In this document: positions 1 through 64,000 of the stretch, piece by piece
Layout of the letters: each line of letters begins with the position of its first letter
Position numbering within the stretch: position 1 is the stretch's first letter
From: Desulfuromonas sp.
GTDB taxonomy: Bacteria; Desulfobacterota; Desulfuromonadia; Desulfuromonadales; SZUA-401
Direction: 5' to 3'
Assembly (NCBI GenBank): GCA_002869605.1
Contig: PKUI01000170.1
Coordinates: forward strand, 7,007-71,006
DNA length: 64,000 nt
The notes under the pieces: model-generated
What the model saw: the letters and a program-made list of their open reading frames with translations, nothing else
What the model was told of the DNA's origin: nothing
Databases searched by the model: none
Translations under genes and position numbers: made by a program

Positions 1-446
1 GGTGCCAGTTTCTCGGCCAGTTCGCGCTGCTCGGGGGTCAGAAGCTTGAGGGTCTCGCTGCGCACCGTGGCCCGCGACACGATCAACGCAGTTTTGGCAT
101 CGACCTGGGCGGCCAGCTCGGTACGGATGGCAGTGGCATCAATAGACTCAGCATCACACAGCTGGCGAACCTTCTCACGGCTGGCGGCGAGCTGCTCACG
201 GTAGGGCGCATTCTTTTCAGCCGCCTGCTTGTGCAGATCCTCGATCTGCTGCTGCTGAGCTTCCGTCAGATCAAGAATCTCCGCCATGCGGTCCATACGC
301 CGGTCCATGCGATGCTCCATCCGCGTCTCCATGATCCCCTCATCGTCCCAGGGACCAAACCCGGGCCCTGCCAGGGCAGTGGAAACCATGGCTCCGTTTG
401 TGATCAGCGCAACGACAAAAGCCCAGATCAGAATACGTGTTTTCAT
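1..446 (-). CDS. Spy/CpxP-like periplasmic protein (C-terminus outside window)
   Basis: Reading leftward from an ATG at 446, the frame stays open to the window edge, so the C-terminus is missing. The product begins with a signal peptide (MKTRILIW.. to ..TALAG). A Met/Arg-rich stretch follows, then a mostly helical region holding two LTxxQ motifs (LTEAQ and LTPEQ). These are the hallmark of the Spy/CpxP/ZraP family of small periplasmic stress chaperones, which form alpha-helical cradle dimers. The gene is transcribed away from a BaeSR/MdtABC-like operon beginning near 899; in E. coli, Spy is a Bae-regulon member. Family assignment is good; chaperone activity and co-regulation are inferred. Confidence 0.8.
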   Translation of the reverse strand, partial: MKTRILIWAFVVALITNGAMVSTALAGPGFGPWDDEGIMETRMEHRMDRRMDRMAEILDLTEAQQQQIEDLHKQAAEKNAPYREQLAASREKVRQLCDAESIDATAIRTELAAQVDAKTALIVSRATVRSETLKLLTPEQRELAEKLA

Positions 447-575
447 CTCGTTTCTCCTTTGTGTCTGAGTGAAAGTTTGAAAGCTCCTGCTTTCCTTGAT
501 TCCAGGTATATCGGCCAATCGTGCATGAAAAATGCAGCAAATGTGAAATCTCCGCAGAACATCCTTTTTATCCTT

Positions 576-719
576 TCAAAGCTGTTCATCAACCAGATAG
601 GTCAGCATCTGTTGTCTTCCCCTGCCCGGCAAATCCAATGGCAAGGCTTCCAGCATTTGCCTGTCATCGGAAAACTCTTCTTCGATCTGCTCCAGAAGAC
701 TTTCAAGCAATGTTTTCAT
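576..719 (-). CDS. small acidic hypothetical protein (47 aa)
   Basis: A 47-residue frame starts at an ATG preceded by GGAGAC about 5 nt upstream, which is why I prefer it to the longer frame beginning at 770. The protein starts MKTLLESLLEQIEEEF, is rich in Glu/Leu and predicted helical, and has no signal peptide. It lies 130 nt upstream of the Spy-like gene on the same strand, so the two may be co-transcribed. No family recognised. Confidence 0.5.
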   Translation of the reverse strand: MKTLLESLLEQIEEEFSDDRQMLEALPLDLPGRGRQQMLTYLVDEQL

Positions 720-898
720 ATTGTCTCCGCGTGTTTTTGATTGCTGTTCGTAAACATAACGGCGAATCAAGGAAGAAATGTGGAAGAAATAGGGAAACTT
801 AGCTCTCTAGCGCAATCGGACTGGTCAGCACGCTGCGTTCGTGATAATCGAATAGAAACATCCACGATGTTTCGAATAAACGGAGAGACCGCGAGAAA

Positions 899-2278
899 CT
901 GACCATCAAGTACAAACTGTTCCTCACCATCCTCGCGGCCGTGCTCGGTGTGATCGTCGGCATGCTGCTGATGATGCAGTGGAGCTTTAACCGCGGTTTC
1001 CTGCGTTACGTCAACACCCTCGAGAGCCAGCACATCACCCAGCTCGCCAGCAGCCTCGAATCAATCTACGCCCGGCAGCAAGGCTGGGAGGGGCTCGACA
1101 GAAATCGACGCCAATGGATCAACCTGCTGCTGAGCAGCCTGCCCGAGGAAGGACCAGCCCCGCCCCCTCACGTCGCACGACGCATCGAGAGGCGGCTGTT
1201 CCTCCTCGACGCTAATCACCGCCTGCTGATCGGGGATGCGCGACGCATCCAGAATGCCGAACTGACCAAGCTGCACCACGACGGCCAGCTCATCGGCTAC
1301 CTCGGTTTCAAGCAACGCGAGCGGCTCGTCGAAGATCGCCACCTCGAGTTCATCCGCTCGCAACGCCGCGCCTTTCTCCTCATCGCGCTGGCCATCGGCA
1401 CAGCTGCGGCGCTCCTCGCCTTCCCCCTCGCCCACCACCTGGTACGGCGCATCCGCCTGCTCGCCGGGGCGACCCACGAGCTGGCGGCGGGACACTTTTC
1501 AACCCGCATCGCGGTCACCTCGCAGGACGAACTCGGCCAACTCGCTTCCGACTTCAACCGCCTCGCCGTTAGCCTGGAAAAGAACGAACAGGATCGCCGG
1601 CAGTGGGTCGCCGATATTTCACACGAACTACGCACCCCGCTGGCGGTGCTGCGTGGAGAGATCGAAGCGTTGCAGGACGGTGTGCGCAGCAGTTCACCCG
1701 AGACCCTCAGATCGCTGCACGGAGAAGTCCAACGCCTGACCCGCCTGGTCGATGATCTCTACCAGCTCTCGCTCGCCGACATCGGTGCACTCAATTGCCA
1801 GAGCGAACCACTCCCGCTCGGAGCTCTGGTCGCCGAATGTCTCGACTACTTCAGACCACAGCTGGAGGAAAACCACATCACGTTGACCCTGTGCGATGAC
1901 AGCGACGATCTTCAAATCGAAGGTGACACGGCACGCCTTCAGCAGCTGTTTGACAACCTGCTGACCAACAGCCTGCGTTACACCGACCCCGGAGGGGAAC
2001 TGGAAGTACGCATCGAGGCCACAGCGAAGCAGCTGGCCGTCCACATGCTCGACAGCGCCCCATCGGTCCCCACCGCGCAGCTCGAACGGCTCTTCGAACG
2101 GCTCTACCGGGTCGAGGATTCCCGCAATCGCGCCAGCGGCGGCGCCGGGCTCGGCCTGGCCATCGCGCGCAGCATTGCCGAGGCCCATCATGGCACCCTC
2201 ACCGCGCAACGTTCTCCGCTCGGCGGCCTCTGGATGACCGCAACCTTTCCACTGTATAAGCCGGGAGAATCCGCATGA
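899..2278 (+). CDS. BaeS-like sensor histidine kinase
   Basis: This is an envelope-stress type sensor kinase. It has an N-terminal membrane helix, a periplasmic segment, a second helix (about residues 155-175), a HAMP linker, a HisKA domain with the phospho-acceptor motif SHELRTPL, and an ATPase domain with N-box (DNLLTNSLRYT) and G-box (GAGLGLAIA). The D-box is degenerate (LDSAPSVP). The first conventional start codon is GTG at 941, inside the first membrane helix. The expected N-terminus (LTIKYKLFLTIL) begins at a CTG at 899 with GGAGAG 11 nt upstream, so I place the start there tentatively. Its stop overlaps the next gene as ATGA. Its cognate regulator is probably the OmpR-type protein at 8038, at the far end of the same operon. 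Confidence 0.88.
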   Translation: MTIKYKLFLTILAAVLGVIVGMLLMMQWSFNRGFLRYVNTLESQHITQLASSLESIYARQQGWEGLDRNRRQWINLLLSSLPEEGPAPPPHVARRIERRLFLLDANHRLLIGDARRIQNAELTKLHHDGQLIGYLGFKQRERLVEDRHLEFIRSQRRAFLLIALAIGTAAALLAFPLAHHLVRRIRLLAGATHELAAGHFSTRIAVTSQDELGQLASDFNRLAVSLEKNEQDRRQWVADISHELRTPLAVLRGEIEALQDGVRSSSPETLRSLHGEVQRLTRLVDDLYQLSLADIGALNCQSEPLPLGALVAECLDYFRPQLEENHITLTLCDDSDDLQIEGDTARLQQLFDNLLTNSLRYTDPGGELEVRIEATAKQLAVHMLDSAPSVPTAQLERLFERLYRVEDSRNRASGGAGLGLAIARSIAEAHHGTLTAQRSPLGGLWMTATFPLYKPGESA

Positions 2279-3696
2279 CTCGACCTTCGTTCAACCGGCA
2301 ACGCTTACCTTCCCTGTGCCTCACCCTTGCACTGTTTTTCACCACGGCGTGCAGCGCGACCTTGCCTCCACCGGAATCTCCCGTCCCCCTGGGCGACACC
2401 TTTTCAAGCAGCGGCACTCAGCAGGCGCTAGAGCAGTGGTGGCAAGCCTTTGACGACCCGGCCCTGGCGCGGCTTATCGACCGCGCCCTGAAAGACAACT
2501 TCGACCTGCAGGCAACCTGGGAGCGCCTCGCACAGAGCCGTGCCAGCGTACGTAACGCCAGCTCCGGGTTGTGGCCACAGCTTGACGCGGAGGCCGGCGC
2601 ACGGCGTACGCGCAGCGCAACAGAGGATACCACCAGCTTTGCCAACAGCTTTTCCCTCGGGGCGGTAGCCAGCTACGAGCTCGACCTCTGGGGGCGGGTG
2701 CGCGCCACGCGTGAAGCGGCGCAGCTGGCACAGCTGGCCAACCGCGAAAACCTCGACACGGCTGCCATGTCGCTCGCCGCCGAAGTCGCCGGCACCTGGT
2801 TCGAGCTGACCACCGCCAGCGGGCAACAACAGATTCTCAGCGAACAACATACGACGGCCGCCAAAACCCTGGAGCTGGTCGAACTGCAGTTTCGCACCGG
2901 CAAGGTCACACTCGCCGACCTGCTACAGCAGCGCCAGCTGCTCGAGTCGATCGCCGGTGAGCAGGCCCAGGCGGCGGCCCGCGTCGCGGTCACAAGGCAC
3001 AGCCTTGCGGTACTCACCGGGCAGTCGCCGCAGAGTTTCCAACTCCCCGACACACAACGGCTCCCCGCGCTGCCTCCGCTGCCAGCGACCGGTCTGCCGG
3101 CCGAACTGCTCTCGAGGCGCCCCGATATCCGCAGTGCCTGGTACCAGGTCCTGGCGGATCGTGCACGTATCGATATTGCCCAGGCCGATCGGCTGCCCCG
3201 CATCAGCCTGAGTGGCAGCATCGAGTCTTCCGCGGATGAGATCGACACCCTGTTCGACAACTGGTTCGCCAATCTCGCCGGCAACCTGCTCGCGCCACTG
3301 CTCGATGGCGGCCAGCGCCGCGCAGAGGTCTCACGTACCCGGGAGGCCGCCGCGGAGAGTCTCAATCTCTACGGACAACAGGTCCTCGAGGCACTGCAGG
3401 AGGTGGAAGATGCCCTGGTGCACGAAAATCACCAGCAACAGTACCTGTTGAGCCTGCAGCAACAACTTGAGCTTTCACAGCAGGCGCTCAACCAGATCCG
3501 CACCCGCTACACCCGCGGCAATCTCTCTTTCGAGCGGGTTCTCGATGCCCAACGCTCCGTTTTGCAGCTGCAACGCAGCGAGCTTGAAGCGGAGAGCCAG
3601 CTGCTCCAATACCGGGTGGCGCTCTACCGCGCCCTGGGCGGAAACTGGCCGCTGCAACAAAAGCCATCACCCCGTGCAGCGAACGACGAAGGATGA
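2275..3696 (+). CDS. RND efflux outer-membrane lipoprotein (NodT/OprM family)
   Basis: A 473-residue TolC-like outer-membrane channel. The N-terminus is a lipoprotein signal with a Cys after a hydrophobic run (FFTTACSA). Two outer-membrane-efflux repeats follow. The family signature LLSRRPDIR sits mid-protein, as in NodT/OprM factors that form the trimeric exit duct of tripartite pumps. The gene overlaps the kinase by 4 nt and is followed 3 nt later by the membrane fusion gene, consistent with one operon. Length and motif order are normal. Confidence 0.92.
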   Translation: MTRPSFNRQRLPSLCLTLALFFTTACSATLPPPESPVPLGDTFSSSGTQQALEQWWQAFDDPALARLIDRALKDNFDLQATWERLAQSRASVRNASSGLWPQLDAEAGARRTRSATEDTTSFANSFSLGAVASYELDLWGRVRATREAAQLAQLANRENLDTAAMSLAAEVAGTWFELTTASGQQQILSEQHTTAAKTLELVELQFRTGKVTLADLLQQRQLLESIAGEQAQAAARVAVTRHSLAVLTGQSPQSFQLPDTQRLPALPPLPATGLPAELLSRRPDIRSAWYQVLADRARIDIAQADRLPRISLSGSIESSADEIDTLFDNWFANLAGNLLAPLLDGGQRRAEVSRTREAAAESLNLYGQQVLEALQEVEDALVHENHQQQYLLSLQQQLELSQQALNQIRTRYTRGNLSFERVLDAQRSVLQLQRSELEAESQLLQYRVALYRALGGNWPLQQKPSPRAANDEG

Positions 3697-3699
3697 CCT

Positions 3700-4926
3700 A
3701 TGAGCAACAACCACTACGAGCGCAACGATGACTTGACCCCACACGCCAGCCGCAAATGGCGCATCCTGCTGCCGATGGGAGTCCTGGTACTCTGCGCGCT
3801 CATCGCCGCGGCCCTCTTCATTAGCAGGCCGCGCGCCAAATCGAAAACTCCGCAGCGGATCGCGACTCTGGTCGAGGTTGCGCCGGTGCACTTCGCCCCC
3901 CATCCGACCCAACTCTCCGCCATGGGCACGGTGGTAGCCGAACAGCAGGTCGCGCTGCAACCCGAGGTCAGCGGCAAGGTCGTCGCGCTCCACCCCCGCC
4001 TCGAACCGGGTGGACGGGTCAAAAAGGGTGAGGTCCTGGTGACCCTCGACGACACCGACTACCTCCTGGCCCGTGAAAGCGCGGCCAGCACCGTCGCTCA
4101 GGCCGAAGCCAACCTGCAACTCGAGCAGGGGAACCAGCTGGTGGCCGAAAAGGAATACCAGCTGCTCGGCGAGCCGGTCTCCGATGAAGAGCTGGCGCTG
4201 ATGCTGCGCCGCCCACAACTGGCCAGCGCCGAAGCGACGGTCGCTGCGGCTCGTGCACAACTGAACCGTGCTGCCCTCGACGTGGAACGGACCCGGGTGC
4301 GCGCCCCCTTCAACGCGGTGGTTATCAGCCGCGCGGTCAGCCTCGGCAGCCGCGTGACCACGAGCACCGAGCTCACTGCCCTGGTCGGCAGTGACCGCTA
4401 CCGGGTCGAAGCCAGCGTACCGAGTGACCAGCTCCAGTGGCTGGAGCTCTCCGGTCCCGACACCGACGGAGCACAGGTGCGCATCTTCAACCGCCCGGTC
4501 TGGGGCCCCGAGGTCTCGCGAGCAGGCACGCTTATCAGCGTCGGGGCACAACTGGAGAGCGAAGGGCGCATGGCCGAGGTGCTGATCCGCCTCGACCGAC
4601 CACTCGACTCCGGACCTGACGGGGATTTGCCGATTCCGCTTCTCGGCAGCTTCGTCGAGGTGGAGATCAACGGACGCGAGCTGCCGAACGCCGCCGAGAT
4701 ACCGCGCAGTGCGCTGCATGACGGTGACCAGCTCTGGGTTATGGACGCCGAACAGCGCCTCGACATCCGCAGCGTGGAGGTCGCGTTCCGCATGCGCGAC
4801 AGCGTCCTGATCCGCAGCGGGCTCCAAGAAGGGGAGCTGCTGGTGACCTCACAGCTCGCCGCCCCGGTCGCAGGCATGCAGCTGCGGCTCGCCGAAAACA
4901 GTACGGAGCAGACGCGTGAACCTTAG
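3700..4926 (+). CDS. RND efflux membrane fusion protein (HlyD/MdtA-like)
   Basis: A 408-residue periplasmic adaptor with one N-terminal membrane anchor (about residues 24-46). It has the two biotinyl-lipoyl halves (VALQPEVSGKV near 90 and RAPFNAVV near 200) around a helical hairpin, followed by a beta-barrel domain. It links the inner-membrane pump to the outer-membrane channel. It sits between the channel gene and the pump gene, overlapping the latter by 11 nt. The substrate is not predictable from sequence. Confidence 0.92.
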   Translation: MSNNHYERNDDLTPHASRKWRILLPMGVLVLCALIAAALFISRPRAKSKTPQRIATLVEVAPVHFAPHPTQLSAMGTVVAEQQVALQPEVSGKVVALHPRLEPGGRVKKGEVLVTLDDTDYLLARESAASTVAQAEANLQLEQGNQLVAEKEYQLLGEPVSDEELALMLRRPQLASAEATVAAARAQLNRAALDVERTRVRAPFNAVVISRAVSLGSRVTTSTELTALVGSDRYRVEASVPSDQLQWLELSGPDTDGAQVRIFNRPVWGPEVSRAGTLISVGAQLESEGRMAEVLIRLDRPLDSGPDGDLPIPLLGSFVEVEINGRELPNAAEIPRSALHDGDQLWVMDAEQRLDIRSVEVAFRMRDSVLIRSGLQEGELLVTSQLAAPVAGMQLRLAENSTEQTREP

Positions 4927-7900
4927 CAAAGACTCCGAAGCCTGGCGGCGTGGCCCGATCGCCTGGATGGCGCGTAATCACGTGACCACCAACCTGCTGA
5001 TGCTGTTACTGCTGATCGGCGGGCTGTTCGTGACCGCGACCATCAAGAAGGAGGTCTTCCCCGAGTTCGAACTCGACAGGGTCAGCGTATCGGTCTCCTA
5101 CCCCGGAGCCAGCCCCGAGGAGGTCGAACGTGGGGTCGTCCTGGCCATCGAGGAAGCGGTACGTGGCCTGGACGGCATCAAGGAACTCTCCGCCACCGCC
5201 GCCGAGGGGGGCGGCCAGGTGAGCATCGAGCTGCTCCCCGATGCCAATGCGCAAAAGGTCTATACCGAAATCCGCCAGCAGGTCGACCGCATTACCACCT
5301 TCCCGGTCGACACCGAACAACCCCAGGTGAGCCTCGCGTCGCACCGACATGGGGTTTTGACAATGCAGATCTACGGTGACGTCAGCGAGATGGCGCTGCG
5401 CGAAACCGTGGAACAGGTACGCGACCGGCTGCTGCAGGATCCCGGCATTACCCAGATCGATATTTCCGGTGGCCGCGACTTCGAAATCCTGGTCGAAATC
5501 CCGCAGGCCCAGCTACGCCGCTACGGCCTGACCCTCGAGGAGGTTGCAGAGCGGATTGCGTCCGCCTCGGTCGAGCTGCCGGGCGGCCGCCTCGACACCT
5601 CGGGAGGTGACGTGCTGCTGCGTATCTCCGACCGCCGCGAGTGGGCGGACGAGTTCGCACGCATCCCCATCATCGCCGGCGCCAACGGCAGCGTGGTCAC
5701 CCTCGCCGACCTCGCCACGGTCTACGAAGGGTTTGAGTCGAGCGACCGCTACGCCAGTTACAACAGCCAGCGCAGCATCGGCCTCGAGGTGATGCGCGTC
5801 GGCGACCAGACCCCGCTCGGGGTTTCGGAGGCGGTACACGCCGCGATGCCCGAAATCGGGCGCGATCTACCCGACGGCATCGACTGGGAAATCAACCGCG
5901 ACCGCTCCGACACCTACCGGCAGCGCCGCGACCTGCTGCTGAAGAACGCCTCCTACGGTCTGGTGCTGGTGCTGCTGCTACTCGGCGCCTTCCTCGAACT
6001 TAAGCTCGCCTTCTGGGTAACCATGGGGATCCCGATCTCGTTTCTCGGCGGCATGCTGTTTCTCCCCTCGCTCGATATATCCATCAACGTGGTCTCGATG
6101 TTTGCCTTCATCGTTGCCCTCGGCATCGTGGTCGACGACGCCATCGTGGTCGGTGAAAACATCTACGCCTACCGCGAGCAGGGAGACCGGCCACTGCATG
6201 CCGCGGTGATAGGCACCCGCGAAGTGGCGATACCGGTGACCTTCGCAATCCTCACCAACTTCGCTGCCTTCATGCCGCTCTACTTTATCCCCGGCACCAT
6301 GGGCAAGATCTGGCGCGCCATCCCGGTGGTGGTGGTCGCGGTTTTCGTCATCTCATGGGTCGAGTCGTTGTTGATCCTCCCCTCCCATATCGCCCACACC
6401 CGTCTCGGTGCGCGCAGTCGTCTCACCACACGCCTGCATGTACAGCAGCAACGCTTCTCGGCCGGTGTAAGCCGCTTCATCGAACAACGCTACCGCCCGC
6501 TGCTGGCGCTGTGCGTGCGCTGGCGCGGCATGACCGTGGCCTGTGGCTTTGCGATCCTGATTCTGGTGCTTGCCTACGTAATGAGCGGCCGTATCGGCCG
6601 CGAGCTGTTCCCGCGCATCGAATCGGACCGCGCTGTGGTCAGCGCCACGCTGCCGATTGGCTCTCCCCTCTCCAAGGCCAAGGAGGCCGAGAAGCGACTT
6701 CTCGACGCCCTTTCCAAGGTGGTCGCCGAAAGCGGCGGCGAAAAGCTGATGAGCGGGGTCTTCTCACTCACCGACGAAAACAGCGTCAGGATCACCGCCT
6801 ACCTGACGGCGCCGGATGTGCGCCCGATCTCGACCAAGGAGCTGGTCAGCCGCTGGCGCAGCACAACCGGCTCGATCAGCGGCCTGGAGACCCTGCGCTA
6901 CGAATCGGACCGTGGCGGACCGGGTTCAGGCGCCTCGCTGACGGTGGAGCTGTCGAACCGCGACATCGCCACCCTGGAACAGGCCAGTGAAACCCTTGCC
7001 GCGCGGTTGGCCGAGTTCCCCGAGGTGAGTGACCTCGACGACGGCACCTCGAGCGGCAAACCACAGCTCGACTTCAGCCTCACCCCGGCCGGTCAGAGCC
7101 TCGGTCTGACCAGCCGCGACGTGGCCCGACAGGTACGCAGCGCCTTCTCCGGCAGCATCGCCCTGCGCCAGCAACGGGGTCGCAATGAGGTTTCGGTACG
7201 CCTGCAGCTCCCCGAAAGTGAACGTGCCCACGAGTACGACATCGAGAACCTGCTGATCCGTACCCCGGCCGGGCGCTTCGTGCCGCTGCGCGAGATCGCC
7301 AACGTCGAACGGGGTCGTGCCTACACCACCATCACCCGCCGCGACGCGCGCCGCACCCTGAATGTTTCGGCCAATGTCGAGTCGCCGCAGCAGAACTCGC
7401 TGATCATCGACGAGCTGAACGCCACCATTCTCCCCGAACTGGCCCGCGACGTCCCGGGACTCACCTACGGCTTCCAGGGACGCCAGGCGCGACTCGCCGA
7501 GAGCACCTCGGGGCTCAAGTACGGCTTCATCGGCGCGCTGCTGTGCATCTACTTCCTGCTCGCCGTCCCCTTCCGCAGCTACGTGCAGCCGATGGTGGTG
7601 ATGCTCGCCATCCCCTTCGGGCTGGTCGGAGCAACCCTCGGCCACATCCTGCTCGGCTACAACCTGAGCCTGATGAGCATGATGGGCGTGGTCGCCCTCG
7701 CCGGGGTGGTGGTCAACGACTCGCTGGTGCTGATCGATTTCGCCAACCGGTTGCGCCTGCAGGGGATGAGTGCGCGTGAGGCGATCGTCGCCGCCGGGGT
7801 GCGCCGCTTCCGGCCGATCATCCTCACCACCCTGACCACCTTCGGCGGCCTGGCGCCGATGATCTTCGAGACCTCTCGACAGGCACGCTTTTTGATCCCG

Positions 7901-8041
7901 ATGGCACTGTCGCTCGGCTTCGGCATCCTCTTCGCCACCGTGATCACCCTGTTGCTGGTACCCTGCTTTTACCTGCTGATCGAGGATTTGCGCCGCTACC
8001 TGCCGCAACTCCCCGACCTCGAGAAGGAGGAGCACGCATGA
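4916..8041 (+). CDS. RND multidrug/solute efflux permease (AcrB/MdtB superfamily)
   Basis: A full-length (1041 aa) inner-membrane proton-driven pump with the duplicated RND layout: helix 1, large periplasmic porter loop, helices 2-6, then the same again. The proton-relay Asp pair is visible in helix 4 (GIVVDDAIVV). The GTG start overlaps the adaptor gene; the stop overlaps the regulator gene as ATGA. It should assemble with the products of 2275 and 3700. Only one permease gene is present, unlike the MdtB/MdtC pair of E. coli. Confidence 0.94.
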   Translation: MNLSKDSEAWRRGPIAWMARNHVTTNLLMLLLLIGGLFVTATIKKEVFPEFELDRVSVSVSYPGASPEEVERGVVLAIEEAVRGLDGIKELSATAAEGGGQVSIELLPDANAQKVYTEIRQQVDRITTFPVDTEQPQVSLASHRHGVLTMQIYGDVSEMALRETVEQVRDRLLQDPGITQIDISGGRDFEILVEIPQAQLRRYGLTLEEVAERIASASVELPGGRLDTSGGDVLLRISDRREWADEFARIPIIAGANGSVVTLADLATVYEGFESSDRYASYNSQRSIGLEVMRVGDQTPLGVSEAVHAAMPEIGRDLPDGIDWEINRDRSDTYRQRRDLLLKNASYGLVLVLLLLGAFLELKLAFWVTMGIPISFLGGMLFLPSLDISINVVSMFAFIVALGIVVDDAIVVGENIYAYREQGDRPLHAAVIGTREVAIPVTFAILTNFAAFMPLYFIPGTMGKIWRAIPVVVVAVFVISWVESLLILPSHIAHTRLGARSRLTTRLHVQQQRFSAGVSRFIEQRYRPLLALCVRWRGMTVACGFAILILVLAYVMSGRIGRELFPRIESDRAVVSATLPIGSPLSKAKEAEKRLLDALSKVVAESGGEKLMSGVFSLTDENSVRITAYLTAPDVRPISTKELVSRWRSTTGSISGLETLRYESDRGGPGSGASLTVELSNRDIATLEQASETLAARLAEFPEVSDLDDGTSSGKPQLDFSLTPAGQSLGLTSRDVARQVRSAFSGSIALRQQRGRNEVSVRLQLPESERAHEYDIENLLIRTPAGRFVPLREIANVERGRAYTTITRRDARRTLNVSANVESPQQNSLIIDELNATILPELARDVPGLTYGFQGRQARLAESTSGLKYGFIGALLCIYFLLAVPFRSYVQPMVVMLAIPFGLVGATLGHILLGYNLSLMSMMGVVALAGVVVNDSLVLIDFANRLRLQGMSAREAIVAAGVRRFRPIILTTLTTFGGLAPMIFETSRQARFLIPMALSLGFGILFATVITLLLVPCFYLLIEDLRRYLPQLPDLEKEEHA

Positions 8042-8709
8042 CCGATGCCCATATCCTGATTATCGAGGACGAGGTTAAACTCGCCAAACTGCTGCGCGAC
8101 TACCTGCAGCAGGCCGGCTGCCGCTGCAGTCTGCACCATCGCGGCGACGACGCCCTGCAAAGGATTCAGGAGGAAAACCCCGACCTGGTGCTGCTCGACA
8201 TCATGCTCCCCAGCAAAGACGGTATGGCGATCTGCAGGGCGTTGCGTCATGTTTCGCAGGTCCCGGTGATCATGGTCACCGCCCGCGTCGAAGAGATCGA
8301 CCGCCTGCTCGGCCTGGAACTCGGCGCCGATGATTACATCTGCAAGCCGTTCAGCCCGCGCGAGGTCGTGGCACGGGTCAAGGCAGTGCTTAAGCGCAGC
8401 AGCACTGCTTCGACGCCCCCGGAGGGACTGCAACTCGACGCAACACGTTACCGCGCCCGTCTCGACGGCCACGACCTCGACCTGACCGCCGTCGAATTCA
8501 AGCTCCTCGAATACCTTGCCGCCAGCCCCGGACGCATCTTCTCCCGTACCCAGCTGATGGACCATATCTATCCCGATCAGCGCATCGTCTCGGATCGCAC
8601 CATCGACAGCCATATCAAGAAGCTGCGCAAGAAGATCGCCGCAGCAGACCCGCAATCCAACCTGGTCCAGTCGGTCTACGGCGTCGGTTACCGCCTCGAA
8701 GAGGAGTAA
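8038..8709 (+). CDS. OmpR/BaeR-like response regulator
   Basis: A 223-residue two-domain regulator. The receiver domain has the acidic pair at residues 10-12 and phospho-acceptor Asp54 (LLDIMLP). A winged-helix DNA-binding domain occupies about residues 130-222. It overlaps the pump gene by 4 nt and closes an operon that opens with its likely partner kinase, so kinase and regulator bracket the transport genes. Autoregulation and control of the divergent Spy-like gene are likely by analogy with the Bae system. Confidence 0.92.
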   Translation: MTDAHILIIEDEVKLAKLLRDYLQQAGCRCSLHHRGDDALQRIQEENPDLVLLDIMLPSKDGMAICRALRHVSQVPVIMVTARVEEIDRLLGLELGADDYICKPFSPREVVARVKAVLKRSSTASTPPEGLQLDATRYRARLDGHDLDLTAVEFKLLEYLAASPGRIFSRTQLMDHIYPDQRIVSDRTIDSHIKKLRKKIAAADPQSNLVQSVYGVGYRLEEE

Positions 8710-8718
8710 CGGTTTCCC

Positions 8719-8745
8719 TTGACATAGGCCTGCCGATTCTATAGC
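8719..8745 (+). promoter_or_regulatory. possible sigma70 promoter for the pirin gene
   Basis: TTGACA at 8719 and TATAGC at 8740 lie in the 87-nt gap before the pirin gene. The 15-nt spacer is short, so this is only a candidate. Confidence 0.35.
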
Positions 8746-8796
8746 TTGATATTGAACTGTGACCATTTTAGTAATATTTACAAAAAGGAACACGCC

Positions 8797-9492
8797 ATGA
8801 TCACCATTCGAGCTGCAGAAGATCGCGGACATAACCAGGAAGAGTGGCTGGAAACCCACCACACCTTCTCTTTTCATACCTACTACGACCCGGAGCAGAT
8901 TGGCTATTCCGACCTGCGTGTCATCAATGAGGATACCGTTGCCGCTAGACGCGGCTTCGACATGCACCCACACCAGGACATGGAGGTTGTCACCCTGGTT
9001 ACGACAGGTGAACTTGAACACCAGGACTCCATGGGCAACCGCGACGTGATCGGCCCCTACCAGCTACAGAGGATGACCGCCGGCAAGGGGATCTGGCACA
9101 GCGAAGTCAACCCCTCGCCGGACAAACCGGTCCACCTGTTCCAGATCTGGATCTACCCGGAGCAGAAAGGGCTCGATCCCGACTACGAGATCAGGAGCTT
9201 CTCTGATGCCGAAAAAGACCGCTTGACCTTGCTGGCCTCGCCACAGGGGGCGGAAGGTGCGGCCATCCTGCATCAGGACGCGCGCCTCTACCTGGGCCGC
9301 TACCGCGCCGGAAGTGAAGAGGTCATCCCCCTCAATCCTGAACGCCACACCTGGCTGCAGGTTATCAGGGGAACATTGAGCCTCAACGGCGAACAGGTAA
9401 AAACCGGAGATGGCGTCGCGATCGAAAAAGAAGCAGCGTTGAGCCTACGGGCTGAAGAAGAGAGTGAGTTTATCCTTTTCGACCTGCATTAA
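8797..9492 (+). CDS. pirin family protein (YhaK/quercetinase-like bicupin)
   Basis: A 231-residue pirin: N-terminal cupin with the metal-site motifs HPHQDME and IWHSE, and a weaker C-terminal cupin. Pirins bind Fe or other metals; some have quercetinase activity or act as redox sensors. The start is the ATG at 8797 (AAAAAGGAA upstream), giving the usual N-terminus MITIRAAEDRG. It stands alone between the efflux operon and a hairpin at 9511-9533. Cellular role unknown. Confidence 0.9.
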   Translation: MITIRAAEDRGHNQEEWLETHHTFSFHTYYDPEQIGYSDLRVINEDTVAARRGFDMHPHQDMEVVTLVTTGELEHQDSMGNRDVIGPYQLQRMTAGKGIWHSEVNPSPDKPVHLFQIWIYPEQKGLDPDYEIRSFSDAEKDRLTLLASPQGAEGAAILHQDARLYLGRYRAGSEEVIPLNPERHTWLQVIRGTLSLNGEQVKTGDGVAIEKEAALSLRAEEESEFILFDLH

Positions 9493-9504
9493 GCATGACC
9501 CACA

Positions 9505-9533
9505 AAAAAAGCAACGGCCTTATGGGCCGTTGC
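9505..9533 (-). terminator. rho-independent terminator (minus strand)
   Basis: A 9-bp GC-rich stem (GCAACGGCC with GGCCGTTGC) is followed on the minus strand by seven T. It ends the small membrane protein gene and may also stop plus-strand transcripts from the pirin gene. Confidence 0.8.
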
Positions 9534-9568
9534 TTAGGAGTTAGTGCGCAAACATGCACGGATAAATC

Positions 9569-9790
9569 TTAACCGCTGCGTCGACAGAGCACGAAGGTAT
9601 TGATCATCTCGAGCGCCAGGCAGACCATAAACCAGCAGACCTGCAGCAACTGAAACAGCAACATGGTCTCACCGTAGTCGTAGCGAAAACGACCAAGTAA
9701 AAAACCCGCGCCGTACACCAGCGAAGGCAGAAACATGAAACAGGCCGTTGCGATGGCCAACCCCGTGAGCCACATTGCTTGACGCTTCAT
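9569..9790 (-). CDS. small two-helix membrane protein (73 aa)
   Basis: A 73-residue protein with two hydrophobic segments (about residues 7-30 and 45-67) joined by a short loop with basic and Tyr residues. It is preceded by GGGGGAG as ribosome binding site and by a good promoter, and followed by a terminator, so it looks like a single-gene transcript. No family recognised. Confidence 0.65.
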   Translation of the reverse strand: MKRQAMWLTGLAIATACFMFLPSLVYGAGFLLGRFRYDYGETMLLFQLLQVCWFMVCLALEMINTFVLCRRSG

Positions 9791-9828
9791 GAGCCGATCT
9801 CCCCCCGTAGGATATAGTGAGCGGGGAG

Positions 9829-9856
9829 ATTATACCCAAACGGTTAGAATCTTCAA
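9829..9856 (-). promoter_or_regulatory. sigma70-type promoter for the 73-aa membrane protein
   Basis: On the minus strand, TTGAAG (9851-9856) and a perfect TATAAT (9829-9834) are separated by 16 nt, about 40 nt before the start codon at 9790. Confidence 0.55.
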
Positions 9857-9871
9857 ATCTTAATTGTCAAG

Positions 9872-10615
9872 TTACTCCGTTTTGCACAATACCAGCAACT
9901 CCAACACCCCGAAATAAAAGCGCCGTGACTGCTGTACCGAAAATCCGCAATCGTGCATCAGGTGACGCAGTGTGGCCCGGTCAGGGTAGGTCGCCAGGCT
10001 CGCCGCGATATAGGCGTGAATTTCCGGGTTACCGTGCAGCAACAGCCCCCACAGGCCGCACCAGTAGCGTAGCAGGCCGTACTGAAAATACTGCACCAGA
10101 CGGTTCGCCGGCTTGGAAAAATCGAGCAGGGCCACCGTTCCTCCCGGCTTGAGTATCCGGTAGATCTCGGCAAAAGCCTCCCTGAGCTGCGGTGCATTGC
10201 GCACCGCGTAACTGCCGGTCACGAGATCCGCCGAGGCGTCAGCAAGGCCGGTTGCAAGCATGTCCCCCTGCACAAAACTCACGTGGGAGTAGCGGTTGCG
10301 ACGCAGCGCGATGGCAAGCATCGGCGCGGTCAGGTCATTGCCGATGACCTTCCCCTGCGGGTAGCGGTCGGCGAGCAGAAAGGCGACATCCCCGGTGCCG
10401 CTGGCCAAATCGACACACACCGGGTGAGGGTGATCAGGCAACGCCTCGACCAGGGCCCTCTTCCAGGCCATGTCCCGCCCCAACGACATCGCGCGGGTGG
10501 CGATATCGTAACGGCTGGCAGCTTCGCTGAAGTGCTGCTCGTTGTAGAAACGCTTGTCCTCTGGAGCATGCAGGTGGTCGCGGATCTTGAGGTTGAAACG
10601 TTCGCCGCGGCTCAT
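9872..10615 (-). CDS. UbiE/COQ5-type SAM-dependent methyltransferase
   Basis: A 247-residue class I methyltransferase. The SAM-binding motif I is DLASGTGDVAF and the post-motif LKPGGTVALLDFSKP is typical of the UbiE/MenG C-methyltransferases of quinone biosynthesis. The start at 10615 overlaps the stop of the U32-family gene (ATGA) and gives MSRGERFNLK. As last gene of the operon beginning at 16482, it most likely methylates the product of the type III polyketide synthase at 15871, not menaquinone; dedicated quinone function cannot be excluded. Confidence 0.85.
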   Translation of the reverse strand: MSRGERFNLKIRDHLHAPEDKRFYNEQHFSEAASRYDIATRAMSLGRDMAWKRALVEALPDHPHPVCVDLASGTGDVAFLLADRYPQGKVIGNDLTAPMLAIALRRNRYSHVSFVQGDMLATGLADASADLVTGSYAVRNAPQLREAFAEIYRILKPGGTVALLDFSKPANRLVQYFQYGLLRYWCGLWGLLLHGNPEIHAYIAASLATYPDRATLRHLMHDCGFSVQQSRRFYFGVLELLVLCKTE

Positions 10616-11868
10616 ACCCGATTCCTCTTGTCGCGATTCCCGGGCAGGTAACACCACATGCTCCCCCCGTGGAGTGATTCGAACAGCTCGTCGTAGGCCG
10701 CGAGAGCCGCTTCGCGGTTCCGTTCGTCGATTTTCACCGCTTTCTCCGCAAACTCGTGACACCAGCGACACTCCTCGCAATCAACGCCGATACAGCTGTC
10801 GGTTTTGAATCGCTCCATGAATCCGTCGAGTGCGCGGTTATCGATAGTGACCGGTGGTTCTCCCTCGATGGGCCTGGTCATGCCGCGCAGCTCGGCGAGC
10901 CTTTTGAGCGGCAGCATGCGCAGGGGGTTGGCCAGCGCCGGACGCAGAATGAAGCGGAGCAACCAGCCGAGCCCATGGCGATAGTAGTGGTGGTCTTGGC
11001 GAATCCCCTTGAATCCGTAGGGCTGAATCAAATCAAGCAGATTGCCATCGTAACGTCGCTCGCTGTACGCCTTGACCCGCGCCATCATCATCTCGGTCGG
11101 AATGTCGCGCTCAGCGATCTTGAACAGGTCATACCCCATCTCTTCGTAGACCGGCAGATCCTCGGGACGGATCCACTCGGAGCGGATGTAGTTGACCGGG
11201 TCACGCAGCTTCATCTCGGTGCACTTGAGGAAGCACCAGTCGATGAAGAACCCCTTGTTGGCGTGCCACGCCTGACCGCTATGGGCGAGAGCATTCATAT
11301 GCATCGGCGACATGGCGCATCCGGTCAGGCAGTTGTTGTTCGCCATCAGTTCCAGATCGCAGGAGAGTGATTGTCGGATCTGGCGCAACGTTTCGAGTTC
11401 ACGGTTGACCAGAATCGAGTCGAGCACGATACAGTCGGCCCCCATCTCTTCCCACATCTGCGCCTTGCGCACCCGGTCGACGCCGCCGAACACCGAGATA
11501 CGCACCTTCAGATGCGGGTGACGCGCCTTGACCAGCTGCAGCATGAACGGGGTGGCAACGGTCACCGAGGTGACACCGATACCGCTCACCCAGTCGAGCA
11601 GGCGGTTGATCTCCTGCTGCCCCTTGCGGGTGATCTCTCGGTTCCCCAAACACGAAGCGTTGAGCAGATAGTTGAAAGCGATGCCGGCGACGTTGCAGTG
11701 ACGCACGTGCGCCTCGAGTTTGCGGCGCGACACCTTGCCGAGCTGGTAAGGGGCGCGTCCGCCGCCGACCGCGTCGCTCTGCAGCTTGCCGAACAGCTCG
11801 GTGACCGGGTAGTCGCGGCACTGCTCGATCAGCTCCGGATCGAAATTCGTCGCTACACTCAAACGCAT
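10612..11868 (-). CDS. U32-family Fe-S protein (UbiU/UbiV-like), candidate O2-independent hydroxylase
   Basis: A 418-residue member of the peptidase-U32 superfamily. It has a TIM-barrel-like N-terminal part and four cysteines arranged as two CxxxC pairs (C180/C184 in NCLTGC and C212/C216 in WCFLKC), the kind of set that holds a [4Fe-4S] cluster in UbiU, UbiV and RlhA. A second Cys-rich patch lies near the C-terminus (CIGVDCEECRWC). UbiU/UbiV hydroxylate the ubiquinone ring without O2. Neighbours are a methyltransferase (4-nt overlap) and, upstream, polyketide synthase and exporter genes. Hydroxylation of the polyketide product is inferred; the family also contains tRNA/rRNA modification enzymes and proteases. 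Confidence 0.75.
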   Translation of the reverse strand: MRLSVATNFDPELIEQCRDYPVTELFGKLQSDAVGGGRAPYQLGKVSRRKLEAHVRHCNVAGIAFNYLLNASCLGNREITRKGQQEINRLLDWVSGIGVTSVTVATPFMLQLVKARHPHLKVRISVFGGVDRVRKAQMWEEMGADCIVLDSILVNRELETLRQIRQSLSCDLELMANNNCLTGCAMSPMHMNALAHSGQAWHANKGFFIDWCFLKCTEMKLRDPVNYIRSEWIRPEDLPVYEEMGYDLFKIAERDIPTEMMMARVKAYSERRYDGNLLDLIQPYGFKGIRQDHHYYRHGLGWLLRFILRPALANPLRMLPLKRLAELRGMTRPIEGEPPVTIDNRALDGFMERFKTDSCIGVDCEECRWCHEFAEKAVKIDERNREAALAAYDELFESLHGGSMWCYLPGNRDKRNRV

Positions 11869-11886
11869 CGTTTCAAAACTCCTTGT

Positions 11887-12492
11887 TCATGGTTCCTGTT
11901 GAACTTCTGCCAGCCAGGCTGCGGCCTGCTGCTCATCGAGGGAAAAATTGTCGGCGGCAATCGCGGCGCTGTTGGCCTGCACGTAGGAGCGGGGTGCGCT
12001 CCAGACCGCCAGCACCTGTTTGCCCCGCACCCGCAGTCGACCCAGCCCACCGTCCAGTTGCGGTAACGACAGGGCAATCAGGTTGAGCCGTTCGCCAACG
12101 ATGAATTCAATCGCCAGGAGTTGGCTCTTGTCAGTGGTGTCGTCCCGTTGGCGGAAAGCCTGCCACGAATGCTCGACGGCCTTGTAGAGTTCATCGCGGT
12201 AGCGCAGCGACCCGGCATGGCCGTCCGAACCTTGCGGCCAGCGTTTCTCCTCTTTGGTGTGAATCGCCGCCACAACCCGTTTGAGCACCCGGCTCGTCAG
12301 CAGGATCTGGATCACCACCAGCTCTCCACGGCGCACCACCTGCACCTCCCCGTGGGGCTGTGCAGGCGAGGGAACGATGGTGCGGCGCACCACCAGGTCC
12401 TGCTGCGGATCGAGCTGTGCCGCAAAGCGCGGTTCGCCCCACGCGGGGCTGGCCAGCAGCAGGGCCAAAAGCAGCAACGCTACGCTTCTCAT
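11887..12492 (-). CDS. secreted hypothetical protein in polyketide/export operon
   Basis: A 201-residue protein with a clear signal peptide (MRSVALLLLALLLASPAWG). The mature part is mostly beta with basic patches. Start at 12492 chosen because it overlaps the exporter stop (ATGA) and opens directly on the signal sequence. MMPL exporters are often paired with a periplasmic LolA-like carrier, and this protein occupies that position and size, but I do not see enough to assign it to LolA. Function unknown. Confidence 0.7.
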   Translation of the reverse strand: MRSVALLLLALLLASPAWGEPRFAAQLDPQQDLVVRRTIVPSPAQPHGEVQVVRRGELVVIQILLTSRVLKRVVAAIHTKEEKRWPQGSDGHAGSLRYRDELYKAVEHSWQAFRQRDDTTDKSQLLAIEFIVGERLNLIALSLPQLDGGLGRLRVRGKQVLAVWSAPRSYVQANSAAIAADNFSLDEQQAAAWLAEVQQEP

Positions 12493-14759
12493 TCCGGCAC
12501 CTCCTCGCCTTGCGGAGAGCCCAGCACCAGCACCGCCGGTAACACCACCAGGTCGCACAGCAGGGCTGCGATCAACGTCCCGCCGACCAGCAGCGAAAAG
12601 TAAATCGTCGGCCAGAAACTGCCGAAACAGCCGACCCAGAAACCGAGCGCCAGCACCAGCGAGGAAACGGTCAGGGCACGCCCGGTACCGGTGGTGGTTG
12701 CGAATACTGCACCGCGCGGCTCTCCGCGGAACACCCGGCGGTAGTTCACCAGGTAGTGGATGGTGTCATCGACGGCCAGGCCGATCACCACCGCTCCGAT
12801 CATCGCCGTACCGGTACTCAAATCGATGCCGGCCGCCCCCATGACCCCGGCCGCCCAGATGATCGGGATTAGGTTCGGGATCATCGACAGCAACGTCAGC
12901 CGCAGGGAGCGAAGCAGCACCAGGATGCTCAGCATCACCAACAGCAGCGACAGCGAGAAGCTGCGCAGCATATCGACCACCAGGTTGTTGGAATCGACCG
13001 CCACCTGATAGAAGCTTCCGGTCGCCGTCAGTTGATAGCGACCGCCCCCGAGTCCTGCCGCCATGCCGAGAATCTGCTGCGCCAGGGTAGCGGTCTGCTG
13101 ACTACCGAGTATCGGCAGCCGCACGCTGAACCGCGCGACCGTGCGCTCGGGTGTGAGGAAGCGGTTCGAAAGCTGCGGATCATTAGACATCGCCAGCAAC
13201 TCGAGGAGCACGTCCAGCTCGTCCTGATTATCGGGCAGCGCCAGCTTTTCCCCACCGGATTCGGCCCGCTGCAGGGGGCGCAGCAACGTCAGGATCGACA
13301 GTGCCCCCGCGACCTGCGGCTGCTGCTCGATTTGCTTCACCAAAGCTTCAAGCGTGCGGTAGTCTGCGAGCTCCGTCAACGGTTTGCCGTCGCGCCGTTC
13401 GAACATGAACTCGAGGGTATTGACGCTACCGAGCTGACGATCGATCGAGCGCGTATCAATCGCCAGCGGCGTATCCTTTTTAAGAAACGCGACCAGGTTG
13501 GTATTGTTGCGTATCGTCGGGATAAAAACCGCGCTAACTGTCAACAGCAGTAGAGTCACCACGATAATTCCCTGGGGATACCGTAGCGTCAGCCGGGCGA
13601 TCCACTCCAGGATACGCTTGAGAAACCCCAGCCCTTCCCGCCGCCGCACATCGACGATCAGCCGTTGAAAACTGAGCCACACCGGAACCAGCAGCATACC
13701 GACCACGAACGCCAGGCTAACGCCGAGCGCTGCGAAAAGCCCGAAGTGACGCACCGCGGGAACGCTGCTGATGGTCAGCGAAGCTAGCCCCAGGGCGGTG
13801 GTCAGCGAGGTAAACAGGCACGGCGTGAACAGCTCGCCGACCTTGCCGGCCAGCAGCGGCAGACGCTGAGCGTCATCCCCCTGGAGCTGCAACCAGCCAT
13901 TGTAGAGATGTACGCTGGTGCTGACCGACAACACCATGATCACCGGCGGCAACAGCGCGGTAATGGTGTTGAGCTCCAGCCCGGCCAGCCCGTAGCAGCC
14001 CATGGTCCAGACCAGGCTGATAGCGGTCACCGCCAGCGGCAACAACAGCCCCGACGGATGTCGGAAGATCAGTACCAGCAACAGCGCCAGCATCGCAACC
14101 ACCAGCGGCAGGACCACCCGTTGATCGCGATCGATGAAACGGGCCACATCGTTTTTCTGCACTCCGACGCCGGTCAGGTGCAACTCGGTGTGCCCGGCAT
14201 ACTCCTGCTGCAGAGCGCGCAGAGACTCGATCAGCAGCCGGCGGTAATCGTGGTCATGACGCCGGTCCTCCAGTTCGATCAGCAGGACGGCAGTGTGCAG
14301 GTCGGCTGAAATCAGCAGCCCTTTGAACTGTGGATTGTCATCGAGGATGGCCTGCAGTGCTGCCGCATCTGCAGAGTCGTTGAACAACGGGTGCGGTTCG
14401 GCACCCCACCTCCCGGGAACCAGGTGTTGCGCGTTGGCCAGACTCCAGACCCGGGTCACGCCGTCGAGACCGGCGACTCTCTCGGCAAGGGAGCTGAGCA
14501 GTTCACGCCCGGATTTTTCCAGCAGCCGGGTATGCCCGACACTCAGCAACAGCTGCTCGTCGTTGCCGAACAACTTCAGGAAACGGTCATAGTCGGCAAG
14601 CCGGGCAGCATCGTCCGCCACCATGGAGCGATTATCCTGCTCGATACCGACGTGTGCGGCCGGAATGGCCAGAAGCGCCGTGAGCAGAAAAAGGCCAAAC
14701 AGCACCAGCACTCGCCAGCGCCCCAGCAGCCTCATCAGAAGTGCTTCGACCGCACGCAT
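12489..14759 (-). CDS. MMPL/RND-superfamily lipid exporter
   Basis: A 756-residue membrane protein with the duplicated MMPL layout: helix 1, large periplasmic domain, five helices, repeated. HpnN-type hopanoid and mycobacterial lipid exporters belong here. Relay Asp residues are visible in the C-terminal half (GLAVDDTIHYLVNYRR). The start at 14759 lies 2 nt after the polyketide synthase stop; a longer upstream frame reads into that gene and is rejected. Most likely it moves the polyketide lipid out of the inner membrane. A paralogue (54661) serves the aryl-polyene cluster. Confidence 0.85.
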   Translation of the reverse strand: MRAVEALLMRLLGRWRVLVLFGLFLLTALLAIPAAHVGIEQDNRSMVADDAARLADYDRFLKLFGNDEQLLLSVGHTRLLEKSGRELLSSLAERVAGLDGVTRVWSLANAQHLVPGRWGAEPHPLFNDSADAAALQAILDDNPQFKGLLISADLHTAVLLIELEDRRHDHDYRRLLIESLRALQQEYAGHTELHLTGVGVQKNDVARFIDRDQRVVLPLVVAMLALLLVLIFRHPSGLLLPLAVTAISLVWTMGCYGLAGLELNTITALLPPVIMVLSVSTSVHLYNGWLQLQGDDAQRLPLLAGKVGELFTPCLFTSLTTALGLASLTISSVPAVRHFGLFAALGVSLAFVVGMLLVPVWLSFQRLIVDVRRREGLGFLKRILEWIARLTLRYPQGIIVVTLLLLTVSAVFIPTIRNNTNLVAFLKKDTPLAIDTRSIDRQLGSVNTLEFMFERRDGKPLTELADYRTLEALVKQIEQQPQVAGALSILTLLRPLQRAESGGEKLALPDNQDELDVLLELLAMSNDPQLSNRFLTPERTVARFSVRLPILGSQQTATLAQQILGMAAGLGGGRYQLTATGSFYQVAVDSNNLVVDMLRSFSLSLLLVMLSILVLLRSLRLTLLSMIPNLIPIIWAAGVMGAAGIDLSTGTAMIGAVVIGLAVDDTIHYLVNYRRVFRGEPRGAVFATTTGTGRALTVSSLVLALGFWVGCFGSFWPTIYFSLLVGGTLIAALLCDLVVLPAVLVLGSPQGEEVPE

Positions 14760-14761
14760 GC

Positions 14762-15871
14762 CTAACCCCGCTGCGTCTCCAGCAGAGCCATCTCCACGGT
14801 CAGGCCGGGGCCGAAGGCCATGGCACAAACCTGCTCCGGACTGTCTGCCGGGCTGCGCTTCAGCGCCTCCTGCAGCACAAACAGAATGGTCGCGCTGCTC
14901 ATGTTACCGAACCGACGGAGCACCTCGCGCGACGGGGCAACCTGCTCCGGAAGCAGTGACAGGCTTTCGGCTACCTTGTCGACAATCGCCTTGCCGCCCG
15001 GGTGTACGGCCCAGGTCCCGATGGCGTCAAACCCCAGCGCGGCATCATTCAGCAGCGGAGCAAGCGCCTGTCCGATGTTCGCACCGATAATCTTCGGAAT
15101 GTAGCTCGACAACGCGATATCGAAACCGAAATCGCCGATGGTCCAGGCCATATCCTGAAGGCCGCCAGGAATCAGGGTGGAGCGAAAGGACCCCAGACGG
15201 TAACCACGCTGCCCGGTCGCAAGCGGGCGGGCGCTGACGATCGACGCTGCGACGCCGTCGGAGAACAGGGCGTTGGCAAGCATCGAATCCTCGCCCCCAT
15301 CGAGCTGCAGGTGCAGGGTACACAGTTCAAGGCACATCACCAGCACCACCGCCTCGGGATCGGCGGTGCAGAACTGCTGGGCCATGTGCAGGCCGGGAAA
15401 GGCCGCGTAGCAGCCCATGAAGCCGAGATGATAACGCTGTGTCGATGGGGCGAGGCCGAGTTCGGTGATGATGTGGTAGTCGGGACCGGGGTTGCAAAAA
15501 CCGGTGCATGAGATCGTCACCACGTGACTGATGTCGCCAGTCTCGATCCCGGGGCAGTTGTCGATGGTCCGACGCGCCAACTCCACGGCGAGCCGCCGCG
15601 AGGCCTCAGTATAGATGGCGTTGCGCTGTGCGGTGCTCGGTTGCTTGCGCCCCCCCTCGCCGTCTAGGGGGAAAAAGTCGTCCTCCCGCCCCTCATCGAA
15701 CGACTCGATCACACTGTAGCGTTGCTCGATCCCCGACTTCCTGTTCAAGGCTCGAACCATCCGTTTCTGGCGCTCGTCGCTGGTCCACTCCGCCATTTTC
15801 CCCCCGGCATATTCCTGGGGATAACAGCGACTTGGGGTGAGTGTCTCTAGGTGATGGATCAACACGCTCAT
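14762..15871 (-). CDS. type III polyketide synthase (chalcone synthase-like)
   Basis: A 369-residue homodimeric ketosynthase of the chalcone/alkylresorcinol synthase family. The catalytic triad is complete: Cys154 (GFMGCYAAFPG), His290 (WAVHPGGK) and Asn323 (RFGNMSSAT). Such enzymes extend an acyl-CoA starter with malonyl-CoA and cyclise it to resorcinols, pyrones or related rings. It overlaps the YceI-like gene by 4 nt and is followed by exporter, U32 and methyltransferase genes. Starter and ring type cannot be read from the sequence; the exporter and YceI neighbours suggest a long-chain lipid product. Confidence 0.93.
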   Translation of the reverse strand: MSVLIHHLETLTPSRCYPQEYAGGKMAEWTSDERQKRMVRALNRKSGIEQRYSVIESFDEGREDDFFPLDGEGGRKQPSTAQRNAIYTEASRRLAVELARRTIDNCPGIETGDISHVVTISCTGFCNPGPDYHIITELGLAPSTQRYHLGFMGCYAAFPGLHMAQQFCTADPEAVVLVMCLELCTLHLQLDGGEDSMLANALFSDGVAASIVSARPLATGQRGYRLGSFRSTLIPGGLQDMAWTIGDFGFDIALSSYIPKIIGANIGQALAPLLNDAALGFDAIGTWAVHPGGKAIVDKVAESLSLLPEQVAPSREVLRRFGNMSSATILFVLQEALKRSPADSPEQVCAMAFGPGLTVEMALLETQRG

Positions 15872-16482
15872 TGCGCCTCCGGGATCTGCGACACTTCTTT
15901 GCCTGGAACGTTAAACGTCCCCTTGAGCTGCAGGTCGATCTCCACCCGCACGGCGTCGGCGACCCGGATGATCCCGAGAACACCCGGCGCCTCGAGGCCG
16001 AAGTCTGCAAGGGAGACAGGGAGCTCAAATGTGGCTGTTACCTGCTCCGGGGTAACACTCAGCCTGATTACCGAGGCCGTGACCGGTCGGGTGACATCAC
16101 GGACCGTGACCATGAACGGGAGTTCCCCCGCGCCGGTGGCCTGCCAGTCGGCCAGCAGGGCATCCACCCGAAGGTCTGAAAAGGTGCCCGTAATCTTCGG
16201 GTAAAGTTCGCTGTCGAACATGCCACGCATGGTCTTGTCACGCGAGGAGTTATCGGTGTCGAACCCCGCCACGGGGACCTCGACTTGCGCCGTGTCGAGA
16301 TAGCGTGACCCGTCACGGTTTTCAATCTCCAGGATGAATGGGGTACAGGCTCCCTGCCCATCAAAAGAATGCAGGGTCGAATCGCCGTAAAAGCGCAGCT
16401 GACACGATCCCTCAAGGTTGTCAGCCAGTGCCGGGGTGGCGATAAAAACGAGTAACATCAGGTAGAGGCAGGTTTTCGACAT
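15868..16482 (-). CDS. YceI-family periplasmic lipid-binding protein
   Basis: A 204-residue exported protein: signal peptide ending TPALADN, then a YceI-type lipocalin-like barrel with the usual phrases (STLHSFDG, SELYPKITGTFSDL, VTRPVTA). YceI homologues bind polyisoprenoid or other amphiphilic chains. It is the first gene of the six-gene operon, with AAGGAGTAT as ribosome binding site lying inside one arm of a perfect inverted repeat. A role in carrying the operon's hydrophobic product across the periplasm is inferred. Confidence 0.88.
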   Translation of the reverse strand: MSKTCLYLMLLVFIATPALADNLEGSCQLRFYGDSTLHSFDGQGACTPFILEIENRDGSRYLDTAQVEVPVAGFDTDNSSRDKTMRGMFDSELYPKITGTFSDLRVDALLADWQATGAGELPFMVTVRDVTRPVTASVIRLSVTPEQVTATFELPVSLADFGLEAPGVLGIIRVADAVRVEIDLQLKGTFNVPGKEVSQIPEAQ

Positions 16483-16487
16483 GCACG

Positions 16488-16524
16488 ATACTCCTTATCG
16501 CATTAATGACTCGATAAGGAGTAT
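16488..16524. promoter_or_regulatory. perfect 13-bp inverted repeat over the yceI leader
   Basis: ATACTCCTTATCG (16488-16500) and its exact complement (16512-16524) flank an 11-nt spacer, directly before the YceI-like start codon. On the minus strand the start-proximal arm contains the ribosome binding site, and a TATACT -10-like hexamer overlaps the other arm. It could be an operator for a dimeric repressor or an RNA hairpin that hides the ribosome binding site. Confidence 0.7.
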
Positions 16525-16595
16525 ATCGTCTTAATGAAACAATGAAAGGACCGGGACACCATGGAGGCGGTGTTACCCAGGATGTGGAGGGGAAA

Positions 16596-18194
16596 TCAGG
16601 CCTGTTGCTGTCGCGGCAGACTGAATTCGACCCGGGTTCCCTGGCCGGGCGCGCTGGTCGCGGAGATTTCACCGCCATGAGATTCCACGATATGACGGGC
16701 GATGTGCAGGCCCATTCCAAGCCCACTAGGGGCGGTATTGGCATTGTCGGCACGGTAGTACTTGTCAAACATCTGTGCCAGCTGTTCCCTGCTCATGCCG
16801 ACCCCGCGGTCAGAAACAGCAATGACAACCTGTTGTTCGTCGAGCCAGACATCCATCTTGACTTCGACCTCCGCGGGCGAATATTTGACCGCGTTGCTCA
16901 ACAGGTTTTGAATGACCTGGGCAATCCGAACCCGGTCAAAGCTGATCGACTCCGGAAACGCACTCTCCGCCGGCATCTCGATACGGCAACTTGGATACTG
17001 TCGGTGAAACTGTTCGACGACACTCATCACCGCAGCATGCAACGACCCCGGTTCAGCCTTGATCGGCAACGGCTCGTTGCGTTGCAGCCTGCTGACATCG
17101 AGCAGCTCGTCGACCAACCGCGCCAGCATCTCGCCCTTCGCGTTGATCTCCTCCAGGAACTCGTCCCTTTCCTCGCCGCTGAAGGGGCCAAAGTCGTTCT
17201 TGTTGAGAAGCAGTTCGCTGAATCCGAGAATCGTGGCCAGTGGGGTGCGCAGCTCGTGCGCTGCCACCGAGATAAAATCGTCCTTGGCCTGATCGGCAGC
17301 TCGCAGCTGCTCCGCAGCACGACAATGGCTGATCACCAGGGCCGTCAGGGCGGCCACCGCGTGAATCAGGTCAAGATCGGCGGCCTCCGGTTCGCGCGGC
17401 TGCCGGTAATATAGAGCAAAGGTCCCTAGCACCTTGCCTTCGGCGTCAACAATCGGCTCCGACCAGCAGGCCCGTAAACCGCTCCGTTCCGCCAGGCGCC
17501 GCGCACGGTGCCAGTAGGGATGATCCAGCAGGTCACTCACAATCACACGCTCGTTGCGAAACGCCGCAGTTCCACAAGAACCGACGCCGTCCCCGATCGC
17601 CATCCCTTCGATGGCCTGGTTGTATTCCTGGGGAAGGCTCGGCGCCGCAAGGCGATGGAGTGTCCCTTGTTTGGCATCAAGCCGCAAAATTGAGCAGAGC
17701 ATCCCCTCGCCGAGCCCCTCGATAGAGGCGACAATTTCCGTGCAGATCTTCTCCAGCGCCACTCCCTGGTAGAGCAGCTCCAACACGCGGTTGCGCCCCT
17801 GCTCCAACAACCGTTCGCGCCGTTCACGCGTGATATCACGCAGGGTCGCCACCAGCAGTGTCTCCCCCTGCTGACCATCGACGGCAACATACGTAACCTC
17901 GGCCCAAACCAGGCGCCCATCACGATTGAACATGCGCCGCATTGCACTCTGTTGAACACTCTGTTGAAGATTGTCGTCGGCAAGAACCGCCGCACGCCGC
18001 TGCCGCTCCATGTCTCGATCGAGCTCGTGGCAGAGACCAAAAACATCACGCGACAGCAACTCTTCACGGGTTAACCCGAGCAGTCCCCTGTAGGCCTCAT
18101 TGAAAAAGACCAGCTTGCCGTCACGGTCAGAGACCTCCAGCGCAACACCGGGGTTGCCACAAATACCCGCGATAATCGAATCATGACTGTTCAT
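16596..18194 (-). CDS. PAS-GAF sensor histidine kinase (orphan)
   Basis: A 532-residue soluble kinase: PAS domain (about 10-130), GAF domain (about 145-290), HisKA (AAHELRTPLATI), then an ATPase domain ending GLGMGLHIARHIVESHGG. No membrane segment is visible, so it probably senses a cytosolic signal. Start chosen at 18194, preceded by GGAGAGG. No response regulator is adjacent. It is the last chromosomal gene before the tRNA-borne island. Confidence 0.88.
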   Translation of the reverse strand: MNSHDSIIAGICGNPGVALEVSDRDGKLVFFNEAYRGLLGLTREELLSRDVFGLCHELDRDMERQRRAAVLADDNLQQSVQQSAMRRMFNRDGRLVWAEVTYVAVDGQQGETLLVATLRDITRERRERLLEQGRNRVLELLYQGVALEKICTEIVASIEGLGEGMLCSILRLDAKQGTLHRLAAPSLPQEYNQAIEGMAIGDGVGSCGTAAFRNERVIVSDLLDHPYWHRARRLAERSGLRACWSEPIVDAEGKVLGTFALYYRQPREPEAADLDLIHAVAALTALVISHCRAAEQLRAADQAKDDFISVAAHELRTPLATILGFSELLLNKNDFGPFSGEERDEFLEEINAKGEMLARLVDELLDVSRLQRNEPLPIKAEPGSLHAAVMSVVEQFHRQYPSCRIEMPAESAFPESISFDRVRIAQVIQNLLSNAVKYSPAEVEVKMDVWLDEQQVVIAVSDRGVGMSREQLAQMFDKYYRADNANTAPSGLGMGLHIARHIVESHGGEISATSAPGQGTRVEFSLPRQQQA

Positions 18195-18342
18195 CAAGCC
18201 TCTCCTACAGATAAAACACTCCATGACGGCGAGCCGTCACACTTTGGCCACCAGGATTAACGTTCAAATGTTGCGCCAAGAATCTAATGAAAGAGAAAAA
18301 TAATCTGCTCCGACAGGGCAAACAAGCTGGCAGAGAATTTGA

Positions 18343-18371
18343 TTGAAAAGCTCCCTCGATTGTGCTAATTA
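18343..18371 (+). promoter_or_regulatory. promoter of tRNA-Thr
   Basis: TTGAAA (18343-18348), 17-nt spacer, TAATTA (18366-18371), about 20 nt before the tRNA 5' end. Confidence 0.5.
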
Positions 18372-18391
18372 CTCGAATCCTATCAAGAATT

Positions 18392-18496
<105 letters not shown>

Positions 18497-18677
18497 TTGT
18501 AGGCCTTTTTTCTTTTGAGCGGAGGAGCAATGGAATTAGCAGTGGGCAATGCAAAGGAAGGGTACTCGGTGGGATAAAGACAGGAATTGGGGATGGAACC
18601 AAACACTCAATAGCGCGACTCATTTTGTCGCCTGAGCCATTTATCCTTAATCTAGGTCATATCCGAAGGAGAACAGA

Positions 18678-19034
18678 GTGCTAAGAATCGAACTCTTATT
18701 AGCAAGGCGACTCGCGAATCTTTACTGGAGTCCCTTTAGAGAAACCACAGGCTATTATTCGCTCAAATGGTCAGAGCTAAAGTCGCTGGCAGGCGACCAA
18801 ACCCTTAGAGATGATGAATTTAACGAACTCACAAGATACCTCTTGGAATTCGGATACTTAATTTCTCAAAGTAAAGATGGCGTTGTTATTTGGCATGGGT
18901 CTTTTATCGAACCAAAGGAAATCAGTGAGTATGCGCTGAACAATGCTCTGAAACTTGCACTAGATGAGGATGAAAATGAAATAGAGAATGAGTACCTAGA
19001 AGCCTTATCACTGAGGAATGATAATTCAGAGTGA
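18678..19034 (+). CDS. hypothetical island protein (118 aa)
   Basis: A 118-residue acidic protein starting at a GTG that follows AAGGAGAACAGA. The body has mixed helix/strand character with a winged-helix-like feel (SLKWSELKSLAG, FNELTRYLLEFGYL), and the C-terminus is strongly acidic. No signal peptide. First gene inside the island, directly downstream of the tRNA. No family recognised. Confidence 0.6.
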   Translation: MLRIELLLARRLANLYWSPFRETTGYYSLKWSELKSLAGDQTLRDDEFNELTRYLLEFGYLISQSKDGVVIWHGSFIEPKEISEYALNNALKLALDEDENEIENEYLEALSLRNDNSE

Positions 19035-19209
19035 TAGGGCTATATCTCAACCCCTATTCTCCCCGATCGGCAAGCGCCTCTCCACGAGTAAAAAGTCTGT
19101 GGTTAGACCCAAAAATGGTTTAGCCCGAACTGCTATAGTGCAACGGGAAGCATAAGCTGCATTGGACTCATGAATCAAATGCTAAGCTTGCATCACCAAC
19201 CCTTAGGAC

Positions 19210-20530
19210 GGGCCTGTAAGGGATTTTGTGTAAATGGCCCTGTCGGTCAGTAAGTCGGCATCCTGTCGCCGAAGATGATCGTAAACTGATTCAGTGCCGA
19301 TTTCCAGTTCCGGATCGGCATTGTCCATTTCTTCTCGATATTCTGTAGCGCAAGGTAGAGCAACTTGAGCATCGATTCGTCGTTCGGGAACGAACCTCGG
19401 TTCTTGGTCACCTTCCGTAGCGACATGTTGACCGATTCGATGGCGTTAGTCGTGTAGATCGCTTTGCGGATGTCCGTGGGGTACGAAAACAGCGGGGTTA
19501 GTCGCTCCCAGTTGCGTCGCCAAGAACGGCTGATCGTCGGGTGAGTGTCGTCCCACTTGACCGAGAACTCGTCCATGGCGATCTCGGCCTGCTCGATGGT
19601 AGGAGCCGAGTAGATGGCTTTCAGATCGGTGGCCACGGCTTTGCGCTGCTTCCACGAAACGTAGTTCAGGCTGTGTCGCACCATGTGCACCAGGCAGAGC
19701 TGAATTTGGGTATCTGGAAAGACCGACTCGATCGCTTCCGGAAACCCCTTGAGACCATCGACACAGGCGATGAAGATGTCCTTCACGCCCCGGTTCTGCA
19801 ACTCGGTAACGACCTGGAGCCAGAACTTAGCCCCCTCGGTTTCGGCGGTCCACATCCCGAGAACTTCCTTGAGGCCGTCGAGGTTGATACCGATGGCCAA
19901 GTAGACCGCCTTGTTGATGACTCGACCGTCCTGCCGCACTTTGATCCGGATGGCATCGAGATAGACGATGGGATAGACCTCGTCCAGGGGTCGATTCTGC
20001 CAGAGGGTGATTTCTTCCTGTACGGCCCGAGTCACCTGAGAGATCAGCGTCGGTGAGACCTCGACGCCGTACATCTCTTCCAGATGGGCTTGGATGTCAC
20101 GGGTGGTCATGCCTCGGGCATAGAGGGCGATGATCTTGTCGTCGAAGCCGGTGAAGCGGCTCTGCCCTTTGGGGAGAATGACCGGTTCGAAGGTTGCTTC
20201 CCGGTCGCGGGGCACGGTCAAATCAAGGTTGCCGAACTCGCCCTTGATGCGTTTCTGGTAGCTGCCATTGCGGGCATTGGTGGTTTTCTTGTCGGCGGTG
20301 GCGTTCTTCTCGTAGCCAAGATGTTCAGTCATCTCGGCCTGCATCGCCCGCTCCAGCAGTTGCTTGGTGAGTTGCTTGAGCAGCCCGTTCTCCCCGATGA
20401 GGTCTTCAGGATTCTTGTAATCCTTCATCAGCGAGTCGAGCAGGTCTTTCGGGATGGTCATCAGTCGTTCCTCCAGTGGTTACGGGTTGTAACCGACTGA
20501 GACCATTTACACAAAGTTTTTTACAGGCTC
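19210..20530. mobile_element. IS256-family insertion sequence
   Basis: Terminal inverted repeats of 28 bp (19210-19237 and 20503-20530) match at 23 positions, beginning G(G/A)GCCTGTAA and ending TTTGTGTAAATGG. They enclose one transposase gene. The 8-bp flanks on the two sides (CTTAGGAC and CACTTGCT) do not match, so no target duplication is seen. Its GC content is clearly higher than the surrounding island. Confidence 0.9.
19247..20461 (-). CDS. IS256-family transposase (mutator type)
   Basis: A 404-residue DDE transposase of the Transposase_mut family. Candidate catalytic acids lie in VYLDAIRIK, ACVDGLKGFPEAI and NAIESVNMSLRK, the usual family contexts. The N-terminal region (EMTEHLGYEK) is the typical DNA-binding part. 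Full length with no frameshift, so likely active. It fills the IS between its two inverted repeats. Confidence 0.95.
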   Translation of the reverse strand: MTIPKDLLDSLMKDYKNPEDLIGENGLLKQLTKQLLERAMQAEMTEHLGYEKNATADKKTTNARNGSYQKRIKGEFGNLDLTVPRDREATFEPVILPKGQSRFTGFDDKIIALYARGMTTRDIQAHLEEMYGVEVSPTLISQVTRAVQEEITLWQNRPLDEVYPIVYLDAIRIKVRQDGRVINKAVYLAIGINLDGLKEVLGMWTAETEGAKFWLQVVTELQNRGVKDIFIACVDGLKGFPEAIESVFPDTQIQLCLVHMVRHSLNYVSWKQRKAVATDLKAIYSAPTIEQAEIAMDEFSVKWDDTHPTISRSWRRNWERLTPLFSYPTDIRKAIYTTNAIESVNMSLRKVTKNRGSFPNDESMLKLLYLALQNIEKKWTMPIRNWKSALNQFTIIFGDRMPTY

Positions 20531-20674
20531 CACTTGCTGACCAGCGTTTTTTTGTTTTAAGCCCCTACTTTTCAACTGGCCATTATTGGGGGAACTTACG
20601 ATTACAATAACTGCATTGACGAACAATCGCACACTGGTTACTTAAAACTGCCCGCTGACCCTGAGAGTATACAG

Positions 20675-23236
20675 ATGGCTTCGCTTACAACTGGTTATAA
20701 AAAGAAGGCTCATGTCAAAAAATACCTGATTAGCGTTCTGCTCATTCTGTGGGCTTATAACTCCGTCTTCGCTGCAAACTTTGAACTAAACATCAAAGAA
20801 AAGCAGTGGTTGGACAAGCTCCCCCCCCTGCGCGTGGGAGTCTCAAACAGTTGGTTACCGATTAATTTTAAAGGCGATGATGCGACCCATCAAGGGATTG
20901 CTTCAGACTACATGAAATTGGTCAGTAAAAAACTCGGCCTCACGCTAAAGAGCACATTCGGTACATGGCAAGAACTGCAGAGCAAGATTAAGGCTGGAGA
21001 AATCGATCTTTTACCATCGGTAGCTTTTTCTAAAGAAAAGGTGGCCTATTTGGACTTCACCGAAGCTTATCTAGACATGCCAACAATTATCGCCACTCGC
21101 ATTGACGCCCCTCACTATCCGCATATTGACAACCTAAAAGAAGTCATTGTTGGAGTTGGCGAGAACTTTGCTATACATGCTCGGCTGAAACAAGATTACC
21201 CTGAGATTAACACTCGGGGATATACAACAATCGAAGATGCGGTTCTTGCCCTTGACTCTGGGGAAATCGACGCGCTAGTGACCAACGCAACGGTTTACAC
21301 ATACTTTCAGAACAAACACCGCCTTAAGACTTCCATTCATATTAACAACACAACTCAGTACACAGATAAAATAGCGATTGGTGTGCGCCACGAGCTGGCA
21401 CCCTTGGTGCCTCTTTTAAATCGGGCTTTGGCGGATATCTCTGACGACGAACGTGATTTGATCGTGGATAAGTGGGCCAATTTGAATATCCGCCACCACA
21501 TCGACTGGACTCTGGCTTGGCAGCTGGCTCTGCCGGTGGCAATATTCGTGCTGCTGATATTCTATTCGAACCGCAAGATGTCTGCTGAGATAGTAAAACG
21601 CAAAGAGTACGAAGAAAAGATTGTGTCGCAACAGAAACAACTTTTAGCTCTGTGGGGTATCTCATCGATGCTTGACGCAAGTATCAAAGAGATTTGTGAC
21701 CGCGTGCTGGCAGAGATTGTTGAGCTTACTGAAAGCCCTTACGGTTTTTACGGATTCCTGGACGAGCATGAGGATGTTATGACAATTCATAGTTGGTCTG
21801 AGCAGGCTATGAATGAGTGCGTCGTTCATAATCAGCCCTTGAAGTTTCCAATATAAAAGTCCGGTATCTGGGGCAATGCCATCCGCAGCAGGAGACCATT
21901 TATCCTTAATGACTATCAAAAAGAATGCGCCAACAAAAAAGGGGTTCCAGAAGGACATGTAACTCTGACAAGGGTTATGTCAGTCCCCATTATAGTCGAT
22001 GGGAAGATTCTTGCCCTTGGGGCTGTAGCCAACAAGAAGACTGAATATCAGGATGAGGATGCTAATCAGCTGTTAGCGTTCTTGAACAGTGCTCAGATTC
22101 TGGTGCAAAGGAATCAACTACAAAGCTCACTCAGAGATAGTGAGGGGTATTATCGTCTCTTGTTCGAAGAGGCGGCACATGGGACCGCAATTGCCGATGT
22201 AGCAACAGGCGAAATCATTTCCTGCAACCGTAAGCTGGCTGAAATGATTGGCAGGACAGTCGAAGAAATCATTGGTCAACATCAGTCTTTTATTCATTTC
22301 CCTCCAGATTCATCCATGATGGAATCCCAGAGTTATTCTAAACATATGAGAGATGAGGAAGGGAAAGTCATCGAAGACCAATTATTCCACAAAAATGGAC
22401 ACTTTATCGATGTAGAAATTGTGGCCAACCAACTTGATGTTTCAGGTAAAAAGGTTCTGCATGGTGTTTTCTATGATATTTCAGAGCGCAAAAAATTGAT
22501 GGAGGAGTATCGTCGTTCCGCACAACTCGCTGCCTTGGGGACTATTGCTGCAGGTGTTGCCCATGAAATCAACAATCCGATTCAGGGAATTATGAACTGT
22601 GCCTCGCTAATAGCAAGGAGCCTTGAGAACAAAGATAGAGTCAGCGATTTATCCCAGAAAATTTTGGGTGAAAGTAAGCGCGTCGCCAAAATTACTCAAG
22701 ATCTCCTCTACTATTCTAAAGATGCCCGAATCGAAATGAAAGAATCTGATATCTCCCAGATAATTGGCGGTGCCCTGACGCTGATATCGACTAAAATCAA
22801 ACATCAAGGGATTTCTTTGCAGGTTGAAATCCAGAAGAATCTCCCTCTTGTGACAATTCAGCCTCAAAGTATGCAACAAGTTATTTTGAACCTTATAGAT
22901 AATGCTGCTGATGCACTTGAGGAAAAACAAGATTCGCCAGATGGTAAAGTCATTGAGGTTAAAGTATTTCTCAATGAAGAGAACTCAAATAATGGTATTG
23001 AAATCGATGTAATTGATAATGGCTGTGGAATGGCTAAAGACGTTATGAGCCGGGCTCTCGAAGCTTTCTATACGACCAAGCCCTCATCGAAGGGAACTGG
23101 GCTTGGCCTTTCAATTGTCAATGACCTCGTCAACAAAAATGGTGGTAAACTTTTCATTGAAAGCGAGGAAGGCGTTTACACAAAAATCTCAATAATTATT
23201 CCTCTACCCAGAGCAGCACATAAAGTCAGACATTAA
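20675..23236 (+). pseudogene. hybrid sensor kinase (SBP-GAF-PAS-HisKA) interrupted by in-frame stop
   Basis: One 854-codon frame broken by a single TAA at 21854-21856; the reading frame is the same on both sides. Before the stop: N-terminal membrane/signal segment, bacterial solute-binding (SBP_bac_3) periplasmic domain (about 45-270), membrane helix (about 290-310), and the start of a GAF domain. After it: the rest of the GAF domain (GIWGNAIRSRRPFI.. to ..LALGAVANKK), a PAS domain, HisKA (GVAHEINNPIQGI) and an ATPase domain (GTGLGLSIV). The stop falls within the GAF fold, so neither piece is complete. The second piece could restart at 21977. A receiver gene follows 10 nt later. Confidence 0.85.
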
Positions 23237-23246
23237 GGCCAATCAT

Positions 23247-23636
23247 GTGCAAAAAAAATTAACAATAATGATTGTCGAAGATGAAGAGTCTATCCGTGAA
23301 TCGTTTAAGTTGTTTCTGGAGGACCTTGGTCATAATGTAATCACAGCTGACGCACCGCATCAGTGTGATGTTTACAAAGGGCACCAGTGCACTAGAAAAA
23401 AATCATGCACCGATGTACTCATCATTGACCACCACCTGCCAAACTTGCTGGGTTTAGATTTTATCGAGCAGTTGAAGGAACGTGGCTGCCAGGGAATAAT
23501 CTCCAATATGCTTTTAATGTCCGGCGATGCAACTAGTATCAATCCTGATCGAGCCAGAAATTTAGGTGTTACTGTTGTGCAAAAGCCTATGACATTTGAG
23601 TTTCTGGAAGGGTGGTTGAAAAACGTAAAGGTGTGA
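23247..23636 (+). CDS. single-domain response regulator with Cys-rich insertion
   Basis: A 129-residue receiver with acidic pair (IMIVEDEES), phospho-acceptor Asp in LIIDHHLPNL and the conserved Lys in VVQKPM. Between the second helix and third strand it has an unusual Cys-bearing insert (four Cys: HQCDVYKGHQC followed by KKSC). There is no output domain. GTG start at 23247, 10 nt after the broken sensor kinase, so it is probably that kinase's partner. The same insert occurs in the frameshifted receiver at 24816. Confidence 0.82.
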   Translation: MQKKLTIMIVEDEESIRESFKLFLEDLGHNVITADAPHQCDVYKGHQCTRKKSCTDVLIIDHHLPNLLGLDFIEQLKERGCQGIISNMLLMSGDATSINPDRARNLGVTVVQKPMTFEFLEGWLKNVKV

Positions 23637-23720
23637 CTAGGGTAGTGAAAGACTTTAAGCTAGAAAAAGTAGGATTTAAATAAAGGTTTCCTTTAGTTTA
23701 TACATACCCTCATTGAGTTA

Positions 23721-23900
23721 CTAATCACTTTTAAATACCTCTTTGATTATTCGAAGCGTCTCTTGCTCCGCAATTTCATGTGATGGATAAATAGGAGGTG
23801 TTGTCAAGGCGGGCTCAGTTGAGTCGTGAGGATAGTAGAGCTCAACAGAATAATACCCTGACGCATTATCTATATTAGTTTGTACTCTAAATCTCGACAT
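23721..23900 (-). CDS. small hypothetical protein (59 aa)
   Basis: A short frame from an ATG at 23900 (AAGGA about 10 nt upstream). It begins MSRFRVQTNIDNASGYY and continues YYPHDSTEPALTTPPIYPSHE, ending in a helical tail. The composition looks like a real folded small protein. Possibly co-transcribed with the receiver gene ending at 23939. Family not certain. Confidence 0.5.
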   Translation of the reverse strand: MSRFRVQTNIDNASGYYSVELYYPHDSTEPALTTPPIYPSHEIAEQETLRIIKEVFKSD

Positions 23901-23938
23901 TGATTAATCCTTCCCCTGAGTGTCTCATTTGTTGACGC

Positions 23939-24307
23939 TCATACTTTACTCAGCAACTCCTTTTTGGTTATGTACAGCAAGCTTTCATGCCTAATCGGCT
24001 TTGCAAGGTAATCACTGGCCCCTTGCATCCTGGCGGTAACAATCGCACGTGAGTTAAAGGCACCTGTGATCATAATAACCTTACAGGTAGGCTGTAGGGC
24101 CTTGATCACTTTAATTGCATCGAGGCCGTTATCATGGCCTAAATTGATGTCCAGATATAGCAGGTCATACTTCTCTTGCCTAAGTTGTTCTAGGCATGCT
24201 TTTAAGGTGTCGACGGTAGAAACATTGTACCCCGCATCCGTCAAAAACTCCTTAAAAGTAAAACGGATAGATTCTTCGTCATCTGCAATCAAAATATTAT
24301 TTGGCAT
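23939..24307 (-). CDS. single-domain response regulator (CheY-like)
   Basis: A 122-residue receiver: acidic pair DDEES, phospho-acceptor Asp in LLYLDINLGHDNG, conserved Thr in MITGAF and Lys in LAKPIRHE. It lacks the Cys insertion of its neighbours and any output domain. It lies on the opposite strand to the kinase/receiver pair, suggesting a separate signalling branch. Confidence 0.85.
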   Translation of the reverse strand: MPNNILIADDEESIRFTFKEFLTDAGYNVSTVDTLKACLEQLRQEKYDLLYLDINLGHDNGLDAIKVIKALQPTCKVIMITGAFNSRAIVTARMQGASDYLAKPIRHESLLYITKKELLSKV

Positions 24308-24815
24308 AAGACAGGCGAAGCTCCTTGTCTGAAGTATGATTTATAGATAGACAAAAATTACGCCAAAAAAATCTTTTCTACGTAAGTGCCCGTTAACAAG
24401 TAGGAAATACTCAAAAATATCCCGTCATACGAGAAAAACCTCCGTGTCAGTTGTGCCAAAAGTGCGCCCCTGTCACATGTTAAATGTCACAGCATCTCAT
24501 ATCTCATTCCCAATAGTGTTCCCCCTCTCATTCCCATAATTGAGATTTAAGGCCGAATAGTTGAGCGTTTACGTACAGAATATTGGAGCAATGGTAAAAT
24601 CGGCATGACTTTTGCCAAGAACTACGGTTATGGAGTATCTCTTTTATGCCATGTGCACATTATTAAAAAATGTGGGCTAGCAATTGGCTTGTGGTGGAGA
24701 CCTAACTTGGTTAAGTAGGGGGGGGGCAAAATTTTGAGGTTGTCTGTGTTTTGAATGATGGTGTTCCCAGAAAATTTTTCTTTGAAATTTTTTTTAAAAG
24801 GAGAGTTGCTCAACC
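24308..24815. other. island intergenic region, no firm gene
   Basis: 508 nt of AT-rich DNA. It contains a direct repeat of TCTCATTCCCA (24502-24512 and 24526-24536) and an open frame ending at 24719 (passing through YWSNGKIGMTFAKNYGYG) that may be a gene fragment. Nothing can be assigned. Confidence 0.4.
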
Positions 24816-25245
24816 ATGAAAATGCGCATTTTTGTTATTGATGATGAAGAGTGTATTCGAGATACGATGCAGTGGCATCTTGAGGATCAGGGCCATGAGG
24901 TTCTTACAGCCCACTGCCCGTTAATTTGCGACATTTATCAAGGGTATCATTGTAAATGAAGAACATGCCTGTGGTGACATCTTGTTCATTGACTACAAGA
25001 TGCCCAAAATGACGGGTCTAGATTTTATTGAATTAATGTCTAAAAGAGGCTGCAAAGGACATCCGAGCAATAAAATCATCCTGTCGGGCAACACTTCAGA
25101 GATTGATATGGAAAGAGTTCGTCAGGTTGGATGTCAAGTGATTCAGAAACCTGTTTCATTGGAGCAAGTGGATCAGTTTGTAGCTCAATGTCGGGAACGA
25201 ATTAAACCAACGCGTGAGTTAGCTGATTTGTCTAAAAAGACATAG
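24816..25245 (+). pseudogene. frameshifted Cys-insert response regulator
   Basis: Starts at ATG 24816 (AGGAGAG upstream) as MKMRIFVIDDEE and runs to a TGA after HCK. The receiver then continues in the +1 frame from about 24955 (EEHACGDILFIDYKMPKMTGLDF) through the Lys motif QKPVS to 25245. A single-base deletion within TGTAAATGAA explains the break. The two parts align along their whole length with the intact receiver at 23247, including the Cys-bearing insert (CDIYQGYHC). Probably a duplicated and decayed copy. Confidence 0.8.
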
Positions 25246-25548
25246 CGGCATATTTAAGTGGAATGCGCTAAAGTGTCAAAGGAGAAGCTTGTCCACGTCG
25301 GTAACTTAATCCAAGATGGAATCTTTCTTAAATGTCACCATATTTAAGAAGATCTCTAATCGGTTGTTTGTTTTGAAAAAAACTACACAGAAATAATCGG
25401 ATCATTCATCCATTAGCTTTACTATAAGCCACGGACTTATAGGAGACTTTCGGGCATTTTCTTATAAGTCCTGCAGAATGTCATTCTTGGATTATCTAAG
25501 GACTTATAAGAAGCTTTTTGCGGTGGAAATCTAATGAATCAGTGGGTA
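25246..25548. other. intergenic region beside integrase, with GGACTTATA repeats
   Basis: 303 nt without a gene. It holds three related motifs: GGACTTATA (25433-25441), its inverse in CTTATAAGTCC (25461-25471) and AAGGACTTATAAG (25498-25510). The spacing suggests protein-binding sites such as integrase arm sites or an excision-factor site, but this is inference. Confidence 0.45.
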
Positions 25549-26736
25549 TCAGATCTGAAAGTCGATACCTATTTGGCGGGTTTCCTTCTCGGGCAGTTTC
25601 AACACTTTTTCGGCTAAATACTCACTCCACTCGATTAACGCCTCCTGCATTTTGTCTTCATACCGATACCTGTTGTAGATAGCTGTCACACCTTGAGGGG
25701 TATGATTCAATACTCTGCCGATTACCTCGTTTGAATATCCTATCCTCGCAATACCTGTTGCAGCAGTTCTTCTTAGATCATGGGGCCTGAAATACTCTAT
25801 CCCCATGTGCTCTATTCCCCGCCTGTGTAGTGCATGAGCCATCGACAAGGAATCGATTGGTTTATCATCCCACCGAGTCTTAATGACGTATTCTTCGCTA
25901 TTCTCACCTATTAACTCCAAAGCCAATGCTGACAGGTACACTTTCTGAGTCTTACCGTTCTTCACTCGCTCCCCAGGTATGGTCCACCAGCTACCGTTGA
26001 TCTCAGATCGACTCATTTTAGCGACTTCACCTGGACGTTGACCTGTCACCAAAATCAACTTCATTCCCACCTTGAGCTTTTCGTACATTGAACTTTGATC
26101 TAAGCCGTACCAGAACTTTCTAATCTCCTCATCACTCAGCACTCGATCTCTTGCCCTATTCTTGGCTAATTGTTTCACGCCATTGATAGCAGAGAACTCG
26201 AGCAGGTCTCTCTCTACTGCAAAATTAAACATCTTCTTGATCAACCTGAGCGTGTTGTTTGATCCGATTGGTGCTCCTCGGTTGTACATTCGCTCTAGTA
26301 ACTCAATGACATCCTTTTTCCTGATTTCATCTGCGTGTCGATCTTTCCAGTAAGGAAGTACATCTTGATTCAATATTCGAATATCTTCTCTAAAGCTCTT
26401 CTTCCTTGGTTTTGCCCATTTGTCCAGATATACCTCTGCAAGCTTCCCTACGGTCAATTTCGAGTCATTGGGAGGTGGTTCTGCCAGAGGGTTCACCACC
26501 TGATCGACTAGATATTGTTTTTCACGTGCTCTTTTCCGGGCTTCTTTGATTGAAACTGCAGGGTATTTACCTAGATCAATCCAATTCTGTTGTTGCTCCC
26601 ATCGGTAAGTGAATTGCCACTTCCTCATACCTTTGGGAGAGATAATAATGTAGAGTCCGTCACCTTCAGTTTTGATCTTCCGACCCTTCTCGGGCAATGG
26701 AATATTCATGATCAACCTGTCGGTAAACTTCTCCAC
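25549..26736 (-). CDS. tyrosine recombinase integrase (P4/DUF4102 type)
   Basis: A 395-residue integrase with an N-terminal DUF4102-like domain (KIKTEGDGLYIIISPKG, FTYRW), a SAM-like core-binding domain, and a catalytic domain showing Arg (TGQRPGEV), HxxR (HDLRRTAATG), His (VLNHTP) and the nucleophile Tyr in AIYNRYRYEDK. This family typically inserts at tRNA 3' ends. The gene lies about 140 bp from the right attachment copy, distal to the intact tRNA, whereas P4-type integrases usually sit next to the intact tRNA. It appears full length and potentially functional. Confidence 0.93.
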   Translation of the reverse strand: MEKFTDRLIMNIPLPEKGRKIKTEGDGLYIIISPKGMRKWQFTYRWEQQQNWIDLGKYPAVSIKEARKRAREKQYLVDQVVNPLAEPPPNDSKLTVGKLAEVYLDKWAKPRKKSFREDIRILNQDVLPYWKDRHADEIRKKDVIELLERMYNRGAPIGSNNTLRLIKKMFNFAVERDLLEFSAINGVKQLAKNRARDRVLSDEEIRKFWYGLDQSSMYEKLKVGMKLILVTGQRPGEVAKMSRSEINGSWWTIPGERVKNGKTQKVYLSALALELIGENSEEYVIKTRWDDKPIDSLSMAHALHRRGIEHMGIEYFRPHDLRRTAATGIARIGYSNEVIGRVLNHTPQGVTAIYNRYRYEDKMQEALIEWSEYLAEKVLKLPEKETRQIGIDFQI

Positions 26737-26877
26737 AGCATCAAACTCAGACGCAATTTACTTAGCAATGATTTGGCAGTGAAAGACACTAAAACGGACA
26801 AAATGATGATATGGGAGAGAGAAGTGAAAATCAATATTTATGAGTTATTGCGAGCACTTAAGTGACCTAGACTACAT

Positions 26878-26951
<74 letters not shown>

Positions 26952-27421
26952 CTGTAGGCCTTTTTTTGCGCCGAATAGCAATGGATCTGGCCGCAGGAAA
27001 TGCGAAGGAGGATACTGGATAGGCCAAAGCCAGGGATTGAGGAAGGGCTATCGGTGTAAATGTCTAGGTTGTCTAGGAGGTAAAAATCAGGAAAATCCTG
27101 ATATACACGCTTTTAGAGATAACGTTATTATCAGTGATCAAATAAGTTATCTGTATTATTTGATATATAGGATTGGGGGTCGCAAATAAACCTCAATTAA
27201 TCAGCGTAACACCTTATGGCCTCGTTGGATTATAGCTTCGCCGATGGAACTCGTGGCCAATCAATCCGAGCATACGAGCGGGGTTGTAAAAAAAAACGAA
27301 TTGTGCAAAAATCACGATCCTGATAAATCTCGAGTGCTCTCATGGGAATTGGTGGCCTTTCCACCTTTCCCCAAAGTCATTAAAATATAACGCTGCTTAC
27401 AAAGCTTTCTAAGGAGGTCAC
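26952..27421. other. chromosomal intergenic region right of island
   Basis: 470 nt with no convincing gene. It contains the end of the duplicated tRNA terminator and a 9-bp inverted repeat (ATCAAATAA 27137-27145 with TTATTTGAT 27156-27164). The last bases provide a strong ribosome binding site (AAGGAGGT) for the gene at 27422. Confidence 0.4.
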
Positions 27422-27805
27422 ATGTTGCAATCTCTCTCAGAGAAATTCTTTATCGCTGCAATCCTGTTGTTGCTTGGAGTCTCTCCCTCCTTTGCAGCCG
27501 TTGCGGCTGGGCCAGACATCCAAGGGATCACCTTCGAAGATGTCAATTACGATGGTCTCGATGATGTACATATCCGGATCGCCTTTTCTGAAGAGGACAT
27601 CGAAAACTACGACATCCTTCAGACCAGCGATGGTAGCTATGTCACCGCCGCAGACCAGCCTTTGGCTGAGAAGGATTGGGACTTCAAGATCCTCGACGTC
27701 AACGAAGATGGCTACATCGATGTAGTCATTTCGGACGATGAAAGGGATACCTTCTACCTGAATAATGGTGACAACACCTTTAACATGAGACATTTGGATT
27801 ACTAG
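27422..27805 (+). CDS. secreted Ca-binding-like repeat protein (127 aa)
   Basis: Signal peptide (about 1-26, LLLLGVSPSFAAV) followed by a short acidic domain. It has two Asp-rich loops of FG-GAP/dockerin type (DVNYDGLDDVHI and DVNEDGYIDVVIS) that would fit Ca2+ coordination. Ribosome binding site AAGGAGGT. It lies just upstream of the radical SAM genes in the same direction and may belong to that system as an exported partner. No specific family assigned. Confidence 0.7.
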   Translation: MLQSLSEKFFIAAILLLLGVSPSFAAVAAGPDIQGITFEDVNYDGLDDVHIRIAFSEEDIENYDILQTSDGSYVTAADQPLAEKDWDFKILDVNEDGYIDVVISDDERDTFYLNNGDNTFNMRHLDY

Positions 27806-27871
27806 ATTTTTCTGGACACCCTCCAGTAATCGTTGCCAATCATGTCCCCCGTTTTTAAAAGAATTTGAATT

Positions 27872-28873
27872 ATGGCGAATGTCTTATTGACCCAAAGGTG
27901 TGTGCGCTCCTGCCCTTACTGCTTTGCAAAAGAGCACATGGAGGATTCGGTTGACCAGGAACTGTCCTGGGACAACCTGTTTTATATTGCTGATTTTTTT
28001 GAAAGTTCGGGTGTGCGCCACATTTCACTCCTGGGGGGCGAACCGACCCTCCACTCGAACTTTGTCCAGTATGTGACCTACCTGCTCCAACGAAATTTTC
28101 ATGTCACGGTCTTCACCAGTGCGATCATGTCCACTGATAAGCTTTATCAGCTGGAACAACACCTGAAGCAGTATGGTCCCAACCAGCTCTCGTTTGTGTG
28201 CAACCTGAATGAGCCTTCGATCTCTTCTGATGAGGAGAACCAGAAACAGATCAAGTTCCTTAAGACGTTCGGGCCCTACACAACCGCCAGTTTCAATATT
28301 TATCAATTGGACTTCGACCTAAACTTCCTTGCTGATTATATTGTCAAGTACAAGATGAACCGTTCCATCCGTTTTGGTCTGGCCCACCCGATCCCCGGGC
28401 AAGAAAATGTCTGTATCGTACCGGAGGATATGCCCGAGCTGTCGAAACGGCTGTTCTCATTCGCACCCTTGCTAGAAAAAGAAAATATCTCGCCGAATTT
28501 CGACTGCGGCATGCCACTCTGTATTTTCAATGACGAGCAGCTCGGACGTCTCTTCCGCATGACCAAAGGGGAGCTCCGATTTGGATGCGGCCCAGCAATT
28601 GATATCGGGCCGGATATGTCGGTCTGGTCCTGCTTCCCGCTACATGCCCTGGAAAAGAAGTCCCTCTTCGAATTCGACAAATTTGACGATATCGCCAAAT
28701 ATTTTTCAGAATATCTAGGCGAGTTAAAAAAAGACAAGAATTCCGGCATCTTCAGCGAATGCAGTACGTGTAAGGAACTTATCAACAATAAATGCTCGGG
28801 TGGCTGCGTGGCTCACTACCTGTCCAGCAACCCGCAGGTTCTTACGGGGAAAAAACGAAAGTCGACCGCATGA
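27872..28873 (+). CDS. radical SAM/SPASM enzyme, candidate peptide maturase 1
   Basis: A 333-residue radical SAM enzyme. The [4Fe-4S]/SAM motif CxxxCxxC is at C10, C14 and C17 (CVRSCPYC), followed by the GGE-type motif (LLGGEPTLH). The C-terminus has a SPASM-type cluster region (CGPAID, SCFPLHA, then CSTCKELINNKCSGGC). SPASM enzymes typically modify ribosomally made peptides. Its stop overlaps the next gene (ATGA), and three such genes run in tandem before the Tyr-rich repeat precursor at 30950. Substrate is inferred from context. Confidence 0.88.
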   Translation: MANVLLTQRCVRSCPYCFAKEHMEDSVDQELSWDNLFYIADFFESSGVRHISLLGGEPTLHSNFVQYVTYLLQRNFHVTVFTSAIMSTDKLYQLEQHLKQYGPNQLSFVCNLNEPSISSDEENQKQIKFLKTFGPYTTASFNIYQLDFDLNFLADYIVKYKMNRSIRFGLAHPIPGQENVCIVPEDMPELSKRLFSFAPLLEKENISPNFDCGMPLCIFNDEQLGRLFRMTKGELRFGCGPAIDIGPDMSVWSCFPLHALEKKSLFEFDKFDDIAKYFSEYLGELKKDKNSGIFSECSTCKELINNKCSGGCVAHYLSSNPQVLTGKKRKSTA

Positions 28874-29742
28874 ATCAACCGATGCTTGTTATACCGAATA
28901 GTGAATCCCTCTTTTCGAAATTGCGGGGGCAGTCGCTGATTGTCCGCTGTTTCCGCGAGGAAGAAATTCAAGGCATCTCCCAGGCAGCACAAGGGAATTT
29001 TCATCTGAAGGCCGTATGGCTTTCGAAGGATGCCCCGCTTTCTTCCGCGCGCCTTCACGAGAGTTGGGCCGATGTTCCTGTCGCTTTCGAAGTGACAGGG
29101 GTCGGGGATATTCAAACCGTAATTAACATGTGCCCGTTTCTGCGCGGTCATAATATCCGCATCCTAATTCCGGGAACCTCTCAGGAGAATTTCGTTGGCC
29201 TGCGGATCCTGTCTTCCGCCGGAATCACCCCGGTGGTGACCTTGCCTTCACAAGGGATTGACTGGGAGGCGCTGAACGACCTTCTACACTACGATGTCTA
29301 CGCCAGGGTGCCCCATGCTCCGATCGAGCCGTTTGCCTATGCCGTTGATCGCTTCAGAAACAGGCAGGCCCTCGACCTTGGCCCGGTATATTTCGACAAT
29401 CCGGAAGCTTATCTGCATGTCGATGAGCAAGGGCATGTTGCGACCTCGCAGAAGGCCTTGGAGAGCGGAACATTTCTCGGGCATATCGACGACGGGCTCG
29501 ACAAGATATGCGCTTCCGAAGCCTACTATGCGGGCCTGAAAGGGTGGCGACAGCACTTCCTTCAGGATGACGGCTGTGCCTACTGTCCAGGGTGGCGACT
29601 CTGCATGGGGCGTTGTTCGGACTATCTCGACCAGACCCCTGAACAGTCCCCCTGTCAGGGCTTTTTTGAGAGTTTGTTCGAGGCAGTCGAGTTTGCCCAG
29701 AATAGACAACAAGAGAATGGGCCGCGCTTATGGCAGTACTGA
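28870..29742 (+). CDS. SPASM-like protein lacking the radical SAM motif
   Basis: A 290-residue protein starting at the ATG overlapping the previous stop. The N-terminal part looks like a radical-SAM-type barrel but has no CxxxCxxC. The C-terminus carries a Cys-rich SPASM-like motif (GCAYCPGWRLCMGRC plus a final Cys near QSPC). A radical SAM enzyme paired with a SPASM-only protein recalls the GeoRSP system described in Geobacter-type genomes. It may be a non-catalytic partner binding auxiliary clusters or the precursor. It overlaps the next radical SAM gene by 13 nt. Confidence 0.72.
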   Translation: MNQPMLVIPNSESLFSKLRGQSLIVRCFREEEIQGISQAAQGNFHLKAVWLSKDAPLSSARLHESWADVPVAFEVTGVGDIQTVINMCPFLRGHNIRILIPGTSQENFVGLRILSSAGITPVVTLPSQGIDWEALNDLLHYDVYARVPHAPIEPFAYAVDRFRNRQALDLGPVYFDNPEAYLHVDEQGHVATSQKALESGTFLGHIDDGLDKICASEAYYAGLKGWRQHFLQDDGCAYCPGWRLCMGRCSDYLDQTPEQSPCQGFFESLFEAVEFAQNRQQENGPRLWQY

Positions 29743-30821
29743 TTTTCAAACCACTCGAAAAGTGCAACTCCAATTGCGTCTACTGCGACACCATTACCAA
29801 AAAGCAGGAGAAGGTAATGGGGTACGACCTCTTGGAGCTCTTATTTAAGCGCATCGACGAATATCTGAAGAGTGCTCCCGGTGAAAACTTGGTCCTGACC
29901 TGGCACGGCGGTGAGATGTGCCTGCTCGGAGCCGAATATTTCAAGAAGGCCTATGAGCTGCAAAGGGAGATTTGCGCTGAGACGATGGGGCGAATCTCCC
30001 ATGAGGCGCAAAGCAACCTGACCCTGATCGACCAAGAGATCATTGACGTTTTCAAGCTCTTCGGCATGGGCTCCTTCGGTACGAGCTTTGATCCGCTGCC
30101 AGGCATTCGTGGCTACGGCGCCAAACGGGATTCCAAAACCTATAATCAGAATTTTTTCCGCGGAGTTGACCTGCTGGAGAAAAACGGTATGGGCTGGGGC
30201 CCTATTTATACGGTTCATCGCAAGGCACTTGACTGCGCCCCCAAGGTTTTTCACTACCTCGTCAATTTAAACCCGAGCGCTCCGCCGAAATTCAATCTCG
30301 TCCGCGCCTACGGAAATGAAGAGAGCGAGTTTGCCATAACCGAAGAGGAATATGCCGATTTTCTCGGGGAGCTGTTTCAGATCTATTGGCCTCATCGGGA
30401 CAGGTTTGGGTCGGTTCAGCCGTTCCAAGGCTATATCGACAACATCCAGAACCCGCAGAGCGGTCTAGTGTGCGACATGATGGGCAACTGCGCCAACCAA
30501 TGGCTATTCGTTGGCCCTGAAGGCGAGGCCGGGCACTGCGGCGTCGCCGGCGATTACAAGCAGTTTGAATATGGAAACATTCAGGATTTATCCTTCCAGG
30601 AGATCCTGTTTGATCCGAAACGGGACCTTTTGAAACAACGTCAGAGCGAGCTGCCCCATGGAGAATGTGGCGACTGCAGGTACTGGCGAGTCTGCCATGG
30701 CGGATGCCCGGTGTGTGCCCAGCTGCAGCACGGAACACCATTGCAGCGATCCCCAAGCTGTGTTTCGACCAAAATGTTTCTTGAAAAGTACTTTGAGCCG
30801 ATCACCGGGTTGCGCTTCTGA
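29730..30821 (+). CDS. radical SAM/SPASM enzyme, candidate peptide maturase 2
   Basis: A 363-residue radical SAM enzyme of the anSME/SPASM group. Its cluster motif is C12, C16, C19 (CNSNCVYC), it has the WHGGEMCLLG motif of sulfatase-maturase-like enzymes, and a C-terminal SPASM domain (CDMMGNC, HCGVAGDY, GECGDCRYWRVCHGGCPVC). It overlaps the SPASM-like gene and lies 128 nt before the Tyr-rich precursor gene. It is the best candidate for the enzyme acting on that repeat, since SPASM enzymes make C-C, C-S or ether links on peptides. Confidence 0.9.
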   Translation: MAVLIFKPLEKCNSNCVYCDTITKKQEKVMGYDLLELLFKRIDEYLKSAPGENLVLTWHGGEMCLLGAEYFKKAYELQREICAETMGRISHEAQSNLTLIDQEIIDVFKLFGMGSFGTSFDPLPGIRGYGAKRDSKTYNQNFFRGVDLLEKNGMGWGPIYTVHRKALDCAPKVFHYLVNLNPSAPPKFNLVRAYGNEESEFAITEEEYADFLGELFQIYWPHRDRFGSVQPFQGYIDNIQNPQSGLVCDMMGNCANQWLFVGPEGEAGHCGVAGDYKQFEYGNIQDLSFQEILFDPKRDLLKQRQSELPHGECGDCRYWRVCHGGCPVCAQLQHGTPLQRSPSCVSTKMFLEKYFEPITGLRF

Positions 30822-30949
30822 TCAGCCTTCGACTGTGAGCAGATGTCGAAATTGCCCCGACACGGAGCTTTTGAGCATTTGAATGAATATTATCTTCCCT
30901 AAGTTTTTTATCGTCTAAAGAGAGTGTTTAGCCTTTTTGAGGAGGTGTT

Positions 30950-31441
30950 ATGAAAAAGAAAGTTTTGACTAGCGCAGAAGCGGAAGTCCAGCAAATGGGC
31001 TACACGCGTCGCCAGGCCTTGAAGAGAATCGCCAAGGCAGGTACCGTTGTCGCAACCGGCGGGCTCGGAGCAACGCTGGCCGCCTGTGGCGGAGGGGGAG
31101 GCTATAGTGATTACGCCAATGTCTACACTGACACCTATAGCGATACCTACACGCCATACAGTAACAGCTATACCAATTACTATGTAACCTACACCAATTA
31201 CTACGTTACTTACAGTGACACCTACACTAATAACTACACCAATTATTATGTTACCTACACAAACTACTACGTAACCTACACCAACCAGTATACAAATTAC
31301 TATGTAACCTATACTAACCAATATACAAATTACTACGTAACCTATACTAACCAGTATACAAATTATTATGTTACCTATAGCTACAACAACAACTACACTA
31401 ATTATTACGTAGTATATACAAATTATTATGTATCTTATTGA
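30950..31441 (+). CDS. Tyr/Thr/Asn-repeat Tat lipoprotein, candidate radical-SAM-modified precursor
   Basis: A 163-residue protein with three parts: a hydrophilic leader (1-19); a twin-arginine segment (TRRQALKR, R20-R21) with a hydrophobic run ending in lipobox LAAC (Cys46); and an exported part using only Gly, Tyr, Ser, Asp, Ala, Asn, Val, Thr, Pro and Gln. Residues 47-163 hold 41 Tyr. There are nine copies of the heptad TNYYV(T/V/S)Y and 18 Tyr-(Ser/Thr)-(Asn/Asp) triplets. Start follows GAGGAGGTG; a terminator follows. It lies between radical SAM/SPASM genes and a carbamoyltransferase. Low complexity, a fixed motif and maturase neighbours fit a modified peptide or surface lipoprotein. I know no named family for it. 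Confidence 0.85.
   Translation: MKKKVLTSAEAEVQQMGYTRRQALKRIAKAGTVVATGGLGATLAACGGGGGYSDYANVYTDTYSDTYTPYSNSYTNYYVTYTNYYVTYSDTYTNNYTNYYVTYTNYYVTYTNQYTNYYVTYTNQYTNYYVTYTNQYTNYYVTYSYNNNYTNYYVVYTNYYVSY
31172..31438 (+). repeat. tandem coding repeat, heptad TNYYVTY and 33-bp units
   Basis: Codons 75-163 are built of TNYYVxY heptads. Three consecutive 33-bp units (31280-31312, 31313-31345, 31346-31378) encode the identical 11 residues TNQYTNYYVTY and differ only at third codon positions. Confidence 0.9.
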
Positions 31442-31508
31442 TTGTTTTGTTGGCTTTCGAATCCTACAAATTCGTTGAAGGTTTGTTGAAATTTTATACT
31501 CTGACAAA

Positions 31509-31549
31509 GCATCGCCAAGACCCCTTTAAAAATGGGTGGCGATGCTTTT
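31509..31549 (+). terminator. rho-independent terminator after the Tyr-repeat gene
   Basis: GCATCGCC (31509-31516) pairs with GGCGATGC (31538-31545), followed by TTTTCTTT. It separates the precursor transcript from the carbamoyltransferase gene. Confidence 0.8.
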
Positions 31550-31610
31550 CTTTATCTGCCGTTTAATTGCCTGAGATGATAGGCGAAGTCCGGTTGGAGG
31601 GCCTCTAAGT

Positions 31611-33239
31611 ATGATTCTCTCGCTGAATTTTAATCATGATGGCAGCGGTGTGATTTTGAATCAGGGACACATCGCCGCTTATGTGAATACTGAACGTTTT
31701 TCACGGATCAAAAAACACCCCGGCCTCCGCGAAGAAGACCTCGACGAACTCTTTCGCCAGGCCGGGGCCACTATCGATGACATCTCTTTTGTCATCCTGT
31801 GCAACCATGGGATTAATTACCCCGAGTTCCTCGAAGCTTTTGGTGATAAGTACACGGATGTTCCGTTTGACTACAAACTGAGTCCTGACTTTAAACGTGT
31901 TGAAATGCGTGGCAGGACGATTGACTGCGCTTACAATCCTGACCATTTCCTCTGTCACGCGGCAGCCTCCTACTATTTTTCTCCGTTTAATTCGGCCCTC
32001 ACGTTCGCCTACGACCCGATGGGAAGTGGCGCCTATATCGGGGTGGAGAATCGCCTCTCCCCCTTCCCGCTACCGGTAACGCGGGTTGGAGCTATTTACA
32101 GCGAAATCTCCAGGGCCATTGGTTTCGGGGGGCTGTTTGGTGCCGGGAAAACCATGGGGCTTGCCCCGCTCGGAAAAGCCGCGGCCGGCCTTACTCCTGC
32201 GCTGTTGGAATTTGCCCAGAACCCTCTGCGGGTCGATGATATCACTCCGGTTATCGAGGAGATCCTTGACCTGGCCGCCAAGCGGGAGATTATCGTCAAG
32301 GGACATAAGGGAAAATCCTGGAACGCCGCCTCCGCCTACATCGTGCAGGAGTTTCTTGAGACCGTCTTGAAGCATGTTCTCGAACAGCTATTTCGAGCCA
32401 ATCAGCGGAATAAAATGGCTGGCAAGTTGGCGGCAAATCCGAACCTGTGTCTCTCTGGAGGGACGGCACTTAATTCTGTGGCGAATGAGAAGGTGTTTCG
32501 AGCTTCAAACTTTTCAAATTTCTATGCCCATCCCGCCTGCGGAGATGATGGCACCTCGATTGGTGCGGCCCTGTATTGGTGGCACCATGTGTTAGGCCAT
32601 CCGAAAATACCCAGGCAGAATTCCGAGGCGATGTATTCGGTCGCATCTTACAGCTCGACATCTATAAAGGATGCGATCCGTTCATTTGAAAACCGTGTCG
32701 AATCTTGGTCTTCGACTGATTATATTGCCGAGACAGCACAGTATATTTCTGAGGGGAAGATTGTCGGATGGTTTAACGGTGCAAGCGAAATTGGCCCACG
32801 TGCCCTAGGAAATCGTTCGATCCTGGCTGATCCTCGTCGTGCTGATATGTGTGACAAGTTAAACAAAAAGGTCAAACATCGCGAGAGCTTCCGACCTTTT
32901 GCCCCCTCGGTTCTGTTAGAAGATGCACAAGGCTGGTTCGATGCCGTTGAGAGCCCCTACATGCTGCGCGTGGTAAGAGTCAAGAGTCGAGAAATTCCGG
33001 CCGTCGATCATTTTGGATCGGCCAGAATCCAAACGGTCTCTGCGCAGGATAACAGCTCATATCATGCCCTGATCAAGGAGTTTAAGGACATCACTGGTGT
33101 CCCTGCAGTTCTGAATACTTCCTTCAATGTCGGATTTGAGCCGATTGTCGAAACGCCCGAAGATGCCCTGAAGACCTTTGTTGACTCAGAACTTGATTAT
33201 CTGGTTTTCCCTGGAATCATCGTTAAGAAAGCTCCTTAA
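31611..33239 (+). CDS. NodU/CmcH-family carbamoyltransferase
   Basis: A 542-residue carbamoyltransferase. It has the N-terminal kinase-like fold signature (NFNHDGSGV) and the C-terminal YrdC-like/carbamoyl-transfer region (GASEIGPRALGNRSILADPR, then FRPFAPSVL). The family transfers carbamoyl from carbamoyl phosphate, via carbamoyl adenylate, to hydroxyls of sugars or antibiotics (NodU, TobZ). It is followed 2 nt later by a glycosyltransferase gene, so the acceptor is probably a sugar, perhaps on the repeat lipoprotein or another surface glycan. Confidence 0.9.
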   Translation: MILSLNFNHDGSGVILNQGHIAAYVNTERFSRIKKHPGLREEDLDELFRQAGATIDDISFVILCNHGINYPEFLEAFGDKYTDVPFDYKLSPDFKRVEMRGRTIDCAYNPDHFLCHAAASYYFSPFNSALTFAYDPMGSGAYIGVENRLSPFPLPVTRVGAIYSEISRAIGFGGLFGAGKTMGLAPLGKAAAGLTPALLEFAQNPLRVDDITPVIEEILDLAAKREIIVKGHKGKSWNAASAYIVQEFLETVLKHVLEQLFRANQRNKMAGKLAANPNLCLSGGTALNSVANEKVFRASNFSNFYAHPACGDDGTSIGAALYWWHHVLGHPKIPRQNSEAMYSVASYSSTSIKDAIRSFENRVESWSSTDYIAETAQYISEGKIVGWFNGASEIGPRALGNRSILADPRRADMCDKLNKKVKHRESFRPFAPSVLLEDAQGWFDAVESPYMLRVVRVKSREIPAVDHFGSARIQTVSAQDNSSYHALIKEFKDITGVPAVLNTSFNVGFEPIVETPEDALKTFVDSELDYLVFPGIIVKKAP

Positions 33240-33241
33240 TC

Positions 33242-35245
33242 ATGATTACCCTATCAGTCAACTCGAGGACAGTCGTAAGGCACCTGCCACCCAATACCCC
33301 CACTCAGATTCTTATTGCGCGTCACGGTGGAATGGGAGATAGAGTCCAATTCCAGGCGATTGTGGAAGACGCCCTCCAGAAAAGAGGGGCCCAGTTTAAA
33401 AGAGTTGTCGCGGCCATCCCTCACCACGCAGGTGATTATGATGCCCATTCCTACACTTCATCTCCCGACGAGATCTGGGTTGTTCCCCAGGCCAAGGATG
33501 TTGACAAATTTCTGAAAGAATTCACGACCTTGGCTCGCACCATTCTTCCGGAGGTCGAGCAGTTTGAATTTGTCATGTATGACAGGCCTGCCGACCCGGA
33601 AGACCTTGAGCGGCATGAGATCAATTTTCTTGACCACCATGAGGTTCTAACGGGGTTGGCTGCAAAAGATATCTACCCGGTCTTTACCGTTGGGGTTGAT
33701 GCATACTCGAGGGCCGACACCTTACTAAAGGGCGCTGGAACCTCTGATCCAACCGGACCTTTGGTGGCGATGCATTGTCGGCTACAGTGCCCCCAGACGC
33801 CATCTGGTGGAGTTAAAAACCCGGACCCCGAAGACTTTATTTCAGCGATACGCTTTCTCCGTGAAAACTTAAAGGCCCGAATTGTTCTTTTAGCTGGCGA
33901 TGAAGACTTGCCCGCCGAGCTTGAGAGCCTGGTTCATTTGCGTGTTCCGCAAGACCAATCTTTGCAACTCCCTGCTGCGATCCTTTCCTGCTGTGATTTG
34001 TTTATTGGAGGGGACTCGGGACCGATTCATCTTGCTGCTGCCGTTGGCCTCCCGTCGATCATAATTAGGCAAAACAACCCCTCCTGGATTCAGGGCCCTT
34101 TCTGCCCAGATTCTATGGCAACGCATATCCTTGCTACTTCGACCAACGAGCCGGAAAGGGGGTTGAGGTTTTCCCCCGAGAACCTCCTGGAGACGGCTCA
34201 ACTCATGCTTAAAGATGAGGAGATGCCTAAAAAGAAAGGAAAAGGCAAGAAGAAATCTGCGCCGAATGATGAAGTTGAGATCTGCTACCTGATGTTCAAT
34301 CACGGCTGGGAAGAGTTTCTTGTCCAAAGAAAACGCCCCAATCTCAATGCAGAGTACAAAACCTCACCACCACAGCGGCAATACCTGAAATATTTGCGCA
34401 ATTCCCTTGAAACCTTGGTGCTTTTTGGAGCGATCAAGAATTTCCATGTGAAAATTAGAGTTCTGGAATTGCTCGAGAACAACTTTTCCCATGAGGTCGA
34501 GGCTTTGCTGCAAGCAGTTCTGCCGTCAGGTACGTTCAGTATTGATAGAATACCCCTTGCACGCGTATCGCATCTGCTTGATTTTGAAATGAATCAGCCG
34601 CAGGGGGGGCACATATCCCCCAATAAAATTCATGAGTGGCTTATATATCAGGCGATTATCGAAGGGGAACGGGAATCCGTTTTTGTGGTCGATGTGGATA
34701 CCCTGTTTCTGGCTCCGGGATTTATTGAAAACATCGTATCTGTACTGAAAAGCTCGAAAGATTTAATGCTGGCCTCTTTTGTCGACGGTTCAAGATTTGT
34801 TAACAGGGAGCCGGGTGGCTTTGTGATTCGGGATAGATTGCACTCGGTATTTTTGGCGATCAATCGTAAAAAACTCCAGTCGCAGATTGATCTTCAGAAA
34901 GACATTGATCTGCAATTAAATTTTTTCGATCGCGTGAAATTAATTAGATCGGACGTTGTTCGGAAGTATTACGAGGAAACCTGTCATTCTGATTGTTTGT
35001 CGTTTCTTACGGAGCAAATTTTCCAGTTAAACAATGGTCGATCCTTTCTGAACTTAAACCATATATCTCCTTCTTTTTTTGAGGGGGATGCCCTGACGAT
35101 TATCAATAAGGACTTTTTCCACGGCAAATACAGTGATAGAAGTATTTTACAGGGCCTCGATAATCACCTCGACAAAGGACCAGTTACCCGTAAAAACCTG
35201 ACCCGAGCGATGAACTTTGTTTCAAGCCTACCCGTAAACATATAG
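33242..35245 (+). CDS. two-domain glycosyltransferase (GT9-like plus GT-A-like)
   Basis: A 667-residue fusion. The N-terminal half (about 1-330) resembles heptosyltransferase-type GT9 enzymes (ARHGGMGDRVQ; GGDSGPIHLAAAVGLPSI). A Lys-rich linker (KKKGKGKKK) leads to a C-terminal domain with a DxD-type nucleotide-sugar motif in VVDVDTLFLAPGF. It could add two sugars. It is paired with the carbamoyltransferase and is the last gene of the block in this direction. Acceptor unknown; the Thr/Tyr-rich lipoprotein is one candidate. Confidence 0.75.
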   Translation: MITLSVNSRTVVRHLPPNTPTQILIARHGGMGDRVQFQAIVEDALQKRGAQFKRVVAAIPHHAGDYDAHSYTSSPDEIWVVPQAKDVDKFLKEFTTLARTILPEVEQFEFVMYDRPADPEDLERHEINFLDHHEVLTGLAAKDIYPVFTVGVDAYSRADTLLKGAGTSDPTGPLVAMHCRLQCPQTPSGGVKNPDPEDFISAIRFLRENLKARIVLLAGDEDLPAELESLVHLRVPQDQSLQLPAAILSCCDLFIGGDSGPIHLAAAVGLPSIIIRQNNPSWIQGPFCPDSMATHILATSTNEPERGLRFSPENLLETAQLMLKDEEMPKKKGKGKKKSAPNDEVEICYLMFNHGWEEFLVQRKRPNLNAEYKTSPPQRQYLKYLRNSLETLVLFGAIKNFHVKIRVLELLENNFSHEVEALLQAVLPSGTFSIDRIPLARVSHLLDFEMNQPQGGHISPNKIHEWLIYQAIIEGERESVFVVDVDTLFLAPGFIENIVSVLKSSKDLMLASFVDGSRFVNREPGGFVIRDRLHSVFLAINRKKLQSQIDLQKDIDLQLNFFDRVKLIRSDVVRKYYEETCHSDCLSFLTEQIFQLNNGRSFLNLNHISPSFFEGDALTIINKDFFHGKYSDRSILQGLDNHLDKGPVTRKNLTRAMNFVSSLPVNI

Positions 35246-35349
35246 CAAGGTCGTTAGTTTTAGATTCTTATGATACTCCCGACTTAGGTAGTCAGTTTAT
35301 ACTTCTCTGCCGAGGAAGGGGGTTTCATAGTGCAACATGAGAGGCATTG

Positions 35350-35982
35350 ATGGTCGATAAATCTATCTGCCTATTCCTCTGCATATTCCTTCTAAGTGCA
35401 TGTTCCACCAAAAAAGTTACGTTCACTTCGTCTCCCCCTGGAGCCAGGATATCCGCCGGAGAGCAGAGCTGTACGACTCCCTGTTCTCTCCATCTCAACA
35501 ATGAAATCTCCGCGGCACAAATCATAGGCCCCGGCTGGGAGACACGTGCTGTTCAGCTCCCTGAAATGGGGAACGGAGAGATGGCAGCAACATCTTTTCT
35601 AGAAGGGGGCAAATGGGGTCTGGGAGGAATCGGCGCCGCCTGCACCATTGTGGGGCTCGTAGGCTTCGGCCTGGTCGAACTGGATGAAGATAGTGACAGC
35701 GAGTTGAAACAACTCAAACTTTATTCATTGATCACTACCGGCGTCGGCGTCGGGTTCATTTGGCTTGCAGACTTGGCCAACGAATCAAAACCGGACAGTT
35801 TCAAAGTACATGTTGATTTTTTCAACGAATTGATCCCGGACAACCAGCAACCAGCATCGCCCATTCCCCCAACAGACGCCCCCCTTGAACCTTCCAGCTC
35901 CGATCTTTCCGAGGACAATCTTTTCGAACGGATCCAGCAGTTGAACTCAGGAACGGACCGATACACCAAAGAAGACCGTTGA
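35350..35982 (+). CDS. PEGA-like membrane lipoprotein
   Basis: A 210-residue lipoprotein: signal ending LLSACSTKK, a PEGA-like beta domain (VTFTSSPPGARISAGEQSC), two hydrophobic segments in the middle (GGIGAACTIVGLVGFGL and a second near 130), and a Pro/Ser-rich acidic tail. PEGA domains are found on surface proteins. Start at ATG 35350. About 100 nt separate it from the glycosyltransferase gene, so membership in that block is unclear. Confidence 0.65.
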   Translation: MVDKSICLFLCIFLLSACSTKKVTFTSSPPGARISAGEQSCTTPCSLHLNNEISAAQIIGPGWETRAVQLPEMGNGEMAATSFLEGGKWGLGGIGAACTIVGLVGFGLVELDEDSDSELKQLKLYSLITTGVGVGFIWLADLANESKPDSFKVHVDFFNELIPDNQQPASPIPPTDAPLEPSSSDLSEDNLFERIQQLNSGTDRYTKEDR

Positions 35983-36204
35983 CTTGTCGGCCTTGCGAGG
36001 CTTCTGGCGCCCCCCTACCTTTTGCATGCTTTTTGCACTTAAAAATTTGGAGACGACTTGTGGGGAGGAGTAAAAAAGAAGCTAAAAAAGGCCATGTTTT
36101 GTCGTCGTTCCGCCCTCTTTGAATTCATCGCGACCCGGGATCAAGCATTGTTCCCAGAAGAGCAGACGCTGCCTCGTAGTTCGTTGTGATTTTCTCGGAC
36201 GACG

Positions 36205-36232
36205 AAAAAGGGGCCGCCCTAACAACGGCCCC
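36205..36232 (-). terminator. rho-independent terminator (minus strand)
   Basis: GGGGCCG (36210-36216) pairs with CGGCCCC (36226-36232), with a run of A on the left giving a U tract on the minus strand. It ends the small Cys-rich gene. The 35983-36204 stretch before it contains no gene I can see. Confidence 0.75.
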
Positions 36233-36270
36233 TTGCAGAGCAAACTCCCATTCGATCTATTTCACTGCAG

Positions 36271-36471
36271 CTAGCTGCACAGAACACCCGATGGAGCAAG
36301 GTTATCACTCGGATCACACCCGAAAATTCGTTGATGGTCCCTGCGTACGCACTTTTCCATCAGTGGTCCTTGGCAAAAAAACTTCCTGAAACCTTCAGCA
36401 TGGAAAACCGGGTTTTCTGCATATTTCTTGAAGAATGAACATTCCGGCAACTTTTCACATTCAGTCGACAT
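36271..36471 (-). CDS. small Cys-rich protein (66 aa)
   Basis: A 66-residue protein beginning MSTECEKLPECSFFKKY, with further Cys in RKFFCQGP, EKCVRR, FGCDPS and the C-terminus. Start at 36471 chosen for its GGGGGT site. The Cys spacing with FF..F..FC suggests a small metal- or cluster-binding protein; I have seen similar small proteins in Geobacter-type genomes, but it has no assigned function. It has its own terminator. Confidence 0.65.
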   Translation of the reverse strand: MSTECEKLPECSFFKKYAENPVFHAEGFRKFFCQGPLMEKCVRRDHQRIFGCDPSDNLAPSGVLCS

Positions 36472-36810
36472 CTTTACCCCCGAAGACAAATCAATCCCGA
36501 AGGAGAACAACCTGGCACCTCGGAACCTTTAGTAAACTGTTTAACTGACTACACCTTCGGACTTCGCATGTCAATCATTTTCCGCGCCGTAACTACCTGA
36601 TATAATTAACATATTGTACATTTTAACCCATCTGGTATTTGCTTGTGTGTTTATTTACTACTGCCAAACGAAAGTCCCGCCAAAGCAACCTTGACAACCC
36701 TGAATACCCAGGGGACATGCCTGCAATTTCTTGATCTTACGACCCACAACCCGGCGGCGCAAAAAAAGGCGACGCCAACGGCGCCGCCTGTGTTGCTGAA
36801 AATCGATTCA
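36472..36810. other. intergenic region between Cys-rich and ACT genes
   Basis: 339 nt with no supported gene. It holds the terminator of the upstream ACT-domain gene (36761-36788) and presumably the promoter of the Cys-rich gene; I could not pick out clear -35/-10 boxes. Confidence 0.4.
36761..36788 (-). terminator. rho-independent terminator of the ACT-domain gene
   Basis: On the minus strand a 9-bp stem with one mismatch (GGCGGCGCC / GGCGTCGCC) and 3-nt loop precedes seven T. Confidence 0.75.
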
Positions 36811-37338
36811 CTACATCGTCAGGCTGATATCGACATGTAAGGCGTCGGAGACCTCCCCCAGACCGTCCTCCAGTTCCTTGGAGCTCATCCCCTTGGGTAC
36901 GCGCGTCTCGATATCCATGATATAGAGCGCCGTCCCACTTTCCGGTGTGGCTCGAACGGTCGACTTAAGGTCGATAATATTGACTCCCCGATCTGCCAGA
37001 TGCTGGCTGACCTGGTAGACAATCCCGGCCTGATCCATCCCCTCGACATGCAATGTTACCGGAGCCCCGGATGCATCGGCAGGCTCCAGCCGCTCGGGCA
37101 GCGGGCGCATGAACGCTGAAATCCCCTTCTCTCGCTCCAGCCTTCGGCATTCCATCTGCAAGGTCTCCTCCGCATCTGCCGGGGCCGAGAACAGCAGCAT
37201 CAGAGTAAACTCGTCGGCGAGCAGGGTCATGCTGTTGTCTTCGAGGTTACAGCCGTTGTCGTAGAGAATTCGCGTGACGTCGGCCACGATTCCGGGGCGG
37301 TCCTTGCCGAAGGCGGTCATGATGAAACGCTTGGCCAT
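36811..37338 (-). CDS. double ACT-domain protein (GcvR-like)
   Basis: A 175-residue protein made of two ACT domains (about 3-80 and 93-170; GKDRPGIVADVTRIL and GMDQAGIVYQVSQHL). This is the layout of GcvR, the glycine cleavage repressor accessory protein, and related amino-acid-sensing regulators. No DNA-binding domain. Ribosome binding site AGGAGG. It is a single-gene unit with its own terminator. Ligand not predictable. Confidence 0.85.
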   Translation of the reverse strand: MAKRFIMTAFGKDRPGIVADVTRILYDNGCNLEDNSMTLLADEFTLMLLFSAPADAEETLQMECRRLEREKGISAFMRPLPERLEPADASGAPVTLHVEGMDQAGIVYQVSQHLADRGVNIIDLKSTVRATPESGTALYIMDIETRVPKGMSSKELEDGLGEVSDALHVDISLTM

Positions 37339-37429
37339 GAGGCTCCTCCTGTCTGTAGCGAATTAAACTGTATTATTTCAGCTTTCGTAACGTTGTCCAG
37401 CCTCAGCCTCTATCCCCACCAAAAGGTTC

Positions 37430-37556
37430 ACGGGCTGATCAAATTGTTTCAGATGCAAGGCGCTTGAAGATCAAGGAGTGAGGCGTAGCGGAAGCTACGT
37501 CGCAACGACGCGATCAAAAGCAACGCCGCAGATGGAATGATTTCATCAGCCCCACA
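37430..37556. repeat. intergenic dispersed-repeat-like element
   Basis: The segment contains a TTTCAGATGCAAGGCG opening, a perfect CGTAGC-GGAA-GCTACG hairpin (37484-37499) and an AACGCCGCAGATGG close near the end of the neighbouring gene. This resembles intergenic repeats I associate with Geobacter/Desulfuromonas-type genomes. Only one copy is visible here, so the call rests on memory. Confidence 0.4.
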
Positions 37557-39470
37557 TCAAACGGCGCCCTGTCCGAAATGCCGCTTCGCCGAATCCTGAA
37601 CCTTTCCGGCGACCCGGAATGCCTCACGCAACAGATCCTGCTCTGCCGGGCTGAGCAGCTCCGGATCGAGGTAATGACTGGCGTCCTTTCCCTGTTGAAC
37701 CAGTTCGATTTCTCGGCGCAGGCGCAGGTAAGTGAACGCCTCGAATGCCGCGCGGATATGTTCGGCGGTTTCCCGGGTAAAAACATTGAGTTCGACAAGT
37801 TTGTCGAGCCGTTCAATGGTCGTGGTGGCGTCGATCCCCTTTTCTAGCAGGAAGATGCGGATGCAGTCGACGATAAAGATACTCCCCGCCTGCTTGACTG
37901 AAATTTTCCCCTTGTGCTCCCCGCTCTTCTCCAGAGATAAGCGGCCGAGCAGACCGAGCGGCAGCTTGAGGTTGAGGTCATTTTCAAGCAGGTGATACAT
38001 AAAACGCGGATTACGCCGGACCACCTCATGGACCACGTCGCGCAAGTCCTGGCACAAGGTTGGATCACCGACCAGCGGCATGAAGTCGAGAAAGATCGTT
38101 GAGTACATGACCTTCTTCGGCTCCGGCACGCGCACCCAGTCATCAACCCGCTCCTCCCACTCGGACAATCGACCACGCCACAACGGGTTGTTGATCATCA
38201 CCTTACCGTTACAGAGCGGATAACCTATTTCGGCATAGGCCTCCACCAACCTGTCGGCGAACGGCACCATGAACGCCTCGACCTCGGGCAACATCTCGTC
38301 GGGGAAGTTCTCAAAGATCAGACCGTTATCCTGGTCGGGATTGAGCAGCATCTCCTTGCGGCCGCCACTCCCCATGACCATCAGGCAGAACCGGATCGGC
38401 GGCGGCTCCATCCCCTTGGCGCGCATCTCATCCAGGACCATGTCGTAACCACGCTGCAATATCCGGTGATGCAGGTAGGAAAGGATCTCCATGGTCTCGA
38501 AGTGGGAGCGGGTCTCCCCCATGAGCGCTACAGCAACCTTAACCACATCCCGCTTAATCCTGGCCAGGTCGGCGATCGCGACCGCATCCTTGATCGCGGC
38601 CAGAAGCAACATCGACTTCTGACTACGGAAACGTAACAGGTCGGTGAGGGCGACGATCCCCTCGAGGTGTTCACCATCAACCACCGGCAGGTACTTGATG
38701 CCGTGCTCCATCATGAAGGTGATCGCCTCGTACAGGAGGGTCTCGGGCGACATGCACTCGGGGGCGTGCTCCATCACGTCGGCCGCCGTTGCGTCATCGC
38801 ACGCCAGGGCATCCTGCGCCAGGAACTTGGTCACCAGGTCGCGCTCGGTAATAATGCCGACCACCGAGCCATACACATCCTCGACCGGTAGAGCACCGAT
38901 GTTACGCTGGCGCATGGTGCGCGCCACCTCGCGCAGCGACACATCCGGGGAACAGGTGACAACCGGAGTCGACATGATTTCTGAAAGCCGTTTCTTGAAC
39001 GGATAGTGCTCCATCTGGTCGGCAGTCTGACGTCCGTGTTCACCGACCATTTCGGCATAAAGATTACGCACCCGAGAGAGAACCACGCGGGTGAAGTAAT
39101 CGCGCACCTGGGGATGGGCCTCGGCCACCGCGAGCAAGTCCTGCGCCGGGATCAGATAGCATTCGGTATCGACCAGCGTCCTTGCGCCGGCGGTGTACGG
39201 ATCGCCGGTGAAAATCGGCGTCCCTCCGAAGCTGTCCCCCTCGTGACGCACGTCGACCACCATCTCGACGCCACCCGGGGTCAGCGCAACGATCTCCACG
39301 GCGCCCTGTTTGACGATGTAGATCGATCCGGTCGCCGGGGCATGCTGGTTAAAAATATGAACGTGCGCAGGGAAACGGCGGACCTTGGCATGCGAGCGCA
39401 ACAGCTCGAAGGTCTCAGGAGGAAGCTGCTTGAACGGTTCGGCGTCCTGGAGTTGTCTGATTACACCCAT
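37557..39470 (-). CDS. cNMP-binding/CBS/DUF294 nucleotidyltransferase-like signalling protein
   Basis: A 637-residue cytosolic protein. Domains in order: cyclic-nucleotide-binding fold (about 10-130), a CBS pair (about 160-285), DUF294 nucleotidyltransferase-like domain (GSGGRKEMLLNPDQDNG) and its helical C-terminal domain. Such proteins are common beside acetate/sodium symporter genes, as here, and probably sense adenine nucleotides. Start at 39470 is preferred because a longer frame runs through the terminator of the upstream gene. Confidence 0.88.
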   Translation of the reverse strand: MGVIRQLQDAEPFKQLPPETFELLRSHAKVRRFPAHVHIFNQHAPATGSIYIVKQGAVEIVALTPGGVEMVVDVRHEGDSFGGTPIFTGDPYTAGARTLVDTECYLIPAQDLLAVAEAHPQVRDYFTRVVLSRVRNLYAEMVGEHGRQTADQMEHYPFKKRLSEIMSTPVVTCSPDVSLREVARTMRQRNIGALPVEDVYGSVVGIITERDLVTKFLAQDALACDDATAADVMEHAPECMSPETLLYEAITFMMEHGIKYLPVVDGEHLEGIVALTDLLRFRSQKSMLLLAAIKDAVAIADLARIKRDVVKVAVALMGETRSHFETMEILSYLHHRILQRGYDMVLDEMRAKGMEPPPIRFCLMVMGSGGRKEMLLNPDQDNGLIFENFPDEMLPEVEAFMVPFADRLVEAYAEIGYPLCNGKVMINNPLWRGRLSEWEERVDDWVRVPEPKKVMYSTIFLDFMPLVGDPTLCQDLRDVVHEVVRRNPRFMYHLLENDLNLKLPLGLLGRLSLEKSGEHKGKISVKQAGSIFIVDCIRIFLLEKGIDATTTIERLDKLVELNVFTRETAEHIRAAFEAFTYLRLRREIELVQQGKDASHYLDPELLSPAEQDLLREAFRVAGKVQDSAKRHFGQGAV

Positions 39471-39504
39471 AACGTCCCGGCGTGAACATGCAGAAGAAGA
39501 ATCC

Positions 39505-39537
39505 AAAGAAAAAGGCCTCCACATGGGAAGCCTTTCT
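39505..39537 (-). terminator. rho-independent terminator (minus strand)
   Basis: AAAGGC (39511-39516) pairs with GCCTTT (39530-39535); a T-rich run follows on the minus strand. It ends the 128-aa membrane protein gene. Confidence 0.65.
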
Positions 39538-39601
39538 CATGCCTGCGCGATCATAGCACAACAGGCATGTCTTGAATATTCTGTTATCGCGCTTGAAGCT
39601 A

Positions 39602-39988
39602 TTACTTGGTCGCCTCAAGCTCGTTCTTGTCATCGTTTTTTGCTTTACGCTTGATCCACGGGTGCGCCTGGCGACTGATGATGTAGTCGATAAAAACCTT
39701 CATCCACAGGGTAATGCCGGCCAAGGCACTCCAGGTCTTGTAGGGCATGAGGCCAGCGACGACCCCAACGATCGCTACAACGACGGCGATACCGGCGACC
39801 AGGTTGGTCGTCCCGGTGAAGAGAGCCCATTTCTCTGGATTAGGAGGCGACTCACCCCGCTTGAGAGCGACCTCATCGTAATTGCGCTTGACCAAGATAC
39901 GGTAGGCTCGCCGCAACCAGATAAAGGCCATCGGAAACATCGCCAGGAAAAGAATCCAAGTAATAGCGACACTGATATCGAGAACCAT
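39602..39988 (-). CDS. three-helix membrane protein linked to symporter locus
   Basis: A 128-residue protein with hydrophobic segments at about 4-25, 57-80 and 86-106 and a Lys-rich tail. Preceded by AAGGAGTG. It follows the symporter gene on the same strand, but a strong terminator at 40090-40113 lies between them, so it probably has its own promoter. Function unknown; the location suggests a role with the symporter. Confidence 0.65.
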   Translation of the reverse strand: MVLDISVAITWILFLAMFPMAFIWLRRAYRILVKRNYDEVALKRGESPPNPEKWALFTGTTNLVAGIAVVVAIVGVVAGLMPYKTWSALAGITLWMKVFIDYIISRQAHPWIKRKAKNDDKNELEATK

Positions 39989-40080
39989 GCAACACTCCTT
40001 GCCCTTGTTGGGGGGGTCATGCTCTTAAAATCGGCTCCCTTTTGTAACCGAGAACCTGCTTCCGATCAACCCTTGAGGGT

Positions 40081-40113
40081 AAAAAAAAAGCCCCGCCAGC
40101 ACGCTGGCGGGGC
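40081..40113 (-). terminator. strong rho-independent terminator of the symporter operon
   Basis: An 11-bp GC-rich perfect stem (GCCCCGCCAGC / GCTGGCGGGGC, 2-nt loop) followed on the minus strand by nine T. Confidence 0.9.
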
Positions 40114-40163
40114 AAAAGACTCGGACTGGAGTCCGAATGATGAAACGAAACTCGTAATGAGTG

Positions 40164-41993
40164 TTAGTGGGCTCCGTCGACCGCCTTGGAGCCGCGCGGG
40201 ACACGCACATCTTCCACCAGGTGCTGGATATGCTCGGGCGGAGCCGGGGTCATCTTGCTGACCACGTAGGCAACGAAGAAGTTGACCAGCGCGCCGATGG
40301 CACCGAAGGCGTTCGGCTCGATACCGAGGAAGAAGTTGGCCTTGCCACCGAAGAGACCGAGGAACTCGGTACCCTTGATGAAGAACAGTCCCTTGTGGGC
40401 GAAGACGTAGAGCATGGTCACGCTGATACCAGCGATCATACCGGCGATGGCGCCTTCCTTGTTCATCTTCTTATTGAAGATACCCATCATCAGGCAGGGG
40501 AAGATCGAGCTCGCCGCGAGACCGAAGGCAATCGCCACGGTACCGGCCGCGAAGTCGGGCGGGTTGAGGCCGAGGTAACCGGCGACCACGATCGAGCAGG
40601 CCATGGCGATCTTACCGGCCATCAGCTCCTGCTTCTCGGTCATGTTCGGAGTCCACATGTCCTTGAGCAGGTCATGGGAGATTGCCGAGGAGATCGCCAG
40701 CAGCAGACCGGCAGCGGTGGAGAGCGCGGCGGCGAGACCACCGGCGGCGACCAGCGCGATAACCCAGTTCGGCAGCAGCGCGATTTCAGGATTGGCGAGA
40801 ACCATGATGTCGCGGTTAACCGTCAGCTCGTTACCGGCCCAACCGGCCGCAGCAAACTTCGGATTATAGCTCGCATCGTTGTAGTACTGGATGCGGCCGT
40901 CGCCGTTCTTGTCTTCGAACTTGAGCAGGCCGGTGACTTCCCAACGCTTCATCCACGCCGGGCGATCCTCGTAACGCATGAGGTTGTTCGAATCGTACAT
41001 GTCAAGATTATCAACCGCCTTAACACCCGCAGCGGCGTTACCAGCGATCTGATAATTGTAGGTGGTGTTGTGGATGTTCATACGTGCCATGGCAGCCACG
41101 CCAGGAGCGGTGGTGTAGAGCAGCGCGATGAAAACCAGCGCCCAACCTGCCGAGGAACGTGCATCCTTAACCTTGGGAACGGTGAAGAAACGGATGATGA
41201 CGTGCGGCAGACCGGCGGTACCGATCATCAGCGACACGGTGTAAACGAACATGTTCAGGGTGCTCAGGCGAGCGCTGGTGGTGTACTGGGCGAAGCCGAG
41301 GTCCTGAACAACCATATCCAGTTTAGCCAGCAGCGGGGTAGCGGTACCGACCATGTCGGAACCAAGGCCGAGCTGCGGCAGCGGGTTACCGGTCAGGTGC
41401 AGCGAGATGAAGACCGCCGGCACCGTGTAAGCGAGGATCAGTACGCAGTACTGGGCAACCTGGGTGTAGGTGATCCCTTTCATGCCGCCGAACACCGCGT
41501 ACATGAAGACGATACCCATACCGATGAAGATACCGGTGGAGTTGGAGACGCCGAGGAAGCGGGAGAATGCCACACCGACACCGGTCATCTGACCGATGAT
41601 GTAGGTGGTCGAGGCGATGATCAGGCAGATAACCGCCACCGAGCTGGCACCCTTGGAGTAGAAACGGTCGCCGACGAACTGCGGTACGGTAAACTTGCCG
41701 AACTTACGCAGGTAAGGGGCAAGCAGCATCGCCAGCAGAACGTAGCCACCGGTCCAGCCCATCAGGAACAGGCTACCACCGTAACCCATACCGGCGATGA
41801 GGCCGGCCATGGAGATAAAGGACGCCGCGGACATCCAGTCAGCACCGGTCGCCATACCGTTGAGAACCGGGTGTACGCCACCACCGGCGACATAGAAGTC
41901 ACTGGTGCTGCCCGCACGGGCCCAGATAGCAATGCCGATGTACAACGCAAAGGTGGCACCGACGACGAGGTAGGTTAAAGCTTGAAGACTCAT
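40164..41993 (-). CDS. sodium:solute symporter, acetate-type (ActP-like)
   Basis: A 609-residue inner-membrane transporter of the solute:sodium symporter family with about 13 helices (GADWMSAASFISMAGL and the following helices are typical of cation/acetate symporters). An inserted soluble loop at about 305-385 is unusual for plain ActP but seen in the DUF4212-associated subgroup. Ribosome binding site AAAGGAGG. It is co-transcribed with the DUF4212 gene 19 nt upstream. Acetate uptake is the likely role in an acetate-oxidising anaerobe; the substrate is inferred. Confidence 0.9.
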   Translation of the reverse strand: MSLQALTYLVVGATFALYIGIAIWARAGSTSDFYVAGGGVHPVLNGMATGADWMSAASFISMAGLIAGMGYGGSLFLMGWTGGYVLLAMLLAPYLRKFGKFTVPQFVGDRFYSKGASSVAVICLIIASTTYIIGQMTGVGVAFSRFLGVSNSTGIFIGMGIVFMYAVFGGMKGITYTQVAQYCVLILAYTVPAVFISLHLTGNPLPQLGLGSDMVGTATPLLAKLDMVVQDLGFAQYTTSARLSTLNMFVYTVSLMIGTAGLPHVIIRFFTVPKVKDARSSAGWALVFIALLYTTAPGVAAMARMNIHNTTYNYQIAGNAAAGVKAVDNLDMYDSNNLMRYEDRPAWMKRWEVTGLLKFEDKNGDGRIQYYNDASYNPKFAAAGWAGNELTVNRDIMVLANPEIALLPNWVIALVAAGGLAAALSTAAGLLLAISSAISHDLLKDMWTPNMTEKQELMAGKIAMACSIVVAGYLGLNPPDFAAGTVAIAFGLAASSIFPCLMMGIFNKKMNKEGAIAGMIAGISVTMLYVFAHKGLFFIKGTEFLGLFGGKANFFLGIEPNAFGAIGALVNFFVAYVVSKMTPAPPEHIQHLVEDVRVPRGSKAVDGAH

Positions 41994-42012
41994 ATGATCG
42001 TTCCTCCTTTAA

Positions 42013-42267
42013 TTAATCTTCGTGTACATCGAATTTTTTGTCGAGATTCCCCATCAACTTGGCGTAGATGAAGATCAGCGCGACAAAACCGTAAATCGAA
42101 CCCTGGCAGCTGAACCAGAAACCGAGCGGGTAACCACCGAGGTGGATGTTGTTCAGCGCCGGAGCCAAAACGATCCCGAAGCCGTAGGAGATGACAAACC
42201 AGACCACCAAGACCCCAACGATCAGCTTGATGGTTGCCATCCAGTAAGCATTGCTTGAGTTGTCCAT
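42013..42267 (-). CDS. DUF4212 small symporter subunit
   Basis: An 84-residue protein with two membrane helices (ATIKLIVGVLVVWFVISYG and GSIYGFVALIFIYAKLM) and the conserved LNNIHLGGYPLGFWF stretch of DUF4212. Such proteins always accompany a subgroup of sodium:solute symporters and are thought to be a small subunit. Directly upstream of the symporter gene. Confidence 0.92.
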   Translation of the reverse strand: MDNSSNAYWMATIKLIVGVLVVWFVISYGFGIVLAPALNNIHLGGYPLGFWFSCQGSIYGFVALIFIYAKLMGNLDKKFDVHED

Positions 42268-42972
42268 ACATTTTCCTCCTCTTTAAAAGGTGTCCTCTGC
42301 AAAACCTTAACTTAATACTTTGTGGGACGATGCGGCTCCATCCCTGAGTCAAACCTTGTTACCTTATTTTGCCTCCTGCCAAACTTGCCTCCTTTCCCAT
42401 TTTCTTTCGGGGATGCGACTCCCCTTTTATTCGTCTTGGCCTTTTGGCGCCCGGTGAGGCGCTCGGCCAACTAACCGTTTCATTCTCAACCCCTGGATCG
42501 CTACAACAAGTGACACTGTTTTGCCTAGCGAAACGCCCTCCTAAGAAAAACTACCTCATCCTGCATGAATCGCAACGTCTTTCATGAATAAAATTGCTCT
42601 TCGCTACAGGGTGAGACACATACCTCGACCAACCTTCAGTAAAATGCGGTTTTACAAATTAATATTCCGAGAAGAGCCGCACGTCAACAAAAAAAATAAA
42701 ACTACGTTTGTTTTTTTATTATCACCTGAGTTTGCCACGTGATTACATGTAGTTATGCTCGTTACCAGAAGTTATAAATATTATTTTATTTGATATTTTT
42801 TGGAATTTTTCAGTGCGCCGTTTTACATCTTGCAAAACATCCCGGCGAACACAACAAAGACTCAAATACGATCAGGGGTTGCAATCGGCAGATCAACCCG
42901 GAAAACAGGAGGCAACCCTGAAGTCTCTTATCCACCATTCATCGACAGGCCCGCCATGACACACCCCCCACC
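42268..42972. other. long leader region upstream of the symporter operon
   Basis: 705 nt, AT-rich in the middle, with no supported gene. It must contain the symporter promoter. I looked for a sigma54 -24/-12 box on the minus strand and did not find a clear one. Confidence 0.4.
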
Positions 42973-43731
42973 TCAGGAAACAGCCTGACTGCGTGCCCCG
43001 ATAGAATTTTCGTAGCCACGATAGCCGAGCCGCGCCGAGACGATCTCGCCAGCCATCTTCAGGGCCGGCACAAACTGTCTGTCGACCCCCTCGCCCGGAA
43101 CCCTGAAGTCGGGCCACAACATCACCAGCGCCCCCGCCACCTTACTACCGCCGCGAATCAACGGCACGGCCAGCGAGGCTATCCCCTCGCCCAGGGCGTC
43201 TTCATCGCGCGCGATCCCCGCCCGACGAATCGCCTCCAGGTTACCCGCGCCAGCTGCTCCGGAAGAGACATCAAAGGCCCTGATCACCTGCCCGGCCGCC
43301 GAGGACTCAAGCGGAAAACGTCTCCCCACCAACGACGCCACCTTGACCTGCTGAATGGAATCGGTCACATACAAAAACAGCACCTCGCGACCACATGGCA
43401 CCACCAGGTAGATCGACTCGTTGCACTCGCGCACCAACTGCTCCATCACAGAACGTGCCTTGCGCAACAGGTCCATACGCGAAAGAAACTTCTGCCCGAT
43501 TTCATAAGCGGAAGGACCGAGGCGGTACTTGGAAGAGATCTGCGAACGTTCCACATAACCCCGGCTCTCAAAGGTCGCCAGCAGGCGGAAGACGTTTGCC
43601 TTGTTCATCCCAAGCCGCTCACTGAGCCGGGACAGGCTGACCTCCTCCTCTTCCTCACAAAGCGCCTCGAGCAGCGTCAGCGCATTCTCAACCGATTGAA
43701 TGCAGTAGGTATCCTTATCTCTTCCCGGCAT
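42973..43731 (-). CDS. IclR-family transcriptional regulator
   Basis: A 252-residue regulator with an N-terminal winged helix (SVENALTLLEALCE, LGMNKANVFRLLATFE) and a C-terminal effector-binding domain (RRFPLESSAAGQV). IclR proteins control catabolic and acetate/glyoxylate genes in response to small acids. It lies upstream of the symporter operon on the same strand, separated by 705 nt; control of that operon is plausible but not shown. Confidence 0.88.
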   Translation of the reverse strand: MPGRDKDTYCIQSVENALTLLEALCEEEEEVSLSRLSERLGMNKANVFRLLATFESRGYVERSQISSKYRLGPSAYEIGQKFLSRMDLLRKARSVMEQLVRECNESIYLVVPCGREVLFLYVTDSIQQVKVASLVGRRFPLESSAAGQVIRAFDVSSGAAGAGNLEAIRRAGIARDEDALGEGIASLAVPLIRGGSKVAGALVMLWPDFRVPGEGVDRQFVPALKMAGEIVSARLGYRGYENSIGARSQAVS

Positions 43732-44201
43732 GCAAACCCCCTTGCCTACCCCTCATTACACACACAAACGATGCCCTCACAGAGCATCAAACATACCACC
43801 AGCATCATTCTAGTAATACACTGTTTTACTTTAGTCAACACTATTGGATGTATTTTTGCAAATTATTGAAAAAACAGGCTAAAATGCCTATTTTGTTGTA
43901 AATATTGAGATAAATGGTATTCCAAAAAAAGCTCACACCGCCCCCAAACATGCCAACAAAGAGGGTCTATAAAACCGCTTGAACAAATTGGCTATAATGG
44001 TGTTTCTCAAAACCAGGCCAAACCTCACTCCAATCAACCAGAAAAACCCCAACTCACCGAGTCGCCCCAACCCCAGCCCTCCCTCGGCACGACAACGCTC
44101 TCGGGCATTGAATTCGTCGCCCAAAAGAAGTAACATTTGAAGCTTGCTTGAACGGCACCCAGCAGGCAAACCGTAACGACAAGGAAGGAGGCCTATCTGA
44201 T
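43732..44201. other. intergenic region before the polyene-type cluster
   Basis: 470 nt with no supported gene. A TATAAT hexamer occurs within GGCTATAATGG near 43990 but lacks a well-placed -35 box. The end provides AAGGAAGGAGG for the gene at 44202. Confidence 0.4.
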
Positions 44202-44771
44202 ATGCGTCAACTCGTGAAAAAGACCGGTGTCCTGATCGTTCTCTCCATCCTGATCGTCGCAACCAGCTCCTCTGTCATGGCTGCGGAGAAACAGGTCTAC
44301 ACCCAAAACAACATCTTCGTGGCTCAGCAGGTCAGCCGCGGCGTGCTCACCTACAAGGCGAGCTACAGTGGCTGGGTCGGCCTGCGCCCGCCATTCTTCA
44401 TGCTCCCGGCAGGATCGAAAGTCACCATAGGCCGCTCACGCCATGGTTTTTCCCTGACCACCGACGACGGCAAACAGATCATCTTTGAATACCGGCGCAA
44501 CTTGCCGTTTCCTAGAGATGAGTACATCGCCAAAATCACCTCGAACAAGCCGTTCAAGCTCGGCAACTACAGCAATACGGACCGCAAGGGGATCCAGGCC
44601 GGCAAGCCCTTCAAGGGGATGACCAAGAAGGGGGTCATGGCAGCACTCGGCTACCCTCCCCCCCACAAGGTCATGACCCTCAAGGACAACCTCTGGACCT
44701 ACTGGAAGGATCGCTACCGGACCATGATCATTGAATTTTCAAACGGGGAGGTTGTCCAGATCAGGGAATAG
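44202..44771 (+). CDS. secreted SmpA/OmlA-like protein
   Basis: A 189-residue exported protein: signal peptide 1-29 (LIVATSSSVMAAE), an N-terminal beta region, and a C-terminal SmpA/BamE-like fold (PFKGMTKKGVMAALGYP, LWTYWKDRY). Start at 44202 chosen for AAGGAGG about 11 nt upstream and the direct signal peptide. It precedes the polyene cluster by about 40 nt and may be its first gene or an independent envelope protein. Confidence 0.72.
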   Translation: MRQLVKKTGVLIVLSILIVATSSSVMAAEKQVYTQNNIFVAQQVSRGVLTYKASYSGWVGLRPPFFMLPAGSKVTIGRSRHGFSLTTDDGKQIIFEYRRNLPFPRDEYIAKITSNKPFKLGNYSNTDRKGIQAGKPFKGMTKKGVMAALGYPPPHKVMTLKDNLWTYWKDRYRTMIIEFSNGEVVQIRE

Positions 44772-44812
44772 CCCCTACGGACACCTGCAACCGAGGAAAC
44801 AACAGGAAAGCC

Positions 44813-45541
44813 ATGAACCCACCACACATCGCACTCGTCACCGGCGCCAGCAAAGGGATCGGGGCAGCCATCGCCATCGACCTGGCCCGCAACGGCTTTG
44901 ACATCTGGCTCAATTATCGCAGCGACCAGCAGGCGGCCGAGCAGGTCGCCGCAACCATCCGCGACCTCGGCCGCAGTTGCACGCTGCTCCCTTTCGACGT
45001 CGCGGACAGCGAGGCGGTCAAACAGGCCCTCGCACCGCTGCTGGAAGAACAGACCCCCTACGCACTGGTCAACAACGCCGGGTTTGCGCGCGACGGCCTG
45101 CTGGCGCTGATGCCCGAACAGGACTGGCAGGATGTCCTCGCGGTACACCTCGGCGGCTTCTTCAACGTCACGCGCGCGATCATGGCGAACATGCTCAAAA
45201 AACGCCGGGGACGCATCGTCAACATTGTTTCGACCTCCGGCGAGAGCGGGGTTCCCGGGCAGACGAACTACTCGGCCGCCAAGGCCGGACTGATCGGCGC
45301 CACCCGCTCACTGGCCATGGAAGTAGCCAAGCGCAAGATCCTGGTCAACGCCGTCTCGCCCGGCTTCATCGCCACGGAGATGATCGACGACCTGCCGATG
45401 GAGCAGATTCTCCCCTCGATCCCGCTCGGACGCGTGGGGCAACCGGAAGAGGTTTCGGGGCTGGTGAGCTTCCTCTGCTCGGAGCAGGCAAGCTACATCA
45501 CCGGCCAGGTCTTCTCCGTCAACGGTGGCGCCTACATGTAG
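44813..45541 (+). CDS. 3-oxoacyl-ACP reductase (FabG/ApeQ-like)
   Basis: A 242-residue short-chain reductase with cofactor motif TGASKGIG, NNAG, and catalytic Tyr/Lys in NYSAAKAG. It reduces 3-ketoacyl-ACP in each extension cycle. It opens the polyketide/fatty-acid-like cluster and corresponds to ApeQ in aryl polyene loci. Confidence 0.92.
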   Translation: MNPPHIALVTGASKGIGAAIAIDLARNGFDIWLNYRSDQQAAEQVAATIRDLGRSCTLLPFDVADSEAVKQALAPLLEEQTPYALVNNAGFARDGLLALMPEQDWQDVLAVHLGGFFNVTRAIMANMLKKRRGRIVNIVSTSGESGVPGQTNYSAAKAGLIGATRSLAMEVAKRKILVNAVSPGFIATEMIDDLPMEQILPSIPLGRVGQPEEVSGLVSFLCSEQASYITGQVFSVNGGAYM

Positions 45542-45610
45542 GACAGAGGCCCAGGCCGTTACCCGACAGTCAGATTGCCACACTTTCAGTCACAAGGACC
45601 TTCAAGCTTT

Positions 45611-46831
45611 ATGCACAGAATCGCCATTACCGGAATCGGCATCGTTTCCTGCCTCGGCAGCGACAAGGAGAGTGTCAGCGCATCTCTGCGCAAAGGACGC
45701 TCCGGGATCGTCATCGATCCCAGGCGTCAGGAACTCGGTTTTCGCAGCCCGCTCACCGGGGCCGTTCAGGGCTTCTCACCCCCCGCAGAGCTGTCGCGCA
45801 AGCAGCGCAAGAGCATGCCCGAGTTTGCCGTACACGCCTATGCCGCGGCGACGCAGGCGATCAATGACGCCGGGCTGGAGCGGGAAGAGATCCAAAATCC
45901 GCAAAACGGCCTGATCTTCGGAGTCGACTCCAGCTGTCTGGCCGCCATCGAGCAGGTCGACACCCTGCGCGAGAAAGGCGAAACCCGCCTCATCGGCAGC
46001 GGCCAGATCTTCCGCTCCATGACCAGTTGCGTCACTATGAACCTCAACACCCTGCTGCAGACCAAAGGGGCCTGCTGGTCGATCAGCTCGGCCTGCTCCA
46101 GCGGCGGGCATGCCATCGGACAGGCCGCCGACCTGATCGCGCTCGGCCGCCAGGAACGCGTCATCTGCGGCGGCGCCCAGGAAATCAACTGGGAATCGAT
46201 GTGCAGCTTTGACGGCCTGGGGGCCTTCTCCATGGGAGAAAACGGCCCAGGAAAAGCCTGCCGCCCTTTCGACGCCGCGCGTGACGGGCTGGTGCCGAGT
46301 GGCGGGGCGGCCGCGGTGGTTCTCGAGCGCTACGACCTGGCCGAATCGCGCGGCGCCACGATCCTCGGCGAAATCAGGTCCTACGCCTTCTCTTCGGACG
46401 GCGAACACCTCTCGGTCCCAAGCCATGGTGGCTTGCAGCGCGCCATGCGCGAGAGCCTGGAACGTGCCGGCCTGAAACCGGGCGACATCGACTACCTGTG
46501 TGCCCACGCCACCTCGACGCCGGCCGGCGACGCCGCCGAGGCCATGAACATCAAAGCGGTATTCGGCGCGGACACCCCCCATGTCTCCTCGCTCAAGTCG
46601 ATGACCGGACACGAACTCTGGATGTCGGGAGCCTCCCAGGTGGTCTACTGCACCCTGATGGCCCAGGGTGGCTTTATCGCCCCCAACATTAACTTCGAGT
46701 CCCCCGACGAACAGACCGAAGGGCTGCGCATCGTCACCGAAACGATCCCCTCGCCGCCGCGGCGGGTCCTGTGCAACTCGGCGGGATTCGGCGGCACCAA
46801 TTCCTGCCTGGTCCTAGACTTCGAACGATGA
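45611..46831 (+). CDS. beta-ketoacyl synthase (aryl-polyene type) 1
   Basis: A 406-residue KS with catalytic Cys162 (ISSACSSGGHAIG), the two His motifs (CAHATSTPAGD and SMTGHELWMSGA) and a normal length. It condenses the growing chain with malonyl-ACP. Start at 45611 gives the usual MHRIAITGIGIVS. Its stop overlaps the FAD-oxidoreductase gene. Confidence 0.92.
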   Translation: MHRIAITGIGIVSCLGSDKESVSASLRKGRSGIVIDPRRQELGFRSPLTGAVQGFSPPAELSRKQRKSMPEFAVHAYAAATQAINDAGLEREEIQNPQNGLIFGVDSSCLAAIEQVDTLREKGETRLIGSGQIFRSMTSCVTMNLNTLLQTKGACWSISSACSSGGHAIGQAADLIALGRQERVICGGAQEINWESMCSFDGLGAFSMGENGPGKACRPFDAARDGLVPSGGAAAVVLERYDLAESRGATILGEIRSYAFSSDGEHLSVPSHGGLQRAMRESLERAGLKPGDIDYLCAHATSTPAGDAAEAMNIKAVFGADTPHVSSLKSMTGHELWMSGASQVVYCTLMAQGGFIAPNINFESPDEQTEGLRIVTETIPSPPRRVLCNSAGFGGTNSCLVLDFER

Positions 46832-48312
46832 ACTACGACTCGATCATCATCGGTGGCGGCATCTCGGGGATGACCGCAGCACTGCTGCTCGCCAAACACG
46901 GCCAGAAGGTGGCCCTGCTCGAGCGTTCGAGCCAGCTCGCCCCGATGGTGCGTGGCTTCAGTCGTGACGGCCTCTACTTCGATACCGGCTTCCACTATGC
47001 CGGAGGCCTTGGCGACGGCGAGGTTCTCGACCGCTTTTTTCAGCACCTCGGCCTGGCGGACAAGTTCGTCAAACAGCCCTACGCCGAGAACGGCTTCGAC
47101 CTCTTTCGAACCCAGGACGCAATCCCGGACTTCGCCTTCCCGTGCGGTTACGCCAGAACCGAGGCACACTTCACGGAGCGTTTTCCGCAAGAACGACAGG
47201 CCATCCAGAACTACCTGGAAGCCCTGCGCACGGAGTGCCGCAGACTCCCCTACCTCAACCTCGAACTTTCCCTCGACGAACAACAGCTGATGGGCGTCCT
47301 CCAGGGCCCCTCCGTGCAGCAGGTTCTCGACGGGCTGGGTGTCACCCCCCCCTTAAGGCAGCTGCTGACGCTACATGCCCTGCTCTACGGCGTTCCTCCC
47401 GAACAGATGCCCTTCACGCTCCACGCCAGCGTGGTCGCCCCCTATATCGAGTCAACCTACGGTATCGAGGGGGGCGGGCGACAGCTGGTGCGCGCCTACA
47501 GCGAGCGGCTTGCCGAGCTCGGGGTCGCTGTTTTCTGCAGGACAACCGTCAGCCGGATTGAACTCGGCAGCAGCGGCCAGGTCACCGCGGTCCAGACCGA
47601 GAAAGGGGAGCGATTCACCTGCACCCGGTGCATCGCCAGCGTCGCGCCCCGCGTGCTGCTCGAACTGGTCCCGGAGAAAGCGTTTCGTCCCGCCTACCGC
47701 AAACGACTTGCCAACCTCAACGAGACCCCATCGGCACATTTGCTGTTTGCCGCCTGCGAAAACGACAGCCTGCTGGAAAAGCGTAACCTGTTCCTTGACG
47801 GCAACGGCGTCCCGTTTACGGATCTCAGCAAAACACCGCTCGCGAAACGTACCCTGTATCTGGCCAGGGCACATGCCGAACCGGGCACCACACCACGTCA
47901 CGGGCTGATCATCATCTGCCCCGCCGACCAGGCCGAAACAGCCGAATGGCAGAAAAGCCGACGCGGCCAGCGCCCCGCCGACTACGTCGCCTTCAAGCAG
48001 CAGACCATGGACGCACTGACCCGGCGCGTGAGCGACACCTGCCCGGAACTCGGTACCCTGACCCCCCTGGCCGGCTCCACACCGCTGACCATGGCCGACT
48101 ACGCCGGCAACCCGGGTGGCGGCATTTATGGTGTCAAACACATGGTCGGACAGTACAACCCCCAGCCGGCAACCCGCATCAAGGGACTGATGCTGGCCGG
48201 CCAAGGGACTGCAGCACCTGGCATCCTCGGGGCGGCCCTCTCGGCCTACCTCTGCTGCGGCCACCTGCTGGGACACGACACCCTTCGCAACGAGGTTAAG
48301 CAATGCAGTTAA
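46828..48312 (+). CDS. FAD-dependent oxidoreductase (CrtI/retinol saturase-like)
   Basis: A 494-residue flavoprotein: N-terminal dinucleotide-binding motif IIIGGGISGMTAALLLAKHG, the FDTGFHYAGG substrate-side motif, and a C-terminal FAD motif (KGLMLAGQGTAAPG). The family includes phytoene desaturases and saturases that act on conjugated chains. Within a polyene cluster it could adjust chain unsaturation. Start at 46828 overlaps the previous stop; it overlaps the next KS gene by 10 nt. Confidence 0.87.
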   Translation: MNYDSIIIGGGISGMTAALLLAKHGQKVALLERSSQLAPMVRGFSRDGLYFDTGFHYAGGLGDGEVLDRFFQHLGLADKFVKQPYAENGFDLFRTQDAIPDFAFPCGYARTEAHFTERFPQERQAIQNYLEALRTECRRLPYLNLELSLDEQQLMGVLQGPSVQQVLDGLGVTPPLRQLLTLHALLYGVPPEQMPFTLHASVVAPYIESTYGIEGGGRQLVRAYSERLAELGVAVFCRTTVSRIELGSSGQVTAVQTEKGERFTCTRCIASVAPRVLLELVPEKAFRPAYRKRLANLNETPSAHLLFAACENDSLLEKRNLFLDGNGVPFTDLSKTPLAKRTLYLARAHAEPGTTPRHGLIIICPADQAETAEWQKSRRGQRPADYVAFKQQTMDALTRRVSDTCPELGTLTPLAGSTPLTMADYAGNPGGGIYGVKHMVGQYNPQPATRIKGLMLAGQGTAAPGILGAALSAYLCCGHLLGHDTLRNEVKQCS

Positions 48313-49529
48313 AACGAGTAGTTATCACAGGGTACGGGGCCATCTCCCCCTACGGGCGCGGCATAACACCGATGATGGAAGGTCTCTACAGAGGCACCAG
48401 CGCGGTTCGCCAGGTGGAGGAACTGGGCCAGGTCCAGGGCATGCGCCCACGAGTCGCCGGGCTGGTCAGCGGAGTCGACCCCAAGGTGATCCCGCGCAAG
48501 CACCGTCGCTCAATGTCGGCCATGTCGATCTTCGCCACCCTCGCCTGCCAGGAAGCCCTGCAGCAGGCAGGCGTCAACCCCGACAACGAGCAGGGCAACC
48601 TCGGCATCTGCTTCGGCTCGACGGTCGGCAGCACCCAGGCGACCGAGGCGTTTTTCAAGGATTATTTTAGCGACCACAGCCTCGAACGCATGAAGTCGAC
48701 GGTCTTTTTCCAGATCATGAATCACAGCTGCGCCGCCAACGTCGCCCAGACTCTCGACATCACCGGGCGCATCATGGCCCCGTCGGCCGCCTGCTCGACC
48801 GGCTGCCAGGCGGTCGGCTACGGTTACGAACAGGTGGCCCTCGGCAAGCAAACTATGCTACTGTGCGGCGGCGCAGACGAGTTCCACCCGCTGACGGCCG
48901 CCACCTTCGATGTCATGCACGCCGCCTCGACCGCCTTCAACGAGTGCCCTCACGCCACACCACGCCCCTTCGACCTCAAGCGCGACGGCATGGTCTGCGC
49001 CGAAGGCGCCGGTGCCCTGCTGATCGAATCGCTCGAATCGGCCGAGGCGCGCGGGGCCACGATCATCGCTGAAATCAGCGGTTTTGCAACGGTTTCCGAC
49101 CCGAGCAACATCGCCAACCCAAACAGCGCCGCCATGGAACGCTGCATGCGCGAGACGCTCAAGGACGCGCAACTTGCGCCGGAGGAGATCTCCTACGTCA
49201 ACGCCCACGCCACGGCCACCGCGCAGGGGGACATCGCCGAAAGCGAAGCAATCTACAACATCTTCGGCAGCGAGACTCCGGTCAGCAGCCTGAAGGGACA
49301 TATGGGACACACCATGGCGGCCAGCGGCGCCCTGGAGCTGATTGCCAGCCTCGAGATGCTGCGCCGCGGCGAACTGGTCCCGACCCTCAACCTCGAGGAG
49401 GTTGACCCGGCCTGCAGCCCGCTGCAGTTCCTGCGCAGCGTCACCCCAAGGCAGGTCAAGGCCATCATGAAGAACAACTTCGCCCTCGGCGGCGTCAATT
49501 CATCACTTGTTGTAAGGAGCATTTCATGA
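48303..49529 (+). CDS. beta-ketoacyl synthase (aryl-polyene type) 2
   Basis: A 408-residue KS: Cys164 (SAACSTGCQAVG), His motifs NAHATATAQGD and LKGHMGHTMAASG. Close in layout to KS1, possibly forming a heterodimer or handling a different chain length. It overlaps the ACP gene (ATGA). Confidence 0.92.
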   Translation: MQLKRVVITGYGAISPYGRGITPMMEGLYRGTSAVRQVEELGQVQGMRPRVAGLVSGVDPKVIPRKHRRSMSAMSIFATLACQEALQQAGVNPDNEQGNLGICFGSTVGSTQATEAFFKDYFSDHSLERMKSTVFFQIMNHSCAANVAQTLDITGRIMAPSAACSTGCQAVGYGYEQVALGKQTMLLCGGADEFHPLTAATFDVMHAASTAFNECPHATPRPFDLKRDGMVCAEGAGALLIESLESAEARGATIIAEISGFATVSDPSNIANPNSAAMERCMRETLKDAQLAPEEISYVNAHATATAQGDIAESEAIYNIFGSETPVSSLKGHMGHTMAASGALELIASLEMLRRGELVPTLNLEEVDPACSPLQFLRSVTPRQVKAIMKNNFALGGVNSSLVVRSIS

Positions 49530-49783
49530 CCGAACAGGAAATCATTGAGCGGATCAACAGCTCGCTAGCCGAGGAGTTCGAACTCGACCCGGCCGACATG
49601 ACCCCCGAGGCCAACATCTACGAGGAACTTGAGCTTGACAGCCTCGACACCGTCGACATGGTCATCGTCCTCGAAGGGGCCTTCGACTTCAAGATCCGCG
49701 AAGAGGAAGCGATTCGTGAAATTCGCACCCTTGGCGACATTCACCGTTTTGTGATCGAAAAGAAGCGTAACCTGGACGCTTAA
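49526..49783 (+). CDS. acyl carrier protein
   Basis: An 85-residue ACP with the phosphopantetheine Ser39 in LELDSLDTVDMV. It is the only ACP gene visible in this cluster, whereas aryl polyene loci usually carry two. Confidence 0.93.
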   Translation: MTEQEIIERINSSLAEEFELDPADMTPEANIYEELELDSLDTVDMVIVLEGAFDFKIREEEAIREIRTLGDIHRFVIEKKRNLDA

Positions 49784-49808
49784 GCCTGCTGTGCCTGACC
49801 GGATCGAC

Positions 49809-50597
49809 ATGTCACTGAAATCGGCCCCAACCGAAACTTCAAGCTTTCCCATCGCGGCCCTCCTGATGAACCTTACGGTCTATCCGCTGATCGTGAGCTG
49901 GACACTGCTCGGCATCCTGATCTTCGTACCCTTGTTCGTCGGCTGCAAGCTGGCCACGGGCTGGAGCAACGGACGCATCATGCGCCTGATCATCTGGATC
50001 TACGGACGCGGCTGGATGTTCATCATGAGCCCGTTCGTGCGTTTCAGCAGCGAGGGGATGGAAAACCTCCCCACACAGGGGCCCTGCGTACTGGTGGTCA
50101 ACCACCAGTCGTTTTTCGACACCTACTGCATGGCGATGCTCCCGATTCACGACATCGTTTTCGCGGTACGCGCCTGGCCGTTCCGCATGTTCTGGTACCG
50201 CAAGTTCATGCTGCTCGCCGAATACCTCGACGTCGAAAGCCACAACTGGGACGACACCCGCACCGCGGCACGCCGGGTCTTTGAAAAAAACAGCTTCGTG
50301 CTGTTCTTCCCCGAGGGGCACCGCAGCCGCGACGGAGAACTACAACGTTTCTACAACGGCGCCTTCTGGCTGGCCGCCGGGGAGAAAGTCCCGCTGGTGC
50401 CACTGTGCATCAACGGCACCGACAGCCTGCTCCCCCCCAAGCGCTTATGGCTGCAGCCGACCACCATCGTGCTGCGCGCCCTGCCGGCCATCGACACCAG
50501 CGCCTACCCGCAGGAAGAAGACGTGCGTCGCCTGCGCAAACTGGTCAAGCGGCAGCTCGGCCAGGCGCTCAGCGAAATCCGCCAGGAGCAACCATGA
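49809..50597 (+). CDS. 1-acyl-glycerol-phosphate acyltransferase-like (PlsC family)
   Basis: A 262-residue membrane-anchored acyltransferase: hydrophobic N-terminal segment, HX4D motif (NHQSFFD), and the FPEGHRSRDGEL glycerolipid-binding motif. It probably moves the finished aryl polyene acyl group onto a lipid headgroup. An alternative GTG start lies at 49791; I use the first ATG. It overlaps the ligase gene by 4 nt. Confidence 0.88.
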   Translation: MSLKSAPTETSSFPIAALLMNLTVYPLIVSWTLLGILIFVPLFVGCKLATGWSNGRIMRLIIWIYGRGWMFIMSPFVRFSSEGMENLPTQGPCVLVVNHQSFFDTYCMAMLPIHDIVFAVRAWPFRMFWYRKFMLLAEYLDVESHNWDDTRTAARRVFEKNSFVLFFPEGHRSRDGELQRFYNGAFWLAAGEKVPLVPLCINGTDSLLPPKRLWLQPTTIVLRALPAIDTSAYPQEEDVRRLRKLVKRQLGQALSEIRQEQP

Positions 50598-51913
50598 CCA
50601 TGAGCCGAGAGATGCGACTTCACCGCCTGCCCGAACTGCCGATGCGCAACCGCGACAAAATCCGCGCCGCACAGCTCACACTGCTGCAGGGTCATATCGG
50701 CTACCTGGCGACCCACAGCCCCTTTTATCGCCGCCGCCTTGACGAGGCCGGGCTCGGCGTACGCGACCTGAACAGCCTCGACGACCTGGCCTGCTTCCCG
50801 CTGACCAACAAGCAGGACCTCGAGAGTGCTGGCAACGAGCTGCTCTGTGTTCCGACCCTGGAGACCGTCGACACCTGCCTGACCTCGGGGACCACCGGCA
50901 AGCCGATCACTCTGCTGCAGACCCGTAGCGACCTGGAGCGGCTGACCTACAACGAGGAGAACACCTTCCGCGCCGCCGGCATCGGGGCCCATGACCGGGT
51001 ACTGATCGCCGCCGCCATCGACCGCTGTTTCATGGCCGGACTGGCTTATTTCCTCGGTCTCGCCCACATCGGCGCCACCTCGATCCGCGGCGGTTCGAGC
51101 AGCATCGCCATGCTCGCCGAGCTGGTCCGCACACAGCGCCCCACTGCGCTGGTCGGCGTACCGACCCTGCTGGCCGCCGTCGCCGCGCGCCTGCAAGGCG
51201 AAGGGGACGACCCGGCCACCAGCGACGTTAAGCGTCTGATCTGTATCGGCGAACCGGTCCGCAACAGCGAACTGCAGCTTTCCCCCTTGGGCGCGCGGCT
51301 GCAGCAGTTGTGGCAGGCCGAAGTCTACGGCACCTACGCCAGCACCGAGATGGCCACCGCCTTCACCGACTGCGAGGCCGGACGCGGCGGGCACCTGCTG
51401 CCCGACCTGATGGTGGTTGAAATTCTCGACGAACAGGGGCAGCCGCTCCCCCCGGGGACCCCGGGTGAAGTCGTAGCGACACCGCTGCAGGTGCAGGGGA
51501 TGCCGCTGCTGCGCTACCGCACCGGCGACATCGCGGTGCTGCATGACGAACCGTGCAGCTGCGGCCGCCAGACCCCACGTCTCGGCCCGGTCATCGGTCG
51601 CAAGGCGCAGATGCTCAAGGTGCGTGGCACCACCCTGTTCCCACCGGCAGTTTTGGCCGCGCTGCAGGAACTCGAAGCGGTCCAGGGGTGTTACCTCGAG
51701 GTGCGCAGCGAATACGACCTCAGCGACCAGCTGACCGTAGTAGTCGGCAGCCGTGATCCGCAGCTGCGGGCCGACCAGGTCGCCGAGCAGATCGCCAGCC
51801 GCACCCGGGTCAAGCCGGAGGTGAAAATCGTCCCCCCCGAGGAAATCCAGCGCAAGACGATACAGCCCGACAAGCGTAAACCTGTCACCTTCTTCGACCT
51901 GCGCCAGAACTGA
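50594..51913 (+). CDS. phenylacetate-CoA ligase-like adenylating enzyme
   Basis: A 439-residue ANL-superfamily enzyme of the PaaK type. The AMP motif is TSGTTGKPI; later motifs YGTYASTEMAT and YRTGDIAVL lead to the C-terminal domain. It is predicted to activate an aromatic acid, most likely the 4-coumarate made by the adjacent ammonia-lyase, onto CoA or ACP as the chain starter. Start at 50594 overlaps the acyltransferase stop. Confidence 0.88.
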   Translation: MTMSREMRLHRLPELPMRNRDKIRAAQLTLLQGHIGYLATHSPFYRRRLDEAGLGVRDLNSLDDLACFPLTNKQDLESAGNELLCVPTLETVDTCLTSGTTGKPITLLQTRSDLERLTYNEENTFRAAGIGAHDRVLIAAAIDRCFMAGLAYFLGLAHIGATSIRGGSSSIAMLAELVRTQRPTALVGVPTLLAAVAARLQGEGDDPATSDVKRLICIGEPVRNSELQLSPLGARLQQLWQAEVYGTYASTEMATAFTDCEAGRGGHLLPDLMVVEILDEQGQPLPPGTPGEVVATPLQVQGMPLLRYRTGDIAVLHDEPCSCGRQTPRLGPVIGRKAQMLKVRGTTLFPPAVLAALQELEAVQGCYLEVRSEYDLSDQLTVVVGSRDPQLRADQVAEQIASRTRVKPEVKIVPPEEIQRKTIQPDKRKPVTFFDLRQN

Positions 51914-51969
51914 ATAGATCAAAACCACTCCGCCAACAAGGCGGGTTCAAGAAAGAGAGAAACAAGATC

Positions 51970-53556
51970 ATGTCTCAACGCCCAACGGTTACCCTGAACG
52001 GTCACGACCTGACCATCGAAGATATTGTCGCCATCGGCGTCGGCGACAAATGCGTCGCGCTCGAAGCAGAAGCGCTTGAGCGCTGCAAGGCAAGCCGCTC
52101 TTTCCTCGAGCGGGAAGTCGCCGCCAAGCGGATCATCTACGGCGTCAACACCTCCTTCGGGCCGATGTGCAACAAAATCATCGAGGACCGCGAAATAGAG
52201 ACGCTGCAGGTCAACCTGATCCGTAGCCACGCCGCCGGCCTCGGCGACCCGCTCAAGCCGTACATAGCCATCGGCGTGCTGGTGGTCCGCCTCAACTCGC
52301 TGGTCAAGGGTTTCAGCGGCGTGCGCCTCGAACTGCTCGAGCACGTGCGCGACATGATCAACCTCGGCATCGCCCCGTATATCCCCTCCAACGGCAGTGT
52401 CGGCGCCTCCGGCGACCTGATCCACCTTGCACACATGGCGCTGGCAATCATCGGCGAAGGACAGGTCTATTACCAGGGCCGTCTGCGCCCGGCCACCGAG
52501 GTCTACGCCGAGGTCGGCATGAAGCCGATGCGCCTCAGCTTCAAGGAAGGGATCGCGCTGATGAACGGTACCAGCGCCATGACCGCGCTGGCCGCCTTCG
52601 CCCTGTTCGGCGCCAAGAAGCTGCTGCGCCTCTCCTGCGTCACCGGCGCCTTCGCCCTCGAGATCTTCGGCGGCATCGACGATGCCTTCGACGAGGATCT
52701 GCATCTGGTCAAGCCCCACCCGGGCCAACTCGACGTCGCCGCGACCATCCGTAACCTGTATACCGGTTCGAAGAACATCACCCTGCGGCAGGACATGCAC
52801 GAGCGGATCCGTGAGCAGGAGACCGACGGGCCGGTATTCGAAACCAGCATCAACGTGCAGGATGTCTACTCGGTACGCTGCACCCCGCAGGTGCTCGCCC
52901 CGGTCGCCGAATCGATCGCCCAGGCGGTACGCACCGTCGAAACCGAGGCCAACTCCTCCAACGACAACCCGATCATCATCCCCGAGAAACAGAAGGTCAT
53001 CCACGGCGGCAACTTCCACGGCCAGAGCATCGGCTTCGCCATGGACAGCCTGTGCATCGCCATGGCGACCCTCTCGACCCTCTCCGAGAGACGCACCAAC
53101 AAGTACCTCGACAAGAACCTCAACGAAGGTCTCCCCGAGTTCCTTATCCCCGGAACCCTGGGATTGACCATGGGCTTCATGGGCGCCCAGTATCTGGCAA
53201 CCTCGACCACCGCCGAGAACCGCCAGCTGGCCGGGCCGGTTAGCACCAACTCGATCTCCTGCAACGCCTCCAACCAGGACGTAGTGAGCATGGGCACGGT
53301 AGCGGCACGCAAGGCCTTCAAGTCGGTGAGCAACACCAAGCATATCCTGACCCTCGAGGTGCTCGCCGACCTGCAGGCGCTCTCGTTCCGCAACGCCGAC
53401 GGGCTCGGCAAGGGGACCGGCGCAATCTACCGTGAACTGCAGAAACACTTCAGCGTCTACGACAACAGTGGCATCTTCCACGACGACTTGACCCGCTTCC
53501 GCAAGCTGCTCTTCTCGAGTCAGCTGTTTGACGATCTGGAACCTTACTGGAGCTGA
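51970..53556 (+). CDS. aromatic amino acid ammonia-lyase (probable tyrosine ammonia-lyase)
   Basis: A 528-residue lyase of the HAL/PAL/TAL family. The MIO-forming triad is Ala146-Ser147-Gly148 (SVGASGDLIHLAHM) and the N-terminal loop is YGVNTSFGPM. At the ring-selectivity position it has Ser86-His87 (NLIRSHAAG), like histidine lyases and like flexirubin-type bacterial tyrosine lyases, and unlike the His-Leu of Rhodobacter TAL. Context (ligase, ACP, ketosynthases) favours tyrosine to 4-coumarate; histidine remains possible. Ribosome binding site AAAGAGAG. Confidence 0.85.
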   Translation: MSQRPTVTLNGHDLTIEDIVAIGVGDKCVALEAEALERCKASRSFLEREVAAKRIIYGVNTSFGPMCNKIIEDREIETLQVNLIRSHAAGLGDPLKPYIAIGVLVVRLNSLVKGFSGVRLELLEHVRDMINLGIAPYIPSNGSVGASGDLIHLAHMALAIIGEGQVYYQGRLRPATEVYAEVGMKPMRLSFKEGIALMNGTSAMTALAAFALFGAKKLLRLSCVTGAFALEIFGGIDDAFDEDLHLVKPHPGQLDVAATIRNLYTGSKNITLRQDMHERIREQETDGPVFETSINVQDVYSVRCTPQVLAPVAESIAQAVRTVETEANSSNDNPIIIPEKQKVIHGGNFHGQSIGFAMDSLCIAMATLSTLSERRTNKYLDKNLNEGLPEFLIPGTLGLTMGFMGAQYLATSTTAENRQLAGPVSTNSISCNASNQDVVSMGTVAARKAFKSVSNTKHILTLEVLADLQALSFRNADGLGKGTGAIYRELQKHFSVYDNSGIFHDDLTRFRKLLFSSQLFDDLEPYWS

Positions 53557-53571
53557 CCCGGAAGGACCTGC

Positions 53572-54036
53572 ATGGCCACTCAACCGCAACTGCCAACCGA
53601 TGTCACCGCCTTCGTGCCGCACCGCAGTCCGATGCGCATGGTTTCGCGCCTGCTCGTCTGCGACAGTGACGATCTCGGCACCGTCGAAGCGGTCATCGCC
53701 GATGACAACCCGTTGCTGCGTGCCGACGGCAGTCTCGAGGAGGTGGCGCTGTGCGAGATCCTCGCCCAGTCTTTTGCCGCCACCCAGGGTTACATCGACC
53801 TCAAAAACAGCCTGGCTGCGGAACGCGGTTTTCTGGTCGGTATCCGCAGCATCGACATTTTCGCCCCGGCCCACCGCGGCGATGTCCTGACCATTAAGGT
53901 CCAGCTGCTGATGCGCATGGAGGGCTTTTACCTGGTCAGAGGTGAAGTCCTGCGCGGAGACGAACTCCTCGCCGAGGGTGAGATGAAGGTCTGGGTGCCC
54001 GAGCTCAAAACAATTCCCGACGGGGAGGACGCATGA
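53572..54036 (+). CDS. 3-hydroxyacyl-ACP dehydratase-like hotdog protein (ApeP-like)
   Basis: A 154-residue hotdog-fold protein beginning with VTAFVPHRSPMRMVSRLL, the opening of FabZ/ApeP-type dehydratases, with LCEILAQSFAATQGY forming the central helix. It dehydrates 3-hydroxyacyl intermediates in aryl polyene synthesis. It overlaps the LolA-like gene (ATGA). A second dehydratase-like protein lies at 57667. Confidence 0.85.
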   Translation: MATQPQLPTDVTAFVPHRSPMRMVSRLLVCDSDDLGTVEAVIADDNPLLRADGSLEEVALCEILAQSFAATQGYIDLKNSLAAERGFLVGIRSIDIFAPAHRGDVLTIKVQLLMRMEGFYLVRGEVLRGDELLAEGEMKVWVPELKTIPDGEDA

Positions 54037-54653
54037 TCCGGCGCACGTTTGCAACCCTGGCAACGTTCAGCCTCCTGATGCTGCTGCCGCTTACGGCTGT
54101 CGCCGACGACGATCAGGCCACCCTCGCCCGCCTGAGGAGTGAGGCGGCCAAACTCGAGACCCTGTCGAGCGACTTCGTTCAGGAGAAGTATCTCGAGATC
54201 TTCAACTACGTGCTCACGGCGCATGGCCGCTTCTACTACCGGCGTCCCGACGCCCTGCGCTGGGAACTGCTCGACCCTGTCAAAACCGGCTTCGTCCTCA
54301 ACGGCGAGGACGGCCAGCGCTGGCACGAGCGGAGCGGCAACCAGGAGAGTTTCACCATCGCCCGCGACCCGGTGATGAACATCGTGGCCCGCGAACTTTT
54401 GGCCTGGACCCGCGTCGATCTCGATGAACTGGTAACCCGCTACACGATCCGGGTGGAAAATCACGACCCGATCCGGCTGCACCTGACACCGCTGACCGAC
54501 ACCGCCGGCTTTCTCGAATACCTGCTTATCGAGTTTGCTCCGCAAGCCGGACATGTGCGTCTGGTCGAAGTCCATGAACCGGGCGGTGATTACACACGCA
54601 TCCGCTTCACCAATACACGTATCAACGAGCCGCTGGCCAAAGAGCTGTTCTGA
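54033..54653 (+). CDS. LolA-like periplasmic lipid carrier
   Basis: A 206-residue exported protein: signal peptide (LLMLLPLTAVADD) and a LolA-type half-barrel (LSSDFVQEKYLEIF, GRFYYRRPDALRWELL). Such carriers accompany MMPL exporters in aryl polyene and related clusters and shuttle the lipid product through the periplasm. The exporter gene starts 7 nt after it. Confidence 0.87.
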   Translation: MIRRTFATLATFSLLMLLPLTAVADDDQATLARLRSEAAKLETLSSDFVQEKYLEIFNYVLTAHGRFYYRRPDALRWELLDPVKTGFVLNGEDGQRWHERSGNQESFTIARDPVMNIVARELLAWTRVDLDELVTRYTIRVENHDPIRLHLTPLTDTAGFLEYLLIEFAPQAGHVRLVEVHEPGGDYTRIRFTNTRINEPLAKELF

Positions 54654-54660
54654 TTTGCCT

Positions 54661-57015
54661 ATGTCTGTCGCCGAACTGGTTGTCCGCAGCTATCTCAAGC
54701 TCCAGCGCCACCGCTGGCCACTCGGCCTGGCGTGCGCCGTGTTGATCCTGACGTGTGTTCTCGGTGCCGCCAACATCGACATGGAAGAGGATATCGCGGC
54801 GATGCTCCCAGACCGTGGCAGCAACGTTACGCGCGACTTCGAGCTGCTGCAACGCGCCCCGTTTGCACGCCGTGCGGTGATCAACCTCAGCAGCCACGAC
54901 GACGATCTGCAGGGGCTGATCAGCGCTGCCGACCGCTTCGTCGCCGAACTCGATCCGCAGCTGTTCGGCACGGTCCGCAGCGGCCCCGACCAGGCCCTGC
55001 AGACACGCCTGCTGCCGTGGATCTCCCGGGCAATGCCTGCGCTGCTGAGCGCCGCCGAACTCGAAGCGGTGACCACCGAGCTGGAACAGGGAGGCGTGGA
55101 GAAGCGTCTCGAGGAGAACTACGCCAAGCTGCTCGCCCCCGAGGGGTGGGCACTGAAAAGGCTGATCCGCCGCGACCCGCTCGGGTTGACCACCGGCGCA
55201 CTGGAAAAGCTGCGTTATCTCAACCTGATCCCCGGCATGCGCATGGTTAACGGCCATTTCGTCAGCACCGACGGCCGCAACGTGCTGCTGCTGGCCGAAC
55301 CGACCATCGCCATCACCGACTCTGCCGGTGCGCGCCGCCTCGAAGAGGCGTTTGCCCAGGCGAGCCGCACGCTGCCGCCCGGCATCGACGCCAACCTGAT
55401 CAGCGGGCACCGTTACACCCTGGCCAACGCCGAAGCGATCCAGGCTGACCTGTGGCTGATCCTGAGCGTCTCGAGCCTCGGCATCCTGGCCCTGTTTGCG
55501 CTGTTTCTGCGCAGCATCCGCGCGCTGTTCGTGTTTCTGCTGCCAATCTGCGTGGTCTGTATCGCCGCGCTGGCGGTCGCCGCCCTGTTCCCGGTGGTCT
55601 CGGCGATCACCATCGGCTTTGGCGCGGTGCTGCTCGGCATCACCATCGACTTCGGGCTGCATGTCTATTTCGCCCTGCGCCACGGCGACTCCCCTCCCCA
55701 GGAGCGGTTGCGCGGGGTGGTACGCCCGGTACTGTTCGGCGGCCTGACCACCCTGGCCGCCTTCGCCGTGCTGCTCGGCTCCGACCTGCCGGGACAGCGC
55801 CAACTCGCGGTCTTCTCCATCGTCGGCATCGCCGTCGCCCTGCTGCTGGCGCTCTGGGTGCTCCCGCACCTGGTGCCGAGCGGCGGTGCCCCGGAACTGG
55901 CGAGCCGAGCTGCCGAGTGGAGACGCCCCAGGCACCGTAAGCTCCTGCTCGGCCTCTGGCTGGGCGTGCTGCTCGTGTGCGTTTTTCAGGCCGGGGGCCT
56001 CAAGATTAACGGCGACCTGCGCAGCATGAGCCTGGTCCCCGAGGAACTGGCTCAGGCAGAGCAGCAACTGCGCGACACCTGGGGCGACTTCCGCGGCATG
56101 GCCATGCTCTGGAGCGAAGGGGCCGACGCGCAGGAGAGCCTGGCGCTCAATTACCGGCTCTTTGAGCTGTTGCGAGAGCAGTACCCGGAACAGACCCCGG
56201 TCAGCCTCGCGCCGCTGCTGCCGCCACGGCAGGTCCAGGAAGCGAACATCGCCAACTGGCAGAACTTCTGGCAGGGCTCCCGCGGAGAGGCGATCCTCGC
56301 CCGGCTGCGCGCCAGGTCACAGGAACTCGGCTTCAACGAAAGGGCCTTCGCGCCATTCTTCACGAGCCTTCAGGAAACGGTTGAAGTTGAGACCCTCGAC
56401 GGACTGGCGCAAGCGGGGCTCGCCGAGGTGAGCCGCTCGCTGGCCGACAACGGCAACGCTCTGCTGACCCTGATGCCCGACCATCACGGCCTCACCAAAC
56501 AGGTTGCCCAACACTTTCCGGCAGGGGTGGTCGTGGTCTCACCGAGCGGATTCCGCGCTGAGCTGAGCGACGCCATCGGCCACGATTTCAAACGCTTCAT
56601 CCTCTCGGCCATGGTCGCCGTCGGCCTGCTGCTGACGATCCTGTTCCGCAACCTGCGCACCATTCTGCTGGCGGCAGTGCCGGTTCTTAGCGGGCTGGTG
56701 GTGATGTTCGGGGTGATGGCGAGTGTCGGCATGAGCTTCAACCTGTTCAACGTGATCGCAACCATCCTGGTCATCGGCCTCGGCATCGACTACGGTATCT
56801 TCATGGTCTGCCGCCTGAGAGACGGTCTCGATCGCGCCACCGACCGCGCGGTGCTGGTTTCGGGGTTGACCACCCTGGCCGGATTCGTAGCACTGGCGCT
56901 GGCCCGACACCCGGCGCTGCATTCGATCGGGGTCACCGTACTGCTCGGCATCGGCGCGGCACTGCCGACGGCGTTGCTGGTGATTCCGGCCCTGTTCCGG
57001 GAGGAGAGCGCATGA
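54661..57015 (+). CDS. MMPL/RND-superfamily exporter of the polyene cluster
   Basis: A 784-residue membrane protein with the two-fold MMPL design: helix 1 (LACAVLILTCVLGAANI), periplasmic domain, five helices, and the same again. Helix-4 relay residues are visible (TIDFGLHVYFALRHGD and GLGIDYGIFMVCRLRDG). Start at 54661 is preferred over a longer frame that reads into the LolA gene. Paralogue of the exporter at 12489-14759; probably exports the aryl polyene lipid. Confidence 0.9.
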   Translation: MSVAELVVRSYLKLQRHRWPLGLACAVLILTCVLGAANIDMEEDIAAMLPDRGSNVTRDFELLQRAPFARRAVINLSSHDDDLQGLISAADRFVAELDPQLFGTVRSGPDQALQTRLLPWISRAMPALLSAAELEAVTTELEQGGVEKRLEENYAKLLAPEGWALKRLIRRDPLGLTTGALEKLRYLNLIPGMRMVNGHFVSTDGRNVLLLAEPTIAITDSAGARRLEEAFAQASRTLPPGIDANLISGHRYTLANAEAIQADLWLILSVSSLGILALFALFLRSIRALFVFLLPICVVCIAALAVAALFPVVSAITIGFGAVLLGITIDFGLHVYFALRHGDSPPQERLRGVVRPVLFGGLTTLAAFAVLLGSDLPGQRQLAVFSIVGIAVALLLALWVLPHLVPSGGAPELASRAAEWRRPRHRKLLLGLWLGVLLVCVFQAGGLKINGDLRSMSLVPEELAQAEQQLRDTWGDFRGMAMLWSEGADAQESLALNYRLFELLREQYPEQTPVSLAPLLPPRQVQEANIANWQNFWQGSRGEAILARLRARSQELGFNERAFAPFFTSLQETVEVETLDGLAQAGLAEVSRSLADNGNALLTLMPDHHGLTKQVAQHFPAGVVVVSPSGFRAELSDAIGHDFKRFILSAMVAVGLLLTILFRNLRTILLAAVPVLSGLVVMFGVMASVGMSFNLFNVIATILVIGLGIDYGIFMVCRLRDGLDRATDRAVLVSGLTTLAGFVALALARHPALHSIGVTVLLGIGAALPTALLVIPALFREESA

Positions 57016-57677
57016 GAAAGCTGCTGATTTTACTTGTGCTGCTGGCCGGCTGCACGCCACTGCCGTTCAAGGCGCCCCCCGAGGTCGCCCTCGACAGAAC
57101 GCTTGACGCGGCCCAGCTGGCACGACACAGCTGGCCGGAAGCGGACAGCCACTACCGGGTCCGCCAGACGGTACTGTTCGAACTGCGCGGCGCCAGGGTA
57201 CCGATGACCGGACTGATGGACCTCGACGCCAGAAACGGCAGCATCCGCCTGGTAGCGGTTAACGATCTCGGGGTGAAATTTTTCGATCTGCAGCTCGACC
57301 GCGACAGCGAGACCCTGCACTACCTGCTTCCGGAGCTGGCGCGTTTTCCGGATTTCGGCAAGGTCGTGGCGAGCGCGGTAAGGCGCATCTTCCTTCTCCC
57401 CCGCGCCGACGGCCGCGAAGCTCTCACCTTCCACGGTCAGCGCTACCGGCTGAGCCGCGAGGAAGGGGCACGGCAGACCCGTTTTGAATTCGGCGGCCCC
57501 GGCGCCCAGCTGCTCTCGATCGAACAGTCCACCCCCGACGAAGAGTGGCAAATCGACTATTTCGAATACCCTGAAACCACGGCTCCGGCCGCACCGGGCG
57601 GGGTGGTGCTGGAAGACCGCCGGGCAGGCTACCGCCTGACGCTATGGCTTGACGAGGTAAAGACTCATGAACCGTGA
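57012..57677 (+). CDS. DUF3261-type lipoprotein
   Basis: A 221-residue lipoprotein (LLVLLAGCTPLPF) with a beta-rich body matching the DUF3261 proteins found beside MMPL/LolA in aryl polyene clusters, where they may help with outer-membrane delivery. ATGA overlap with the exporter. Confidence 0.82.
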   Translation: MRKLLILLVLLAGCTPLPFKAPPEVALDRTLDAAQLARHSWPEADSHYRVRQTVLFELRGARVPMTGLMDLDARNGSIRLVAVNDLGVKFFDLQLDRDSETLHYLLPELARFPDFGKVVASAVRRIFLLPRADGREALTFHGQRYRLSREEGARQTRFEFGGPGAQLLSIEQSTPDEEWQIDYFEYPETTAPAAPGGVVLEDRRAGYRLTLWLDEVKTHEP

Positions 57678-58056
57678 CATGCGCAGCGAACTGCTCGCAG
57701 CCGCCTGTTCCCCCGCCACTCAGGGCGAAGACGGCAGCGTCTCGCAGAGCTTCAGCCTCCCCGAGACGTTTATCGGCTTTGCCGGGCATTTTCCCGACTA
57801 CCCGATCGTTCCCGCGGTGACCCAGCTGCTCGCCGCGCAGCTTCTGACCGAGCAGATTCAGGGCAGACCGCTTACCCTGTGCACGGTGAGTCACGCAAAG
57901 TTCCTGCAGCAGCTGCTGCCGCAACAGACCTTCACGGTCACCTGCCGGCCCAAAACCGGGAAGCCGTTGTGCTATGATGTGCGGATTCATCTCGACGAGG
58001 AGCTCGCCTCTTCGTTCCGCATCAACGTGAGCTCCAGCGAGGAAGATCATGGCTAA
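57667..58056 (+). CDS. ApeI-like 3-hydroxyacyl-ACP dehydratase
   Basis: A 129-residue hotdog protein with the FabZ-type motif FAGHFPDYPIVPAV. The usual catalytic Glu helix is compressed, as in ApeI. It overlaps both neighbours, supporting translational coupling. Confidence 0.83.
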   Translation: MNRDMRSELLAAACSPATQGEDGSVSQSFSLPETFIGFAGHFPDYPIVPAVTQLLAAQLLTEQIQGRPLTLCTVSHAKFLQQLLPQQTFTVTCRPKTGKPLCYDVRIHLDEELASSFRINVSSSEEDHG

Positions 58057-58510
58057 AGCGTACTTCAAAACAGACCCCGACAGCCCCTCGCCGTTGCGAG
58101 TGACGGTCGAGCGCTGCGTCCGCTTCGAAGAGTGCGACCCGCTCGGTATCGTCTGGCACGGGCGCTACCCGAGCTATTTCGAGGACGCGCGCGTCGCCTT
58201 CGGCGGCCGCTACGGCATCGGCTACATGGACTTTTACAACCGAGGGGTGGCGACACCGATCCGCAAACTGCACCTCGACTACTTCAAGCCGCTCTCCTTC
58301 GAGGATCCCTTCACCATCGAGGGGATCCTGCACTGGAACGAGGCGGCACGTCTCGACTTCGAATTCATCCTGCGCAACGAGCAGGATGAGATCACCACCA
58401 CCGGCTACTCAGTACAGATGATGATGAACAAAGACGGAGAATTCCTGCTCGGGCAGCCCCCCTTCTACGAAGAGTTCTGCCGTCGCTGGCAGGCCGGGGA
58501 GCTGGCATGA
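58049..58510 (+). CDS. acyl-CoA/ACP thioesterase (YbgC/4HBT-like)
   Basis: A 153-residue hotdog thioesterase with the 4HBT signature FEECDPLGIVWHGRYPSYFEDA, including the catalytic Asp. It may release the finished chain or edit stalled ones. Overlaps the next KS gene (ATGA). Confidence 0.88.
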   Translation: MAKAYFKTDPDSPSPLRVTVERCVRFEECDPLGIVWHGRYPSYFEDARVAFGGRYGIGYMDFYNRGVATPIRKLHLDYFKPLSFEDPFTIEGILHWNEAARLDFEFILRNEQDEITTTGYSVQMMMNKDGEFLLGQPPFYEEFCRRWQAGELA

Positions 58511-59640
58511 CACAGGTAACCATCACCGCCGCGACGGCGGTCACCCCCTTAGGCGACACTCCGGAGTCGACCTGGCAGGGGCTGCTGGCAGGACGCTCGG
58601 CCATCGCACCGGTGTCGCGCTTCGACTGCAGCCGCTACCACGCCGGCATCGCCGCCGTGATCCCGGATCTTGCCGCAGCGCAGGGCACATCGCTGTGCAC
58701 TCCGCTGCTCGAGCGCCTGCTCGATGGTTTCCCCGCCGTACCGAGCGACGCGCGCCTGCTGCTCGCCTCCACCAAGGGACCGATCGACCTGCTCGAGCGA
58801 AGCCAGCGCGCCGGAGCGCTCCCAGGCCGCGAGGTACTGGCCGAAGCGCTGCTCGATGCCCTGCGACAACGCTTCGAGCTCACCGCGAAGGGTATCAACA
58901 TCAACGCCGCCTGCGCCTCCTCGACCATCGCCCTGGCCCGCGCCGGCGCGCTGATCGCCAGCGGGCGCGCCGAGTGCGTGCTGGTGGTCTGCCTCGACCT
59001 GGTGAGTGAGTTCGTACTCGCCGGTTTCTCGGCCCTCAAAGGGCTCTCGCCGACCCCGAGCCGTCCCTTCGACCGCGAACGGGACGGCCTGAGCCTCGGC
59101 GAGGGAGCCGCGGCGCTGCTGCTGATGAGCCAGGAACGCGCACAGCACGAAGGGCGCCCCATGCTCGGACGCCTGCTCGGCTGGGGCGTGGCCAACGACG
59201 CCAACCACATCACCGCCCCGGCCCGTGACGGCAGCGGCCTGATCGCCGCCGTCGAACAGGCGCTGCAGACCGCACAACTCGAGCACGACGCGGTCGCCGC
59301 GATCAGCGCCCACGGCACCGGCACGGTCTACAACGACGCCATGGAACTGACCGCCTTCGCCAGCCTCTTCGGCGCGCGGCCGCTGCCGCTCAACTCGATC
59401 AAGGGAGCGATCGGCCACACCCTCGGCGCCGCCGGCGGCATCGAGGCGGCCCTGGCACTGACCGCCCTCAGGGAGCAACTGCTAGCCCCAACCGTCGGCC
59501 TGGGGCAGGCGGAAGAGGGAACCCCGCAGCAGGTCAGCTCCATAGCGCAGTCTTTTTCCGGCGACGTGCTGCTCTCGACCAACTCCGGCTTCGGCGGCAT
59601 CAACGCGGCGCTGCTGCTGGCCGCGGGAGAAGACGCATGA
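58507..59640 (+). CDS. beta-ketoacyl synthase (ApeO-like) 3
   Basis: A 377-residue KS with Cys136 (INAACASSTIALA) and His motifs ISAHGTGTVYND and SIKGAIGHTLGAAG. Slightly shorter than the other two. It is immediately coupled to the Cys-less KS-like protein, suggesting an active-site plus chain-length-factor pair. Confidence 0.9.
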   Translation: MTQVTITAATAVTPLGDTPESTWQGLLAGRSAIAPVSRFDCSRYHAGIAAVIPDLAAAQGTSLCTPLLERLLDGFPAVPSDARLLLASTKGPIDLLERSQRAGALPGREVLAEALLDALRQRFELTAKGININAACASSTIALARAGALIASGRAECVLVVCLDLVSEFVLAGFSALKGLSPTPSRPFDRERDGLSLGEGAAALLLMSQERAQHEGRPMLGRLLGWGVANDANHITAPARDGSGLIAAVEQALQTAQLEHDAVAAISAHGTGTVYNDAMELTAFASLFGARPLPLNSIKGAIGHTLGAAGGIEAALALTALREQLLAPTVGLGQAEEGTPQQVSSIAQSFSGDVLLSTNSGFGGINAALLLAAGEDA

Positions 59641-60338
59641 AGGCGCGCATTCTCGGCATCGGCTGGGTCGACGGCGACGGCCCTGGTAAGGGGCGTGGCC
59701 CGCGTGACTGTAACCTGCGTTCCGGCGAGCTACCGCGCATCGAACGCAGTGACATCTTTAGCAACCCGGACCGACGCTTCGGACGCCTCGACGACTTTTC
59801 GCGTTTGGGGCTGGCCGCCATCGCCCTGGCGCTGCAGGACGCAGGTCTCGACACCTGGGAACAGAAGCGCCCGTGGGCGATCATCGCCGCCAGCCGCTAC
59901 GGCTGCCTGGCGACCGACCACAGCTTCTTCGACACCGTAATCCCCGAGGGGGGTGCACTGGCGAGCCCCAACCTTTTCGCCTACACCCTTTCGAACTGCT
60001 TTACCGGCGAGGCGGCGATCCGCTTCGGGCTCACCGGCCCGAGCTACGTCCTCGGCGAACAGGGGGAGCAGGGCTTCGCCGCCCTGCAGCTGGCCCTCGA
60101 GAGTCTCGCCGATGGCGAAGCGCCCCTGGCGGTAGCCGGCATCAGCGACCTCGCCGTCGACATCGCGGAGGGGGACGGCCACGCGCACCCCGGTGCGGTG
60201 TTCATGGTCCTGGCGACCGACAGCACCGAAACCTGCAACGCGCCGCTGCTCGAAGGCGACGCCACAAAAACACGTATCGACTCTATGCCGGCGGGCAGCT
60301 GGAACGAGCTGGTTGCCGCTGCGCGCAACAAATTATGA
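59637..60338 (+). CDS. truncated KS-like chain-length-factor protein (ApeC-like)
   Basis: A 233-residue ketosynthase N-terminal-type protein (Ketoacyl-synt_2). Where KS enzymes carry the nucleophilic Cys, this protein reads GPSYVLGEQGEQGFAAL, with no Cys, so it should be catalytically inactive, like chain-length factors. It is coupled to the KS gene before it by a 4-nt overlap. Confidence 0.82.
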   Translation: MKARILGIGWVDGDGPGKGRGPRDCNLRSGELPRIERSDIFSNPDRRFGRLDDFSRLGLAAIALALQDAGLDTWEQKRPWAIIAASRYGCLATDHSFFDTVIPEGGALASPNLFAYTLSNCFTGEAAIRFGLTGPSYVLGEQGEQGFAALQLALESLADGEAPLAVAGISDLAVDIAEGDGHAHPGAVFMVLATDSTETCNAPLLEGDATKTRIDSMPAGSWNELVAAARNKL

Positions 60339-60375
60339 ACCACACCCGGGACACCCGGGCCAAGGAGTACGCATC

Positions 60376-61635
60376 ATGAAAATGCAACTGATCTACCCAC
60401 GCTGGCCGAAGCTCGACCGCCAGACCGAGTTTCACCTCCCCCCGCACGGGCCGGTGGTCTTCGCCGCCGCCCTGCCCGACTACGTCGAGGTTTCCTTCAC
60501 CGACGAAAACCTGCAGGCCGTCGACTTCGACGCCAGCTGCGACCTGGTAGCGATCTCGACCATGCTCACCTCGCAGCTGCCGCGTGCCTTCGAAATCGCA
60601 CGCGAATTCCGCGCGCGGGGTAAAACCGTGATCTTCGGCGGCATCTCAACCATGCTGCACGCCGAGGAGGTCAAGCAGCACGCCGACTCGGTGTTCCTCG
60701 GCGAGGTCGAAGGACGCATCGGCCAGGTGCTCGAAGACTTCCAGCGCGGCGAGCTCAAGCCGGTCTACGACTACATGCACAAGCATCCCGACATCAACCT
60801 GGTCGGCACCGCACGCCGCGAGATCCTCAACCGCGAGCTCTACAACTACCGCGGCGTGCAAATGCTCGATCTGGTACACGCCTCGCGCGGCTGCAAGTTC
60901 GACTGTTTCCCCTGCTGCACCGGTTTTTTGGGTGGCAAGCAGTTTAGGCCACGTCCCATCGACAAGGTGATCGCGGAGATGGAGGCGATCCAGAACAACC
61001 GCATGTTCATCGTCGACAACTCGCTGGCCCAGGACAAGCAGTGGCTCATCGACCTGTTCAAGGCGATGGCGCCGCTGAAGAAGAAGTGGGTCTCGCACCC
61101 GATCCTCGACGACGACGAGGTCCTCAAGCTCGCCGCCGACGCCGGCGCCTGGTACGTCTACCAGGCGGTGTTCGACACCTCCGACACCATCCGCAACCGC
61201 ATCAAGCGGCTCAAGGAGTACGGCATCGGCATCGAAGGGACCATCATCCTCGGCACCGACGACCAGAGCGTCGACGACATCAAGCGGCTGGTCGACTTCT
61301 TGCTCGAGGTCGAACTCGACGTCGCCGAGTTCACCATCATGACCCCCTTCCCGCACTCGCCGATCCGCACCAAGCTCGAACAGGAGGGCCGCATCCTCTC
61401 CAACAACTGGCTCGACTACACCGCCGACAAGGTGGTCTTCCAGCCGAAGCAGATGACCCCGGACGAGCTGCAGGAGATGTACTACTACGCCTGGGACACC
61501 TTCAACGCCGACAGCGGTCACGCCCTGAAGATGGGCAAGCTGTTCGAGCAGGTGATCAAGCGTGAAATCGCCGACGGCACCTACCGCCGCTACGAGCCTC
61601 GCAAGCGCCGTACCTTCAAGAAAGAAAACGCATGA
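60376..61635 (+). CDS. cobalamin-type radical SAM enzyme 1
   Basis: A 419-residue protein with an N-terminal B12-binding-like Rossmann part (about 1-130, FGGISTMLHAEE) and a radical SAM barrel with cluster Cys at 173, 177 and 180 (GCKFDCFPC). It lacks the classical DxHxxG cobalamin motif, as many class B enzymes do. Start at 60376 follows AAGGAG. First of three tandem genes. C-methylation or ring formation on the polyene/aryl head is inferred. Confidence 0.85.
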   Translation: MKMQLIYPRWPKLDRQTEFHLPPHGPVVFAAALPDYVEVSFTDENLQAVDFDASCDLVAISTMLTSQLPRAFEIAREFRARGKTVIFGGISTMLHAEEVKQHADSVFLGEVEGRIGQVLEDFQRGELKPVYDYMHKHPDINLVGTARREILNRELYNYRGVQMLDLVHASRGCKFDCFPCCTGFLGGKQFRPRPIDKVIAEMEAIQNNRMFIVDNSLAQDKQWLIDLFKAMAPLKKKWVSHPILDDDEVLKLAADAGAWYVYQAVFDTSDTIRNRIKRLKEYGIGIEGTIILGTDDQSVDDIKRLVDFLLEVELDVAEFTIMTPFPHSPIRTKLEQEGRILSNNWLDYTADKVVFQPKQMTPDELQEMYYYAWDTFNADSGHALKMGKLFEQVIKREIADGTYRRYEPRKRRTFKKENA

Positions 61636-62987
61636 GCCGCGTCTTCTTCATCTCCAGCAACGTCACCATCGACCCCTACCCGGTCTACCCGTTGGGGATG
61701 GCGGTGGTCTCCGGCGCGGTGAAGAGGGCGGGTCACGAGGTTGAACAGTACGACTGCTTGGTCGATGGAGACGACATCGACACCCTGCGCACGCGGCTCG
61801 AGGCGTTTGCCCCCGACCTGATCTCGATATCGCTGCGCAACATCGACAACGTCGACTCCTTCTCCGGTGAGAACGCCTGGTACCTGGCGCGGGTCAAGCA
61901 GCTGGTCGCCGACCTCCGCGGCATCTGCACGGCACCGGTCGTCGTCGGCGGACCGGCGCTGACCATCCTGCCGCACGAGATCGCCGCATACCTCGAGGTC
62001 GACCACGCCATCGTCGGCGAGGGGGAGATGGCGCTGCCGCAGCTGATCGCCGACCTCGCCGCTGGGAAAGCGCATCCGCAAGTCATCGAGCGCACCGTGC
62101 TGCTCCCCGGTAACGACTTCAGCTCGCCGATGTTCGATGAGCGGCTGGCGCCGTTTTACATGGAACACAGCGGCATGCTCAACCTGCAGACCAAGCGGGG
62201 CTGCCCCTACCGCTGCAGTTACTGCTCCTACCCGCACCTCGAGGGGAGACAGTTCCGGCGTCGCGACCCGGAAAAGGTGGTGGGCGAACTCAAGCAACTG
62301 CGCGAACAACACGGCGTGGAGCGGGTTTTCTTCACCGACTCGGTGTTCAACGACCCGCAGGGAAAATACCTCGAATTGTGCGAAGAGATGATCCGCTGTG
62401 ATGTCGGCATCGAGTGGTCGGCCTACTTCCGCCCCCAGGGCTTCGGCCGCGAGGAACTCAAGCTGATGAAGCGCGCCGGGCTCTACGCCCTCGAGCTCGG
62501 CCCGGACGCCGCTTCCGACCGCACCCTCGCCGGCCTCGACAAGAAATTGACCTTCGACGAGGTGGTGGCGGTCAACGACGCCTGCCTGGAAGAGCGTCTC
62601 GCTGCGGCCCACTTCGTGATCTTCGGCGGCCCGGAAGAGACCGACGACACCCTCGCCGAGGGGCTCGACAACATGGAGCGGCTCGGCGCCTCGGTGGTGT
62701 TCGGTTTCTCCGGCATCCGCATCCATCCCGATGCTCCGCTGCACCAGCGCGCCATCGACGACGGTATCATCAGCGCCGAGACCTCGCTGCTCAAGCCGAT
62801 CTACTACTTCTCGCCGCTGATCGACCGCGAAAAGATGGAAGCGACCATCGAACAGCGCTTCGCCGCCAAGAAAAACCGCATCTTCCCCCCTTCCGAGGGG
62901 ATGAAACGGATGGAGGTCATGAAGAACTTCGGCTTCCGCGGCCTGATGTGGGATCACCTGATCCGCTTCCCGAAAACCAAGGACTAA
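61632..62987 (+). CDS. cobalamin-type radical SAM enzyme 2
   Basis: A 451-residue enzyme: B12-binding-like domain (about 1-145, VVVGGPALTILPHEIA, IVGEGE) and radical SAM motif at C191, C195, C198 (RGCPYRCSYC). BchE/P-methylase-like class. Overlaps enzyme 1 (ATGA). Substrate unknown. Confidence 0.88.
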   Translation: MSRVFFISSNVTIDPYPVYPLGMAVVSGAVKRAGHEVEQYDCLVDGDDIDTLRTRLEAFAPDLISISLRNIDNVDSFSGENAWYLARVKQLVADLRGICTAPVVVGGPALTILPHEIAAYLEVDHAIVGEGEMALPQLIADLAAGKAHPQVIERTVLLPGNDFSSPMFDERLAPFYMEHSGMLNLQTKRGCPYRCSYCSYPHLEGRQFRRRDPEKVVGELKQLREQHGVERVFFTDSVFNDPQGKYLELCEEMIRCDVGIEWSAYFRPQGFGREELKLMKRAGLYALELGPDAASDRTLAGLDKKLTFDEVVAVNDACLEERLAAAHFVIFGGPEETDDTLAEGLDNMERLGASVVFGFSGIRIHPDAPLHQRAIDDGIISAETSLLKPIYYFSPLIDREKMEATIEQRFAAKKNRIFPPSEGMKRMEVMKNFGFRGLMWDHLIRFPKTKD

Positions 62988-63002
62988 AGATTTTTTAGAG
63001 CC

Positions 63003-64000
63003 ATGTCGAAACTGAACGCAGATTCCATCCTGTTGATCCACCCGTTGGGCTACCGCGCCGAGGATGCCGGGCGTGACATCTCACGCGTCGCCAACCTGAT
63101 GCCCCCGTTGGGGCTGGCGAGCATCGCCGCGTATCTCGAACGCGCCGGCATGACGGTCGAGATCATCGACTGTTTCGCCCACCCGCAGGCCGACCGCCTG
63201 ATCGTCGAGACCCTGCAGCGCATGCGCCCGGCCTGGATCGGCTTCTCCTGCACCACCTCAAGCTTCCTCGACGGGGTGCGCCTGACCAGGCTCGCCAAAC
63301 AGACCCTGCCGGGGATCCGCAGTCTCTTCGGTGGCGCGCACGTCTCGGCGCTCAAAGAGAAGGTGCTCGCCGATTACCCCGAGGTCGACCTGGTGACGGT
63401 CGGCGAGGGGGAAGAGACACTGTGCGAGGTTCTGCAGGCCGGCGACGAGCTGGAGAACCTCAAAGGGGTAGTGGTACGTGGCCACGACGGCACGCCGCTT
63501 TTCACCGGCTACCGCGACAAGCTGCTCGAGCTCGATACGCTCCCCTTCCCGGCCTACGAGAAGCTCGCCGGCTTCCCGCACAGCTATCGGCTACCGATCT
63601 TCAACTACCCCAAGGCGCCCAACACCAGCTGCCTCTCAAGTCGCGGCTGCCCCTACGCCTGCAGCTACTGCGACCGCTCGGTGTTCCGGCGCAGCTTCCG
63701 CTTCAACTCCGCCGAGTACATGATCGAGCACCTCAAGCACCTCAAAAACCGCTTCGGCATCCGCCATGTCAACTTCTACGACGACCAGTTCACCTTCAAC
63801 CGCAAAAGGGTCAGCGAGTTCTGCCAGCGAATGCTCGACGAGAAGCTGGAGATGACCTTCAACTGCGCGGTGCGCGCCGAGCATATCGACCTCGAACTGC
63901 TACGCGAGATGAAGAGTGCCGGCTGCTGGATGGCGAGCCTCGGCATCGAGAGCGGCGACCCCGAGCTGCTCGCCCAGCACCGCCAGAACCCCGACCTCGA
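63003..64000 (+). CDS. cobalamin-type radical SAM enzyme 3 (C-terminus outside window)
   Basis: At least 332 residues are seen. B12-binding-like domain (about 1-150, LMPPLGLASIAAYLERAG, LFGGAHVSAL, VGEGEETL), radical SAM motif at C216, C220, C223 (RGCPYACSYC). Continues past the right edge. It lies 15 nt after enzyme 2, so all three are likely co-transcribed with the polyene genes. Confidence 0.88.
   Translation, partial: MSKLNADSILLIHPLGYRAEDAGRDISRVANLMPPLGLASIAAYLERAGMTVEIIDCFAHPQADRLIVETLQRMRPAWIGFSCTTSSFLDGVRLTRLAKQTLPGIRSLFGGAHVSALKEKVLADYPEVDLVTVGEGEETLCEVLQAGDELENLKGVVVRGHDGTPLFTGYRDKLLELDTLPFPAYEKLAGFPHSYRLPIFNYPKAPNTSCLSSRGCPYACSYCDRSVFRRSFRFNSAEYMIEHLKHLKNRFGIRHVNFYDDQFTFNRKRVSEFCQRMLDEKLEMTFNCAVRAEHIDLELLREMKSAGCWMASLGIESGDPELLAQHRQNPDL

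Follow-up and report, generated by a model that had tools for sequence, protein, structure and literature searches.

The window analysed here, a 64,000-nucleotide stretch of Desulfuromonas sp. DNA, most likely encodes a member of a new class of Tat-exported, radical-cross-linked, Tyr-rich proteins, as judged from its sequence and that of its relatives. The protein, precursor A, is a predicted Tat-exported lipoprotein, and its tail is the likely substrate of an adjoining radical SAM module that would join Tyr residues to the residue two positions further on (i to i+2) by a C-C bond, a reading to which we assign a probability of about 0.6. The features concerned, all on the forward strand, are the following.

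27422..27805, + strand: small FG-GAP protein (PF13517), with a start that resembles a signal peptide by eye
27872..28873, + strand: B, second radical SAM protein of 333 residues, with CxxxCxxC and C-terminal Cys (PF04055, family alignment)
28792..29742, likely start 28903, + strand: C, radical-SAM-like partner with a C-terminal Cys cluster and no CxxxCxxC (alignment, AF2 model)
29730..30821, + strand: D, radical SAM/SPASM maturase of 363 residues with an invariant CxxxCxxC (PF04055, SPASM; Cys invariant in the alignment)
30950..31441, + strand: precursor A, with the Tat-type leader RRQALKRIA, the lipobox LAAC46 and a Tyr-rich heptad tail (sequence; leader and tail common to relatives)
31076..31087, + strand: lipobox Leu43-Ala-Ala-Cys46 (sequence)
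31172..31438, + strand: TNYYVxY repeat region, nine heptads with short spacers (sequence)
31611..33239, + strand: carbamoyltransferase (PF02543, PF16861; 53% identical partner in locus L003), which we take to be of the TobZ/NodU type
33242..35245, + strand: large protein with a GT9 (heptosyltransferase-type) segment (PF01075; partial relative in L003)

The leader of precursor A occupies residues 20-28 of a 163-residue open reading frame, and the twin Arg, the hydrophobic stretch and the lipobox Cys of a Tat lipoprotein are all present. Past Cys46 the tail comprises 117 residues of only ten types (Y41 T25 N19 V11 S7 G5 D4 Q3 A1 P1) and contains nine TNYYV(T/V/S)Y units; an initial annotation of this DNA had described the frame in these terms, and each of its counts (ten residue types, 41 Tyr in 117, nine heptads) proved right. 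A Pfam search with the precursor returned no family at E 0.1, and its single NCBIfam match at that threshold was weak (NF058595, 14 bits against a cut-off of 37). For the 25 precursors that make up our precursor profile, Pfam gave no match at E 0.01 and the NCBIfam matches were limited to two weak ones, each for a single member (HxsA4, 2.2e-4; formate_TAT, 7.2e-4), and with these two exceptions the earlier statement that the protein belongs to no named family holds in both databases. AF2 predicted no fold for the precursor (pLDDT 36), so we draw no structural claim from its model. Scans of genome-contig and viral-contig collections for two adjacent TNYYVxY units gave zero matches; the exact heptad is therefore rare, and related loci were reachable only via the maturase D. 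When 5.8 billion proteins were searched by shared words, four shared the leader and a TNYYVxY-type tail with the window precursor.

The same annotation placed three radical SAM/SPASM-type genes in front of the precursor, a description that stands for B and D and needs amendment for the middle gene, which lacks CxxxCxxC and is radical-SAM/SPASM-like in its model. D contains, besides its CxxxCxxC, later Cys that are also invariant in the alignment. The best NCBIfam model for B is the viperin family (40.5 of 180 bits for the window protein; 9 of 27 members at E 1e-10), and window B scores 26.2 of 370 bits against HxsB and 20.6 of 267.9 bits against HxsC. C proteins have four invariant Cys, all of them C-terminal, and most begin at the residue encoded at 28903, the likely start in the window. 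The AF2 model of C (pLDDT 88.6) is closest to the SPASM structures 5wgg (CteB) and 5v1s (SuiB), at query TM-scores of just 0.48-0.50, and a structure search with this model gave one match at E 0.001 or better. The C profile aligns to the C-terminal part of D (probability 71), and the only NCBIfam model matched by C is the general SPASM domain, in 1 of 30 members, with window C below its cut-off. The FG-GAP protein has zero relatives among the 34 D loci described below, and its link to the module is uncertain. Between 19000 and 35250 the GC content is low (0.45 at 19-27.4 kb, 0.49-0.51 over the module and 0.41 in the precursor, with flanks at 0.61-0.62); this stretch also holds a Mutator-family transposase (19247-20461) and a phage-type integrase (25549-26736) and is likely a mobile island. 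A plasmid search with D at E 1e-40 gave no match. Elsewhere in the window, a large cluster (44813-64000) includes a ketoacyl synthase (48303-49529), an aromatic amino acid lyase (51970-53556) and a B12-binding radical SAM gene (61632-62987), and by gene content presumably resembles an aryl polyene or dialkylresorcinol pathway.

Relatives of the module were collected through D, for which 178 homologues were found at E 1e-10. A profile was built from window D and 42 homologues (taken from the 120 of these 178 that were listed), and of the 169 loci that it matched, at one genome per species, the best 80 were fetched; these comprise 34 orthologues (39-53% identity; L001-L032, L035 and L036) and 46 distant maturases (23-29%), the latter serving as controls. 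Judged by their record titles, all 34 orthologous loci derive from MAGs or bins and span ten phylum-level groups: Bacteroidota (with Ignavibacteria and Chlorobi), Nitrospirae, Nitrospinales, Spirochaetaceae, Elusimicrobia, Deltaproteobacteria, Armatimonadetes, Gemmatimonadetes, Alphaproteobacteria and Kiritimatiellae. The full module together with a precursor candidate is present in eight of these groups, the remaining two being Alphaproteobacteria, whose locus (L028) has D and a precursor only, with B and C absent, and Kiritimatiellae, whose locus (L030) is cut by a contig end and shows no precursor. Four loci fetched later (L092-L095) contain B, C, D and E in every case, E being a GT9-like protein of about 290 residues (PF01075) that mostly lies directly after D; C is weak in L092 and L093 (60 and 66 bits). 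In a tblastn census of 39 loci (the 34, the later four and the window; >60 bits, within 6 kb of D), B was found in 37, C in 36 and E in 23. Two other entries, L082 and L086, are L027 and L017 again. In L023 and L024, D is immediately followed by another D-like maturase (truncated at the contig end in L023), and the precursors of these two loci have the stretch YYSQYCSGRGSxYYYSYYCSxRY in common. Upstream of B, L015 and L026 encode proteins of ~400 residues that look similar by eye, the one in L026 without a Pfam match at E 0.01.

Open reading frames adjoining D in these loci carry a leader, [RK]RxAxKR, and a Tyr-rich tail, and the residues that follow Tyr in these tails point to the chemistry. 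Thirty tails totalling 2,321 residues (Tyr 39%, Ser 23%, Asn 11%), from which the truncated tail of L004 was dropped, were compared with shuffles that ignore repeat structure. Asn or Asp occupies Tyr+2 in 239 of 880 cases against a shuffle mean of 140, and is raised neither at Tyr+1 (130) nor at Tyr+3 (82) against that same mean, while Tyr itself stands at Tyr+3 in 516 cases against 379 shuffled. Ser is raised at both Tyr+2 (318 vs 192) and Tyr+1 (274 vs 192), and Thr is raised at Tyr+1 (42 vs 26) and low at Tyr+2 (17 vs 26). In 22 tails Asn/Asp is commoner at +2 than at +1, with the reverse in five (L010, one of L018, L023, L024 and L036). In nine tails that are not simple repeats (hand-picked as low in repeats; L012 and L013 are near relatives), the residue at Tyr+2 is polar in 71 of 78 cases against a background of 0.50; other offsets range from 0.41 to 0.59, and none of 2,000 shuffles was as high as Tyr+2. 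The 25-sequence precursor profile, scored on the best-matching 7,979 candidates without gene context, finds at least 46 homologues. In 44 further homologues, at least one of which (P0127) is a locus precursor again, the leader was present throughout by a slightly looser pattern, partly by construction since the profile held the leader; most of their tails are YSSYSS-like, with values of 0.76 at +2 and 0.68 at -2, and such tails separate offsets poorly because a period of 3 raises other offsets too. The window tail has an acceptor-type residue at i+2 for 28 of 40 Tyr and Val for 10 of 40, and its counts of Asn/Asp at Tyr+2 (20) and Tyr-2 (19) show that it indicates no direction on its own, because the heptad makes Asn/Asp equally common on either side. 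The polar Tyr+2 of the family would correspond to a triceptide-type Ar-x-x pattern, so that among the products which the initial annotation had considered, a cross-linked peptide appears favoured.

It is possible, though unlikely, that the radical SAM module modifies the tail Tyr otherwise than by an i/i+2 cyclophane, through Tyr-Tyr biaryl or ether formation, oxidative decarboxylation or dehydrogenation, hydroxylation or epimerisation. Adjacent Tyr residues are frequent (YY, YYY, with nine YYV in the window), D matches DarE, which forms an ether link (PMC9055067), and the chemistry of radical SAM enzymes on peptides is diverse (PMC9062424). However, a reaction of Tyr only would not need the constraint on Tyr+2 that is seen in the tails without a simple repeat.

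The i/i+2 cross-link reading brings the system closest in motif to the triceptides (three-residue cyclophanes), whose enzymes (XncB, OscB, MscB, YxdB and YhhB) are SPASM maturases, as D is by its PF04055 and SPASM matches. In triceptides, too, position i+2 of an aromatic-x-x motif is Asn, Asp, Ser or Arg, Tyr-x-Asp being one of the combinations, and known cross-links join i and i+2, among them Tyr-Asp (YxdB), Trp-Asn/Asp and Phe-Ser (MscB) (PMC11002830). Unlike triceptides, the proteins described here carry a Tat leader, in some cases a lipobox, and as many as dozens of motifs, as well as a radical-SAM-like partner, a second radical SAM protein and a GT9 in addition; furthermore, window D stays below the corresponding cut-offs (GrrM 75/310, AmcB 74/425, YhhB 52/445, XyeB 33/450 and FxsB 31/370 bits). 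In fact, it reaches no equivalog cut-off among the 25 of 44 NCBIfam matches listed, where its best models, all below cut-off, are anSME, DynA, DarW and DarE. All 43 D members match the DynA, DarE, AmcB, GrrM and YhhB models, with window D below the cut-off for each. The model scoring highest for window D among the matches listed, anSME, is reached at 124.1 of 349.45 bits. By sequence, anSMEcpe (4k36/4k37) is also the best solved relative of D (E 1.6e-30), but its CDF stretch is aligned with C-G-x in the D family (profile alignment to 4k36/4k37). The Asp of this stretch, next to a SPASM Cys, is the catalytic base of anSME. The dynobactin and darobactin maturases give the next-best scores (DynA 119.5, DarE 109.3 and DarW 113.7 bits), but their cut-offs (450, 650 and 650, respectively) are unreached. 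The products of these maturases are short peptides and not exported repeat proteins. Assignment of D to anSME, DynA, DarE, GrrM or HxsB was rejected on cut-offs, and in the case of anSME also on the residue aligned with its catalytic base. The HxsA/B/C (His-Xaa-Ser) and TvgA/B (TVGG) systems resemble the present one in pairing a repeat precursor with dedicated radical SAM enzymes (PMC9062424); however, the His-Xaa-Ser motif is a different one, the window tail lacks His and window D scores 54.5 of 370 bits against HxsB. Among radical SAM-matured ribosomal products, the Tat leader, the pseudo-radical-SAM partner, the maturase-glycosyltransferase fusion and the long Tyr polymer appear to be unprecedented in our searches. 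A literature search of titles and abstract starts, with most subscription papers and bioRxiv outside its coverage, returned nothing on Tyr-rich Tat-exported radical SAM substrates, which leaves absence from print unproven.

Glycosylation had been a further candidate of the initial annotation, and both the GT9-like neighbour and the cases in which it is fused to the maturase lend it support. E has weak matches to PF01075 and to the LPS heptosyltransferase II structure 1psw, and in L015, L022, L025 and L035 it forms the C-terminus of a D-E fusion (Pfam was checked on the L025 fusion and on the E protein of L029). In place of E, the window and L003 contain the carbamoyltransferase and another GT9-like protein, cut by the contig end in L003; the window protein with the GT9 segment is unmatched by the E family of other loci. 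A precedent for E is TibC of the BAHT family, a heptosyltransferase that acts on an exported surface protein (PMC4358343), although E is a putative protein heptosyltransferase from sequence and, unlike TibC, is fused to a radical SAM enzyme in four loci. Given known protein heptosyltransferases of this kind, the frequency of E and its fusions, and the abundance of Ser in the tails, the product could be conceived as mainly an envelope polymer rich in Ser, Thr and Tyr and coated with sugar, in which case the radical SAM enzymes would act on the sugar or on the glycosyltransferase. We regard this as improbable, since 16 of 39 loci gave no E, including some with long flanks (L005 and L032) that keep a precursor candidate and D, and since D is nearest to peptide and protein maturases.

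The association between precursor and maturase D was examined both within the loci and across whole genomes. A rule demanding the leader and then at least 6 Tyr in 30 residues, written after the family loci were seen, is passed in 26 of 34 D loci and in 0 of 46 control loci (793 kb), while a scan for Tyr-rich windows by themselves (9 Tyr in 30 residues) picks up 20 of 34 D loci and 2 of 46 control loci; one chance open reading frame each in L003 and L020 had been dropped before candidates were counted. Three of the loci missed by the rule have a leader-type candidate, namely L004 (tail truncated where the contig ends), L028 (Tyr 13%, with GYGVSGDYSDSG repeats) and L035 (short tail), and in L016, L026, L027 and L030 contig ends cut near the module. 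The remaining miss, L031, has only a leaderless 54-residue peptide that retains Tyr-x-Asn/Asp as YEN, YRD, YTN and YTD. This peptide (10317-10478 of a Rikenellaceae MAG) is encoded downstream of D, the next gene is subtilase-like by eye, and it is possibly a released small-peptide version of the system. Two of the four later loci pass the rule, and the other two fail on one leader residue and have the leader and a Tyr-rich stretch followed by an Lcl_C domain. An additional C-terminal domain, either a Peptidase_S74 chaperone or Lcl_C, is found in the precursors P0132, L092 4275-5138 and L093 6160-7125, which suggests that larger surface or fibrous proteins can include the Tyr-rich part as a module.

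Among 247 Bacteroidota genomes, D was found in four (E 1e-100) and the precursor profile in three (E 1e-5), all of them D-positive; in the fourth D-positive genome (G258, the source of L027) the locus is cut at the contig start. Among 245 Nitrospirota genomes, D was found in five and the precursor in the same five. The profile had been built with the precursors of G015, G011 and G013 among others, and with these genomes excluded, all 5 precursor genomes among the other 489 are D-positive. In the phylum of L003, 1 of 24 genomes contained D, and in the phylum of L005, 1 of 149; both genomes were already known. The system is thus rare, at about 1-2% of genomes in the Bacteroidota and Nitrospirota samples. 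The initial annotation had stated that its claim would fall if homologues were widespread without radical SAM neighbours; this was not seen in the 492 genomes, and its proposal of a probable new class of modified precursor is well supported by the many phyla in which relatives possessing the leader and a Tyr-rich tail adjoin these genes. Precursor A might alternatively be an ordinary, unmodified Tyr-rich structural or adhesive lipoprotein that neighbours an unrelated radical SAM cassette by chance, and the C-terminal Lcl_C or Peptidase_S74 domains of some relatives, which occur on surface or fibrous proteins, would suit it; that is highly improbable, being contradicted by the presence of D in every precursor genome and by the contrast between family and control loci under the precursor rule. 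The window repeat is itself under protein-level selection. Codon differences among its nine heptads are 115 synonymous and 15 non-synonymous, and third positions account for 129 of 152 base differences, so that the repeat is maintained as a protein; in addition, a degenerate pattern of two adjacent units has 3 matches in the window and 0 in 100 dinucleotide-preserving shuffles. A slippage artefact or non-functional frame, which tandem DNA of low complexity might suggest, has a negligible chance of being correct in view of these codon differences, the ribosome site ahead of the gene (GAGGAGGTG-TT-ATG) and the leader common to relatives.

With regard to export, a TatC gene adjoins the precursors of L005 and L018 and a TatA gene that of L029, and searches for TatC were positive in 25 of 33 family genomes (L020 lies in the same genome as L019) and in 246 of 247 genomes of the Bacteroidota sample. 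TatC was not found in any of the three genomes with a KRxAxKR leader (L006, L007 and L011), two of which are small (1.1 and 1.9 Mb), and was found in 21 of 25 with RR or CR leaders; the probability of such a split by chance is 0.011 for a pattern noticed post hoc. The genomes without TatC and without a KR leader are those of L012, L013, L015, L030 and L036 (5 of the other 30); for all eight genomes in which TatC was not found, completeness was not given. Persistence of the leader motif without TatC suggests that it has a second role as a recognition site for the maturase. A Cys lies 16-20 residues past the leader motif, as a lipobox, in 11 of 28 precursors. In L005, where tatC follows the precursor, the frame directly behind tatC (12357-14057) joins a TatB-like N-terminus (by eye; no Pfam TatA_B match) to a radical SAM domain.

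Taken together, these data are consistent with a pathway in which the leader RRxALKR(I/M)A likely serves as both Tat signal and maturase recognition site. D would be the core cross-linking enzyme, as argued by its SPASM family, its pairing with the precursor and the L028 locus, and the fixed gene order suggests roles for the other two, C as a radical-SAM-like partner without catalysis of its own and B as a further radical SAM enzyme that works on this chain. Each modified Tyr would be joined to the residue two on, chiefly in Tyr-x-Asn/Asp/Ser, by a C-C bond, turning the tail into a chain of small rigid rings. Sugar is probably added as well, by the GT9-like E or, in the window and L003, by the carbamoyltransferase and the other GT9-like protein; Tat would then export the stiffened product, with anchoring in the envelope where a lipobox is present. 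Extended to its full form, this reading describes a ribosomal poly-cyclophane class in at least eight phyla, in which a Tat-signal leader presents a Tyr-rich tail of up to ~200 residues to a complex of radical SAM, pseudo-radical-SAM and radical SAM proteins, and dozens of Tyr(i)-(i+2) C-C links and sugars yield a stiff aromatic envelope rod; we offer this wider picture tentatively, at slightly under even odds.

The radical SAM cross-linked peptides with which the system was compared are short products. If the reading is correct, the chain proposed here, cross-linked over some 35-200 residues, preceded by a Tat leader (in part with a lipobox) and located in the envelope, would amount to a new kind of biological material, and stiffening of the chain in the cytoplasm would provide a natural reason for its export by Tat. 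The system offers testable pairs, such as D with a precursor alone (L028), the D-E fusions, and leaders with and without Tat, and it unites some 180 mostly unnamed maturases with many Tyr-rich proteins annotated as 'hypothetical'.
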